Notes under the pieces: model-generated | What the model was told of the DNA's origin: nothing | Databases searched by the model: none | What the model saw: only the letters and a program-made list of their open reading frames with translations | Part shown: piece after piece, positions 1 through 64,000 of the stretch | Layout of the letters: every line of letters begins with the position of its first letter | How positions within the stretch are numbered: position 1 is the first letter of the stretch | From: Plumapathes pennacea | Taxonomy: Eukaryota > Cnidaria > Anthozoa > Antipatharia > Myriopathidae | NCBI GenBank assembly: GCA_964036295.1 | Contig: OZ038465.1 | Coordinates: forward strand, 17,940,167-18,004,166 | Length of the DNA: 64,000 bases | Direction of reading: 5' to 3' | Translations under genes and position numbers: made by a program

Positions 1-2588
1 TGCATTTATCATTCAGGTTTTGTCGGTAAAAGTAAAGTGTTCATAATAGTTATTTTTGGCCCGACTAAGCTCTTAGGAGTATTAAGTATTTCGGCCGAAA
101 TGCTCATCATTGCAAGAGTACATTTAATATCACTTCTTTTCGCAAGTCAGCCGAAAATATACGTAGAATGCGCACAGGGAAAAGTGAGAATTTTAAGAAT
201 AATTTAAAGAGTGTAAAGAGGCAGGGCTCGAAACTCAGAGTTGTAATGTTCAACCAAACCTTATCCTTTTCTTTTTTTATTTTCTTACTTTCAAGTTCAT
301 ATGAATAGTGAAGTGCACAATCGAATGTTTTAATACAACTGTTAAATAATCACACTGAGGTCCAGCAATAATTACTTTTTACTCAGAAACCAATACATGG
401 GGTAACAAAAGCAGCATGAGTGCAAGATGAAATATCGATGTCGCGTGTAACTTGACCTAATACTCTATTTCTGTAAAAGTTTTAAAACAAACTCAACACA
501 TAACCAATATTTCTCTAAGGTTAGAGGTAATTTAGCTTGGGAACACATCTTTTTGATGCATAATTAATTAGGCTAGTCGAGCCCCACTGACTTCTATTCA
601 TTATGGGACGTGCAAACTGACTTCTGTTCATTATGGGACCTGCATTTATCATTCAGGTTTTGTCGGTAAAAGTAAAGTGTTCATAATAGTTATTTTTGGC
701 CCGACTAAGCTCTTAGGAGTATTAAGTATTTCGGCCGAAATGCTCATCATTGCAAGAGTACATTTAATATCACTTCTTTTCGCAAGTCAGCCGAAAATAT
801 ACGTAAAATGCGCACAGGGAAAAGTGAGAATTTTAAGAATAAATTAAAGAGTGTAAAGAGGCAGGGCTCGAAACTCAGAGTTGTAATGTTCAACCAAACC
901 TTATCCTTTTCTTTTTTTATTTTCTTACTTTCAAGTTCATATGAATAGTGAAGCGCACAATCGAATGTTTTAATACAACTGTTAAATAATCACACTGAGG
1001 TCCAGCAATCATTACTTTTTACTCAGAAACCAATACATGGGGTAACAAAAGCAGCATGAGCGCAAGATGAAATATCGATGTCGCGTGTAACTTGACCTAA
1101 TACACTCTATTTCTGTAAAAGTTTTAAAACAAACTCAACATATAACCAATATTTCTCTAAGGTTAGAGGTAATTTAGCTTGGGAACACATCTTTTTGATG
1201 CATAATTAATTAGGCTAGTCGAGCCCCACTGACTTCTATTCATTATGGGACGTGCAAACTGACTTCTGTTCATTATGGGACCTGCATTTATCATTCAGGT
1301 TTTGTCGGTAAAAGTAATGTGTTCATAATAGTTATTTTTGGCCCGACTAAGCTCTTAGGAGTATTAAGTATTTCGGCCGAAATGCTCATCATTGCAAGAG
1401 TACATTTAATATCACTTCTTTTCGCAAGTCAGCCGAAAATATACGTAAAATGCGCACAGGGAAAAGTGAGAATTTTAAGAATAAATTAAAGAGTGTAAAG
1501 AGGCAGGGCTCGAAACTCAGAGTTGTAATGTTCAACCAAACCTTATCCTTTTCTTTTTTTATTTTCTTACTTTCAAGTTCATATGAATAGTGAAGCGCAC
1601 AATCGAATGTTTTAATACAACTGTTAAATAATCACACTGAGGTCCAGCAGTCATTACTTTTTACTCAGAAACCAATACATGGGGTAACAAAGGCAGCATG
1701 AGTGCAAGATGAAATATCAATGTCACGTGTAACTTGACCTAATACTCTATTTCTGTAAAAGTTCTAAAACAAACTCAACATATAACCAATATTTCTCTAA
1801 GGTTAGAGGTAATTTAGCTTGGGAACACATCTTTTTGACGCATAATTAATTAGGCTAGTTGAGCCCCACTGACTTCTATTCATTATGGGACGTGCAAACT
1901 GACTTCTGTTCATTATGGGACCTGCATTTATCATTCAGGTTTTGTTGGCAAAAGTAAAGTGTTCATAATAGTTATTTTTGGCCCGACTAAGCTCTTAGAA
2001 GTATTAAGTATTTCGGCCGAAATGCTCATCATTGCAAGAGTACATATAATATCACTTCTTTTCGCAAGTCAGCCGAAAATATACGTAAAATGCGCACAGG
2101 GAAAAGTGAGAATTTTAAGAATAAATTAAAGAGTGTAAAGAGGCAGGGCTCGAAACTCAGCATTGTAATATTCAACCAAACCTTATTCTTTTCTGTTTTT
2201 TTTTTCTTACTTTCAAGTTTACATGGAAAGTGAAGCAGAAGATCGAATGTCTTAATACAACTGTTGAATAATCACAATGAGGTCTAGTAATAGCTAGCAA
2301 TTGCTTTTTTTGACGCATAATTAATTAGGCTAGTCGAGCCCTACTGACTTCTATTCATTATGGGACGTGCAAACTGACTTCTGTTCATTATGGGACCTGC
2401 ATTTATCATTCAGGTTTTGTCGGTAAAAGTAAAGTGTTCATAATAGTTATTTTTGGCCCGACTAAGCTCTTAGGAGTATTAAGCATTTTGGCCGAAATGC
2501 TCATTATTGCAATAGTACATTTAATATCACTTCTTTTCGCATGTCAACCAAAAATATACGTAGAATGCGCACAGGGAAAAGTGAGAAT
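1..2588. repeat. Satellite-like tandem array, unit about 640 bp
   Basis: Units begin at 1, 641, 1283, 1923 and 2398, so the periods are 640, 642, 640 and a shortened 475. Copies 1-4 differ by scattered substitutions and small indels. Copy 4 has an internal deletion of about 165 bp, and copy 5 breaks off near 2588 where a MITE-bearing sequence starts. Each unit ends with a doubled motif of about 27 bp (CTTCTATTCATTATGGGACG followed by a near copy). No conserved open frame runs through the units; a short open frame in the last copy is not conserved in the others. The array runs off the left edge, so its true length is unknown. Confidence 0.93.
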
Positions 2589-2622
2589 AATGCCAATACA
2601 TAGGGTAGCAAAGGCGGATCAA

Positions 2623-3115
2623 CAATCTCGGACAAAATGTGTTGACACATGCTTTAAATGTCGTACTTTTGTCAAAATTACCATGCTGTGAGTCATTTTT
2701 TTATTATTATTTAAACATATTTGGGCGTTTACCCCAAGAACTCATGGCTCATCGAGGGGGCTTGCGTATACATAAATTTTACGGTTTTACAGTCAAATAT
2801 TAACAGATAAGAATAAAGTATAAAGAACCACAAATACACATATGCACACACAACACACACGAGGATCATAAACGGATATAAAGTTAGAAGAAAAAGAGGA
2901 GAAAGAGGAAAAAGAAAAAAGACCGCTGGCACTCCAAAAGGATGTCGACCAGTCTCATTGATTATTCACAAAACGCATGGATTGTTTTATATACCATTGG
3001 CTTGAATTTGGAAGAGTTCCGGTAGGACTTTGACCGAAAATCGTTGCTAAATAATTAATTTATCAACATTGAATGGGGGGAGGGGAGAATGTGTCAACAC
3101 TTTTGTCCAAGATTG
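2623..3115. mobile_element. MITE with terminal inverted repeats (CAATCTTGGACAAAAG type)
   Basis: The left end (CAATCTCGGACAAAATGTG) and the right end, ending at 3115, are inverted repeats of about 28 bp. There is no transposase frame inside. The inner right end carries a G-rich motif and an ATTGAATGG-type motif that also occur, more diverged, in the element at 8092-8346, so the two look like related non-autonomous families. No clean TA duplication is visible at this copy. Confidence 0.6.
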
Positions 3116-3592
3116 TCCGAATACAAATTAGCAAGAAAGTAACTTCTGTCATAACTAAGAGTCGTGAAAAGCCTTCTCTTTTGTTAAATGCAAGGGTTGA
3201 ATGCAGTTCTAAAGGCTAGGTTGTAGCGGTGGTCTATTTTGGGATGCCAGAGGCAGAAAAGTAAGATTTATTTATAGGCCGGAGCCAGTAGTTCATTCAG
3301 TTATATCGGATTTTGATACTCAGAAAGCGACAACTGCCAAAAAGTTCATGAAGATGGTTATGTGAGTACACACGTTTCAAATTAAGAAATAAGGGCACCT
3401 TCTGTGAAAGTACAACATTAAATTGGTGCCGTTCCGTGCCCTGGAAAGCAACCTAATTGTATTTCGAGAACCGCGTCCTACGCAGGAGATATACGAAAGG
3501 TTGACAATAGTGACTCCGAAATCCTAAATAATTAATTTATCAACATTGAATGGGGGGAGGGGAGAATGTGTCAACACTTTTGTCCAAGATTG
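3047..3592 (+). repeat. 69-bp direct duplication of a MITE 3' end
   Basis: Positions 3047-3115 and 3524-3592 are the same 69 bp, starting CTAAATAATTAATTTATC and ending CCAAGATTG. The second copy is therefore a solo 3' end of the 2623-3115 MITE. It sits directly before the next transposon, whose TA target duplication is at 3597-3598. The 400 bp between the copies have no recognisable feature. Confidence 0.8.
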
Positions 3593-3598
3593 AAGGTA

Positions 3599-4257
3599 GG
3601 TTAACGCACCCAGCTTCTTCTATACTTGTTCAAGTTCAGAAAACGTACCGATTGGTTTTCTAGTTCAGAGAATGCACCGGTGTTTGTTCCAAACTTGAAA
3701 TTGGTTGGGACAAGCACCGGTGTTGCATGTCAATTAGATATAACGAACACCGCCTATCAAGTTTATAACAATGCCTAACAAGTACACCGATCAAGTACGA
3801 TTTATATTATGGCTCCAGTGCTTTTCAACTTTAACTTATATAACGCGGCACACTTTCTACAAAATATGTCGCGTATTAATACTATATAAAATACTACATT
3901 AAAAAAAAACAACCAATAAATACAAATATGGAATTGCGCTTCTTTTGAACTTGATCGGTGATTGTTGTGAATCTGAACGGTGTTCTAACTAAACTTGTTT
4001 AAACTAAAGTTATTCGGTGCTTTGATTGAATTTGATCGGCACTTGTTCTGAACCTACTAACGGTGTTGATTATGAACTTGAACGGTGCGGAAAGTGTACC
4101 TGACAGCTAACGTTACAAGTACAGGAACAAAAGCGGCTTGTTTACTGTACTTGAAAGCAGACGGTGCTTTTTCTGAACCTGTTCGGTGTGTTTTCTGAAT
4201 CTGTTCGGTGCGTTTTCTGGACCTGAACAAGTACAGAAGAAGCTGGGTCCGTTAACC
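3599..4257. mobile_element. Non-autonomous DNA transposon with about 47-bp inverted ends and TA target duplication
   Basis: The left end (GGTTAACGCACCCAGCTTCT) and the right end are inverted repeats of about 47 bp with a few mismatches. TA flanks both sides (3597-3598 and 4258-4259), as in Tc1/mariner-type insertions. There is no open frame of transposase size. The interior carries many iterated short motifs of the form GAAC-x5-CGGTG on both strands, described in the findings. Confidence 0.85.
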
Positions 4258-4520
4258 TATACCATGATCCGCAAAAGCATTTCTAACTAACAGTGGTATT
4301 TGATCATATTCAAGATTGGTTGATCGGATATGGCACCTAAATTGCTTTCGTCCTGTACGTGTCTATGTCGGAAATCTGGAATAGGTTCATTTGAAGTGCA
4401 GTGCAGTGCATGTGTTTTCCAGCCCAATCTTGGCAGCTACCTTTGGGCCTGTTTTCATCCTGAACTTTGCGTCACTCTCGCGCTAGGGTCAACATTCCGC
4501 TTTCTGTTTACATGTCAAAG

Positions 4521-4954
4521 GCTTTTGTCTCGTACCGTTTGGCTCTATTGTTTAAAGCCATAGGCGGCTTTTGTCTCGTACCGTTTGGCTCCATTGTTTA
4601 AAGCCATAGGCGGGTTTTGTCTCGTACCGTTTGGCTCCATTGTTTAAAGCCATAGGCGGCTTTTGTCTCGTACCGTTTGGCTCCATTGTTTAAAGCCATA
4701 GGCGGCTTTTGTCTCGTACCCTTTGGCTCCATTGTTTAAAGCCATAGGCAGCTTTTGTCTCGTACCGTTTGGCTCCTTTGTTTAAAGCCATAGGCGGCTT
4801 TTGTCTCGTACCGTTTGGCTCTATTGTTTAAAGCCATAGGCGGCTTTTGTCTCGTACCGTTTAGCTCTATTGTTTAAAGCCATAGGCGGCTTTTGTCTCG
4901 TACCGTTTGGCTCCATTGTTTAAAGCCATAGGCAGCTTTTGTCTCGTACCGTTT
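4521..4954. repeat. 46-bp tandem array, about 9.4 copies
   Basis: The unit begins CTTTTGTCTCGTACCGTTTG and recurs every 46 bp with only one to three substitutions per copy (for example CTCC/CTCT/CTCCTT in the middle). Because 46 is not a multiple of three, no frame is kept from copy to copy, which argues against a coding role. Confidence 0.93.
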
Positions 4955-6733
4955 TTCTCTTTTGTTTTACGCAGCATATTCTTTTGTTGCCGACCAAAGT
5001 AAATGCCAAAACACGCACGCATTACACGTTTTTGCTGATGAGGCTCCATTGTCTTTCAGGTTGTGCGCGTATTTGCATTTGATATTGGACCTTCCAGTTG
5101 GCTCGTTGAGAGTGATATTCCTTCTTGTTTGGACGTCTGCGAGCGATTTCTATCGTCCTTTACTCCTCTAAAGTGGTGTCTAATGCCGTACGAATCTCTG
5201 GCTTGGATGACTGAGTGGTAAATATCGCAAAGCCTCATTCTGCGCAAGAAACGTATGTCGTTCTTCAACGGAGAGTTTAGCACAAGACGAGTCACCTATG
5301 AAGGAATCGTTGCTCACCGCTCTTTGCAGAATGCCCTCTTGATGTTGAACCAGTTCAATGGAACCCGGATGCAATTATTGATGGCATATTGAAACTGCTA
5401 CGGACAATTTGCCGTCGAACAGCAGCAAATGTTCAACACAACATCAAGAGACTTTTGGATTTGATGGAAGTGTTAAAGACAGCAGTATGAAGTTATGAGA
5501 AAAGACGGGCAAGTTACATGGTCTTCATCACAAAAGGAGAATCGGGGAAACGCTTTGTTGCTCGTTCAAAGAGATATTGACTTGCGAGCGAACGCTCTCA
5601 ACACTTTGATACATTTGTTGTGAAGGCCGAAACGACACAGTTTTGAAGGATATTTTGCTTTTGAAGATTACAGAAGGTTCGTAGACTCTGCCGATTGTTG
5701 TATAAGTCGTTTGTCTAAGTTGTACAAGTCATTTGAACTCTTAAAACGTGATTTGAAGCCAGCAAGCGCCGAATCTGAGATATGTTGTAAGACTTGTACT
5801 TGAGATTTTTCATTTTTGGCTTGGCTTTTATTGCTGTAACTGCGCTGTAGCCAATAAATGATGTTCCTTTATACGTGCGTGCACTTGTTGAGTTGAGTTT
5901 GAACGTATTGAGCTAAGAATAAGTGTAGAAGTACGTGTATTTTGCGAGACTTGTACTATTATTTTTCGGGGACATGTCTTTGGTAAACAATAGGATGTCT
6001 ATGCTAATTTTATTCAGAATTATTAATGAAGCTCTGAGCCAATCAGAAGGCCGGAAATTAATTGGTTGCCATGGCAACGGGCTATTTTAGCTAAAAACGG
6101 GCCAAAATTCGTTAATGAGATGCTAATTAGGTAGCTAGCACTACTGCGCATGCGCAGTGTATATATTAATTAGTAGTCGCCATTTTGAATTTATTAATAG
6201 GCTGCATATTAATTAATTTATTATATGGATTCATTTTTTTTCTTATTGATGTTGTTCATTTGTATTGGAATCCTATGATTCCAGCTGTCCAAGTTCTGGA
6301 ACTTGGAGTTCCCCCTTTTGGTAAGTGTCCCACTGGTGCTTTAGCATCAGCGGTCCACCCCGCAAGGGTTTCCTTCCACGAGAGAGCTAACCAGTGGCCC
6401 CTTAGAAGCAATGGCAGGTTCCCCTCAAAAAAGTCCCCCTCCTCAGAAGTCCAACTAGCGCCGTAGCACTAGCGGTCCACCTCAAAGGGTTCCCTTTCTG
6501 AGAGTCCTGACCAGTACTCCATCCAGAGCAATGGCTGACTCCTCTAAAGCACCACAGCAAAGGATCTCTTCAGTGAAGTTTTCCCAGCTGAAAGTGCTCG
6601 AAAGGCAAATCTGGCACTAAAAGAAGTGCCGCCGATTTGAAGGCAAGTGTATACCAACTACACTAGCAAAGTCTGCCTTATTGGCAGCGCTCTCATTCCA
6701 CATGTGGGACACTTGATGACGTCATAAAAAGGG
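4955..6733. other. No recognisable gene
   Basis: Unique-looking sequence. Short open frames on both strands at 4960-5370 and 6185-6466 overlap each other and match no family I know. I see no splice-linked exon series, RNA gene or complete transposon. The palindromic CGCATGCGCAGT at about 6148 and a GCCATTTTGAAT motif at about 6180 look promoter-like, but no gene follows. Confidence 0.4.
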
Positions 6734-6863
6734 TAATGCGCATGCGTAAACTGGGAGAAAAAGGAAAAAGAAAGAGCCAGGATTCGAACCCCGAACCTCT
6801 GTCTTCGTTCCTGGCCGTCCTGCCGACTGCGCTGTTGCATCAGTTGAGAGTTAGCATGTTCAG
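6734..6863 (-). mobile_element. tRNA-derived SINE copy 1
   Basis: On the minus strand there is an A-box-like stretch (AGCGCAGTCGGCAGGACG, about 6815-6832) and a B box matching the consensus (GGTTCGAATCC, 6780-6790) at tRNA-like spacing, followed by a CT-rich tail. The sequence 5' of the A box does not pair with the 3' side as an acceptor stem, so this is not an intact tRNA gene. A second 130-bp copy lies at 7177-7306, nearly identical over its whole length. Confidence 0.72.
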
Positions 6864-6991
6864 ATTTGGCAAATGCTTTGAACCCTGGAGTGTGAACAGT
6901 AAGTTGGTTGTGATCGTCCAAGTGAATGAATACGTAGGTTTGCACCCGGACGATCACAACCAACCTATCGCTCAGATTTGTTGTATATAGA

Positions 6992-7390
6992 ACAAGATCT
7001 CACGGTTCTTTCCTAATAAAAGTTAGTTTTAAAAAAATGTATTACTTTTTCTGCGACCTCAGCCCTTTTAATTGTTGGAGTGCGACAATTTGAATTGACT
7101 TCATACGAGAGGAACGCAGCGCGACCGGGAGCGGGAGCGAACGCGTGAGCATGAGCGTGAGCGTGAACGGGAGCGGTAATGCGCATGCGTAAACTGGGAG
7201 AAAAAGGAAAAAGAAAGAGCCAGGATTCGAACCCCGAACCTCTGTCTTCGTTCCTGGGCGTCCTGCCGACTGCGCTGTTGCATCAGTTGAGAATTAGCAT
7301 GTTCAGGCAATTAAAAGAGCTGAGGTCGCAGAAAAAGTAATACATTTTTTTAAAACTAACTTTTATTAGGAAAGAACCGTGAGATCTTGT
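6992..7390. mobile_element. Foldback/MITE element with 83-bp inverted ends, carrying SINE copy 2
   Basis: Positions 6992-7074 and 7308-7390 are near-perfect inverted repeats (end motif ACAAGATCTCACGGTTCTTT). The 233-bp centre holds a GAGCG-rich stretch and the second tRNA-like SINE (7177-7306, B box at 7223-7233). The GAGCG-rich stretch recurs just outside the right end (7391-7440), so the insertion appears to have duplicated or split older repeat sequence. Confidence 0.8.
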
Positions 7391-8091
7391 AGCGTGAACG
7401 GGAGCGGGAGCATGAGCAAAAGCGCGGGGAGTGGGAGCGGGAACAGATTCAACCGAGAACGGGAGCCTTCATGGTGTTGTGAGCAAACCTACGTATTCAG
7501 TCACAAGTATATGAGTCTCAAGTGCTTTATTATTCCATTTTTCATGTTTTACACTGTTTAAAGATGACCAGTTCAGTTACGACCTATCTTTGTGAAACGT
7601 ACTTAAGCTAGGATAAGACCTTTAGACTTGTAGAGTAATAGTTTTCTGTTCTTACTCACGCTTGACCACAAACCAATAAAGACCACGGAGACATACTCTG
7701 GTTAATTGTGCCGTGGTAGGCCGTTACAGTTTATTGGTTGCTCTAGGTGTACAATATCGGAGAGTAGACTGATGCTTAATTTCAGAGTAAATGTGCCGTG
7801 GTAGGCCGAGCATGGTGTTCAAACAATCGTTCTTGTTACATGGTAACTGGTGTAGTCATTATTACTGACCTAGTGGAGAATTGAGCGCGTATCAGCAAGG
7901 ATACTCGGAGGCCAGAAAAAACCTAGCTAAAAAACCCATAAGGAAAAAAAATAAGCTCAGGAAATCTGGATAGGAACCAAGGCTCAAGACTCCGACTACG
8001 GAGGTCTAGTATTACATACGATGTATAATATGAAAATGTAGCTAGCAATGCAGACGCCAAATTGGCATAAGTACACTATATGAATTAACTA
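7391..8091. other. No recognisable gene
   Basis: AT-rich non-coding sequence. The motif GTGCCGTGGTAGGCCG occurs twice (about 7708 and 7793), a small imperfect duplication. I see no coding exons. Confidence 0.4.
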
Positions 8092-8346
8092 CAATCCTGG
8101 CCAAAAGTATGTGGGACACTCTGAAAAAATGCTATGTTTTCACCACCACTCCTTGTTGAACAACGAAAGCGGCTCCTGTTTGCGAAACTTAGTCCTCCCC
8201 CAACCCCCTCATACAATGTTGCTTAAAGGGAGTGCACTTTGAGCACATTCATTCAACATTGCAAGGGGGGAGGGGGGCGAGAAGAGGGAAAATGTCATAA
8301 TTTTTAGATAAAAGGCTAAGTGTCCCACGACTTTTGGCCAGGATTG
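8092..8346. mobile_element. 255-bp MITE with TA target duplication
   Basis: The ends CAATCCTGGCCAAAAGT and ACTTTTGGCCAGGATTG (shortened here) are inverted, and TA flanks both sides (8090-8091 and 8347-8348). There is no coding capacity. An internal G-rich tract (about 8266-8282) resembles the one in the 2623-3115 element. Confidence 0.85.
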
Positions 8347-8348
8347 TA

Positions 8349-9193
8349 GAAGTAAAACTTGACTTTCGTCCGAACGTGACTGTAACGACCGAGAACTGAC
8401 CGTATGCTGGAACACACAGACTATTTTATATATGTACTTAACGTGCATAAACACAGCACGCAAATAGCGCACATTCACAACATGCCGGAATGCGCAAATG
8501 GCATAACAGCTAATACATTAGCGCACAGAATCCAATTCTCTTCTAATGCAAGCAACCGAAGAGAATTATCAATTTCCTATCATTGATGTTGGCTATTACG
8601 GTCGCTGAGTTTGCAATTCCTCGTTTTACATTTACCCCTCACTCAATGCTGATCAACAATACGAGCAAAAATGTCAGATCTTAGCGGCGCTCTCTTCAAC
8701 TCCTATTAAACTTCTAAGTTCCTTACACGGCCTCCGTCCGCGCAAGTGATCTGGTTATGACACTTCTCGCTGGATCTGCAAAAATTAAAAACAGTATGGA
8801 ATAAGGCTTTAGTACGATGAAATTTCTTCGAGGATTTTCTAAGAGAAAAGAAAGCTCGTCAGAACATTGGTGTCTAATACTGTTAAATAGACCTGAAGGT
8901 GATAAGTCATCGAACATGCAAAATATGAGTTGCACAACTGCGCATGTACCAATAATGAAAATTGTCATCATTTAGCTTCCTAAAACACTTAACCATCAAA
9001 TCCAAAAGCCTGCAAAACAAATACTTGTTTGATTTGGAACTAAGGGTTCTTATTTGGCCGAATGTGAAAACAAACCAAGCAAAGAACCACGACAAAAAAG
9101 GGTGGCTCCCATAATCGTAACACATCCTGTTAACTGACCCATATATAGCTAGCGGGTCACATCAATACAATAAGCTGTACTGTCCTTGCACAC
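8349..9193. other. No recognisable gene
   Basis: Only short, overlapping open frames on both strands, without splice-linked partners or recognisable motifs. Confidence 0.35.
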
Positions 9194-9880
9194 CGTAATC
9201 ATCCTTAGCAGGCATAGGGGTAATTCACTCATGGCTTAGGGGCCGAATTATCTCTCCCTTATGAGAAGCCTGCAGGTTGGTGGACAGGGAACTGCCTTGT
9301 GGCGGATCCGCACAGTGATCGGAAAACAAAAGCCCAAAGGGTAAGAATTTTTTGTTTTTGAATTTTTTGTTATTTTGTTGTTGTTGTTGTTGATAAGCAC
9401 TGAATGAAGCATATCTGGAATGGAAAGAGTGCCTGAAACTCGTAATCATTCTCCAGCATCAGGGATAATTCACTTATGGCTTAGCGGCTGAATTATCTTT
9501 CCTTCTTTGGGCCTGAATGTACAGGGAACTGGCCTGTAGCGGATCCGCACAGCGAGCGGAAGACAAATAAAACATTTTTTGTCATTAGCTTCTTTTTTTT
9601 TTTTTTCTTTTTTTCTTTTGATAAGTACCGAATAAAGCATATCTGAAATGGAAAGAGTACCTGAAACTCGTAATCATCCTTCAGGCATCAGGGATAATTT
9701 ACTTATGGCTTAGGGGCCGCTTTCCTTCTTCGGGTTTTATGGAACTGGCTTGTGGCGGACCCACACAGCGATAGGAAACAACAATTGATTGACCGTCATT
9801 GATGTGTACGTTTGGTTTTCTTTATCAGAAGCAAAGACTGTAGGATTGAAACATATCTGAAATGTAAGTAGTACCCGCCG
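9194..9880. repeat. Diverged triplication, units of about 247, 228 and 212 bp
   Basis: Units begin with CGTAATCATCCTT-like sequence at 9194, 9441 and 9669. Shared landmarks are TTCACTTATGGCTTAG, GGCGGATCCGCACAG and AAGCATATCTGAAATGG. Each unit holds a poly-T or TTG microsatellite of different length in its middle. Divergence between units is higher than in the satellite at 1-2588. Confidence 0.85.
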
Positions 9881-10229
9881 ATGTTTGGGAATGAATAAGA
9901 AAAACGCGGGTTTTTGGGAGCTGGACTAGTAGTCATCTTGATATGAGCTTCAAGTACAAGTCCATCGAATTTCACAGTGTAATTACCTAATTTAAACGAT
10001 CGGGTTTTTTTCTTATCGCAATTTTGGTCCCGGCCCCAGAAAAATTAGTCCCACATTCTTTTTATAACAGTTAGTAGACCCCTACTAAATGTTCATACAG
10101 GTCTCCAAAAGTGTTGACCGACTGTTAAGACATCCGTAAGAAGACCTGTCTGCTTACGAGAGTGTCCGTCCAGAGAGTCTCGACTATAATCGCAACGGTT
10201 GCAAGGAAAGTGATCTCGCACGCACAATA

Positions 10230-10931
10230 CAGTAGAACCCCGGTAACTCGGGCTCGTGTAATTCGAATTCCCTCGCTAACTCGAACTACGTCCCATTTCC
10301 CTTGGATTAGACCCCACTTTTCAGTCATTTTTACTCGGTTAACTCAAACTCGGATAACTCGAATTCCCCACTAACTCAAACTAAATTTCGTTTCCCTTGA
10401 TCAAAATTTACCTGGATAACTCGAATTCTGGTTCTCGCTACTCACCACGGATGTCCATTGAAGTATCCCTTTAGCTCTTCTTGTCGTGTAATCAGATTTA
10501 TACACTAAAACACTACAGCAATTTGATTTTAATTAGTGCAACGAACAGATCGTGTATTTGACAGTCATTGCTGGATTTTATGAGTCATACCGGATGCGAT
10601 ACTCAGTTTGGGAAGCTTTGCCTTTATATATTGAAAGCTAGAAAAAATATGTATGAACCTTGACAATATAAGTGAACATAAATTGAGTGTAACTCTGTTA
10701 TATTCACAGTACTGTATTATCATAAGAATGCATAATCGTGTTACAGTTTCTGATGAGACAAGTTTAATTTGCACTGCACTATATACTGAAGTGCTGAAAA
10801 ATCAGTAATATCAATTATAAACATGGCAAATTGAATATTCAATCGACCCCGATAAATTTGAACCCCCACTAACTCGAACTGTTTTTTTTTTTTTGTTTCC
10901 CTTTGAAGTTCGAGTTACTGGGGTTCTACTG
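10230..10931. mobile_element. Pogo/Tigger-like MITE, 702 bp, TA target duplication
   Basis: Ends CAGTAGAACCCCGGTAACTC and its inverse are flanked by TA (10228-10229, 10932-10933). CAGTAGAACC-type termini are typical of pogo/Tigger elements. Near both ends, TAACTCGAA(C/T)T is repeated several times, a pattern of sub-terminal transposase-binding sites. There is no transposase frame. A smaller relative lies at 58860-59025. Confidence 0.88.
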
Positions 10932-13187
10932 TATTTGTTCTTTTAATTCCAGCCCAAATCCCGTGCCAAACGATCTGTCAAATTTGATCTAATCAGCGTG
11001 TGGAGTAAATGGGTCAAGGTAATTAAATGCCCATGAGAAATAAGTGGAAAATAAGTGCCAATATCGGAGCAAATAGAACAAATCCTCAATACAGTGGCCA
11101 CCTGTCCATGCTGTCAGAACAGTGTTCTGGAAATCTTGCAAAGAAATGATAACTTCGAGAAGACAACATCATTGTCCAATTTCTGCAAGTCGTGCATTCA
11201 CCATAATAATTTTTTTTTATCTTGTGCACGGGTGTTGAACATTTCAAAATGCATATGCCTCGCCAGAAGTAATGCGTACACAATCCTAAAAATGCAACAT
11301 TTACACACAATATTCTGTGTAAAATGAGAAGTCTGGACTGCACATGTGGCTCAAAACGACTTCAAAGTGAACTTGTACATTTTCCATTAAAATTATCAGG
11401 TGGATCAGCTGCCTTTCTCGTCCCTATCATTACCATTCACATCTGCATCTGAAGGTTCTATTTATTAAGTATTTCTTACGTAAACTCAAAGTTCTCAGCA
11501 ATTATACATTTCTTACCATATGACTCACGGATTCAGAGGAATAACAAACTTGTCAGCATTCAACGGTGAGACTTGGGTTATTCCCCATAGAAGAGAACAC
11601 TCCCTTTGGGGGTCCACATCTGCAGTAAGTACAACTGACCCGAGCTTGGTGTTTCATCTTGAAGAAAGGACAAAACAAGGAAAAAGACATGCTGCCACCA
11701 GTATTAGAAACAAAACAGACTATGGAGCTGAGTAGGAAAAATTTTTCCATTTTTTCAACTCTAAAAATTCCATTGTTGCAGTCCAGAAAATGTCATTACA
11801 TTTCGTTTCACAAAACTTCGTTATCTTGCTCAAAAACATTACATTATTGGCTGTTATACTAGGGAAATGTTAATGTCAACTGTTACAAAAGTCATATCCC
11901 ACACTATAAATTTCTCTTATTCTTATTCCAGTATTCCTCCTTAGGCCCTGAGTAAGTTATTGTGCTATTACTGTTTGAAACTCTTATGAAACACATAGAA
12001 GTGCTTACTAACACCGCATCTGAAAGTCAGGGATTGTGTGCATGCAGCACAAATTGAACAGCATGATTGATGGAGAGTGTGACTGATGTAAATTTGATTA
12101 TCACCTGTATCATAAACACCAGCTTAAGAAAACAGACGATCTCTCTAGCATATCTCCCATATAAAACATTACTGCGATCTGTCACATTTTATCTAATCAG
12201 TGTGCACTGTGAATCAATGTGTCAAAGTAATAATTATTACTTATTTTAAATGGAAAATCTAACTGTTCCATTTCACAAACTCTCATGATTGTTCTTTGAA
12301 AAATTACATTATTCCGTTATACCAGAGAAATGTTAGTTTCCTTGCAGCTGTTTTTGTGGTTGCAACACCTTGTGGCCCAGGTGTTGTGACCACAAAAACA
12401 GCTGCAGAGACTAAGGAAATGTTAATGTTGATATGTTCATAACACTGTACACCTTGTAAGCGCTCTCTTCATAAGATCACTGACCTTTAAATATTTAGGA
12501 GCAGCCACCAAGTACAGGTCAAAACAAGACCTCAGCACTCTGTGTGTCCAAGAATACTTGAAATGCTTTATGAATCATTTCTCAAAATGGCTTAATCCTC
12601 CTGATCAGTGAGCATACTGCAAAAATAAAAGTTGTCAAAGTCACTATTCAATTACCTCGGATTCTACTACCGTACACTATTTCAGACCAAAACAAAAAAC
12701 AAAAAACAAAACAAAATGTATACCTCATTTCAGAATTTATGCTTCAAAATGCCTCGCATACCTCGCATGTTGTTATACAATGATCGTATTTACACCAGTT
12801 GGCGTTGGGTTAAGTTTATAGGGCTGTGACAGCAAAACTGCCAATTCCTAAAGAACTTACTTTGCATGCATGTGTCTAAACATAACCTGCGTAAAGACAT
12901 TTCTCTAAAAAATACCCGCTGTATTTAGTTTACAAGGAATATACGTTGATCAAAATCTGCACTGTCTGGACTCTTCCAACAGGGCGAGACGATATCTGAA
13001 AACATCGTATTTCTAGTAGAGTGTACCTTCAGTTGTTATTCAAACGGAGAGTGTCAAAATCCATCGATCAAACGCCACTGTTCTCAGTTAAATCGCAGTC
13101 AAACGTCTTCCAGCCATTTGTCAACATGGCCGCCATGACAGTACTGACCGCGCGAGACTAAAACCGAACAGCTGTTTATCTCGTCCC
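10932..13187. other. No supported gene; weak internal duplication and one hairpin
   Basis: Sequence near 10974-11040 (GATCTGTCAAATTTGATCTA) recurs diverged near 12177-12260, and the sequence near 11840-11875 recurs near 12300-12340, suggesting an old segmental duplication. A hairpin with 27-bp arms lies at 12344-12405 (arm GCAGCTGTTTTTGTGGTTGC). CpG-richer sequence at 13080-13160, with GTCAACATGGCCGCC, looks promoter-like. A plus-strand frame at 11055-11327 has CPCC and CKSC pairs, but I find no supporting exons. Confidence 0.4.
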
Positions 13188-13504
13188 CAGTACCTATCGC
13201 TGTATATAACGGCCGTGTATATAGCGGTCACCCACAGGCGGCCCAAGCTAGCTTGGGGGTGGCGGGGGTCCGGTAGTTGCGTGAAGGGCCAAGATCATAA
13301 GGAAATGTATGGGGATTTTGACGATGGCGATAAATCATAGGATTTGCTAATAAAACACGAAATAAACGCATTCTACCTGTTAGTTGTTGTCTCCTGTGTC
13401 CCTTGTGTAAATTTAGAGCCCGCTACGGCCAGTATTAGTGGTCGAAATTCCCGGCGGTGTTTCTCCCTCCAAAAGAGAGAGAAGGCTGGAAACTCCGTTG
13501 GCGA

Positions 13505-13686
13505 GTCAAACTCGCTAGCGAGAATTGTCCAAACTCGCTAGCGAGAATTGTCCAGCTCGCTAGCGCGAGAATTGTCCAAACTCGCTAGCGAGAAATGTTC
13601 AAACTCGCTAGCGAGAAATGTCCAAACTCGCTAGCGAGAAATGTCAAAACTCGCTAGCGAGAAATGTTTAAACTCGCTAGCGAGAA
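13505..13686. repeat. About 23-bp tandem array with a palindrome in every unit
   Basis: About eight units of the form AAACTCGCTAGCGAGAAATG-TCC, each containing the perfect 12-bp palindrome CTCGCTAGCGAG. The array directly abuts the foldback element to its right. Confidence 0.9.
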
Positions 13687-13958
13687 CACAGGCTCCCCAA
13701 TCTTACTGTATGAGTTTAAAAAAAAAAAGTTTTTAAATTAAAGAAATACTTCACCTATGTTGTTCCTTGTGTGCTTTTATTCCTTGTGTATCATTTCTGG
13801 GCAGTTTCAAGCCGTTTTGAGCGATTTTCATGGCTTGAAACTGCCCAGAAATGATACGCAAGGAATAAAAGCACACAAGGAACAACATAGGTGAAGTATT
13901 TCTTTAATTTGAAAACTTTTTTTTTTTCAACTCATACAGTAAGATTGGGGAGCCTGTG
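13687..13958. mobile_element. Foldback element, arms about 120 bp
   Basis: A near-perfect palindrome starting CACAGGCTCCCCAATC and ending with its inverse, with a short unpaired centre near 13815-13835. The arms differ by a few substitutions and A/T-run length. The sequence CAGGCTCCCC is the outer end on both sides. No coding capacity. Confidence 0.85.
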
Positions 13959-14777
13959 GGTCACCCTGTATATAACGGTCACCCAACAACTTCCCGAAAA
14001 TCGTGCCTTATATTTACTGTAAAGTTTACCTGTTTATAACGGTCACCTGTATATAATGGACGCGGTCACCCTTTAGACTTCCCAAATCCACAATTTCATT
14101 ATTTTTTACCTGTATATAACGGTCACCAAATTGGACTACGTTCAAACCATTGGCGAATCATGACAAGCTCTATTCGACTGCTCATTAAATTGTAGCTACC
14201 AGGGCAGGGTCGTATACAAATACAAACATCATACTAAATACAACTAAACACAACTACAAATCACATGACAACGCCTGCGTCAACAGGTAGCAACAAAAGT
14301 GCCGATGTCCTGCTCTCGGGAGCGGGTCATATCGCGTTCAAACAATAGTTTCTGTCTTCGAACTGACACCTGTATTCTCCGTACCAGACTGTATTCACTT
14401 TCGAATTCTGCGCCCTAACATGAAATCAAACTTCGCGCTCCGAAATCTCAGAAAACCATAACAGAGTTTTCAGAATCCATACTGTTACTAAGAGTAAAAG
14501 CGTCTATGGTTCGCCTTTCCTACAAGGAAACTTAGGAGAAACTCAAGTATACTGCACCTCTCTAAAAGTACACCACGGACATTTTAGGGGCCTTTTCACG
14601 TATTTTGAACGTTTCTGTTAATTGTTTTTGTCAATAAAATGTAAATTGAGTGATTATCTCCACATAAAAACGTTTATTCATTAACTTCCAGTAGAGTTTA
14701 AGGAAACCTGTATATAGCGGTCACCTGGCCATTTCCCAAGGGTGACCGTTATATACAGGTTTGACTGTATATCTAAC

Positions 14778-15050
14778 GTTAGTGCAGGAGCCGTTACTGC
14801 TCCTTCTCCAGGACCAGCCTACCTGGACGTTAGTGCAGGAGCGGTTACTGCTCTTTCTCCAGAACCAGCCTACCTGGACGTTAGTGCAGGAGCCGTCTCC
14901 TTCTCCAGGACCAGCCTACCTGGACGTTAGTGCAGGAGCGGTTACTGCTCTTTCTCCAGGACCAGCATACCTGGACGTTAGTGCAGGAGCGGTTACTGCT
15001 CTTTCTCCAGGACCAGCATACCTGGACGTTAGTGCAGGAGCGGTTACTGG
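14778..15050. repeat. 51-bp tandem array, 5.4 copies
   Basis: Units start GTTAGTGCAGGAGCGGTTAC at 14778, 14829, 14880, 14926, 14977 and 15028. One unit is shortened to 46 bp, which breaks the frame, so the open frames seen across it are not evidence of a protein. A short hairpin follows (about 15084-15127, arms CTACACCCG/CGGGTGTAG). Confidence 0.93.
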
Positions 15051-15127
15051 GAGCTGGAGTGGATGCCGGGAGCAGAAGCGAGACTACACCCGCAACTGCT
15101 CTTGCTAAAGAGCAGTTACGGGTGTAG

Positions 15128-16049
15128 GGGAGCGAGCTGAAAAGGAGCGGGTGTACAAGCAAGAACGGGAGTGAGACCGGCATCCAATGTGGAAGCGGGT
15201 TGGGAACGAGTGCAGATTTTTTTTTGTTATCGTAGATACTGACTGACGTAATCAAACAATGGCAAAACTAAATAGATTAGTTAAGTAAATGCAAGGTTTT
15301 ACATTTAATTCAAATATTAGGTAAGGGCGAGTTGCATTTTGGAAAGAATGTTACCTGCTGTCACATCGGTAAGCACGTGTCTTGTCACGTGACAAGCCTC
15401 TCGTTGCGCAGCTCTACGAACAGACACGTGCGCTATCAACGGAGAGGACCCTATGGCTAGATAGCTATAAATTTGTTCAAATACAAAATTTCTTTTAACT
15501 TTTGTTGAGTTCTCTAACGACTGGCATAAAGTGACCATCAGTACTCTCCCCTCCCCCCTGGCCAAAAGTTATCCCTGGTGGGAGGGTTACCCTAACAAAG
15601 ACATATGGGTCACCCTCCTTCCATGTAAACAGGGCCTTAGTAAGACGATGAAAGCAATAGAACTTCAGCAAAAACGGAACAAATTTTCGTTTTCCTGTGG
15701 CTTCACTTGACAGTAGTGCACGTCCGAGCGTTTTCTCGTGGACTTCTGATTGGTCGACATGCAACATGTGACACGTCGCAATTAGTTTGTTAGACGCTAG
15801 GGGAAATACATGTCGCCTTGTCAAAAATGTTGAGCATGGTGATAATGATAGCCACTGAGCATAACCGCCCCACCTCCCCCCGCCCCAGTTTTTCGCTCGC
15901 CATACTTTGACAGACGATGCAGGGGGGGGGGGGGGGGGGGGGGGCTACCAACAGGACCACAATGCAAGATGGGTAAACAATTTCTGCTCCAAATTTTCAG
16001 GACTTTTAAACATTTTATAAATTGTCTACATTAAACCTAATACATATCT
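15128..16049. other. No recognisable gene; long G run
   Basis: Repeat-like sequence without exons. An uninterrupted G run of over 20 bases is at about 15921-15944, a likely place for assembly or polymerase error. Frames at 15317-15824 on the minus strand overlap each other and match nothing known. Confidence 0.4.
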
Positions 16050-16281
16050 GGGGCCAATTCAATAAACATTTACATGTGTATTTTACAAGTTGGACCACTA
16101 TTCAAACACCACTAAACGGACTCCAATCAGACTAAAGTTTGCAAAACATCACAAATACAGGTCTCAACTGTACAACTGGAACTGAGGTGGTCATGGTATT
16201 GGATTAAAGTGTGTTTTGACGTGTGGGGAAATTGGCCCAACTTGTAAAATACACTTGTAAATGTTTAATTGAATTGGCCCC
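16050..16281. mobile_element. 232-bp MITE with about 43-bp inverted ends
   Basis: The ends (GGGGCCAATTCAATAAACAT inward) are inverted repeats covering about 43 bp each. The target duplication is not clear. No open frame. Lies downstream of the deubiquitinase gene. Confidence 0.85.
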
Positions 16282-17482
16282 TGGTTTCGGTCTTTCATTA
16301 GATGAACAAACAGAAGATACAAGCAACTGAGCTTTGATTCAGGCCATGGAACAAGTGTTCACTAATTTGTCCTAATATAATCTACACCTACTTAGTCAAT
16401 ACATAGACAGCTCAGACATTGACGAAATCGCTCTTGCTAGTATGAACTGTAGTTTTGTGAAAAAGCCATGAAAATTCCATCTACAAACATCCCATGTTAT
16501 TAGGAAACAAAATAATATGGTTCATAAATTTCGAGAATTCCATTTCGATGGCTTTAGTGCCCTCTTTGCAGGAGTCATGATGATGTTCACATTCGTGTCT
16601 TTTTTTCATGGCTTTCTCGTGGGATTTTCATGAGGCACTTCAAATAAGTTTTGCCATTAAAATGCAATGAACATTCCGCAAGAGTTCTGTAAAAACCCCA
16701 TTAAACATTTCTTGGGTTATCAGTTCCCTCCCAGCCATGCTTTAGTTTGCCTACAGTCATCTCCACAGAAGGCATTTTCTGAAAAATCCCTAGCTCTTCA
16801 AAAAATACCCTAAAATGGATAACAATGCAGAGTTCTCTTCAAGTAAACACTCTGGCAACCTGATGCGACTAACTACAAGGCCAAGGCTAATAAATTCAAT
16901 CTCTGTGTCTCTCACAAGAAGACTTCCACAAATCTGTATCACGTATGAAGGGAAAGGGCGACTGCACAAGTTCATGCATACATAAAATGCTTCTAAATAT
17001 TCTTTTCCTAGCATTTAAACTCTGGCGTACAGGTAAAAAATATATTGAACCAGATGATGCACTATATGGAATATATCTACACAAGACATTTACTAAGGAG
17101 GATTTTTGTTCTGTGCTGAGCCAAGAACATCACTTGTAGTTGTTGCTGAGGGTGTTTTCATCAATAGTAACAATGGCTGCCAAAATAAATCATTGATATC
17201 TGCTGGGGATATGCTGCTCTAGTACAGTATTTTATCCAAAAAACATGGAAAAAGCTGCAGGGTCTCCCAGACTGAAATTTAGACTTGTTGTGGAAAAACG
17301 CTCTTGATCAAATCTGGCAACAAGTAAAAATGATGCCTCTTCTCCCAACTGCACATAACAATAAGGGAATAGTTTGTACTACCTTGCAACAATAGATCAT
17401 CTCCTTAGCTAGAACAGGGAAGCCTTATCAAAAGTGGAATTTCTTTTCAAAGTGTCCTAAACCTGATGACCAGGAACATATA

Positions 17483-20400
17483 TTACACACATGACTCTGC
17501 CATCACATGCGTCCTCCAGTTGTCAGCGGCATTATGAGCATGAATGTTGGGAAGAGATGTGCTGGATGGTTCATGAGGTTTTGCTGCAAAATGAACAGAC
17601 AGGAGGATCAAAAACTCTGCCACACTTTTCTTTTCCAAACATATTCAGCTGTAAGTACAGTAGTTCAGTATGAAGAAAATGGCAGGTGATCTCTTGCTTG
17701 GGTTTGAAGTGATCAGAGGCAAACTTTAATATACAGTTAGCTGTACATAGGAAAGTACGATGAAAATGCATCAACAATGCCAGGAGAATTTCTAGTCTCA
17801 TTATTCTAAACTTAAGCAAGAGATAGGCTGCCCTGCAGTGGTTCACAGGAGCTTGTACAGGGCCTGCATGTCTAAAGGTCTACCCCCTCCCCCATGTACC
17901 CTGTGAGCAGAACCTCCTCCAATCTTTCATGCTAGAAACATACGAAGACTGCTCTGCCAACAAGCTTGACTTTCTCTGTCGAGCATGCACAAGCCCTATG
18001 TAACCAAGCCTGTCGGAGCCTCATTTCATACACCACCGTGGGCACATACACATCAGCAGCTTACCAAACTGCATATGTGGAGCAGCCCAGACCTGTATGA
18101 CCAGTTTATTGAGACAAAGGAACTGGTTTGACTCATCCAAATGTTTGGAAGAGCAGCTTGTGCATGCATAACAAAGAGAGATAAGGTTGTTGGCAGAGTC
18201 TCCGACATACACTCCCCTCATGTAAACAAATAAACACTTAACAAACAAATAAACAGTTCAAACCTGCTACACCTCTGTCTGGATCCTCCAAGTCTTCAGA
18301 GCTTACAATGGATTCGTAAGAAAACCTTGGCATTCTCCAGGCCCAGTGATCTGAACCCATCGATGATTCAGAACCAGAAGATGAGTCTACATGTCTGCGA
18401 GTGTAGAAGAGCAGATAAGCCCCCTTAGTGGTGACTTGACTTTGTGTCGTCTTCTCTACTCGAGTGTCATCAAACAGGTACCACTGGCCACTGATGGGGC
18501 TCTTACAATACGCTGTGTAGTGTCCGCCAGACATACCCCCAAGGTGATTGCACACGGCATGCAGATCATACACATTTTCATCCATGTTGGAGGCAGAGTT
18601 TGCTCTGCTTCGTCCCCAGGTTCCCCAGCTGTTGTTGGAGTTGTTCTTTGACAGTGTCTTTCTGCGTACCTCAAGATAGCGGGTCAGGTCCAGACCATTG
18701 ACAGGGAAGTCAACCAGGGTATGAAGTTTGGTGCGACCTGATGAAGTCTAGAAAACAAAAAAGAGACGAGCCTTAAACATAAAAAAAAAATAAATGTTGG
18801 GAAGTTCCACCCTTACATGTCACACCTTACTCCCACCCCCATCCCACTGCCACACCCTTTCCCCCTCCTGTAAAATATAATGTAAATGTAAATGTAAATG
18901 TAAATGTAAATGTAAATGTAAATGTAAATGACAAATCGTGTACAGTACCTGCTTGAACCTCTTTAGATGCACCACCAGCACCTCAGGCAGTGTCCACAAG
19001 CTGAGACGCTTCACCGTCCCTTGCTGGAGCTTCTTACACCGTGGACACAACCATGCATCATCTGGACCAAGCTGCAGAGAGACAAAGCAAGCATGATAAG
19101 TTTTACTCCCAGACCCATATAGAAATTCTCTTAACCACCAGAGAGGAAACTGTATGAGCGATGTAGTGGGAATTGACAGTTCAATCAACTGTCCATCCCA
19201 GCAAGCTAACAAGTTCACTATAATAATGTAATACCAGCTCTTAAGAGAACTAGGTTGACTGCATCGGCGTGGCGGAAGACAAACTGGTGTATCAACTAAG
19301 TGTTGACGAGGGTAATGGAACGCCGTCAAAGAGACAATAGCTGACATTTCGAGCGCTAGCCCTTCATCAGAGCGAATGACGAAGGGCTAGCGCTTGAAAC
19401 GTCAGCTATTGTCTCTTTGACGGCGTTCCATTACCCTCATTAACACTTAGTTGATACACCAGTTTAACAAGTTCACTAGATTGTTTGATATATCTCTGGT
19501 AAGAGACTGAAAGAGAGCATTGAAGTTGACTACTCTTGGAAGTGAAAGGGTTAAAGACAAGTGGACAAGAAATATGATGAATCGATGAGCAAATAATCAC
19601 CACAAACAAACAAACAAAAAGTTTCAAAAGGAAAAGGAATCTACCATCTCCTCCTTGGTGTAGAGGTTGAAGCAGTCATCAAGATGCACATTGTAGGGGC
19701 TGTTGTGATACACTTCCACTTGTCGCACACTACAATGCTGCTCTGGTTTGTCTTGAATTGTTGGCTTGATAAACCTGAAGAGAAAATGTGTTCACAGTAT
19801 TGCATAACTACTATACTGAGTATTGTAAAACTGGTTACATGCACTGCCAGCAAAAAATGAAGGGAAGAATATGGGACGTCTGGGTACAAGAAGGGCAGGT
19901 TACAAGGAGGCAAGGGATGCAGGAAATCTGGGTACAAGGAGGGAATGGATGTGAGAAGTCTGGGTACAAGGAGGAAATGGATGTGAGAAGTCTGGGTACA
20001 AGGAGGCTAGGGATGTGGGAAGTCTGGTTACAAGGAGGGAATGGATGTGAGAAGTCTGGGTACAAGGAGGGAGGGAATGGATGTGGAAAGTCTGGGTACA
20101 AGGAGGGAGGGAATGGATGTGGAAAGTCTGGGTACCTGTTCTTGACATCTGGGTCCCACTCTGCAATGATCTTGATGTGAGGAGGACCACTCCCTTGAGA
20201 ACAAGACATGAGGGCACTGGAATAGAACAAGGTTTATCACATTTGTTACGGTCGTCACTAGCCAAACAAGGTTGAAGGTCACTGCTGGAATAGAGCAATT
20301 TGCAGATGACTTTTGTAAATTGTCATCCGAAAAGTGCTCTACATGATTGAGAAGCTACTCAGTTCACTGATGAACACAAGAAACGTACCTGTCCACAGTG

Positions 20401-23400
20401 GCTTGATACAAAGGGTGATCCACTTCACTGGACAGATAGCTCTTGCCTGCTAATCCATTGACAACACGCAAATGAAACATATGTCTTCTCTCCTGAAAAA
20501 TAGAATAACTTATTATACCATAATTTATTGTTAATATTTATTTTTTATACATGCTGCTACTTTCAACAGTCACTCTGACTTTTCAAACAACACTTATGCA
20601 TGACAGTAGTTTAAAATTGCATATACTGTATCCAAAACCAAGGCAAGAACTTTAAATTGTGCAACAAAAATAAACTTCACCATGCAGTACCTTCCGCCTA
20701 CACAAAAATGATAAAATTCAATGGTATAATGCATTGATTCAAAAACACTGCCAAACAAAAATTGGCTAATTTTCAAAACACTTTAGTTTCAGTTTCTGTA
20801 TAAACAGCAAGAAGGGGCCTTTTAAAACACCCACTCAGCTGAATGAGAAATGCAATCTCATTAGAAAAAAAAAAATAAAAAAAAAAATAAATCTACAGGA
20901 TTTCTGTGCAAGTGCAACATCTGACTGTCCCAGCTATAGTCCTGAGGATTAAGGAAACAAAAAGTCTTTGAAGTATGAAATTCTCAACTAGAGGCTCCAG
21001 TGGTTTGTATGAGGATAACATTTTTTTTTTGCACCCAAAGTCAAACAAGAACATGGATCTATAGCCTGTGGATACAGTTGCTTCACAATAGACATCTCTG
21101 ACCATGTCCCCCAACCAAGAGAAACACCCACAATCTGAGTAACGAAACTTGATACTGATGATGGTGGACTCAGAGAACCTGGTGTGAGCTGCTGTATCTG
21201 CAGACAAGTTATTTAAAGCTTAGACATGTACCTGAAATGCCATAGCACCTTGCAAACTTCTAGACATGCCTTTCAAAATGACACCTTGAAGGTCAACAAA
21301 GCTAAGCTCCCTCAAAACTCTGAGAATCAGAGGACATCCAAACCTAAATATTAAAAAGAACATTTAAAAATGGAAGGTAAAACACACAACAGCAAGATAT
21401 AACACAGTGAATAACAATATTAGACTAGTCTTACTTTCTGGCATTCTTTCCAGTTCCCTGACAGTTCACAAGCAGAACCAGTATAGTGTCCTCGGAGGTT
21501 GAGAGAACTGTTGGTAAATCCAGTGCAGGGACCACTGACTTTGGTTCCTCAAGGGCATAAATGTCGTCTCCTTCACGTATGGTGCTCAAATGCTGTGTGT
21601 CGTGAAATGACCGGTGAAAACCATCTTGATACATCTCTGTGATGACCAGGGAATCTCCTGGAATCCCTGTCATTTCTGTGATGGCTGCACGGAGATCTTC
21701 CACTGTACCATTGATGGGTACTGTGGTGCCTATACGAAGAGGTGCTCTTGTAGAATTGACAAAGACTGTAGTGACAACAATTGCCCTGGTGGACCTTTGT
21801 GGAATTGGCAGAGACAGGCAGATGAATGGGTCAAAAGTTACGGACTGTTGATTGCACCTGGGGCATTTTAAACATGAACGATACTGGGCTTGGAACTTGT
21901 CCAGTACAAAACTGTCATTTGATCTTCGATGATTTCCCAGGGATTCTTCTGCTATACATTCATCCGTACGACCTGTGCTGTCCTGCAAGAGATCCAGAGT
22001 TATGATTATAGTGAAAGTGACCTGGTAGTTATGCAAGGATAGCCTGGAAAATTATACTAAAAGTATGTGATAAAATATTATATATTATCATCTATAATGT
22101 ATATCATCATATCAACCCAGAGTTAGTTAATCCTTTCACTCCCAAGAGTGATCAACTTCAATTTTCTCTTTTCAGTCTTCCACCAGGGATGTATCATACA
22201 CTATGGAGAATTTGGCATTTGATACCTTGCACAAATGACAGCTGATTTAAGTGTCAATTCTCATTTCATCACTCATACATTTTCTTACTTTATAGTTGGA
22301 GAATTTGTATTTTGAGCTTGGGAGTGAAAGGGTTAATAGAGCAGTGAGTTACTTCCTCCAAACCAAGCTGGTTATATATTCTCTCTGCTAAATCAATGAC
22401 ATGACTCAAATCTCTGTATTGATTATCTGAGTACTTGTGTGTGTGGTATTGACTAACAGGAGTGGAGGAGAAACCCTGACCCAATGATGCAGTATGAAAA
22501 AGGTCCCAACTTCAAAATAAGGATTTGTTGAAAGCATGTTACATGTACAAGGTGAATGGTGCACACAATCTGATTGATTTACAATGACAAATGCTGCATG
22601 TATTATTTAAGAAATATATAATGTGTCACTGTGTAGTATAGCCTCATCTAAACAAGTGGGAAGTTGGGAGAACACGAGAGTAGCATAAGGAAACCACAAG
22701 GCTGCCAAGTGGTTTCTGCACCACTCAAGTGCTCTCCAACTTCTCAAGTGTTTAGAAGAGGCTATATTACACAGGAGCAGGTTATATATTTCTTTTATAA
22801 AATAATCAGTCAAGTATAAAATACATCATGTATCACTTCAGCGTGTAATATACTCTCAGCTTACACGGTTATTTAGCCAATCAGGGTGTGCGTAGTATCA
22901 TAGTTATTTTAACTCTAATATATAACATCCACTAACAAGAGGAGCTCAAAAATTGAAGCTAAAAGAAATTAGAGTGATTGACAAAGTTCCCATATTACGA
23001 CAGTCCTCTCAAGGACGTGTCAGGAATGAACTTGTGATCTTCTCGCAACATTTCAGTAACAAAAGCTATTCTTTCTGAGAAATAATAGAGCTGATAACAA
23101 ATTAGCACGATTTTTAAAAAGCATATAAATCTTACCAGTGTTTGGCATAGCATTCAATTACATGGTCACCGCAACGAAAAAAAAACACACACACAAGTCT
23201 ATGAAGCTGTCTGCACAAAATCTCGATCAAAAAATTAAAAATAAAGCATAGCAAGATATGTTGTAGTTGGTTGCAAGGTGTTTCCGGTTTGAAACGTGAG
23301 ACTCCCTGGCGCTGTTATTTGCAGTAAAACCTTGTGCTTAACCCATTTTTCGCGTAAATTTAAACAAGTAAACGTCTGTAATGTCGACTAAAACCTACAT

Positions 23401-24399
23401 TACTTTGATTTTCTTTTTTACTTAACTGAAAACAGATCGATCAATAAGACTGCTCGATCGCCAACAAGAACCCAGTGTCTAAATTTAGAGAAAAGAGACG
23501 AACAAACTGAAACGAATAAAAAACTACAGATCAGTGGAAAATATCAGAAACGTATCAAAAGATTTTGACTAAATAACGTTAATAAGAGTCGGTGAAGTGA
23601 CATGCCCTTTTTCAAAATATACCTTATTCGGTTTGTACTTCCTCTTCATCGCTCTGTTGAGATCCTCGTGAACTTTGTCCAAGAGCCACAGCAAGAATTC
23701 TTGAGCATCATGCTGAGAATAACCCCGATACTGTGTGCCGAATTTGCCCACGATGTTCTTGAATTCGCTGCTGATTTGTGGAGTGTACTGGCTCGACCAC
23801 AAACTCTTCAGTAGAGCAGCCAGTTTCTCCGTCACCTCGCCTCGAGTACCAAACTTCTTGTGTTGCCCTTTTCGTAATTTAATGTCTTCCTTGTAGTCGT
23901 CCATGACAAAGTATTCCGCTAGCACGTCTGTATGAGCCAAACACTGGATTGTTGCATTCATGAAGCAAGTATTTCCATGATTTCGAAGGCCACACAGACC
24001 AAATGATTCCATGGCCTTAAAACTACGAGGCAATTCTGTGCTTCTGTCATCTGGCTTGTTCAAGTCACATTCTGTCCTTCTGTAAGTAGCGTTCGCATCT
24101 AAATCTTCATTACTCGAGTTGTAAACAGAATTAGAAGGGAATGACCCTGTCATGCGAACTACAAGTCTGTGTACAATGTTGGAAAGTGATTTCATCGACA
24201 CACGGCGACGCAGCTTTTTACCTTGCACATCGACTTGGTTGCTGGAGCCAAGGCGGAAGCTTGCTTTTTTCGTCAAACTTTTAAAACTCTTGGATCTTTC
24301 TAACTGGGGCGAGTGAGTGTCCACATCACTTCGCCCGCCACCTCGGCCGCCGTGCAAACTGCCCAGACTCACAGAGCGCCGAGATTTACGAAAACTCAT
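17483..24399 (-). CDS. Ubiquitin carboxyl-terminal hydrolase, USP31/USP43 type
   Basis: A cysteine deubiquitinase that removes ubiquitin from proteins. Eleven exons join in phase: 24399-23623, 21982-21435, 21343-21232, 20492-20389, 20216-20136, 19774-19645, 19071-18949, 18747-18264, 18156-18065, 17975-17900 and 17583-17483, giving 875 residues. Exon 1 has a basic, Ser/Arg-rich N terminus followed by the Cys box ([12 protein letters not shown]; the Cys is the nucleophile). Exon 2 carries two CxxC-type ligands (CLKCPRC). Exon 7 has [15 protein letters not shown] and the motif VVHLKRF. Exon 8 has the His box ([12 protein letters not shown]) and YLFDDTRV. The wording of these blocks fits USP31/USP43 best; I cannot separate the two. 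The start is the ATG at 24399; an in-frame TTG lies 13 codons upstream. Exons 1-8 are firm. Exons 9-11 rest on splice sites and phase only and end in ESCV, a possible PDZ ligand. Confidence 0.88.
18881..18931. repeat. (TGTAAA)n microsatellite in a deubiquitinase intron
   Basis: About eight perfect hexamer repeats (AAATGT on the plus strand) directly 3' of the exon 7 splice donor at 18948. The repeat is entirely intronic. Confidence 0.95.
19281..19465. mobile_element. Foldback element in a deubiquitinase intron
   Basis: A near-perfect palindrome with arms of about 90 bp and a tiny loop (around 19370-19378). Outer ends are AAACTGGTGTATCAACTAAG and its inverse; inner arms contain AGCGCTAGCCCTTC. 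It could form a strong hairpin in the pre-mRNA between exons 6 and 7. The sequence just outside the right end (19480-19555) resembles one end of the TTAA-type MITE family. Confidence 0.88.
19876..20132. repeat. Minisatellite (about 32-36 bp unit) abutting a splice donor
   Basis: About seven copies of a unit containing GTCTGGGTACAAGGAGGGAA-TGGATGTGAGAA with length variants. The array starts immediately inside the intron after exon 5 of the deubiquitinase: the donor itself (CAG/GTACCCAGAC on the minus strand) is the edge of the repeat. Confidence 0.9.
22131..22332. mobile_element. 202-bp MITE with TTAA target duplication (CTTTCACTCCCAAG family)
   Basis: Ends TCCTTTCACTCCCAAG and CTTGGGAGTGAAAGGG are inverted and flanked by TTAA on both sides (22127-22130 and 22333-22336), the hallmark of piggyBac-type insertion. 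Diverged or partial copies of the same family lie in introns at about 31190-31376, 34801-34985, 35830-35925, 56270-56458 and 57110-57235. This copy is in the first intron of the deubiquitinase. Confidence 0.85.
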
Positions 24400-24796
24400 C
24401 TTGACCCGACGTGACCCGCAGCAAAGCTGCCGATTCAAAATGCTATCTTGGAGACATTAAGAAACCGTGCAAATCTTGACCCTGCCTGGTTCCGACCATG
24501 TACTATTATCAACCAGACGAGCGGAATAAAATGATGGCTGGCAGGATGCCAACCGCCGCTTACAACTCCTCCTTCCTCACGAGCATGCGTGGGTGACGTC
24601 ATGGCGGCGGAATGTTAGATCATCCCGGTAAAAATAAACTGATTTGGCGCTCTTTTCACGTGATGTTTTGTGCTGTATCCCGTGAGAGGATACAGGTCTA
24701 AGCTTTATTTACATACACTCCTTGCCGGAAATATCTTATAGACTTTTCAATCTGCTGCCCTAAATACATTTGAAGAGAAAAATTGTGTCCTGATCT

Positions 24797-25245
24797 GGGG
24801 GGGGGGGGCACTCCCTTAAATTAAGTATGGGGGTGTGCCGCTGAGTCCCTGTGACCCTGACCCTGTTCCAGAGTAAAGAAAGGCAATTTTGCCACCCTGT
24901 TCCAGACAAAATGGTGAAAATAGATATGTTCCAGACTAGAGGCAACTCCACAAATCGGAAATGGCGTGCTTGAATGTGGCGTTGCGTGATTTAAAGCAAC
25001 AGATCAGGGCTGTTTTGCAGCGACAGACTCGACTATAAATCATCAAGGATTCTGGCAGGAAGAAATATTGACCTTGTTCCAGAGCCAGACTGAACGAAAA
25101 ATATGCCCTGTTCCAAAGAGAAATGGTGATTTGTATACCCTGTTCCAGAGTCGGAGAGGCGAAAAGTATACTCTGTTGAGCGGCACATCCCTGTATAGCC
25201 CATATATGGGAGTGCCCCCCCTCCCCCCCCCCCCCCCAGGTTTCA
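24797..25245. mobile_element. MITE with G-rich inverted ends
   Basis: The left end reads GGGGGGGCACTCCCTTAAAT-onward and includes GTGCCGCTGAG. The right end is the diverged inverse (GAGCGGCACATCC ... GGGAGTGCCCCCC). The interior iterates CCCTGTTCCAGA-type motifs. A related but diverged element lies at about 41100-41440. It sits between the deubiquitinase start and the 3' end of the MXRA7 homologue. Confidence 0.75.
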
Positions 25246-25681
25246 GCCTGGGACACTGTTAGTAGTTACACTGGTGAAAAGAAGAAGCATATAACGGTAG
25301 CTACTATGCCAACAGTATTATTTTATCATCAACGGAGAATGCTTATAAAATAAGACATCATGGAAGCCTGAAGATAAGGTGCATCTTTTTACTTACTAGA
25401 ATTGTCTATGGATGCATCGAGATTGGCCATCCCTAGTTACACATAAACTCATGGATGTACATGTAGGTTATCTACAGACTTTTAGATGTTTACATGGTAA
25501 ATTACTTCCCTCAAATACTAAAGCATTCAAAACTGAAATGGCATGCTTTTTATAAAGATTTGCCCAAAAAAACCCTGACACTGACCAACTGTTTGCACTG
25601 GCCAAATAAATAATTCAATTTTGTACAACTTATTGCATGTGTAGGGCAAAGAAACGTTCAAAGAGGGCAAAAGAGCTCCAG

Positions 25682-27757
25682 TTATTTGACATAAAGCTTC
25701 ATTTGGTCTTCAAGATCTTCAAATGACTCCACACCAAACTTGTCTTTGTTTTCTCCCATCTTCTTGAAAATGTCCTCCAAATGCTTTCGTTGAGCACTGG
25801 TGACAATATACAACACAGCAGTCATAAGATGAAACAGAACTATGTGATATGAAGTTCACCCAAGCCAGCCTCACCTTCCCCATGTCACGAATGGCATGTG
25901 TGTGAAAGGGGAAAGGGGGGAGGGGCTAGGGAGTTACTAGACCTATACATAAACAACATAGGTACAGTATGAGCCACCCTAAAGTAGCCTCCTGACAGGA
26001 GACCCTTAAGCGACTCCCGGTTTACTTTGCCGCATGTAGCTCTGCTGTCAGGAGGCTACCCTAAAGGGTATTCCTTTGGCCTGAGATGAGAAAATATGGG
26101 CTATGCATTTTGGAGGACATACATAGAGATTACTTCATGGAAAGTGCGCGCGTACGGTTTTTATTCACGAGTTGTGAAGTATCATAAAACGAACGAGCGA
26201 GGCTTTGCGAGCGAGTGAGTTTTATGATACGAAACAACGAGTGAATAAAAACTGTACAAAGCACTTTCCATGATGTTTTCTGTTTATTATATACATACTG
26301 AGACATTTATGATGGGACCGGAAAACCCTTTAAAAGTAGTGAAAAATCGTCGTTCGCAGCTTGTGATTGGACGAACGATTTTTTTCACGTGTGAAAAGCG
26401 TCGTTCGCGGCCTCTCATTGGCTAGAACTCATTTGCGTACAAAATTTTACGATATGGCTTTTTCGTGAGTATGTCTCAGTATGTATATAATAAAATACAA
26501 TACAATACAATACTTTATTTAACCACATTACACTTAGGAGTTTCAATGAAACTCGTTCAAACGCGAACGTGAGAACATGTCTGAAAAGGGTACAGTAAAT
26601 CATAAATAGGCTCAGGTTTCAGAGAAGTTCTTGAAAAAATCTATGCAGCAAAGCTGCTTTGAAACTTCAAAGAATGTCAGATATTCAAAGTCAACATACT
26701 TCTTTTCGTTCTCCAGTTCATCTTTGGTCATCCTTTTTTCCAGTTCCTGGATCTTGAGTCTTGATTTTTTGTAGGACGTCTGTATACTAGGTACCTTGTG
26801 CTGGCCAGGTTCATCATCAAGATATTCCAGCTCATTTGAATCAAGAAGGAAGGTGGCAAGCCTTTCCCTCGCTACATTGATGTCAAATGGTTCCTCTTTT
26901 TCTTCTTGAGACTATAATAAAGTTAACATAACATAATTATACTCGCAAACTTTTGTGATGTTTTTGTCAAAATTTGAAAGAACACTACTGCTGGCATGTT
27001 GAAAGAAAATGTAAGGTTCAACAACTCAATCTTTATTTTGAATTTTGTGTTGTGGCGTATAAATCAAGACCTACCAATGTCAGCCCGAGGGGAGGGGGGG
27101 GGGTATATTTATTGTGCCTTGAGTTAAAAATAGATATGAATTATTAACTGTAGCATGAATATCTCTAATCAGAATTTGAATGGCCACAAAGAATTAAATC
27201 AGTGCATGGTTAATGTTATGGTGTTGTGCCATCATAAATTATTTAAAGAACATAATTTTATACAGTATATGAAGTTTCCAAGCTGCTAAAATATTATTTC
27301 AGGACCCAACTTCTGTTTAGATACCAAATATTTATATATATTATAAAATAATTCCCACACAAATTTAAGAAAATTCTGATTTGTCCCGGGAGTGTCTGTC
27401 TCGATTTTTTTCCCGGAGGTGTCACTTTCACAGTTTTTATTTTTTGACCAAAATCACTTTGTAAACAAGCCAACAAGAACGGGCTGTCTGCAAGACAGAA
27501 ACCGAATTTGCTGAATGGATAGAAATTAGATTCCATTGGCCCCAAATTTCGAAGAACTCACTAACTAATTTAGCAGAGCAACGGCGTCCTTGGCTGCAAG
27601 TATCAACTCAGTAGATTACCTCCTTTTGAAGTTTGTCTTTGATGGCTGATTCTTTGGCAAGTGCCAGCGTGTTTTGCTGTTTCTTGACGAGAAACCAAGC
27701 CAGCAAAACAGCTATAGTGGTGGCTAGGATAGGTATGCTCAACTCCAGGTATTCCAT
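25682..27757 (-). CDS. MXRA7: MXRA7 homologue (matrix-remodelling-associated protein 7)
   Basis: Three exons, 27757-27620, 26911-26700 and 25796-25682, join in phase to 154 residues. Exon 1 encodes a single N-terminal membrane anchor (SIPILATTIAVLLAWFLVKK), as in vertebrate MXRA7. Exon 2 is acidic, then ends in the conserved RMTKDELENEK helix. Exon 3 gives AQRKHLEDIFKKMGENKDKF and ends DQMKLYVK, matching the conserved C-terminal domain in order and spacing. All three splice pairs are GT-AG. The biochemical role of MXRA7 is not well defined; it is an integral membrane protein. Shorter than human MXRA7 because the proline/glutamate-rich linker is reduced. Two hairpin elements lie in its second intron (26138-26272 and 26287-26489). 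Confidence 0.8.
26138..26489. mobile_element. Two adjacent inverted-repeat elements in the MXRA7 intron
   Basis: Positions 26138-26272 are a palindrome (outer arm CATGGAAAGTG, inner arm GTATCATAAAAC). Positions 26287-26489 are bounded by inverted TTATATACATACTGAGACAT. Both lie between exons 2 and 3 of the MXRA7 homologue and have no coding capacity. Whether they are one nested element or two is unclear. Confidence 0.7.
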
Positions 27758-28960
27758 AATGTGTGCCTGATAAACCACCCACTAGTTCAGTTCCTCTACG
27801 CGAACCACTCAACCCACAATAAGCCGCCTCGAGTGAGGGGAAGGAATCAACATCAAAAGTCACCGGTGTCCGCGAGCGATGCGAGCTGTCAGCCTCGACT
27901 ACATGCCGCGAAAAGAAATTACTTCCGGTCTTATGTCGTCATTGGACAGAAAGTTCGATCCCAGGCCCCAAGTAATCATGACCAATCAAACTATGAAAAG
28001 AGACCTAACTAGAAATACCATATTCGCAGATATCCCCTTGCCCTGATCCAGAAAAACCCAGCTCAACCTTTACAAACCCGTGTACCCTTTGAATTTATAT
28101 TCACAAAAGCAATATATATATATTCATGCCAGTGTGACTTCTGGCATGTTTTGGCTTTGAGACATGCTGTCCATTCTCCAAACCCGTTTTGTCACGGAAC
28201 TCCTGCATTTCACAGAAATCCGGTTGATATATTGCGGACAGTTGATTGGTTCTGTAAGCCCCCAAGGGGCTGACGTCACTATAGTTTTCACAAGTTTACG
28301 GCATTTGTACACGAGGTGGAAGACGCGTCCCGCATTTGCTCCTTGTCTTCGGCTGAGACACTTGGTGGCTGTACTTGGCGGTTTTGATATTCTGGTGAGC
28401 TGCTTCACCGAATACCACGGCGTGTTTAGGTTTAGCTCCAAGCAGGTTGCCATCTCCAAATCTAATGTTCGTGTGTCAGTCATAGCAAAATATCCGGGAC
28501 GTTTACAGCCGTGCGTCGAATTCTTTGGCCTTGTATCAGCATCTTGTTGTATAAAATCATTTCTATCGGTGCTCTATGGTTTCTCATCTTAATGAACTGC
28601 AACCTCGCCTGGAGGTCGTGCCAGCCTGACTGACTGACTGACACACGAACATTAGATTTCGAGATGCCGACCCGCTTGGAGTCTCCAAATAGTGCGATAC
28701 TACAGCATTAGCGTCATGATTATTACCCTCGCAGATCGGGGATAAGCATACAACACTCGTGAATATTTATTTAGGGTGCGTTGCATAACTTTCTACAAGA
28801 TTTCGTTGCAAAATAAAAACTATTTATATGGGTAGTCCGAAAGATGTATTTCTCCCAAGCCTTCGATATGTCAATTTGAGTGCGTTAATATCAAGGAATG
28901 TTGGAAACAAGCTGGGAAAACGTATTTTAAAAATATTTCCGTAAAGTTATCATCAGGGGC
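27758..28960. other. Intergenic; inverted repeat; no supported gene
   Basis: Lies between the MXRA7 start and the MAD1 3' end. An inverted pair of about 48 bp (28436-28485 and about 28632-28690, core ATCTAATGTTCGTGTGTCAG) flanks a 140-bp spacer, suggesting a transposon end. Open frames of 142 and 119 codons run on opposite strands over 28124-28592; they overlap, have no splice partners and match no family I recognise. Confidence 0.4.
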
Positions 28961-29148
28961 TGCTGGGATGGACCCATCCGGGACACTAATCTATAACGAC
29001 GGTCTGCGTTTGTCTGCTGAAGTGTTCAAGGGTCGCGCTACTGAGGAATGCTGGGATGGACCCATCCGGGACACTAATCTATGACGACGGTCTGCGTTTG
29101 TCTGCTGAAGAGTTCGAGGGTCACGCTACTGAGGAATGCTGGGATGGA
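28961..29148. repeat. 88-bp tandem duplication covering the MAD1 C-terminal codons
   Basis: TGCTGGGATGG starts at 28961, 29049 and 29137, so the period is 88 bp with 2.1 copies. Read on the minus strand, the gene-proximal copy contains the last 24 codons of MAD1, its stop and the first bases of the 3' UTR. The distal copy repeats these codons after the stop. Confidence 0.93.
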
Positions 29149-32100
29149 GTTGCGGCGCTTTAGGTACATATCCATCTGTTCACCTAATTGTTCAGAGAAA
29201 TCTGTAGCCAGCATCATCATCTCGCCTTTAGAATTACTCTGCGGAGATAGACAAAAACAAAGCGAGAGAGAATAAACAAATTGAGTCAGAAAGAACGAGA
29301 GACAAGCAAAGATAAAATCACAGAAAGAAAGAGAGAGAGAGTTGAGTTGTTTCTAGATTGTCTCCCCTGTTTCTTGTCTGCACGCTTGTCTCCTACCCGT
29401 ATTTCCATATTGTACTTTCGTTTTCTCACAGCAAGAATATCAAAATGTCAAGACTAATAACTAAATCTTATACTAAGAAAGCGAAGAACAAAAGTATACT
29501 GTAAGAACCAGCAAAGTTGTTCCTTGTCGCATATCTTACCTCAAAAAGCAAGTTGTGTCCCGACTGTTCGGCGTACATGGAATGCAGCCTGTATTGATTG
29601 TCTCGCACTATATCCAGCTTGTACCCCGTCAGTACATAACACGCCTCACGGAACTCTTGGATCTTCTTGCTGAACACCTGTCGAGGCCGTCGGGACTTTA
29701 TGATCTTTTTTCATAAATTGTCGTTTACGTTGTCCTGAGACATGGAATCTAGTCTACCGCGAAGTGTCACGCTATGTTTCGTTGCGTTGTGATATACTGC
29801 GCTGTGCTATGCTACGCTACACTGTTGGTGTGGTGCACTCCGATGGGTCAATAGACCATTTTACCACAACACACTAGTTTCTCGCACTCTGATTGGTCGA
29901 TTAACCGTGGTAAATAAAAGTCCAGACAACGATATGACGCTAGCTGACGCCAGCGTGTCACGCTTTGCAACGAAATACAACAAAACTTTCTTGTCTATTT
30001 CTAAATATTGTGGTAAAAAACAAATTTCCACTGGTTTGCCGTGGTGTGGACTCTTATTTACCACGATTTACGTCATCACATGGTCAAAATTTGTTGTGGA
30101 CTCACTCGGCGAAGCGCCTCGTGAGTCCACAACATTTTGACCATGTGATGACGTAAATCGTGGTAGATAAGAGTCCACACCACGGCAAACCAGTGGAAAT
30201 TTATTAATTTTCTCAAGGTTGCGCGCGCATCCAAGCTTGACGGGCCACAACCTTCGACATGAGAATTGTTTAGCGAGCACTCATGCGTGAACGTTGCAGA
30301 AAAGGGCTTTAAAACTCAAGATAGCCGTACGAACTCAAATAAGAGCGCAGCATGAAGCATTTACATCGAGGCCGAACACAGTCGACCGTGAAAGAAAGCT
30401 AAAAGTTGAATTTGAAAGTCTTGGCGCGTCAAGCTTGGATGCGCGCGCAACCTTGAGGGCCCTTGAAAAAATGGACTATTTACTATTCCACAACTAACGG
30501 TACAGACCGGCACATTCTTTTCTACCACATAATAAATATCTCATTAACCTCGTTTGCTTGGTCCGTACTCTAACTTATGGAACTCGTTTTCTCCCTCGCG
30601 TTTTAGCCCAAGCTCGAAAAAAAAAAAAAAAAAACGCTGCACACTAAAGATACCTGTACTCAAGTTTGTACACACCATAGTTATACCCACCTCTTTTAAT
30701 CGCTGATTTTTCAGTTCAGAGGACAACAACTGTGCCTTGACGTCTGCAAAACAAAGGGCAGCATTAAAGAAATCAGATCTGGGTGAGAGAAGGAGCGAGG
30801 AGAGGGAGAATAGAACCTGAGGGGAGTGGGGTTGGTAGTGGAATTGTCAATCAAAAGGCAATGAAATGCACACGCTTATTGTCCCACCTTCGACTTGCTT
30901 GGCCACACTGGGTTTGTTTTTGGCTGATTCTGCGCCGAGCTTCTCAAACGAGCCGTCTGCTGCGACTGTCGCTGTTGGACCAGTGGACTGGCCGCATCCG
31001 GACTGCTCTAACGCAAGGATTTTCTCTTTGAGAGTGTCGTTCTCTCTTCTCAATTTTTCCAGCTCCTCTGCTCTCTGCTGCATCGCCACGGCTGTTGGGT
31101 TCATCGAAAAATGCAGCACCTTGGTTTTGGTGGGGTCGTAATAGCCCTGCAAACACAGTATTTCAATTAACTCTTTCACGTCCAAGCTTAAAATGCGGAT
31201 TCTCTCAACGTTTTAAAAAGAAAATGTATGAATGATGCAGTGAGAACTGATAGCTTCATCAGCTTTCAACTGATCAAGGTATCAAAAACAATGTTCTCCT
31301 TACTGTATGACATATCTCTGGTGCAAAACTGAAAAGAAAATTGAAGTTGATCACTCTTGGGAGTGAAAGGATTTAGTGAGTGTGGATTAGCGGGGGTGTT
31401 TTGCTGTCTTGTGCAGAAAGGTTGCGTAGATTCTTCACCTGAATATGTCTCTGTTCTTTGTTCAGTTCGTACAAACTCAGCTGTTCTTGCAGTTTAGAGT
31501 TCTCTACCTTCAGCCTTTCGAGTTCAGATCTGAAACTAACAAAAATAAAAATGGCTGTTGTGTTCTCAACGGTTAGAATGTGGGCGACGTAAAAAGCTTA
31601 CTGATGGTTATGACAATGACGATCGTGAAGATAGTTATGGCATAAACAACAACAACAACAACAACAACACTTTATTTACACTTCGTTCAGATATGTAGTG
31701 ATGGTTGGTTATGGCAATGATGATGATAGTGATGGTGACAATTATGGTTATGGTGAAGGTTGCAGTGATAATGCTAACGTTAGTATTGATGTTGATAATG
31801 CTGATGCTACCGTACACCTCGACTACGTATCTGCTGCTCACCCCAGTCCACTGCTGTCCACGTGTTTCTCTTGCAGTTGTTGTTTCATGTAGTTCTTTAA
31901 GTTGCTGATTTCTGCTTCTAACTGCAATGACCAAGAAATTGGCTTTCAGAACAAGTTGCAGCACTTGCAATGTTTGCAGCAGCACTGCAAATATAGCAAA
32001 AAATTATTCGAGATGGGGTTAGACCTGAACAATTTTTAGCGCAACAACGTATCGTTACGAATCGTCGCAGCAAAAACAGCATTGAACCTTTAAAAGACTG

Positions 32101-35100
32101 CATCAGGCATGTACCGTTCTGCACTTGTGTTTTTCCTCGCTAGATTCCTCCTTTGCTTGATTCAGTTCCATCTAAAACATACACCACATTAGTATGAGAC
32201 CTAGAACACAAAATCTCACTATACACTCATCACTCAACTGATAAATATCAAAGAAGAAATACCTCCAAAGACTCGATGTGGTCATCACAAGACTTTAAAC
32301 TGTCCTCTGCCTAACAAGAAAATAACGATAAAGAGAAAATAATAAGGACTACTTAAAGAAACCAGCAAATCACCAATAGGCCATTTTCTGAAGGTTGCGC
32401 GCGCATCCAAGCTTGACTGGCCAAGACTTTCAAATTCAACTTTTAGCTTTCTTTCACGGTCGACTGTGTTCGGCCTCGATGTAAATGCTTCATGCTGCGC
32501 TCTTATTTGAGTTAGGACGGCTATCTTGAGTTTTAAAGCCGTTTTCTACAACGTTCACGACAGTCAAGCTTGGATGCGCGCGCAACCTTAACAAAATGGT
32601 CTATTCTCTCTGTGTAAATAAGGAATACTTTTCGCTGTCTTATTGACCTCTTTTAGCCTTGCTCTCAGTTGTGGATCGTAGTTAGCTGACCAGACATTAT
32701 CGTATGTACCCAGTATGCGTCGACAACCATCCCTCTCCTGGAAAACAAAGAGACAAGTAGTGAAAACCCACAATTTGTGAACTGGCTGAAGGAAGGTTGC
32801 CAGGAGTTCACATTTGGGCTAAGCAGCAATTTACAAAAACACGAAATGCACCTCACGAATAAAATTTTATGCCAGAATAAAATTATTTTTAAATCATTAT
32901 CTGGAGCTGTCAACCACGCCTCACAAAAAAGGTCTCCACGTCAGTAAAATATAACTTAAACTATAAATTGCTATTTAACTTACAGTATATTTCAACTAAA
33001 TTAGAAATACACAATGTGTGTTAACATAAGACAAAACTTTGAACTTACAGAGGTGACTAAGACCAAGCGCCTCTGCAGCCTCTGGGACAGGTCTTTGAGT
33101 TGAGAATTTGACTCCTGAAAAAGGGAAAACTTGGTTGTGCTCAAAAAATGTCCACTTGAACTCCACAGCTCAGCCAAAAACACAAACTACACCATAGTCT
33201 GGAGAACTTTTGTTGTTAATTTTTACGCTCACACTACACACCTTCAGCTTGGACAGTTCTTCCTTGGCTAAGGTTAATTCTTCTGACACGGTTTTATACG
33301 ATGCTTCATGGATTTTGGCACTATAGAGGAATGTATGAGAGTATAAAACAGCAGTAACTTAGATCATACGGTAAATCAACCTAAAAGTTGGTGTGGGAAA
33401 CTTGCTCCATCAAAGGACCGACACTCAAAACACCAGCTTAAACATATTTATTTAAGAGCATTTAGCTTTCCCACATCAACATTTTGTTAATTTACCACAG
33501 GTCTTATTTCAACGAAGTCTAACCTAGTTCTCACACTAGCATTCCATTGTAATATTTAAATCAGGCAGTTGCAGATGTTCAATCAAGGTAGAAGTTGCAG
33601 CCAAATAGGCCTTTTGCAACAATAGCATTAAGAAGATTTGAGGGAAAGTAGCTACTGAATGAAGACTTGAAGAAAAATTAAGAAGATTTGACGGAAAATG
33701 GTACTCAAAAAATGAATTCTCATGGTTAATTTCAGGTAATGTGAACTATTGTAAGTTACAAAAGGCCTGTTAGACAACAGAACAAAAAATTAGTATTCTC
33801 TGTTTGGGATTTATTCTCATGCTATATTCTTCAAATTGGCTGCATTCCCATGACGTGAAGGTTTCTATAATAAGCTCTTGTCAATATAATGTATGTTGGA
33901 CAACCAGACAATCCTAGTCAATGGTATAACACTATTACAAGGGACAGTTAATCACGGCTCTACCTTGACTTGAGCTCACTTTGCTGCTCCAACAGGACAA
34001 TTTGACTCTGCTGGAGTTTTGCCACTTCCTGTTTCAACTCAAGTGGTGACCTGAGGGAATGATGATTCACACATTTATTAGTTTTCAGAACAAACAATGG
34101 TCAGACTTCCTCTGAAAGCCCTGTGCCCAGTTTTTCAAAGCACAATTAGGCTAATCCTGGATTAGGTCTAAACTTTCATGTCATTTATATGCCTAAAAAT
34201 GTGAAGGTTTCATCAACAACAACTTTCTTTATGCGTTTTTAAGCTGGAACAAGCTTTTTAATCCATCTTTGAGCAAAAGTCTGCAGTTTATTGGCAGAGG
34301 GGACAAGAGAAAGAATTTTGTTAATCCTGGATTAGCTTAATCGGCTTTCGAAAAACCGGGCCCTGGTGAACAAGTTACCTTTCACCTGGAGATGAAGTGA
34401 CCCTGATTGTAATTATAATAGAAGCAAATATACAACTTATAGACTTTGTTAATTTGTGAAAACATCAGTTACAGAAGACAAACACTGCCCATCTTACATT
34501 AGCTTCTTATTTCCGTATAAGTCTTGAGATTCCCACTGTTGAACCTTTTTCTTTAATTGCTAAAAGTACAGAAAAACAATAGTATTAGTCAGATAGAATA
34601 TTACAAGATAGTCAGATTTCCAATCATAAAAGGACAGAATGGAAAATCACAGCACTTGGCCCCCTTACGCCCAAACAAGACTGACCATGAGGAAAAGTTG
34701 ACGATGATCTACAGTAGGCTTGGTACTGTAAACTGTAAATTCTGTCACTACTTGTATTTTATTTACAACCAACACATTGGAAGCACTGTACTGCTCTTTG
34801 ACTTTTCAACTCCCAAGTGTGATTATTTACTTCAATATTCTCTTACTAAGATATACCAGGTGCAGTACAGAGGGCTTGGATTTTGATACCTTGCTCAGTT
34901 GAAAGCTGAGCAAATTATCATTTCTCACTACATCACTCATACATTTTCTTCTTGAAAGGTTGAGAGAATCTGCATTTTGAGCTTGAGAGCCAAAGCATTA
35001 ATAAATTATCACAGCCACTGGCTCTTAACCCTCTCTTGTTTTACAGGATTCTCTCCCATCTGTTTTTCTAAGAATATTCTAGGAATTGTCTTCTTAAATG

Positions 35101-38100
35101 GTTGGGAGAGTTTGCACTTCTCACTACATCACTCATACATTTTCTTCTTGAAAGGTTGAGAGAATCTGCATTTTGAGCTTGAGAGCCAAAGCATTAATAA
35201 ATTATCACAGCCACTGGCTCTTAACCCTCTCTTGTTTTACAGGATTCTCTCCCATCTGTTTTTCCAAGAATATTCTAGGAATTGTCTTCTCAAATGGTTG
35301 TGAGAGTTTGCATTATCAGCTAAGCAGGAAAAGGGTCTCAAGTACACAGCACCTCATTCTCCATCTCCACTCTGCCCATCTCTCTGTTTCTTTGTTCACT
35401 TCTCTCCAGTTTTCCATTTAGACTTTCAATCTTCTCTTTTAGCAGCAGGTTGCTCTCATTGATCTCCCTGCAACAATTTGAATTGATTTTGTTACTAAGA
35501 AATTTTTAGAAATTCAGCAAAAATTTGGCCACACACTTGCTTTATTTGCCAAGTTCACTAATTCATTGACATCTGAGCCAAGTTCTGGCATTATACAACA
35601 CTTCAACAAATACTCATACTTGTGAAGAAAAATATTGTGCTTACCTGTAGTAATGGTTATCTTCTGCCAGTTTTAAGTTTTCTTTCTCCAACTCACGATA
35701 CTTTGTTAGCTGACTGTGCATAATCTTGGAAATCTCAGCAGTTTCATTGTGACAGCAAAGCTTTTGTTCCAATTCCTAGTACAAAATAATAGCAAAGAAC
35801 AAAACAATATTAGCCCCTGAGCAAGCAACCAAATGCCAAGTTCTCCAAACTGTATGATATATCTCTAGTGAAAAGCTGAAGGAGAACATTTTGAAGTTGA
35901 TCACTCTCAGAATTCAAACACTAGTACATGTACTTGTCACACAGATGCAGCCACCAAAAATGCAGTAGCTCTCACCGGGACTAGCATGCAAACAAACATT
36001 CAACTCAAATCACTGCACCTTCACTTTGTGTTCTGCTGTCCTTGTTCGAGCCCGGAATTCCTCCAGTTCTGGAAGGTGATTAGATGTTTCTAAGAGTTTC
36101 CTGATGTAGCAAACAACAGAAAGCAAGTTAGCAACTATCTGCAGGTCTTTCTATACTTCTAGGTATTCTCCCAACAATTTAAGAAGAAAATACAAACAAC
36201 ATGAAGTGAGAATTGAAATTCAATCAGTTTAACCTGAGCAAGCTATCAGTTGCCAAGTTTTTTTTCTGCTGTGTACATAATATACTGTATGTATCTATAG
36301 AGCTAGAAAAAACCAAAGTTGATTTCTCTCAGGGTAGAAGGGTAACCCAGTTTTGTTTTGTATAAGATTCTCCCAACCAGCTATGAACAAAATTTATTGA
36401 GTAGCATCAGGAGAATTCCTACTCTGACAAGCTTAAACCCAAGCAGAGATCAGCTACATTTTCTCCATACAGTTGACTGTGAGAGAAGTTTGCCGTTGAT
36501 CAACGTACCGTTTGGCATTTTTCAGTTGAGTGCCTGTTTCTTCCAGTTGGTTCTGCATCATGATCTTGTCTGCTTCATTTCTGTGAGGTTTTACACCAAA
36601 ACACATTCAGATTATGTATTTTGCAATGGCTCAACATTAGCTTTGTTTGTTATATAGATATCAATAAAATACCACGATTTCTCCAGTTCTAAAAACTGAT
36701 ATTTTCATTACATGCAATATATCTTTGCACGTGAAGGATAAAAATTATATGTTCACTGTGCAGGCGATTTTTGAAGACAGCAAGCTCTGACAGGAAATAA
36801 AGACTTTTAGAATGTATTTGTTTTGGATATTTCATCAATATCTATGTGTATAATAAACAGAGCGTTACATGGCCACTTGGAGATACAAATTTTATCTTCT
36901 CGTGTTGATAATATCTCTCTGTTATCAACACTCGAAGATAAAACTCATATCTCCGCACGGCCATGTAATATCTTCTATATCTCATACATTCACAGCTCAT
37001 GATGAAAGCCATGCCTGCTAATGTGATGCTACCAGACCTTTCCATTGCTATGTTTGCACCACCTGGACTAGTGAGTCAGGCTACAACTTGTCTTTGGATT
37101 AGCTGACAAATTAGTTTTCATCGCATACGTCACATCATCTTACCTTGCAACTGTATGCCTGAGTTCCATTAATTGCTGACTTGTCTCCTCCCTTACCTAA
37201 AAAAAAAGCATTGGTTTACATGTTGTAATGGTTCGTGATTAACGCACAATCCTTGCAGACCTGTGATTAGCACATGATCATCACGACATACAGTATGTTA
37301 GTCAGTTAGTGCACACATCCTACGGCACTCATGTTGTTGTTGTTTCGTTACTATCAAGTATTGCAATACTAGCATTAGAACCCTGCTGTCTCAAACTTAG
37401 TTATTTCCCTCTGGTAGCTACCACACTGCTAACTCGATTCCCTGCTATCTCAAACTGCTTCTCTCTTCCCTTAAAGGCTGGTTCACACAATAAAGCAAGT
37501 GCAGACGCAAGTGCAAGAGAATGAAAACTTTTCCATTCTCTTGCGCTTGCGTTTGCTTCACAAATTTTATTGTGTGAACCGGTCACTTGTGCTTGCGTTT
37601 GCTTTACTCGTGTGAACCAGCCTTAAGAGTTCAAGATAGCAGAGTTCTACTGTAAGGTCAACAATATTGATAATTTATAATATTATAATATGGCACAGAC
37701 GGTACATACAGTAGGTTCTGATTGCCCAATTTACAGCTCCATAAGTACAGTACAGACTGGTATATTCTCAAGAAGAATAGCGACCACTTAAAGCTGCACA
37801 GGTAAAACGCCTGTAGAATACTACACTAGATTCTTCATGTGATTCCACAGGTTTGTGTGTGATTCCTTGCACCTGAAGAAATAGCTTTTGCTCGCTTTAG
37901 CAGAGGAATCAGACAATGTAGCAGTAGCCCCTTTTGGGGATTAACACGTTTTCAGTCGTGTTTGATTCTTCTGGTCTCAAGGAATCAGACAGCAACACAT
38001 GAATCAGACGTTTGATTCTACTGGTCTGGCAGAAGTAAGTGAAGAATCTCATGTATATTCTACCGCCCTTTTGACCTGTGGCTGAACGAAGGGTGGTCGC

Positions 38101-38714
38101 TTATGTCAGAAGGTTCCACTGTATATAGTATATTTGTAGACGCCTCATATTCTCTCTTGCCAGACACTAACCTGGTCCAGTTCTGATGACATCTTTAGCT
38201 TCTCTCGTTGCAGGTTTTGCATCTTCAGTTCGGCTTTGTTTTTGTACTTCTCGTATTCCTTCTTGATGTCTCTCAGCTGTTCTTTAGCACTTTTTTCCTG
38301 CTCCACGACGTACTGTAAACTCTTATGCATATCCTCGTATTTCTCTTCCCGCCTCTGTACGTCAGCTTTGCTTTCTCTGGCCTCCTTCTCTAGCTCGATT
38401 CTGCTTCTTTTCCGTGATGTTTCAAGCGTGTTAATCTGGCTTTCTAAGTAGGCGATTTTGCTCCGACCTTTTATGATTTCTACGTCCTTCTCTCGCTCTC
38501 TGGATAGCTGGGGACTCTGAACCTTAGCTTTGGTGGCTGGTCGTGTCTCTTTCTGCAACCCGACGCTTGAGTAATCGTCAAAAGTCAGCCTTTCTCTTGG
38601 GCTTGCCATGGTTGAATGAGACAAAAATTCGCTAAATTCTCCCATGATTCGCACAACAGCTGTGCTATCGTCTGGAGTCCTTAATATATTCATGTTACTC
38701 TTGCTCTGATACAT
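29074..38714 (-). CDS. MAD1L1: Mitotic spindle assembly checkpoint protein MAD1
   Basis: Kinetochore protein that recruits and activates MAD2. Nineteen coding exons join in phase to 756 residues (human about 718): 38714-38172, 37196-37144, 36580-36509, 36100-36019, 35775-35645, 35467-35353, 34559-34498, 34050-33964, 33320-33242, 33114-33049, 32737-32648, 32310-32263, 32171-32115, 31921-31842, 31529-31439, 31146-30888, 30743-30691, 29677-29540 and 29238-29074. Almost all of it is coiled coil (for example RIELEKEARE). Exon 11 begins ERDGCRRILGTYDN. Exon 16 carries the MAD2-interaction motif KVLHFSMNP. Exons 17-18 carry ELKNQRLKEV, with the RLK motif used for BUB1 binding, then KKIQEFREACYVLTGYKLDI. 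The C terminus reads SIPAFLSSVTLELFSRQTQT. The ATG at 38714 is preceded by a splice-acceptor-like CTCCTCATTTAG, so a non-coding first exon probably lies upstream. An in-frame ATG is seven codons further in. Confidence 0.93.
30022..30202. mobile_element. Palindromic element in MAD1 intron
   Basis: A near-perfect palindrome with outer arm AAATTTCCACTGGTTTGCCG and centre near 30108-30114 (TCGGCGAAGCGCC). Lies between exons 17 and 18 of MAD1. Confidence 0.88.
30212..30457. mobile_element. MITE with GCGCGCGCATCCAAGC ends, copy 1
   Basis: Inverted ends CTCAAGGTTGCGCGCGCATC and its inverse. The interior shares AAGCATTTACATCGAGGCCG with the copy at 32376-32609. In a MAD1 intron. Confidence 0.85.
32376..32609. 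mobile_element. MITE with GCGCGCGCATCCAAGC ends, copy 2 (opposite orientation)
   Basis: Inverted ends AATAGGCCATTTTCTGAAGG-onward, again with the GCGCGCGCATCCAAGCTTGA core. The interior is the reverse complement of copy 1, so the two copies form an inverted pair 2 kb apart inside MAD1, with four coding exons between them. Confidence 0.85.
34923..35314. repeat. 196-bp tandem duplication in MAD1 intron
   Basis: Two units, 34923-35118 and 35119-35314, differ by only a few bases (start TCTCACTACATCACTCATAC). The unit contains sequence of the TTAA-MITE family (GAGCTTGAGAGCCAAAGC). It lies between the exons at 35467-35353 and 34559-34498. The low divergence marks a recent event. Confidence 0.93.
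36865..36968. mobile_element. Short palindromic element in MAD1 intron
   Basis: A palindrome with arms of about 45 bp (TTACATGGCCACTTGGAGAT outward) and a loop of about 10 bp near 36916. Confidence 0.75.
37374..37653. mobile_element. Pogo-like MITE with a nested TTAA MITE (37475-37622)
   Basis: The outer ends TAGAACCCTGCTGTCTC and GATAGCAGAGTTCTACTGTA are inverted. Nested inside is an element with ends AGGCTGGTTCACACAATA and GTGTGAACCAGCC, flanked by TTAA (37471-37474 and 37623-37626). The nesting order shows that the TTAA element inserted after the pogo-like one. Between MAD1 exons 1 and 2. Confidence 0.75.
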
Positions 38715-38854
38715 AGATGCGGCCTAAATGAGGAGAAAACGTGATCTACAGTATACTCAACTAAACTGGAAATGCCGCCATCTTGAATAATCGACGATTG
38801 AAAAGAACGGTGGGATACTATTGTCGTCCCTAGGCCGTCCGCGTGACACCGGGT

Positions 38855-39389
38855 TGTGCCGAAATCGTACCAACAGGAAGGACAGCCGCGCCAGACTGAA
38901 AACGAGTTTAGACCCGATCGCCTCACGACCGAGAATCGGACGATGTCGGTAAATCCAAGATGGCTGTCTTCTGTGTATTTCATCGAACGATGAAATGAAC
39001 AAGCCTTATTGAGTTAAGTGAAATAACATCGCTTCCTTTCATCATAGTTTAGACGATTATAATACATATTGAACCTCGTGGCGAACTAAACTGTAGAAAA
39101 TGTGACGTGTCCTTCCCGCTGGTACGGTGTAAAATCGTGTCGTACCAACGGGAAGGACACAGTGAAATAACTCGACTATATTAGTCAAGGATCATTTTAA
39201 GTGAAGAGTAAGTGTATCTTCAATAAAATCAAGTGGCATCTCTTCCTTTGATGGTGATTTAGACAACTGAGGCGAACTAAACTGTGGAAAATGTGATGTG
39301 TCCTTCCCGCTGGTACGATGGAGTTCGCCGATCGTACCAGCGGGAAGGACAGCGGGAAATAACCAGACTATCTTTAACCGTATCTTCAG
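38855..39389. mobile_element. Promoter-proximal repeat (GTCCTTCCCGCTGGTACGA family), single arm
   Basis: About 535 bp that match the left arm of the palindrome at 52981-54258, in the same orientation, stopping sharply after CCGTATCTTCAG. It contains two smaller inverted pairs built from GTCCTTCCCGCTGGTACG (near 39108-39160 and 39297-39350). The end holding ATCGTACCAAC and CCAAGATGGCTGTC faces the MAD1 start, 141 bp from its ATG. The MAD1 non-coding first exon or promoter would fall in or next to it. Confidence 0.85.
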
Positions 39390-41829
39390 GCCTGGTTTAT
39401 ACGTCGCACAATCGTCGCATTTAATTCACACGAATTTAATTCATATTAACTTCGTCGATCAGACGACGTAAATGTCGCTCCGATTCATACGACGGATTTA
39501 ATGCAGACGAATTTAAACCCCATGTGTGAATCCTCCTTCATTCTCAATGTTATCGGCTAAAATAACTCGTGTAGTTTATGCATTTCATTCGATGCGTCGT
39601 TGCTGCGACGTCTAAATCGAACACACATTTCAGACGTATCCGTGTGGCCATGACGGATAATGCGTGTTGGACGAATTAGTGTTAATTTGTACATGACTGT
39701 GTGGATGTTTGTATGTTGTTGCTATTTTATGACAGAATTTCAGAGTCCTCTAAGCAATGCATGAAGCTGCACTGAAAAATTTGCTAAGAGAAACTAGAAT
39801 TGAAGTTCTGGTGCCCAGATACAATACGATCACCGACATATCGCTGGACAGCGTAGAGATTCTTGAGGGTGCCTTTCCTTGGCATTATTATCAAGTGGCA
39901 GTTTACACTATATTGCTTTAATTATATATACGAGGTAATATTTGTTTTGTACTGCAAGGACTTTTTTCTTTCCGTTCATTAAAGGTGTTCCTGTTCGTGG
40001 TAAACTGATTAATCCTCGAGAAGATTGGCACGATCAAGCGGTGCATCAACTGGCAAAAAGTTGATAAACAATGAAATGTCAGGCTTCTTGGTTTTGTGTA
40101 GGGAGACTTCATACGGGCTTAAAAGCGAAGATACATCTCATAAACGAGGAGCAGACCGCAATCGGCACAATTGTGGGTTTGATAAAACAATGAAACTTGT
40201 TCTGTTACTTTGTCCAAATACTAAATGAAAGTTTACGCGAATTGTTTCTTTCTTTCTATTTTTTGCCAGATATTGTTGCGGCAACTAATGGTTCACACGA
40301 ATCACGCAGGGTGACGCTACTTAAACGTCAAGCCCTCGGAAATCTTGAACCTAATAACTTCAGTACAGCTAAATGCTTAATAAATATGCTCATGAAGAAC
40401 TCGAGGTGTGATCGCTCTTGCTGTCCTTGGAGCAAGTTCTTGAAGAATTTTGCGTATAAAAAGGTCACGCCTAGCTTGACGATATTACCCCAACACCCCC
40501 TACTATTTGCAAGAAGTAGTCAAAATATTGTTTTCTTCCCTTGGTGATATCAATAGGTTTAAAGCAATAAAATTTGCAAAAGGCACAGTGTTCTGACTGA
40601 TTTTATGTTTATTATGATAACGCACATACACGAACGACCGTAAACTGTGAGGGACGGAGAGTAGGAAACCCCTAACATTACATCCAAAAGCATTAAAATC
40701 TGCATCACAAGAAATCTCAATGAAGTCTAGCCCCCTAGCCCCCGTCGGCTTGATATGATCGGCTATGTCCTCTTCCGTTGCGCTTGGAAAAACTTTGATG
40801 ATTCAGATGACACAGATAGACAAACAGACAGATAGAAAGACAGACAAACAGACAGACAGACAGAAAGACTAACCCCCACCTTTCAAGCAAAATCTGCTCG
40901 AATAACGTCAATAATGCTTTGCAATTTGTGCTAGGTATGTATTAACATGTACAAGTAGGAGGCGAGCAGCCCAGGAACAGCGTCTAGCATTTTCTGTTAA
41001 GGAGTGGTGCACGGCACACTTTCAACAATTTGTAATTAATCTATATCAAATGGACCTCCCACTAGCAAAATCTGGGGCTGAATGAATTAGTTCTTTATGC
41101 TTCCATCAACATCACAGTCCCTCTGAAAATAAAAGGCAAAAGTGTCAAGAGAAATTATCTATACCCTATTTCAGACTCAACTACAAAAATGTATACCCTA
41201 TTTCAAAACTATTTCAGATATTTTTTTCATGTCCACAACAACCGATTTTTGTTAAAATCATACCATATCCCAGGCCAAAAAGACAAAATCGATACCCTAT
41301 TTCAGAACAAAAAGGCAAATCTATACCCAATTCAGACTAAAACTGCTTGAAAATGATACCCCTTGGGGCAGCACATACATATATGGCTTATATATATATA
41401 TACATATGGAAGTAACCCCCCCCCCCCCCCTTTTTTTTTTTTTTTTTTCTGGGTGCATCCCATAGTATTCTTAAAGTGCTTCCAAAGCTCTCTAGGGCTT
41501 TAACTGTTCTCAATAGACTATTAAAAATGAAGACTTTGCTTTTTTGATGGATCTTGTTGCCAACTGGCCGGAACTGTCTGTTTTTTCCTTTGTACAGTTT
41601 ACTCTTTTGTTTCAGTTCTTTGTATTCTACCATATGTTACTTCTTTTTGGGCTACTTAAGGCAATAGCTTTTTTATCAGTCTTCAGTCAGTCAATAAATC
41701 AATCAACCTTTTTGTGTATCTGTGAAGTGGGCCCAAAAAATCTTCAGCAACCGGACATCTCACAAGTCTAGAGTCCAGTCATCAACATTTCTGGTCCTTC
41801 GAGCTGGATGGCAGAATTTGGAAATGATT
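39390..41829. other. Intergenic, repeat-rich, no supported gene
   Basis: Contains a CAGACAGA-type microsatellite (about 40811-40870), a diverged relative of the G-ended MITE (about 41100-41440, iterating TACCCTATTTCAGA, then a run of C and T at 41417-41449), and short open frames at 39918-40547 without splice partners. CCTGGTTTATACGTCGCAC at 39390 looks like a transposon end, but I could not find its partner. Confidence 0.4.
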
Positions 41830-43800
41830 GACTCTAATCAAGAGTTGGAAGGTTCACCAAGACCGAGAGAAGATTTAAACATCAAAGCAAATGAGTATGC
41901 AACAAGCACAAAGCAAGACGTTGTCGGCGGCGCAAGAACAAAAAAGCCCACAGCGAAAGGCATGACTTTTCAAGCCCACATTAAATGGCAAAACGTCAAT
42001 CTGCCCAAAGGAAAATATCGCGTCAAATGAAGAAAATAGAACTGTTCACTAAAGACTATGACAACGTGCACATAGTTCAGAGTGAACTGAAGACTTTGCA
42101 TGAAGTTCTTGAAGACCTGCAGAAAACACACGTCTTACGTGGTACTCTGACCACAAAGGAAGAAAAACTCATTGCAAGGGACTAATACCAAGAGCACAAG
42201 ATAATGGGTGATTTCATTGACAAAATCGGAAATTGGACTATCTTGGCAAAGCGCCAAATAGAGGAACAGCTCAATAACGGTTCAATTATCTCCAAACTGT
42301 CTAACCGTTCCAAGGCTTCTTTAAGAGCTTCATCTGTCTCTACGAGAGCCAGAGAAAGAGCCAAAGCAGCAGAATTAGTTGCCAGAGCCGCTATGCTAGA
42401 GAAAAAACAAGCTCTTCAAAATGAAACTGTAAGGCTTGAACTGCAGGAAGGGGTTGGAGTGGCTCAAGCTCGTGAGCGCGCATACGCTCAAGTGGAACAA
42501 GAACTGAACTTTAACGACGGGATGAATGAATATCTCGATGAACACAAAGTTACAGTCGCAGCAACCCACTTCTGCTTTATCAAAGGCTTTATCTGTCTCT
42601 CAACCAATTGAGCTACGGCCCCCAGTGAAGAGCGTGATTACAACCAGATTTTCACTGAAAGCAGACAAATTCCCTGTAACCGAACTTTTGAAGAACTGTA
42701 CCCGGAAGGACAACCAAAGAAACTGATAAAGGGGTGTCTATTCATGGACCCCAAGAAGGGTTACCTGGAAGCAAAACAGCTGCTGGAAGAAAAGTACGGT
42801 GACACATAGAGGATCTCCAATGCTTACCTCAAGAAAGTAACTGAATGGCCGACCATCAAACTGAGAGATGACGTTGCCCTTGATCGGTATTCAACTTTCC
42901 TAACCCAATGCCTTAGCCATGATGTCACTCTCTTTCTTTACGATCTTGGACCACCCGCAAAAATCATCAAAACATGGTGAAGAAGCTCCCAATGCAGCTG
43001 CAGGATCATTGGTGCAGTGAAACCAATGGATCAGCCAATAACGGGCCCAGTATCTGACACGGAAACTTGCAAGACGGAATGGACATGGCAAAGCTATCAA
43101 TCCCCAGATGCTACAACAAAAGTGAAGGTCGCATGGTACAGCGCCAACGTCATGTGTTTGCTGATGCGTCTGAGACTGCCTTTAGCGCTGTAGCTTACCT
43201 AAGACTCCAGTCTGAAGACGGCATTCACCACTGCTCCTTTGTACTTGGAAAGGTGAAGTAGAGATTAGAGATTAGAGCTGCAAGCTGCGGTCCTGACAGT
43301 ACGGATTGGCCAAACCACCCAGAGAGAGCTAGATATTTAGGCTAAGCAGATCACCTACTGGACAGATTTAACTACCATGCTCCAGTATACCAAGAGTGAG
43401 AAAGCCAGATTTCACACTTTTGTAGACAACGGGGTTGCTGAATTGAGAGAAGGCTCGGATCCAAACAAGTGGAGGCATGCTCCTGGCTACCTAAACACTT
43501 CTAGCGACTGTTCCAGGGGCTTATCTGCACAAGACCTAAGACAAGAAAGCCCATGGATCCAAGGACTGAGTTTCCTCTGGCAAGACGAAAGTCACTGGCC
43601 AGAACAAAAAATCTGCCGACCTCCTGATTACTATGACCCTGAAGTTGAAGTCGAGATGTGGTCCGCTTTCTCTTCCAAAGTGGACAACACCTTAATGGAT
43701 CCAGAGAAAACCTCCTCATGAATTAACCTACGTAGAGTGACCGCATGGATCAAGAGATTCACTGCTAAATGCCAGAGAAAGCTGAAAAAGCAAGTGTCTA
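41830..43800 (+). pseudogene. Decayed BEL/Pao LTR retrotransposon (gag and pol remnants)
   Basis: Reading pieces in changing frames give a gag N terminus (ARTKKPTAKGM), a basic/alanine-rich helix (ARERAKAAELVARAAMLEKK, about 42344-42403), the gag motif LIKGCLFMDPKKGYLEAKQL (about 42725-42790), then RNase H fragments (HVFADASETAFSAVAYLRL, about 43150-43210, and SRGLSAQDLR, about 43505-43545). The order and wording fit BEL/Pao elements of marine invertebrates. Stops and frameshifts are frequent, most of the protease and reverse transcriptase is missing, and I cannot see LTRs, so it is dead. Confidence 0.8.
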
Positions 43801-43922
43801 ATCTCACTGCAGATATGAGGTGTCCTTCAAGGAGTTAGCCTCTGTTTTATCACTCATTTCTAAACCAGTAGGGCATGGCACCAGTGACACTCAGAAACGT
43901 CTTGGTGAAGTAATCAATATTG

Positions 43923-44120
43923 TCAAGAACATTCCATCATACGTAGCTTCAGAGTATATATACATGAAAACTCCCTGCGTTCCAGTTGGTATTCCAGGAA
44001 TTCACTCTCCGCATCTAATGTTGTGTCACCTAGCCAAGTCTCTGTGAAGATCAATACATCCAGTTGGAGTAGTAGCATTGGAGCTTGCACAGATTGGATT
44101 AATTCTTGGAATGCGTGCAT
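43923..44120 (-). pseudogene. LINE endonuclease fragment
   Basis: A 66-codon frame contains LLQLDVLIFTETWLGDT, the signature of the apurinic-type endonuclease domain of CR1/RTE-like LINEs (a D/V-x-x-x-x-ETWL block). The rest of the domain and the reverse transcriptase are absent. Downstream of the BEL/Pao remains and on the opposite strand. Confidence 0.6.
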
Positions 44121-44344
44121 ATAAATGCCCTGTGGTAACTGCTAGGCCAAGTTTGCTGATGCAACCTTCAACAAGTTGCTGCTGTGCACTGAAGGAGCTC
44201 TTCTTGTAGTTTTGCAACAGGGTTTTGTTGCAATTCTTACTACGACCCATGTCAACAAAAGCAAAGACACGTTCTTACCTTAGTCCAAGAGGTGTAAAGT
44301 GAGTCACACCAGGACAACAAGGAGACAGCAGCAGGGTGAGAGGC

Positions 44345-44910
44345 AGTAACACGCCAGGGCGACAACCTAACACGCCAGGGCGACAACCAAACACGCCTAG
44401 GCGACAACCTAACACGCCAGGGCAACAACCTAACACGCCAGGGCGACAACCTAACACGCCAGGGCGACAACCTAACACGCCAGGGCGACAACCTTACACG
44501 CCAGGGCGACAACCTAACACGCCAGGGCGACAACCTAACACGCCAGGGCGACAACCAAACACGCCAGGGCGACAACCAAACACGCCAGGGCGACAACCAA
44601 ACACGCCAGGGCGACAACCAAACACGCCAGGGCGACAACCTAACACGCCAGGGCGACAACCTAACACGCCAGGGCGACAACCTAACACGCCAGGGCGACA
44701 ACCTAACACGCCAGGGCGACAACCTAACACGCCAGGGCGACAACCTAACACGCCAGGGCGACAACCAAACACGCCAGGGCGACAACCAAACACGCCAGGG
44801 CGACAACCTAACAAGCCAGGGCGACAACCTTACATGCCAGGGCGACAACAAAACACGCCAGGGCGACAACCAAACACGCCAGGGTGACAACCAAGCACGC
44901 CAGGATGACA
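44345..44910. repeat. 21-bp minisatellite A, about 27 copies
   Basis: The unit is ACGCCAGGGCGACAACCTAA plus C. Copies differ mainly at one position (CCTAAC or CCAAAC). A multiple-of-three period without stops leaves long frames open on both strands (plus strand TPGRQPN repeated, minus strand LSPWRVR repeated). Period and homogeneity indicate a satellite rather than a selected protein. Confidence 0.95.
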
Positions 44911-45236
44911 ACCAACTGCCAACTGGACAACCTGATACGCCCAGTGTGTATACATTACAAAGCCAAGGAAGCATCCTACACGGCATCGAAACGCAGAACG
45001 CAAAGGCGACAATCAGACACACCAGGGCGACAACCCCCTGCAGCTACCCAACACGCCTTACGACGGCAGGCAGGCACGAAATGGGGGAAGTAGGCACAAG
45101 ACGAGAGGCGGTCGCAGCTATGCGCCGAGGATCGAGACGGTAGGCCTGCCACATAATGACAGAACATATACCACAGCAAGACGTGCCATTCCTGCCCGCA
45201 GCAAGACAGCATAAAGGTTTCCAGAAGACAGGTTAT

Positions 45237-45826
45237 CAGTGCAAGACGGAAGGTGATCACTGCAAGACGGAAGGCGGTCGCAGCAAGACGGCAGGCGGTC
45301 GCAGCAAGACAGCAGGCGGTCGCAGCAAGACTGCAGGCGGTCGCAGCAAGACGGAAGGCGGTCGCAGCAAGATGGAAGGCGGTCGCGGCAAGACGGAAGG
45401 CGGTCGCAGCAAGACGGAAGGCGGTCGCGGCAAGACGGAAGGCGGTCGCAGCAAGACGGCAGACGGTCGCAGCAAGACGGAAGGCGGTCGCAGCAAGACG
45501 GCAGGCGGTCGCAGCAAGACGGCAGGCGGTCGCAGCAAGACGGAAGGCGGTCGCAGCAAGACGGCAGGCGGTTGCAGCAAGACGGAAGGCGGTCGCAGCA
45601 AGACGGAAGGCGGTCGCAGCAAGACGGCAGGCGGTCGCAGCAAGACGGAAGGCGGTCGCAGCAAGACGGCAGGCGGTCGCAGCAAGACGGCAGGCGGTCG
45701 CAGCAAGACGGAAGGCGGTCGCAGCAAGACGGCAGGCGGTCGCAGCAAGACGGCAGGCGGTCGCAGCAAGACGGAAGGCGGTCGCAGCAAGACGGAAGGC
45801 GGTCGCAGCAAGACGGAAGGTGGTTA
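45237..45826. repeat. 21-bp minisatellite B, about 28 copies
   Basis: The unit is GGTCGCAGCAAGACGGAAGG plus C, with the main variant GACGGCAGGC. All six reading frames are open across the array (for example GGRSKTE on plus, LPSCCDR on minus). A 330-bp spacer separates it from array A; it contains isolated near-units of both (ACCAGGGCGACAACCCC near 45023 and GAGAGGCGGTCGCAGC near 45102). Confidence 0.95.
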
Positions 45827-46551
45827 CACAAAGGCTCCACAATCTTCTTGACTGCTTCTTGCTTGTTCCTAACGAAAGGAGAAACACCCTATTTTATGAC
45901 AGTGGTCGTGCTAAGAATGCCAATGACATCCCAGTTGCAGAATGGCCTGTACAAGAACTTGAGGAAGAGCTGCCTCAGTGCACATCAGAAACCTGTTGTA
46001 AGTCCTGTCTGGCAACTTGGCCTACAGTAATTGTAACCAAGTTTCTTTTCCTGTAAGCATTGGACACAGCTCAACCAATTCGCCAAGGAGTCTGACCTCT
46101 AGCACATCTTTGAAATGCACACGATGCTCACCAAAGCAACCATCCCCACGGCAAGACAACCACCCTTTCACTGATGATGCAAGAAACACACCAGTTTGAG
46201 ACTCGATCCTCTTCCTGACCACCATCATCCTACTTGAGACTACATCCTGGATTAGTAAGCCAACTACAAAACCTATCAGATAAGAGAGGCCTTTTCTTCA
46301 TCTTGGAGCATTCTCTAGCTTGCATATTCGAGTCCTGTAACACATGTGCTTTCCTCCAGAACTTCCCAACTGCCTTCAACAATTATCCAAGGACCCAGCC
46401 ACCATCATAGGCATTTATTTTGTTGCAAATTGCATCAGATTGTATCTAGCTGTTGCCACAGCACGTTTGAACCCATAACCAAGGTACCTCTTTCTGTAAG
46501 TAAGACTTACAGAAAGAGGACAGACCTCACTTGAGCAGATCACCCCAACTG
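45827..46551. other. Array flank, no supported gene
   Basis: A frame leaving array B on the plus strand ends in an acidic, Cys-containing stretch (QCTSETCCKSCLATW, about 45970-46020). I cannot connect it to a gene. A small hairpin (CCTCTTTCTGTAAGT and its inverse) is at 46488-46520, just outside the DIRS-like element. Confidence 0.35.
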
Positions 46552-49500
46552 CTAAGCCAGGTGATGAGAGAGGCCAGCCAAAGCTGATGCAGGAGTTCTG
46601 ATGTAGAGCTGATAAGCACTGCTGGTCCACCTCCCCAGGGCTTGAATGAGGTGATCCGGCACTCCACTGCGTGCTCCGATGCGAAAGCTATGGCTAGAGA
46701 AGTTGCCTGGTACACCTGCAGCTGCCAGGATTTGACAAAGCCAGTTGGTGAGTAAGGTGCAAGTCAGAGGCCACCCGTCCTGCAGCAAGAACAAGGGGCC
46801 TGGGGCAATACCTCTGAGAGCTAGATAAGCCAACATGGCCTGAACAGCGCAAAGAGGTGTACCAAGGCCAATGTGAATAAAGCAGCCAACGCGGAACGGA
46901 TCAGTCTTGGACGCCTTAATCTTAACTTGCAAGCAGGAAGGGTTAGAGTTGGAGTTCACAGCAATATCTGATACCTCAAGGTGAATGGAGGACTGGAAAC
47001 TGGCGAGGTTGGGGACTGGAACTCTAAGGATCTCAAGAAGCCAAAGAAGGCGAGAGTGCAGGCAGCCCAGAACATGCAGTGGTCAGGAAGAATCAGATCG
47101 AGGGAGTTGGCAACAATCCACATAATGGAGTCAGTCACAGGTAAACGTTCGTTGGCAGGAGAGCCTTGTTGACGCTTGATGCTACGAACCACCCTGGAGA
47201 TGTAGACAGTTGGCTAGAGGATCGGGGAAGCCTTGTTCAATGTGTAGAGACCGTACAGCAGAAAGGTAGACCTTAATGGAGAAATGTTGGAGGGACTCGG
47301 CTAAGGAAGTTGCAAAAAGGCAGAGGGTCCACTCATCGGCTGGACAAGGAGAGCCACTGGTGTGAAGCCTGCCGGAATGAAGACAGAACTGGTGAAACCT
47401 GTCTTGGGCGGACGTATAAGTTTGGCGAGTAGAAGGGGCCAGACCTTCGTAAGAAAATTCCAGCACCGCTGCTCTAGTTGGGAGAAGTCAGATCCTTGAG
47501 AAGCTGATGCAGAATTGGAACTGGAAACGGGTGTGCCTCAGGAGCTAAATGCCGGAATTCCGGCCAATTAAAACGAGAAAGGGCATCAGCAATTGAGTTC
47601 CGCATGCCAGGAATGTGTCGGGCCATGAAGAAGTTGAAACAGGCTGAGGCCATAAGCAGACTACACATTAGATGCATCAGCTGGGGGACCTTGGAAGTCC
47701 TAGAGTTGAGGACCGACACGACAGCTGTGTTGTCAGAATGGAACAAAATGTTCCTCTTAGCCCACCTTGGGCCCCACAGATGCGCTGCAATAACCACCGG
47801 GAAGAGTTCCTTGTAGGCAATAAACTCGTGCCATTGGATGGGCAACCATGGACCAGAGAACCATTCTCCGCGGAAAAAGGCACCAAAGCCAAGGGAACTT
47901 GCTGTGTCAGAAGTGACCTCCAGATCTAAATCCGGGGTCAAGCCTGGATAGAGCCAGAAGCTGACGCCGTTCCCCGAAGAGAGAAATTGAACCCACCACT
48001 GGAGGTCAAGGTGGAACTCCCAGTTCAACCGGATAGGATGATCAGGTTACCAGAAGCAGCAGAGCAGGCCAATCATGCGACGCAGGAAGGTTCAGCCAGG
48101 CCAGACCACTTTGGCCACAAAATGGAGGTGGCCGATCAAGGATTCGAGTTACCATCTGTCACACCAGCAGCGAGGAACCCACGAGAAGAGTAAATCTTGA
48201 AGGGCAAGTAGCTTCTCAGCTGGTAGGCGAGCTATCTGGTTGACTGAGTCAAGTTCGATGCCCAAAACAACCATACAAGTTGTGGGTCTCACACACTTAG
48301 TGGGATGCAGTGGCAGGCCCAGCCGACGACAAACGTTTAAGGCAGTGTCGAGATTGTGAGCACACTGTAGAGAATTAGGAGGGCCCACGCTGATGAAATC
48401 ATCCAAGTAGTGAACGAGATCGGACACCACGTAGGATCCATTCCACTAAGTATGCTACTGAGTTGAAGATGAATGGTGCTGAAGGCCAAACGGGAGCATG
48501 AGATCGATGTAAAACTAGCCTTTCGATACTTCATTGGCCAGATAGGCATCGACGACGGCCGGATGTTGAAGGGCAGACGGCTTGTTACGTTTAGAGGAGC
48601 TAAGCGGAGAGGTTGCAAGGAAGCCCACCTTAAACCCATGCCTAAGCTCCTGGATTACGAAGGAAACTCGATTCTGGTCCGGGTGCTCACGCAGCTCCTG
48701 GGTGAAGAGGTCAGGGACGAGAGGGCTAACTAATTTGACTGGAGGAAGGGGAGGCCATGCTAGAAGGGGAAGTAAAAATGAATTGGCAACCAGAACACGC
48801 AAGCAGCAATGCAACCAAGCAACTCAAGCAAAACTTAATGGAACTAAGAAGCAACCAAGGCAACAGCAACAGCAAAACTAGTGACTAGCAAGAAAACAGA
48901 AAAGAATTAAAGTCCCTTCTTGGGATGCTTGGAGAGCTCCTTGGAGTCTGGGCCAGGCGACAAACCATGTTTGGCGTCAGGCATGATGTCCAGATCGGGC
49001 GAATCAAAACAATCCTTGGCACGATGTAAGCCAGAACAAGAACTGCATTTGTGGGCGAAGCGGCAGGAAGAATAAGGCGCAGAGCAACAACCACGGTTCC
49101 ATGACCTGCAGACAGCAAGCGACAAGTTGTTACCCCAAGCTTCGCTAAACTCCGCTAAGACGGGATACAGAACGGATCCAGGGCGAGGCACCCACTGAAT
49201 GGAAATTGAACAGCTGGACATCCATGCTTGACCAATCCTGCAGCTTCGTGGCGGCGGCATGCTGGCAAATGGCACAATCATAGGCCAACCAAACACGACC
49301 GGCAAATTGCCAGTAAGTACGGAGGATTAGAACCTTGTAGCTCGTTAAATCACGCCAGCGATGTTGGAAGTGAGAAAACAAGGACCAAGGAAAAAACTGA
49401 GAATGCTTCAATCCAAGACACAATGCCCTTGATGTGCCGGCATTGTCTCTTGGGAGTGGAGGTGAGAATGGCATGCCTATCAAACAGCAGTTGAGGCTTG

Positions 49501-50308
49501 GGTTCAACTTCTGACAAATTCACCTAGAGAAGGTCGCTGAAATCCACAAATTTGCCCGCCACAGTTTGTGCCACCAGCTTTGCAGGTACAGAAGAGAAAC
49601 TGGGACCAACGACAAAGGGTTGTTGAAAAATGGGTGGGGCCAAACTAGGAACATGAGCAGAGGTAGCCACGTAGAACGGGTTTTGGACAAACGAAGACAC
49701 AGAGTTGGACAACACGGCAATAGGCAGAATGGCAAGGGAGTAAGTGTTCCCAATGAGGGCACAGCAACCGACCTACCTTGAACAGAAGGGGCGAAGGAAG
49801 CTTGTAGATTGAGACACTCCGGCTCCGTTGGAGAGGCCACCCCACGCCAAACAAGATGGAGCAACAACAGGCACACGAACAGGTGTGATCGAACTCACGA
49901 TTGGTAAAACAGATGCCAATTGCGACAAGGCCGCAGGTCCAGCGGGTGGCAAATCGGCAGCTAACGCAACACGAACTGCAGCCACCAGAGGTGATGAACT
50001 CTGGCAAAGGACTAGGATCAGAGTGTGGCAGCGAAGGAGGAGCTGTCACCAGAGAAGACAAAGTCGTGGTAGAGTCGAAGCACTCGACGCCATGGCCAAA
50101 GAGTAAGCACTATCAAGACTATTACGAGTTTGACGCAACATCGCAAACTTAGAGCCAAGCAAGAGATCTGCAACGATCTGCAAGCAAACTGCAAATGCCA
50201 CAAACCGCGCAAAGCCCCAGAATGCCATGGGGCACCCCCTGCTGCGGGGAGCGACTGCTGACCAGCAATTGTCTCGTGGTTAACTTTGCCTAAATTACAT
50301 TTAGCCAC
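46552..50308 (-). mobile_element. DIRS-like tyrosine-recombinase retrotransposon, frame-disrupted
   Basis: Order on the minus strand is gag-like, reverse transcriptase, RNase H, tyrosine recombinase. Gag-like: about 49145-50150, with KLVAQTVAGKFVDFSDLL, WRDLTSYKVLILRTYWQFAG and a Cys/His cluster (RGCCSAPYSSCRFAHKCSSC) at about 49015-49090. Reverse transcriptase: about 48150-48815, with catalytic motif VHYLDDF. RNase H: 47474-48028, ending HIPGMRNSIADALSRF. Tyrosine recombinase: 46552-47466, with PSTRQTY, then the catalytic HSFRIGA and LGRWTSSAYQLYIRTP. I see no methyltransferase domain between RNase H and recombinase. Several frameshifts separate the domains, so it is probably inactive. Terminal repeats were not located. 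Confidence 0.85.
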
Positions 50309-51518
50309 ATTTAAAAGTGCATCAGTTTCCAGTGGCCAAGAACAGTGCTACAAACCAAGTTTCAATAATATATTATCTACCTATTTAGGAAATTTTGGAG
50401 GGAATTTTGTAATTTTGGGAAGACTTCAGAAAAGTGCTCTCTCATAAGAGAGACTGACCCGGATCAACTGCTGTGACAAATTGCACAAGGTTCTAACAAA
50501 TGGTCACACTGAAGATCTTCGAATAAGTGCCCCACTCTAATAGATGACCACCCCCACCCACCCCCCCCCCCCCCCCCTCTTGGCCAAAATTTTAAATAAG
50601 TGCCTCCTCTCCTTTACAGACTTTGTCGTTTTTGCACTGATGGTAAATTAGCACCATCGAAAATCAAAATCGATGTTTTATGCTTTAAAGTATGTCGCTA
50701 TTAATAGATCTATACGAACTGCTTTGTTGTTCATAAGCAAATGATACGCATTGCAAAAGTAAATGACTAGGGAAGATTTAATAAGGGCCTCCCCTCAAAC
50801 AAGCTCGCCCTTTGGATAAGCATTCCTAACATAAAGTTGCTGAGGCCCAGGATGCTTGTGGTATGACAGAATGGTAAAAAATCTAAAACACTTCACTTAT
50901 CTTTCTTGAGCCATTTTTCATTAAATGATTTAGAAGTTGTGCCTCAGTAAGAACTGAAAAACAAAAAAAAGAAGAGAGTTGCACATAACTTCTGGTGGAA
51001 GGCCAGAGGGCACAACTTGCGCTACACTACATTTGTGGCAGTGTCAATTGAGAACGTTTTAGAAAAACAACAGCAAAAAAGTTGACATCTGAAAAATAAA
51101 AACACAGGCAAAGCAATAATTCTTTGTCAACCAAACTGATTAGACATCATTGCTTTCAGCAGCCAATATCTGTATTGTTTGCACAACTTATCATTTGGGA
51201 TTTTTCTGCATAATATCGTAGCAGACCTGGAAATTTTGGCACTTTGGATTAAATCTATCTAATAAAAAAAGCAAGCTGTTCACACGTATGTGACAGACAG
51301 CAAATTAGGTTTTTGCCCAACGTAGTGCAGCAAACACTAAGTATAAAATATAAAATATAAAATTCAAAAGTGCCCTCCCATTTAAAAACGTTCATGTCCA
51401 CAAATTAATGTAAAATAAAGTCTTTGAGAGAATAGGACTCACTGAGAACGTTTAGAGCACCTCTTTCAAAGACAAAGTAAATAACATCATACATGACTGT
51501 AGAATAACATATCAGAGC
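50309..51518. other. Intergenic, no supported gene
   Basis: AT-rich sequence with a C run (about 50556-50578). A minus-strand stretch at about 50900-50950 (SKSFNEKWLKKDK in one frame) looks exon-like but does not join in phase with the neighbouring model. Confidence 0.35.
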
Positions 51519-51811
51519 TTACAGTTTTCTGTTCAATACATTTCTACATTCATCTTCCACTTGAAGCCATCTCCAGCCAAATAATCCTTCTAAACTTTGA
51601 GTCAAGTCCATGTGCCATGCCTCTTTTCCACTGTCCTGAAAGCTGCGTGGTATGAAAGCTCTGCGAGAAAAGAGAGAAATGTATTAAATAACCTGGAATG
51701 TTTCAAAGACAGGCATAAAGCTAAGCGTAAGTTCGTTTCATTCATTTGTATGTCACAAGTTTCAACTTAGTAAGACTCACCAGAAAGCCTGACTTTCGCT
51801 CGCTCTGCCAT
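51519..51811 (-). CDS. Small two-exon gene or 5' end of a larger one, unknown product
   Basis: Exon 1 is 51811-51781 (MAERAKVRLS), with a good donor (G/GTGAGT). Exon 2 starts at 51658 if the second of two AGs in CGCAGAG is used and reads AFIPRSFQDSGKEAWHMDL through to LNRKL, with a TAA stop at 51519. That gives 56 residues. Alternatively the donor-like CT/GTAAGC at 51523 is used and the gene continues, but I find no matching exon downstream. No family recognised. Support is splice phase and amino-acid composition only. Confidence 0.3.
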
Positions 51812-52455
51812 TTTTGGTTTACAAATCTCTTCTCACAAACACATCCATCTTTGTTGGAGTCTTCTCACAAATGGCTTCTGTGCATGATGGAACGAAAGGT
51901 GTGAAAAATGCAGTCAAGCCAGTTTTGACACACTTGTCAGTTGGATGCATGAACAAAGCAGCATGGGATGCATGAACAAAAAGTGCACGAGGTTGGGTGG
52001 GGTTTTTTGGGTTATAAGTAAACGGCCACCGCCATATAACTAAAAAATAGATATCTAAAAAGTACATGTGCCTACTGCTCTAAAGCAGGGAGGTTACTGA
52101 GTAGGCATGAGAGCGAAACCTGATAACTTATATGTAAATTAGTGGAAAACAGTTTAAAACACACTAAAAAAAGTCGAAATATCATGGCTTTTGTGCCCCT
52201 TGTACAAACAAGTTTATTACTTCGCACTGTCCTGTTGTCACAGCCTGCAGATCATAAGGACATGACTCAATTGCTAATTTATCAAGGATTATGCCATCTT
52301 ATGTTTTATTCATCATCGTCGGTATAGAGAAGCTTGTCAATTTATAAGAGATAATATCATTTAAATATTATTTCAAAAGCAGCCTCTATTTTGTGTTCAA
52401 CGTGAGCAACTTCAAAATATGTAAACTAACATCAAGTCAATATGAGTATATTTAT

Positions 52456-52970
52456 TTATAATTTGAATACCTGTGCAGTTGCGTCGCCGCCCGAGTCGCC
52501 GTCTGTACTCTTCACGTTGACATTGAGAATGGCAATCATCTTGTCCTTGTTGTTTAAATCATGTAGATCAGATATTTCTACATATTCGTTCCAATCGCTC
52601 TCGAATCTTTGAAAATATATTCGCCTATTTTGCGAAACGTCAAAATGAGCTTTTGTATATTGATTTAGGTCCTCAAGAGACTTGAAATGCTGGACTTCAA
52701 CCACTTGGCGTCTGTCACCAAGCTGTAAAAGGATCTGCAACGCCAGATAAACATTCTGTGTTTTTATTTTGAATATATGCATTCCACATGGCTACTCGAG
52801 CAAACAAAATATTAAAATATGCACCTATTGCAAGAATGAAAACACAAATATGCAAACAATCACGTTCTTATTGCTGCAGTGCACGAAACTATGACTCGAC
52901 AGAACACGGATGGTTTAATTTCAGGCCAATAACTCAAGGATTTTACCTTCTTCGTTTCCTCCGTCGCCAT
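52456..52970 (-). CDS. PB1-like (ubiquitin-fold) domain protein, two exons
   Basis: Exon 1 is 52970-52947 (MATEETKK) and exon 2 is 52734-52456. They join in phase 0 to give 100 residues. The body reads LLQLGDRRQVVEVQHFKSLE, then NRRIYFQRFESDWNEYVEI and KDKMIAIL. The alternation of basic strand, helix and acidic WNEYVEI resembles a PB1/ubiquitin-like fold, but that is a judgement by eye. The stop is followed at once by AATAAA (TTATAAATAAAT), so this short form could be a complete transcript. A donor-like CAG/GTATTC just before the stop would allow a longer isoform. The start codon lies 11 bp from the palindrome at 52981-54258, so its promoter must be inside the repeat. Confidence 0.5.
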
Positions 52971-52980
52971 GTTTCATGGT

Positions 52981-54258
52981 TGTGCCTAAATCGTACCAAC
53001 GGGAAGGACAGCCGCGCAAGACTGAAAACGAGTTTAGATCCGATCGCCTCACGACCGAAAATCGGACGATGTCGGTAAATCCTGTCTTCTGTGTATTTCA
53101 TCGAACGATGAAATGAACAAGCCTTATTGAGTTAAGTGAAATAACATCGCTTCCTTTCATCATAGTTTAGACGATTATAATACATATTGAACCTCGTGGC
53201 GAATTAAACTGTAGAAAATGTGACGTGTCCTTCCCGCTGGTACGGTGTAATCGTGTCGTACCAACGGGAAGGACAGAGTGAAATAACTCGACTATTTTAG
53301 TCGAGGATCATTTTAAGTGAAGAGTAAGTGTATCTTCTATAAAATCAAGTGGCATCTCTTCCTTTGGTGGTGATTTAGACAACTGAGGCGAACTAAACTG
53401 TGGAAAAGGTGATGTGTCCTTCCCGCTGGTACGATGGAGTTCGATCGTGCCAGCGGGAAGGATAGCGGGAAATAACCAGACTATCTTTAACCGTATCTTC
53501 AGTCGAGGATATACAGAGTAAAATGTACCATCGGAAACTTAAGTAGAATTGCTTGACTGAATTATATTTGACACAAAATGAGCCTACGACAATCCGAAGA
53601 CAGCGTACCAGCGGAAAGGACACCACACTTTACTATACTCTGCTTCACTGTGAGGCTCATTTTGTGTCAAATATAATTCAGTCAAGCAATTCCACTTGAG
53701 TTTCCGATGGTACATTTTACTCTGTATATCCTCGACTGAAGATACGGTTAAAGATAGTCTGGTTATTTCCCGCTGGTACGATCGAACTCCATCGTACCAG
53801 CGGGAAGGACACATCACATTTTCCACAGTTTAGTTCGCCTCAGTTGTCTAAATCACCACCAAAGGAAGAGATGCCACTTGATTTCATTGAAGATACACTT
53901 ACTCTTCACTTAAAATGATCCTCGACTAAAATAGTCGAGTTATTTCACTCTGTCCATCCCGTTGGTACGACACGATTACACCGTACCAGCGGGAAGGACA
54001 CGTCACATTTTCTACAGTTTAGTTCGCCACGAGGTTCAATATGTATTATAATCGTCTAAACTATGATGAAAGGAAGCGATGTTATTTCACTTAACTCGAT
54101 AAGGCTTGTTCATTTCATCGTTCGATGAAATACACAGAAGACAGCCATCTTGGATTTACCGACATCGTCCGATTCTCGGTCGTGAGGCGATCGGGTCTAA
54201 ACTCGTTTTCAGTCTTGCGCGGCTGTCCTTCCCGTTGGTACGATTTAGGCACAACCGT
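52981..54258. mobile_element. 1.28-kb near-perfect palindrome between two divergent genes
   Basis: The left arm (52981 to about 53584) and right arm (about 53650 to 54258) are reverse complements over some 600 bp, with a spacer of about 65 bp. Each arm holds two smaller inverted pairs of the motif GTCCTTCCCGCTGGTACGA. The left arm lacks an AAGATGGC-type stretch that the right arm and the 38855 copy keep (CCAAGATGGCTGTC). The outer ends face the start codons of the PB1-like gene (11 bp) and AROS (134 bp). No coding capacity of its own. Confidence 0.93.
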
Positions 54259-54391
54259 GACACCGTGGGGACAAATTGATTCCCATGCTTCTTGGACGTT
54301 GGAGGAGCGACTGGGGACGAGGCAGGGGACCCTCTGCGCACACCAACATAAAGTACGAATGAAGGTTTGTTTCATTGCACGGATTCGGGAA

Positions 54392-55026
54392 ATGTCTTCC
54401 AAACTTGTGCGAAAAGGCCTTGAACTGGTGTGCAACGATGGAACAGCATCATCCAAGAAGAGAAAGTCGGCCACTACTCACCCTGGAAATAAGAAAATCA
54501 AGCGAAAACCACGAGGCCACGAAAAACAATCGAGTTTGAAAACAGTGAAAGCGCTGCATTTATCAGGTCGTAGTTCATTTGTTTGCACTAAATTTTGCCG
54601 AATTTATCAAAGATTCAAGTATGTGTGAAGAGGTGAAATTTGTGCCGTCTAATGTAGAGATCAATTTATCCACCACAGGCAAGACAAAGAAAAAGCCAGC
54701 GATCGACTACACCGAGCAGAATCTACGATATTTTACAAATACTTCATGGAGAATAGACAAAGATGCGTATGATAAGGTACATATGGACTTAGCGTGAGGA
54801 GGGAAGCATCAGCTGATTTTATGGTGGGGGTAGGGGTAGGGTCAGCTGTTTGGAAGGGGGGAGGGGTCTGTTGCCCTTCTGCTAAGTCAGCGCATTCTCA
54901 TTTGCCTAAATTTCTTTTTAGATTCTGGAAAGACAAAAGAAGAAATCTCGTGACACCAATAAAGCACTTGGTTCACAGCCACAGGAAGAAGATTCAGAAA
55001 CAGAAGAGTTTGGTGCAGAAGCTTAA
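54392..55026 (+). CDS. RPS19BP1: Active regulator of SIRT1 (AROS, RPS19-binding protein 1)
   Basis: Three exons, 54392-54566, 54679-54776 and 54922-55026, join in phase to 125 residues (human 136). The N terminus MSSKLVRKGLELVC matches the conserved AROS start, followed by a Lys/Arg-rich nucleolar-type stretch (KKIKRKPRGHEK). Exons 2-3 carry the conserved block NLRYFTNTSWRIDKDAYDKI followed by LERQKKKS and an acidic tail (ETEEFGAEA). The human protein binds RPS19, acts in small-subunit ribosome assembly and enhances SIRT1. An in-frame ATG 11 codons upstream exists, but the family starts at the one chosen. The first intron is only 112 nt and stays open in another frame. Divergent from the PB1-like gene across the palindrome. 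Confidence 0.8.
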
Positions 55027-55910
55027 AACTACAGAAGCTGCGATCAACAGAACCAGAAAATCTCCCCAAAATAACTCAAGATGTTGCCCGCTGTTGTGAT
55101 GAGGTCAGGCAGGGTAAGAGGCCACATGGAATAACTGCTACACACAATTGACACTACCACCACAGTACACTCTCAGCTGTACTTCCATTTTCTGCTGCTG
55201 ATCTGAAAGATGAAATCCAGAACCTCGGTCTGAAGAAGCTACATTACAGTTCTTATTTCACGACCTTCTTCTCATGCCTGTTCGCTCCTTACTGTAGATC
55301 AGAAATTACATATTATGTGTATACGGATAGATCAAGGATCTTGATCTACACAAAACATGGTTGACTTGTGTACCTCCTTGAAAGTAATGAGTCAATACAA
55401 TGCTGCAGTTTTGTTACATGTATTTTCCTGGTATACAAAAATATGCATGCATCCTATGCTATAGATATTCTAGAATTTTGATAAAATCGTATCAATATTA
55501 GTATCTGTCTTAACATCATCACTTACAGACTGAGAGACACTTAGGACAACCATTCACTACAGTTAGTAGTGTTGGTGTTTTGAAACCTTGTATCACATTA
55601 TGTTTGGATAATAAATTACTACAAAAAGTTATAACACTTTTATAAGATACAGCAGTACCTTTTTGAAAAGGGTATTTGTAGACTTCATTAATTATGAAAT
55701 GGCTACAGTGTCATGGTATATAAAAAAATAAGTTGGTATTGGTCTATAGTGTGACTGAAGTATATTGCTTCTGCAGCTGATACACTTTAACCCCACAATG
55801 CATGCAAGTTAAAGAACTGCAGGCATTACATTGTCTCAGTACACGATAAATATTGTTATATGATATTGTGTGTGATGCATGCGGTCTTTATCCTGACACC
55901 AGACTGCTTC
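55027..55910. other. Intergenic between convergent AROS and Amt-ankyrin genes
   Basis: AT-rich 3' flank. No exons or transposon ends recognised. The two genes converge here, so both 3' UTRs probably end in this stretch; a candidate plus-strand polyadenylation signal (AATAAA) is at about 55610. Confidence 0.5.
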
Positions 55911-58900
55911 TCAAACATACTCTGGCCTTCCACCTGCCATCTCTCTCGCTTTCAGCGTCAGACTAGAAACTGGTTGAATCTGAAGAAACGTAGGCTGTGC
56001 TGCTGACCTTGCTGTCTGTTCGCCTTTCTGCATATCAGCCATAGAAAGATTCACACGTGAACCTGTGTTACACTCAGTACTGGTGCTTGACAAGTCAAGC
56101 TGCCGTCGAATGTCCAGGGAGTTGTCTGTGGAGGACCATGAGTTACTTTTGGCATAGTCATAGGAGGGCTCTGTTCTGTGCTTTCTACCTCGTCGTCGCA
56201 CATGAACATCATAGCAACTTGTGGGTGGTGAGTCATCTGCCAGCAGGACTGCCTTGGAAAGCTGCAGAACAATCAGGCTGATCAATTTCAATTTTCTCTT
56301 CCTAGTCTCTGGTCATATCATATACAGTATGGAGAGTTTGGGTTTTGATACTGTAGTTTGCTCTGATGAAAGATGGTGGAACTGTTAATCACTCAAATAT
56401 TTTATCTCTGAAGTGGTTGGGAGAATTTGTATTTTTATGAGCTTGGGAGTGAAAGGATTAAGTGCTTCAGTACCTTCATGAATTTGCTGAGTTCCTTCTC
56501 CACTGCAAGGTTTTGGCAGGAGGCAGCAACCTGTAGAGGTGTCTGACCAAATCGATTGATGAGGTTTGCATCTGCAAACAAAGAGGCACCCAAATATTTT
56601 CAAATATTTTCTTTTAAATGAATATGAACATGCTACATAGCTATGCACATGTTTAAGAGATAGATTCCTGCTGTCTTGTCCATCTTGGGTCCAGACTATA
56701 AATTCTCCAAACACTACTCATACATTTTAGTCAAGAACATTTGGAATAATTCAGCCCAGATCTTGGGACTAAAAAGATGTTTTTCACATTGTATACCTGT
56801 TCCTTGTTTAAGCAGCAGGCTGACCACATCTGGTCTGTCACATGCCGCTGCCACATGCAGTGCTGTCTGTCCATCATAGTCACAGATATTCACATGACCT
56901 GACCACCTGAGAAGCCGCTTGAGTACCTTGGTGTCTCCGACCTTGACAGCTTCCGTTACAAGATTGGCAAGCTTACATTCATCCACGGTTCCTGCATGAG
57001 CTTTCAGGTACTCTGCTACATTGCGATGACCATTGACAATAGCATCTGTGAGTAAACAAACAAAAGGATAAACAACAAAAAAGAAGAAAGAAAGTAAGAA
57101 AGTGATAAAAATAGGTAGTTCAATTTCATCAGAGAGCAAATTCAAAGAAGTTCTCCATACTGTACACTATATATCTTTGGAGCTACTGAAAGAGATAATT
57201 GAAGTTCACCACTCTCAGGAATGAAATGGGTTGAGGGTTGGGATGATCACTGTGCGACATACCCAGCAAAGCTGTGAAACCATGCCTGTCCTTTGCATTG
57301 ATGTCAATTCCTGGCTGCAGCAAGAGGAATTTGATGACATCCAGATGTCCCTCAGCAGCACTCACATGCCTACAAACAAACAGACACATGAATGCTGAAA
57401 AGGCCATGGAGAATGACATAAAATGGCTCTGCCCAGTTCACTACACTGTAGCCAGTTAGATTAAGAGGTGAATTACTGTTCAGTGGTTATGCTGATGTAA
57501 TATGCGATCATGGAAACAGATTTTCAAACGAACACCTGCACGTCCTTGTGCATACATCTGGGACATTGACAAATAACACAAACCAGTTCACTGGCTGCAG
57601 AAGGGGTTGCATTCTGCAAGACCTGGTGATTTAGACCACACACAGCCAATAGGTAACTTGGCTTCAACTCCACTCTTATCACTACCTCCTGTTCTGAGGG
57701 GTCACTGCAGCAAGAGGTCAACAAGTAGAAGACTAACAAATTGTCATGCATAATTGGGGCATTTCCTGTGCATCTGTTGGCAATTTCCATCGAACCCTGC
57801 CCAACTCACAGTGGTGTTCTCCTGTTGAAGTCCTTGTAGCAAACTGTTGCTCCATTATGTACCATGTGACGTAGCATTTGCAGGTTTCCCTTGCTTGCGA
57901 CTTCACAGATTTCATATGTACTGTAGTGATGGGATGCTCGCCGTCCCCCAAGGCTCTCCAGGAGTTGATTCACTGCACGGTGCTCATGCATATCAGAGTA
58001 CTGTAAGATGACAAGATTGAGACTTCTGCATAATGTAAATTACAAAAATCCCATCTATCCACATCAATCTTATCTTATGACACCCACTGCTACATAAACT
58101 TGAATTTTATTTCAGAGGTGCACATTTTAGCCCAAAAAGCACTTACATTGAGCGGTGTGTTGCCCCAGGAGTCTACTGCATTCACATCAGCCCCATGATC
58201 AACCAAATACTGCACAACACCTCTGCTTCCAAGAGAAGCTGCAACGTGTAGTGCAGCGGTACCATCCACATTGGGAGCATTGACGTCTACAGCCAGGGAA
58301 GCCAGACGTTCCAGCTCATCCAAATCATGTCTCACTGATTCAAGTGAATGACACAGTAGTAATGATTATTACAGCTTATGGTGTGGATGATCTGCAGTTT
58401 GTTTTAGAGACAAACTTTATATTGTGTTGGTTTTCCTGAAGTACTAACTTCAAACACTTTGATCCCAAAGAGCTGGCTGCTTAAAGACAAGCTTCTCCTT
58501 TCGATACACAATCACCTAAAAAAAGCCATTCAGTATGGAGAAAATGACAGGTGATCTCTTGCTTGGGTTAGGCTGATCAGATGATCAATCCTCCTAACAC
58601 TGCTCATACATTTTGCTCAGGCCAGGTTAGGAGATTAAAAGTCTGGAGACTCAGTGTTTAAAGGGGTAAAGTGATAGAGACAATACTTAAACTTTTAACT
58701 CACTAACTGCACTGCACAGGAGATCTCCAGCTCCATCTTCAAACCAACTTGCCCCATGCCGCAGGAGATACTTCACAACACGGTCATGACCATGTTTAAT
58801 GGCTTCTGTTTGAAGAGAAGAAGGTTGTGGGGAATACAGGGTTAGATGTATGTGAACTACAGTACAACCCCACTATCTCAAACCTGGTTATCTCAAAATC

Positions 58901-61900
58901 CCTGCTATCTACAGAATCCTATTTCCTTTGAAAATGAACTAGGTAGAAATCGTCCTTGGTAAAACCGCGCTATCTCAAACTATATATCACTTCCCTTGAC
59001 AGTTCAAAATAGCAGGGTTCTATTGTATACCCATAAAACAAGAACTACATACCTAAAGAACAGAGAGAGAAGAAAAGGCAGGAAAGGTTTAACCCATCAC
59101 CTGACAGTGGCGTAGCATTCCAACGGTCTCTTGCATGGACATCTACACCAGGTGGCCGCAGCAGGAATTTCACACACTGTAGCTGATCCAGAGAGCAAGC
59201 CACATGCCTGCAATACATTTAAGGGGCAGTGTCATGAGATGTGCATGCATTTGGTTGAATCTTGAAGACATTAGGCAAATGTCACATTGAAGGACACTGC
59301 CCCATTAATGAAAGCACATTATTGTGGTCAAACAACCTTTCAATAACTTGTGAAGAAATACGTAATCTTACAGCAGTGTTTTTTTGTTCCAGTCCTGAAC
59401 ACCGAGGTGTAGGCTGTTGTTGGAGCTGATTTTTTCAAGTTCTTCGACATTTCCCTGCGACACAGCTTGAAACAGCTCTTGTCTCAAAGTGACCTGGTCT
59501 CTGGATGATAATCCTGTATTGGAAGATTCTTGTGCATCACAAGTCATGTCAATATCTGAACCAGAATTAAAGCCAACCTGGAAATGGAAAAGTTTGACAT
59601 GGTAACTTAACAACCCAGACACTTCTCTGAAGTGTGGACACCTCTATAAGGCGGACACCTCTCTAAAGCGGACACCTCTATGAGGCGGACACCTCTCTGA
59701 AGTGGACACCTATAAGGCGGACTGCATGCAGATTTGATCCTTACTGATTTTCATTTGTTTTTCTGTAACTGAACTCTCTCCAATTAATTAAGGTGGACAT
59801 TAAATGCTTAGTCCCGATGGTGTCTGCCTTGGAGAGAGTTCACTGTATTCATATTGTGAAGGCAAGCACAAATTAGAACTGAAGCTTGGGCAAGTGAGGG
59901 TGATGGTGTCACCATGCCGCAGTAAACAAACTTACTGTGAAACGTATAAACCAGATCAGTAAATATGTGCAGAGCACGGACCAGACAACTGTCACCAAGA
60001 CACCGAGAAGCTGTACCCCAATCTGTCTACCACCGGAGTAAAGTGACTCAGCACCATCACTGCTCACTCTTGGCTTGGCAAACAGGCCCGCTGGGAAGGA
60101 AAGACAACAATGAACAGAAAACTGAGGACTAGTAATATGATGGGCCCTCTTATCTGCCATCATACTGCAGTGTCAGTTTTTACCAATTTATTTCTATCAA
60201 TGACAAGAAGACTGGCAATGTTTTTAAATATTAAGGGGTCTTGCCATGGCAATTACGGTACTTATCCTGCTACTTAAACACAAATATAGTGTAAACACCA
60301 GAGGACCCACGTGTGTATAGACACAGCCCTTTGAAGCAGGACAGACAGAAAGAATGACATGATGGTGACATATCAAACTATGTTTACAACAAATCCTAAC
60401 CTGCAATACTCCCGATAATGCCAGGTATACCATGCACAAAAGTGACATCATGCTTGCTGTTACTGGTCCATACAGGTTGACGTCTCTTGACAATCCACAG
60501 AAGAAATGATGAGGTCACGCCTGCAAACATGCCGGTCAGAAAAGCTGCCCACATTTCTATGGAGCCAGGAGCACTGGTAACAGCTGCAACACAGCAAGAG
60601 ATTTGATCCTCATTAGAAAAAGGGTGTGCTATATGACTGTCCAGGGGTGGGGTTTACTGACAGAGGTATATGAAGTTCTATCTCTCTGTGAACTAATAAA
60701 AGACACCAACATGTCATGTTACATACCTACAACACCAGCTGTGAAGCCTGGTAAGATATCTGCAAATCGGCAATTTTTCTTCGTGATGTAAAGAAAGATC
60801 ACCCAGCACATGGCTGACGTGCATGCTGAGATGTGAGAGTTGAGTAGAGAAAGTGCCGTCGTGTTGTGCACCTTGAAACTTGAACCAATGTTGAAGCCAT
60901 ACCTAGAAAAATGATGTGATTATTATTTGAAATTTATTGTTATTTTTCTAGCATGTTTTTCCCTTTAGACCCTAGAAATATTTGGGCCCTATCTGACTCT
61001 CTTTTGACATGGGTAGCATGATAGGCACAGGCACACAATAATATGATAGGATAGGCACACAATAATATTCTAAATATATTCTAAATTATTTATAACTGGC
61101 ATTGCATCTAGACAGTTCCTTTATAAATGATGGGGCTGAAACAAACAACTTGGTTGTTTGACAAAAAGAAATGTCAGGAAGAAAGTCTACTTAACCAACA
61201 TACCATCCCAGGATAGTAAGGAGACCTCCTAGCAACAACATCGGGTTACCAGAAGTGTGTCCAACACAGTGACGACTAGATAAGTGGTGAGAAGCAGTGC
61301 TATCTACTTGAACGTGAGGTTTAAACACTGCAGTGAACACCAATGCAGAAGTACCTACAGAGACGAATAAATATGAATGTCTTAACTCTTGAACTTAACT
61401 GACCTCATATAAAGACATTCTGAGTGAGAACTGATTGGTCAATTTGCAATCAACTTTTGCTAAAGCAAGTTCTTAAGATATTACTCCGCTCCACCTAGGA
61501 GTTCAATAAGAATAGGATAAACTGAGAAAAATTGAATTGGTAACTTATTGCATGAAATTTTCATGACACCTTCATTTCACAAATTTTCTGTTGTATAATT
61601 TTCAAAAATTGCAAAATTAGGTGTCGCAAAAATCATGAAATTAACATGTTGCAAAAAATTTCACGTGATAAGGAATTTCAGGGTAAAACTCTACCTCCAT
61701 CAATTAAAGTCTAATTTACATACTACAGCATTGTTGAGTTGTTTTATGCTCTATGTTGTTGAAATACCTCTTGCATGATGTAAGTTGGACATGAGTCAAT
61801 ACTGACCTGCAGCAGCATGCACTGACAAACCACCAGCATCGTCCAATATCTGAAACTTATCTACCAACCAGCCACGCCCCCTGATCCAATGTGTTAAAGG

Positions 61901-62641
61901 ATAGTACACAAAGATTGGCCATGTGACATAAAGCACCTGGAAGTCAACCAAACTCATTCAGCTAAAACTCAAATTCAAACAGCAATCAAAACAAGAATCT
62001 CTCTCTGGATATTCCAGTCACTTACCACTGCTCCAAGCATGCTGATATGACCTGACCTAAGGAAGAGAAGAAACCATAAATTAAATAAACAATTTGGAAG
62101 AAAATTAATGGCAAAGAAAAGCATGCACAGCACTATGTCCTCACCTTCCCTCACCTTCCCTCCCCTCCCCTCCCCTCTGCCTCCTATTGCATATACACAA
62201 TCCCTCCCCACAACCAACCCCACACCCTCCCCCTCACCAGGGCTGGTGAATGGTACCTTGAAAATCAAGGGTCTTGGAAAGTTTTGGATCTCGGGTCTCG
62301 GGTTTTTTTTTTTTTTTTTTTTTTTTTTTGTTTCTTTCCATCTCAGAGTCTCAGAGAGGTTAAAGTCTCATTCTCAGATTTTTTAACAAGGGTCTCAGCA
62401 ATCTCAGATTTTACCATTTGCCACCCCTCTCACCCCTCTCACCCCTCCCCACCTACCTTGCAGTCGTCATCATCAGTGGGACCACAATGGCCAGCATCAT
62501 TTCGAAGCCACCAGTCAGCAGTTCAGGAGAAAGCGATGCAGAAGATGAGCAGTTTGACTGGGGAATACCCAGGAAAAAGGCATGGTCCAGGTTACCAATG
62601 AAACCCTAAAAATATCCATGGCTTTTAAGATCAAAAACCTT

Positions 62642-62672
<31 letters not shown>

Positions 62673-62899
62673 GGTCCTTCTTTATACATGACATGAAATA
62701 AAGTACTGATTATCACCATAAAGTTGTTGTGTATGACTTTTTTGATGCCCACCTTCAATGATGCACCAAATGAAAGGGAAAACCCTACAGAGTACCAGAG
62801 GATAGACCCCACAACAATGTTGACAACAGCCTGCACAAGCAGACCATCCGGGCACCGATGCCGCAGTGCACTGGCTTGGTATGCTGCAAATGCAATTCC
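55911..62899 (-). CDS. Ammonium transporter (Amt) fused to a C-terminal ankyrin-repeat domain; 5' end outside window
   Basis: A polytopic Amt/Mep channel with a long cytoplasmic tail. Seventeen exons: 62899-62753, 62605-62457, 62056-62026, 61936-61807, 61354-61204, 60903-60727, 60583-60401, 60090-59936 (Amt, about 374 residues); 59577-59372, 59207-59101, 58805-58704, 58334-58147, 58000-57810, 57369-57263, 57045-56797, 56571-56474 and 56261-55911 (tail, 532 residues). Amt signatures in order: GFIGNLDHAFFLGIP; LDDAGGLSVHAAAG (first pore His); SGNPMLLLGG; GWYGFNIGSS; VHGIPGIIGSIAAGLFA (second pore His); IGVQLLGVLVTVVWSV. The last membrane helix runs straight through a phase-0 intron into VGFNSGSDIDMTC and then about eight ankyrin repeats (for example DGTAALHVAASLGSRGVVQY). 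The final 116 residues are Ser/Thr-rich and end GGRPEYV. All junctions are GT-AG with matching phase, but exon 60903-60727 carries one extra base. The first transmembrane helix and the start codon lie beyond 62899, probably past the window edge. Confidence 0.88.
58860..59025. mobile_element. 166-bp pogo/Tigger-like MITE with TA target duplication
   Basis: Ends CAGTACAACCCCACTATCTC and, inverted, CAATAGAACCCTGCTATTTT; TA on both sides (58858-58859, 59026-59027). Same superfamily style as the 10230-10931 element. In an intron of the Amt-ankyrin gene. Confidence 0.8.
59622..59845. mobile_element. GGCGGACACCTCTCT-repeat transposon remnant
   Basis: Four to five iterations of GGCGGACACCTCT(C/A) at the left (59635-59720) and a right end that reads, inverted, CAGTGAACTCTCTCCAAGGC, followed by TA. 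Typical of pogo-like elements with sub-terminal repeats. It lies between the last Amt exon and the first ankyrin-tail exon. Confidence 0.65.
62130..62452. repeat. Low-complexity pyrimidine tract and T run in an Amt intron
   Basis: A CCCTCC-rich stretch (62130-62240), a T run of over 20 bases (about 62302-62329), repeated TCTCAGA motifs and a second CCCCTCTCA tract just 3' of the donor at 62456. A T run followed by a G run (about 62641-62671) lies in the next intron upstream. These are assembly-fragile sites. Confidence 0.8.
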
Positions 62900-62903
62900 C
62901 TGG

Positions 62904-63055
62904 AGAAAACATAATTGCACAGCAAAATAATTTTAAAACAGATGTTAAGTCCAGCCAAAAAGAAACCAAAAGAAAAAAGAAAAAAAAAAACGGGGTAATG
63001 GGGTGAGCGTATTCTCTCTAGCAGAGTGTAAATTCATTTGACAGTGAAAGCCGTA
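62904..63055. other. Intron of the Amt-ankyrin gene
   Basis: Sequence upstream of the first visible exon. It starts with a proper acceptor (TTTTCTCCAG on the minus strand). No earlier exon with a first transmembrane helix is seen up to 64000. Confidence 0.5.
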
Positions 63056-63897
63056 TTTTACAATAACACGTCAGTTTCTCGCTTTGTGATTGGCTAATTT
63101 TCATTATCAATAAGAGGACAGACACATAAAATCGAGTGCTGACGACAGTGATTTGGACGAAGAAGGTGAATTCAGCTTCAAATTTACCTCAGTTCTTGCA
63201 AAAGCGACATTCGGCATTTGAAGTAGAGAACCAGAAGTGTTCAGAGGCGAATTTCCTTGAGCTTTGTCTTGAAATTGTCGAGAAAACCGCAGCAGAAAAG
63301 CGTCTAGTTTCATTTCTTTCCAACTTCTTTGACAAAATTTTATTTTGAACGCGCGAAATGCTTACGTCAAGCTGTCACTTTTTGGCCAATGAAATGTCTT
63401 GAATTTCGACCTCGACCAATTAGAAAGCGGGAAAAGTTGTTGACAACATTTCGGTCAAATCGAACAAAATCCAGTTTTTTACAATAACACGTCAGTTTAT
63501 CGCTTTGTGATTGGCTAATTTTCATTATCAATAAGAGGACAGACACATAAAATCGAGTGCTGACGACAGTGATTTGGACGAAGAAGGTGAATTCAGCTTC
63601 AAATTTACCTCAGTTCTTGCAAAAGCGACATTCGGCATTTGAAGTAGAGAACCAGAAGTGTTCAGAGGCGAATTTCCTTGAGCTTTGTCTTGAAATTGTC
63701 GAGAAAACCGCAGCAGAAAAGCGTCTAGTTTCATTTCTTTCCAACTTCTTTGACAAAATTTTATTTTGCACGCGCAAAATGCTCACGTCAAGCTGTCACT
63801 TTTTGGCCAATGAAATGTCTTGAATTTCAACCTCGACCAATTAGAAAGCGGGAAAAGTTGTTGACAACATTTCGGTCAAATCGAACAAACTCCAGTT
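63056..63897. repeat. 421-bp tandem duplication, with inverted end at window edge
   Basis: Two copies (63056-63476 and 63477-63897) differ by only a handful of substitutions. Both start with TTTACAATAACACGTCAG. Beyond the second copy, sequence at 63940-64000 is the reverse complement of the copy start (ATGTGTCTGTCCTCTTATTG), so the block has inverted ends like a transposon. An identical 68-codon frame occurs in both copies on the minus strand; it has no recognised function. Confidence 0.9.
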
Positions 63898-64000
63898 TTC
63901 TTGCGTGTTTTCCCCGTGTCGTCGCTTGAGTTTTGTTATTGTAAAAAACAAATTGACGTCAGTTTTTTATGTGTCTGTCCTCTTATTGATCATGAAACGC

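Follow-up and report, generated by a model that had tools for sequence, protein, structure and literature searches.

The locus analyzed here raises the question whether an ammonium transporter (Amt) and an ankyrin-repeat tail are encoded by one and the same animal gene and, if so, what such a tail would do for the channel. The window, i.e. the whole stretch of DNA that was analyzed (64,000 nucleotides of contig OZ038465.1 from Plumapathes pennacea), carries on its minus strand, between positions 62899 and 55911, 17 exons that upon splicing yield a 906-codon open frame ending in TGA. The features of this gene are as follows:

62753..62899, minus strand: first visible exon (exon 1), covering the end of TM1 and TM2; from spliced frame and homology
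62457..62605, minus strand: exon 2, with L87 (AmtB F107 position) at 62494-62492; codon by arithmetic
62026..62056, minus strand: exon 3, 31 nt; from spliced frame
61807..61936, minus strand: exon 4, with R128 (AmtB W148) at 61882-61880, D141 (D160) and H149 (H168) at 61819-61817; codons by arithmetic
61204..61354, minus strand: exon 5; from spliced frame
60727..60902, minus strand: exon 6, with F206 (F215) and S210 (S219); from spliced frame and alignment
60401..60583, minus strand: exon 7, with H312 (H318) at 60434-60432; codon by arithmetic
59936..60090, minus strand: exon 8, last Amt helix, phase 0 end, donor ACA/GTAAGT; from spliced frame and site scores
59578..59935, minus strand: intron 8, Amt/ankyrin junction, 358 bp, with a 17-bp tandem repeat
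59372..59577, minus strand: exon 9, junction exon with a 30-residue linker, then the first ankyrin residues; ATG 59547 in frame
59101..59207, minus strand: exon 10, 107 nt, phase 2 start, phase 1 end
58704..58805, minus strand: exon 11; from spliced frame
58147..58334, minus strand: exon 12; from spliced frame
57810..58000, minus strand: exon 13; from spliced frame
57263..57369, minus strand: exon 14, 107 nt, phases as exon 10
56797..57045, minus strand: exon 15; from spliced frame
56474..56571, minus strand: exon 16; from spliced frame
55911..56261, minus strand: exon 17, 116-residue end (26 S/T, 16 K/R) and stop; protein ends in PEYV

The gene and its junction

All 16 introns of this model are of the GT-AG type, span 89-452 bp and agree in phase. 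The exon boundaries were placed by eye so as to preserve homology and frame, hence the phase agreement is partly by construction, and the independent check on the boundaries comes from splice-site scores. The Amt exons and both pore histidines (H149 and H312) named in the original prediction are present in these 17 exons. The C-terminal end had been described as Ser/Thr-rich; the enrichment is modest (26 of 116 residues). The terminal PEYV is presumably a fit to the class III PDZ ligand motif. The visible Amt sequence starts at the end of TM1, so at least one upstream exon, encoding TM1, must lie beyond the window's edge. Searching the open frames of the window with a profile gave no Amt match in 62933-64000. 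A 421-bp direct duplication (63056-63899, 98% matches) adjoins the first visible Amt exon upstream.

The junction between the two parts (59936/59577) is in phase 0, and exon 9 is preceded by a TTTCCAG/GTT acceptor. Scored with a matrix built from the gene's other 15 introns, the junction donor is the best of 55 GT and the acceptor the best of 57 AG in the interval from the first base of exon 8 to the last base of exon 9. Over the window's entire minus strand, equal or higher scores are reached by 106 of 4051 GT and 21 of 3965 AG, counts that include the junction sites themselves and the gene's own sites. The expected GT-AG junction in phase 0 and without a stop is therefore borne out by the best-scoring donor and acceptor and by the 906-codon open frame. 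The claim that the ankyrin side has no start codon proved wrong, since codon 11 of exon 9 is an in-frame ATG (59547); an ankyrin-only product is hence possible. Similarity of exon 9 to the C-terminal region of Amts was also considered but dismissed as proof of the fusion: exon 9 gains 12 bits against a profile built from 80 prokaryotic Amts, a gain equalled by 62 of 1000 shuffled versions of it and by 35 of 1000 other pieces of the tail. Since this similarity is not significant, the case for the join is built on splicing and reading frame rather than on homology across the junction.

Could the two parts be adjacent genes, an Amt gene that terminates within or close to intron 8 and an ankyrin gene whose start codon is ATG 59547, or could the assembly have joined them wrongly within the intron 8 repeat? 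The in-frame ATG, the presence of the tandem repeat and the insignificant Amt similarity of exon 9 (matched by the 62 and 35 controls) speak for this. We consider it very unlikely, because the region's top donor and top acceptor are in matching phase, the window's open frames outside the gene give no Amt profile match better than E 2.6, intron 8 lies inside the length range of the gene's introns, and read-through beyond exon 8 reaches a stop after eight codons. The lack of AATAAA or ATTAAA in intron 8 was discarded as evidence, since it says little when the same signals are equally absent from the 1011 bp after the gene's stop; of the variant poly(A) hexamers, one occurs in intron 8 and four in these 1011 bp. 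The single fused gene that had been proposed is well supported by the open frame, the Pfam domains and the splice-site scores, i.e. by the sequence alone, and its Amt and ankyrin parts would presumably be transcribed as one mRNA.

The 17-bp tandem repeat occupies 59636-59722, and its unit, with at most one mismatch allowed, matches nowhere else in the window. Elsewhere, a Pfam match was obtained for six of ten other open frames picked from the window. These are, all on the minus strand, an ubiquitin carboxyl-terminal hydrolase (18.2-18.7 and 23.6-24.5 kb, with 18.8-19.4 kb below the cut-off; span 18241-24456), a MAD mitotic checkpoint protein (30.8-31.2 kb, with 38148-38723 below the cut-off; span 30850-38723) and a reverse-transcriptase-like (RVT_3) match at 47477-48046, beside which the open frame 46555-47082 has no Pfam match. 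Such gene content would fit an animal. Two 21-bp tandem arrays with different units (44347-44913 and 45241-45824; 27 and 27.8 copies) leave several frames open and thus produce long repetitive ORFs. At 586-2401 there are four occurrences of a 30-bp doublet, whose starts are spaced by 642, 640 and 475 bp, suggesting that it is part of a longer repeated unit.

The Amt part and its recruitment site

Membership of the Amt part in the Amt/Mep/Rh superfamily is indicated by a match to Pfam Ammonium_transp (PF00909) over residues 4-376 (178.9 bits versus a cut-off of 23.2, E 1.7e-52), by the twin histidines and by the residue at the D160 position. Proteins of the Amt family have 11 helices and are trimeric. 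The top PDB matches are 2b2f, which we take to be Af-Amt1, and AmtB chains, with 28% identity to each. For comparison of residues we used what we take to be the AmtB numbering, matched to the printed alignment. The pore histidines H149 (H168) and H312 (H318) are kept, as are D141 (D160), F206 (F215) and S210 (S219). AmtB and Af-Amt1 are thus of the same family and share the twin-His pore, but they possess an intact S1 site and a short C-terminal region, and lack an ankyrin tail.

According to PMC10433425, the S1 site of AmtB comprises F107, W148 and S219, AmtB is active with F107A while F215 is required, and a Rh protein is likewise devoid of most of the S1 site. Here only one of the three recruitment residues is retained (S210), F107 being replaced by L87 and W148 by R128, i.e. 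the S1 site of an AmtB-type scavenger is not found. In 80 prokaryotic Amt loci, the best 80 of at least 582 confirmed stretches, the F107 position is F in all 80 and the W148 position is W in 77 and F in three; D160, F215 and H318 never vary, the H168 position is H in 76 and the S219 position S in 74. The patterns used to find candidates sat around D160 and F215, not F107 or W148, and the counts at D160 and F215 are biased because of this. The Amt part differs at 37 of the 79 columns conserved at 90% or more in this set, which is entirely prokaryotic; L87 and R128 may therefore be usual in the gene's own clade and need not be peculiar to it. With two recruitment residues altered, the Amt part may not conduct ammonium. 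Exon 9 shows no canonical C-terminal motif of Amt proteins that could be identified confidently.

Architecture and kinship of the ankyrin tail

After the Amt domain the tail carries Pfam ankyrin families. Instead of the approximately eight repeats counted earlier, our reading of the alignment gives about 12, arranged in four tandem modules of approximately 99 residues with three repeats each (introns lie inside the spans):

58732..59487, minus strand: module M1, residues 405-503, exons 9-11
57920..58731, minus strand: module M2, residues 504-602, exons 11-13
56969..57919, minus strand: module M3, residues 603-700, exons 13-15
56474..56968, minus strand: module M4, residues 701-790, exons 15-16

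Pairwise comparison gave scores of 162 for M1-M3 and 115 for M2-M4, with 84-101 for the remaining four pairs. In addition, two introns of M1 recur in M3 at identical alignment columns and in identical phases (2 and then 1); they bracket exons 10 and 14, each 107 nt long. From the likeness of M1 to M3 and of M2 to M4, together with the common introns, the tail most likely arose by duplication of a two-module block.

The kinship of these modules was assessed by direct alignment. M1M2 reaches a score of 249 with SKOR (60 identities in 154), compared with 171 for a designed ankyrin and no more than 145 for any 200-aa window of ankyrin-1; for M3M4 the corresponding values are 232, 172 and 208. Among the references tried M1 is closest to glutaminase (133, 30 identities in 84 columns, versus at most 89 for ankyrin-1), while M3 scores 144 with SKOR, 131 with ankyrin-1 and 128 with glutaminase, and M4 122, 116 and 83, respectively, which leaves M4 ambiguous. 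The tail thus shows the tandem three-repeat units of a SKOR/GORK-type domain and is nearer to it clearly for M1M2 and slightly for M3M4, as judged against ankyrin-1 and one designed ankyrin only. In a PDB search with the whole tail, GORK and SKOR chains are within the best 60 of 475 matches (3.3e-31 to 1.4e-29), outranked by designed ankyrins and ankyrin-1; whole-chain scores sum all repeats of a chain. Glutaminase is not among these best 60, and with single modules as queries glutaminase, SKOR and GORK are all missing from the best 60 of 412 matches (M1) and the best 60 of 431 (M3). The tail may be described as a six-repeat ankyrin domain, akin to those of SKOR/GORK and to the repeats of glutaminase, that is present twice in tandem. 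In the whole protein Pfam gives Amt and ankyrin families only: no K+ channel pore, no histidine kinase domain of the Ks-Amt5 type and no match to a spectrin-binding family were found.

Possible roles of the tail

Published work places the C-terminus of AmtB in the cytoplasm (PMC10433425) and describes the Amt C-terminus as contacting the neighboring subunit and thereby regulating transport (PMC5764959). Its replacement by a doubled ankyrin domain would most simply imply oligomeric control. According to PMC12742848 the six repeats of GORK form two tandem three-repeat units, and ankyrin dimerization autoinhibits the channel; according to PMC10912226 the C-terminal repeats seem to reduce the activity of GLS2 and KGA. 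SKOR/GORK resemble our protein in being cation channels whose C-terminus bears an ankyrin domain built from two three-repeat units, but are tetrameric K+ channels with one six-repeat block rather than two. GLS/GLS2 (PDB 5u0i, 5u0k) make ammonia and have a C-terminal three-repeat module resembling M1, but are soluble enzymes with a single module.

By analogy, we tentatively prefer a reading that we regard as possible, if somewhat short of an even chance: a divergent Amt whose C-terminal switch has been replaced by an oligomerizing, probably inhibitory ankyrin cap. The doubled tail would substitute for the C-terminal trans-activation region that Amts usually have; in the presumed trimer the cytoplasmic tails would associate between subunits and keep the channel restrained, until a partner or modification acts as a releasing factor. 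Inhibition by the tail is carried over from the other ankyrin-tailed proteins and may or may not hold here. The spliceable fused frame, the domains, the SKOR/glutaminase kinship and the lack of a clear Amt C-terminal motif favor the cap, as does Ks-Amt5, where a signaling domain is attached at this end of the Amt (PMC5764959). Against it stand the single-module PDB searches, the higher rank of designed ankyrins and ankyrin-1 in the whole-tail search and the near-equal M3M4 scores (SKOR 232, ankyrin-1 208), the fact that SKOR/GORK tails sit on a tetramer while a trimer cannot pair its tails evenly, and the two altered recruitment residues, which make ammonium conduction doubtful. The earlier suggestion that the tail gates, reads or anchors the channel holds best for gating or reading, which fit repeats of the SKOR/GORK-glutaminase type, and somewhat less for plain anchoring. 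For the proposed link to nitrogen-exchanging symbionts the window offers no support.

A non-transporting Amt that binds ammonium and signals to partners via the ankyrin tail, as Ks-Amt5 does via its histidine kinase, is rather unlikely in our estimate. Ks-Amt5 likewise combines an Amt with an extra cytoplasmic C-terminal domain and senses ammonium despite lost transport, but it is bacterial, has a kinase in place of ankyrin and, according to PMC5764959, retains the selectivity-filter W and the Phe gate at its S1 sites, so that the loss of W and F is not the mark of a sensor. The two changed S1 residues (L87 for F107, R128 for W148) and the 37 deviating conserved columns would suit a transceptor; on the other hand H149, H312, D141, F206 and S210 are retained, AmtB is unharmed by F107A (PMC10433425), and the S1 changes, seen against prokaryotic Amts, may be usual in the clade. 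A specifically animal transceptor, whose altered recruitment site would serve to sense ammonium instead of scavenging it and which would report via a doubled ankyrin domain of the SKOR/glutaminase type, is more doubtful still; the literature searched yielded no description of an animal Amt transceptor of such kind. We know of no well-characterized Amt-based ammonium sensor in animals.

Alternatively, the tail may merely fix the channel to cytoskeletal or membrane partners, as a built-in version of the Rh glycoprotein/ankyrin-G pairing; this role, too, we hold to be rather unlikely. Ankyrin repeats usually bind proteins, and M3M4 is almost as near to ankyrin-1 as to SKOR; yet ankyrin-1 is a far poorer match than SKOR for M1M2 and than glutaminase for M1, and no spectrin-binding family is matched. 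According to PMC9467607, targeting, stability and activity of RhBG reportedly need ankyrin-G bound at its C-terminal tail, although a table of this source marks the interaction as not fully understood. RhBG, an ammonium channel reported to depend on an ankyrin-repeat protein for its activity, shows that ankyrin repeats can govern such a channel, but two separate proteins are involved, the channel is Rh rather than Amt, and the partner is ankyrin-G.

Ankyrin repeats are common domain partners. Ordinary domain shuffling that left a tail without particular function, or a fusion already present in protein databases, is most improbable: Amt modules fused to other domains were known before Ks-Amt5 (PMC5764959), but the nine ankyrin-side exons are open, with intact splice sites and recognizable repeats, which suggests selection.

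Titles and abstract openings of the papers listed revealed no Amt-ankyrin protein, which is no proof of absence in print; the word "ankyrin" is absent from PMC10433425, and the excerpted PMC4169000 describes an asparaginase with five ankyrin repeats and a separate Amt, for which ankyrin is unmentioned there. In viral contigs, seven pattern matches to the first 575 residues of the fusion and 11 to the Amt part were found, none confirmed as a relative. One of the 80 prokaryotic loci extends more than 80 residues past the last helix, and rare fusions may be missed since the set holds the best 80 of at least 582 stretches. This is a Rhodococcus Amt (L046) with a 142-residue extension, free of ankyrin by eye and perhaps, as a guess, a PII-like domain. 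Ankyrin matches occur in 157 of 294 genomes of one phylum and are uninformative on fusion. Among the PDB matches, 6eu6 (titled Ammonium transporter) is presumably Ks-Amt5, and the "Ammonium transporter" chains 8qj3/8qpf (644-661 aa), which we take to be a cyclase fusion, are like our protein longer than a canonical Amt and match its Amt part weakly (1.1e-11).

As read from the sequence, the single-gene model is well supported; its unusual architecture varies two known kinds of protein, the C-terminally extended Amt and the ankyrin-tailed channel. The covalent joining of Amt and ankyrin parallels the vertebrates' pairing of separate Rh and ankyrin-G proteins. If the proposed cap is real, it would allow a direct test of whether ankyrin modules of this kind act generally as switches in the handling of cations and nitrogen, and an ankyrin-restrained Amt would be an unusual animal route for ammonium control or sensing.
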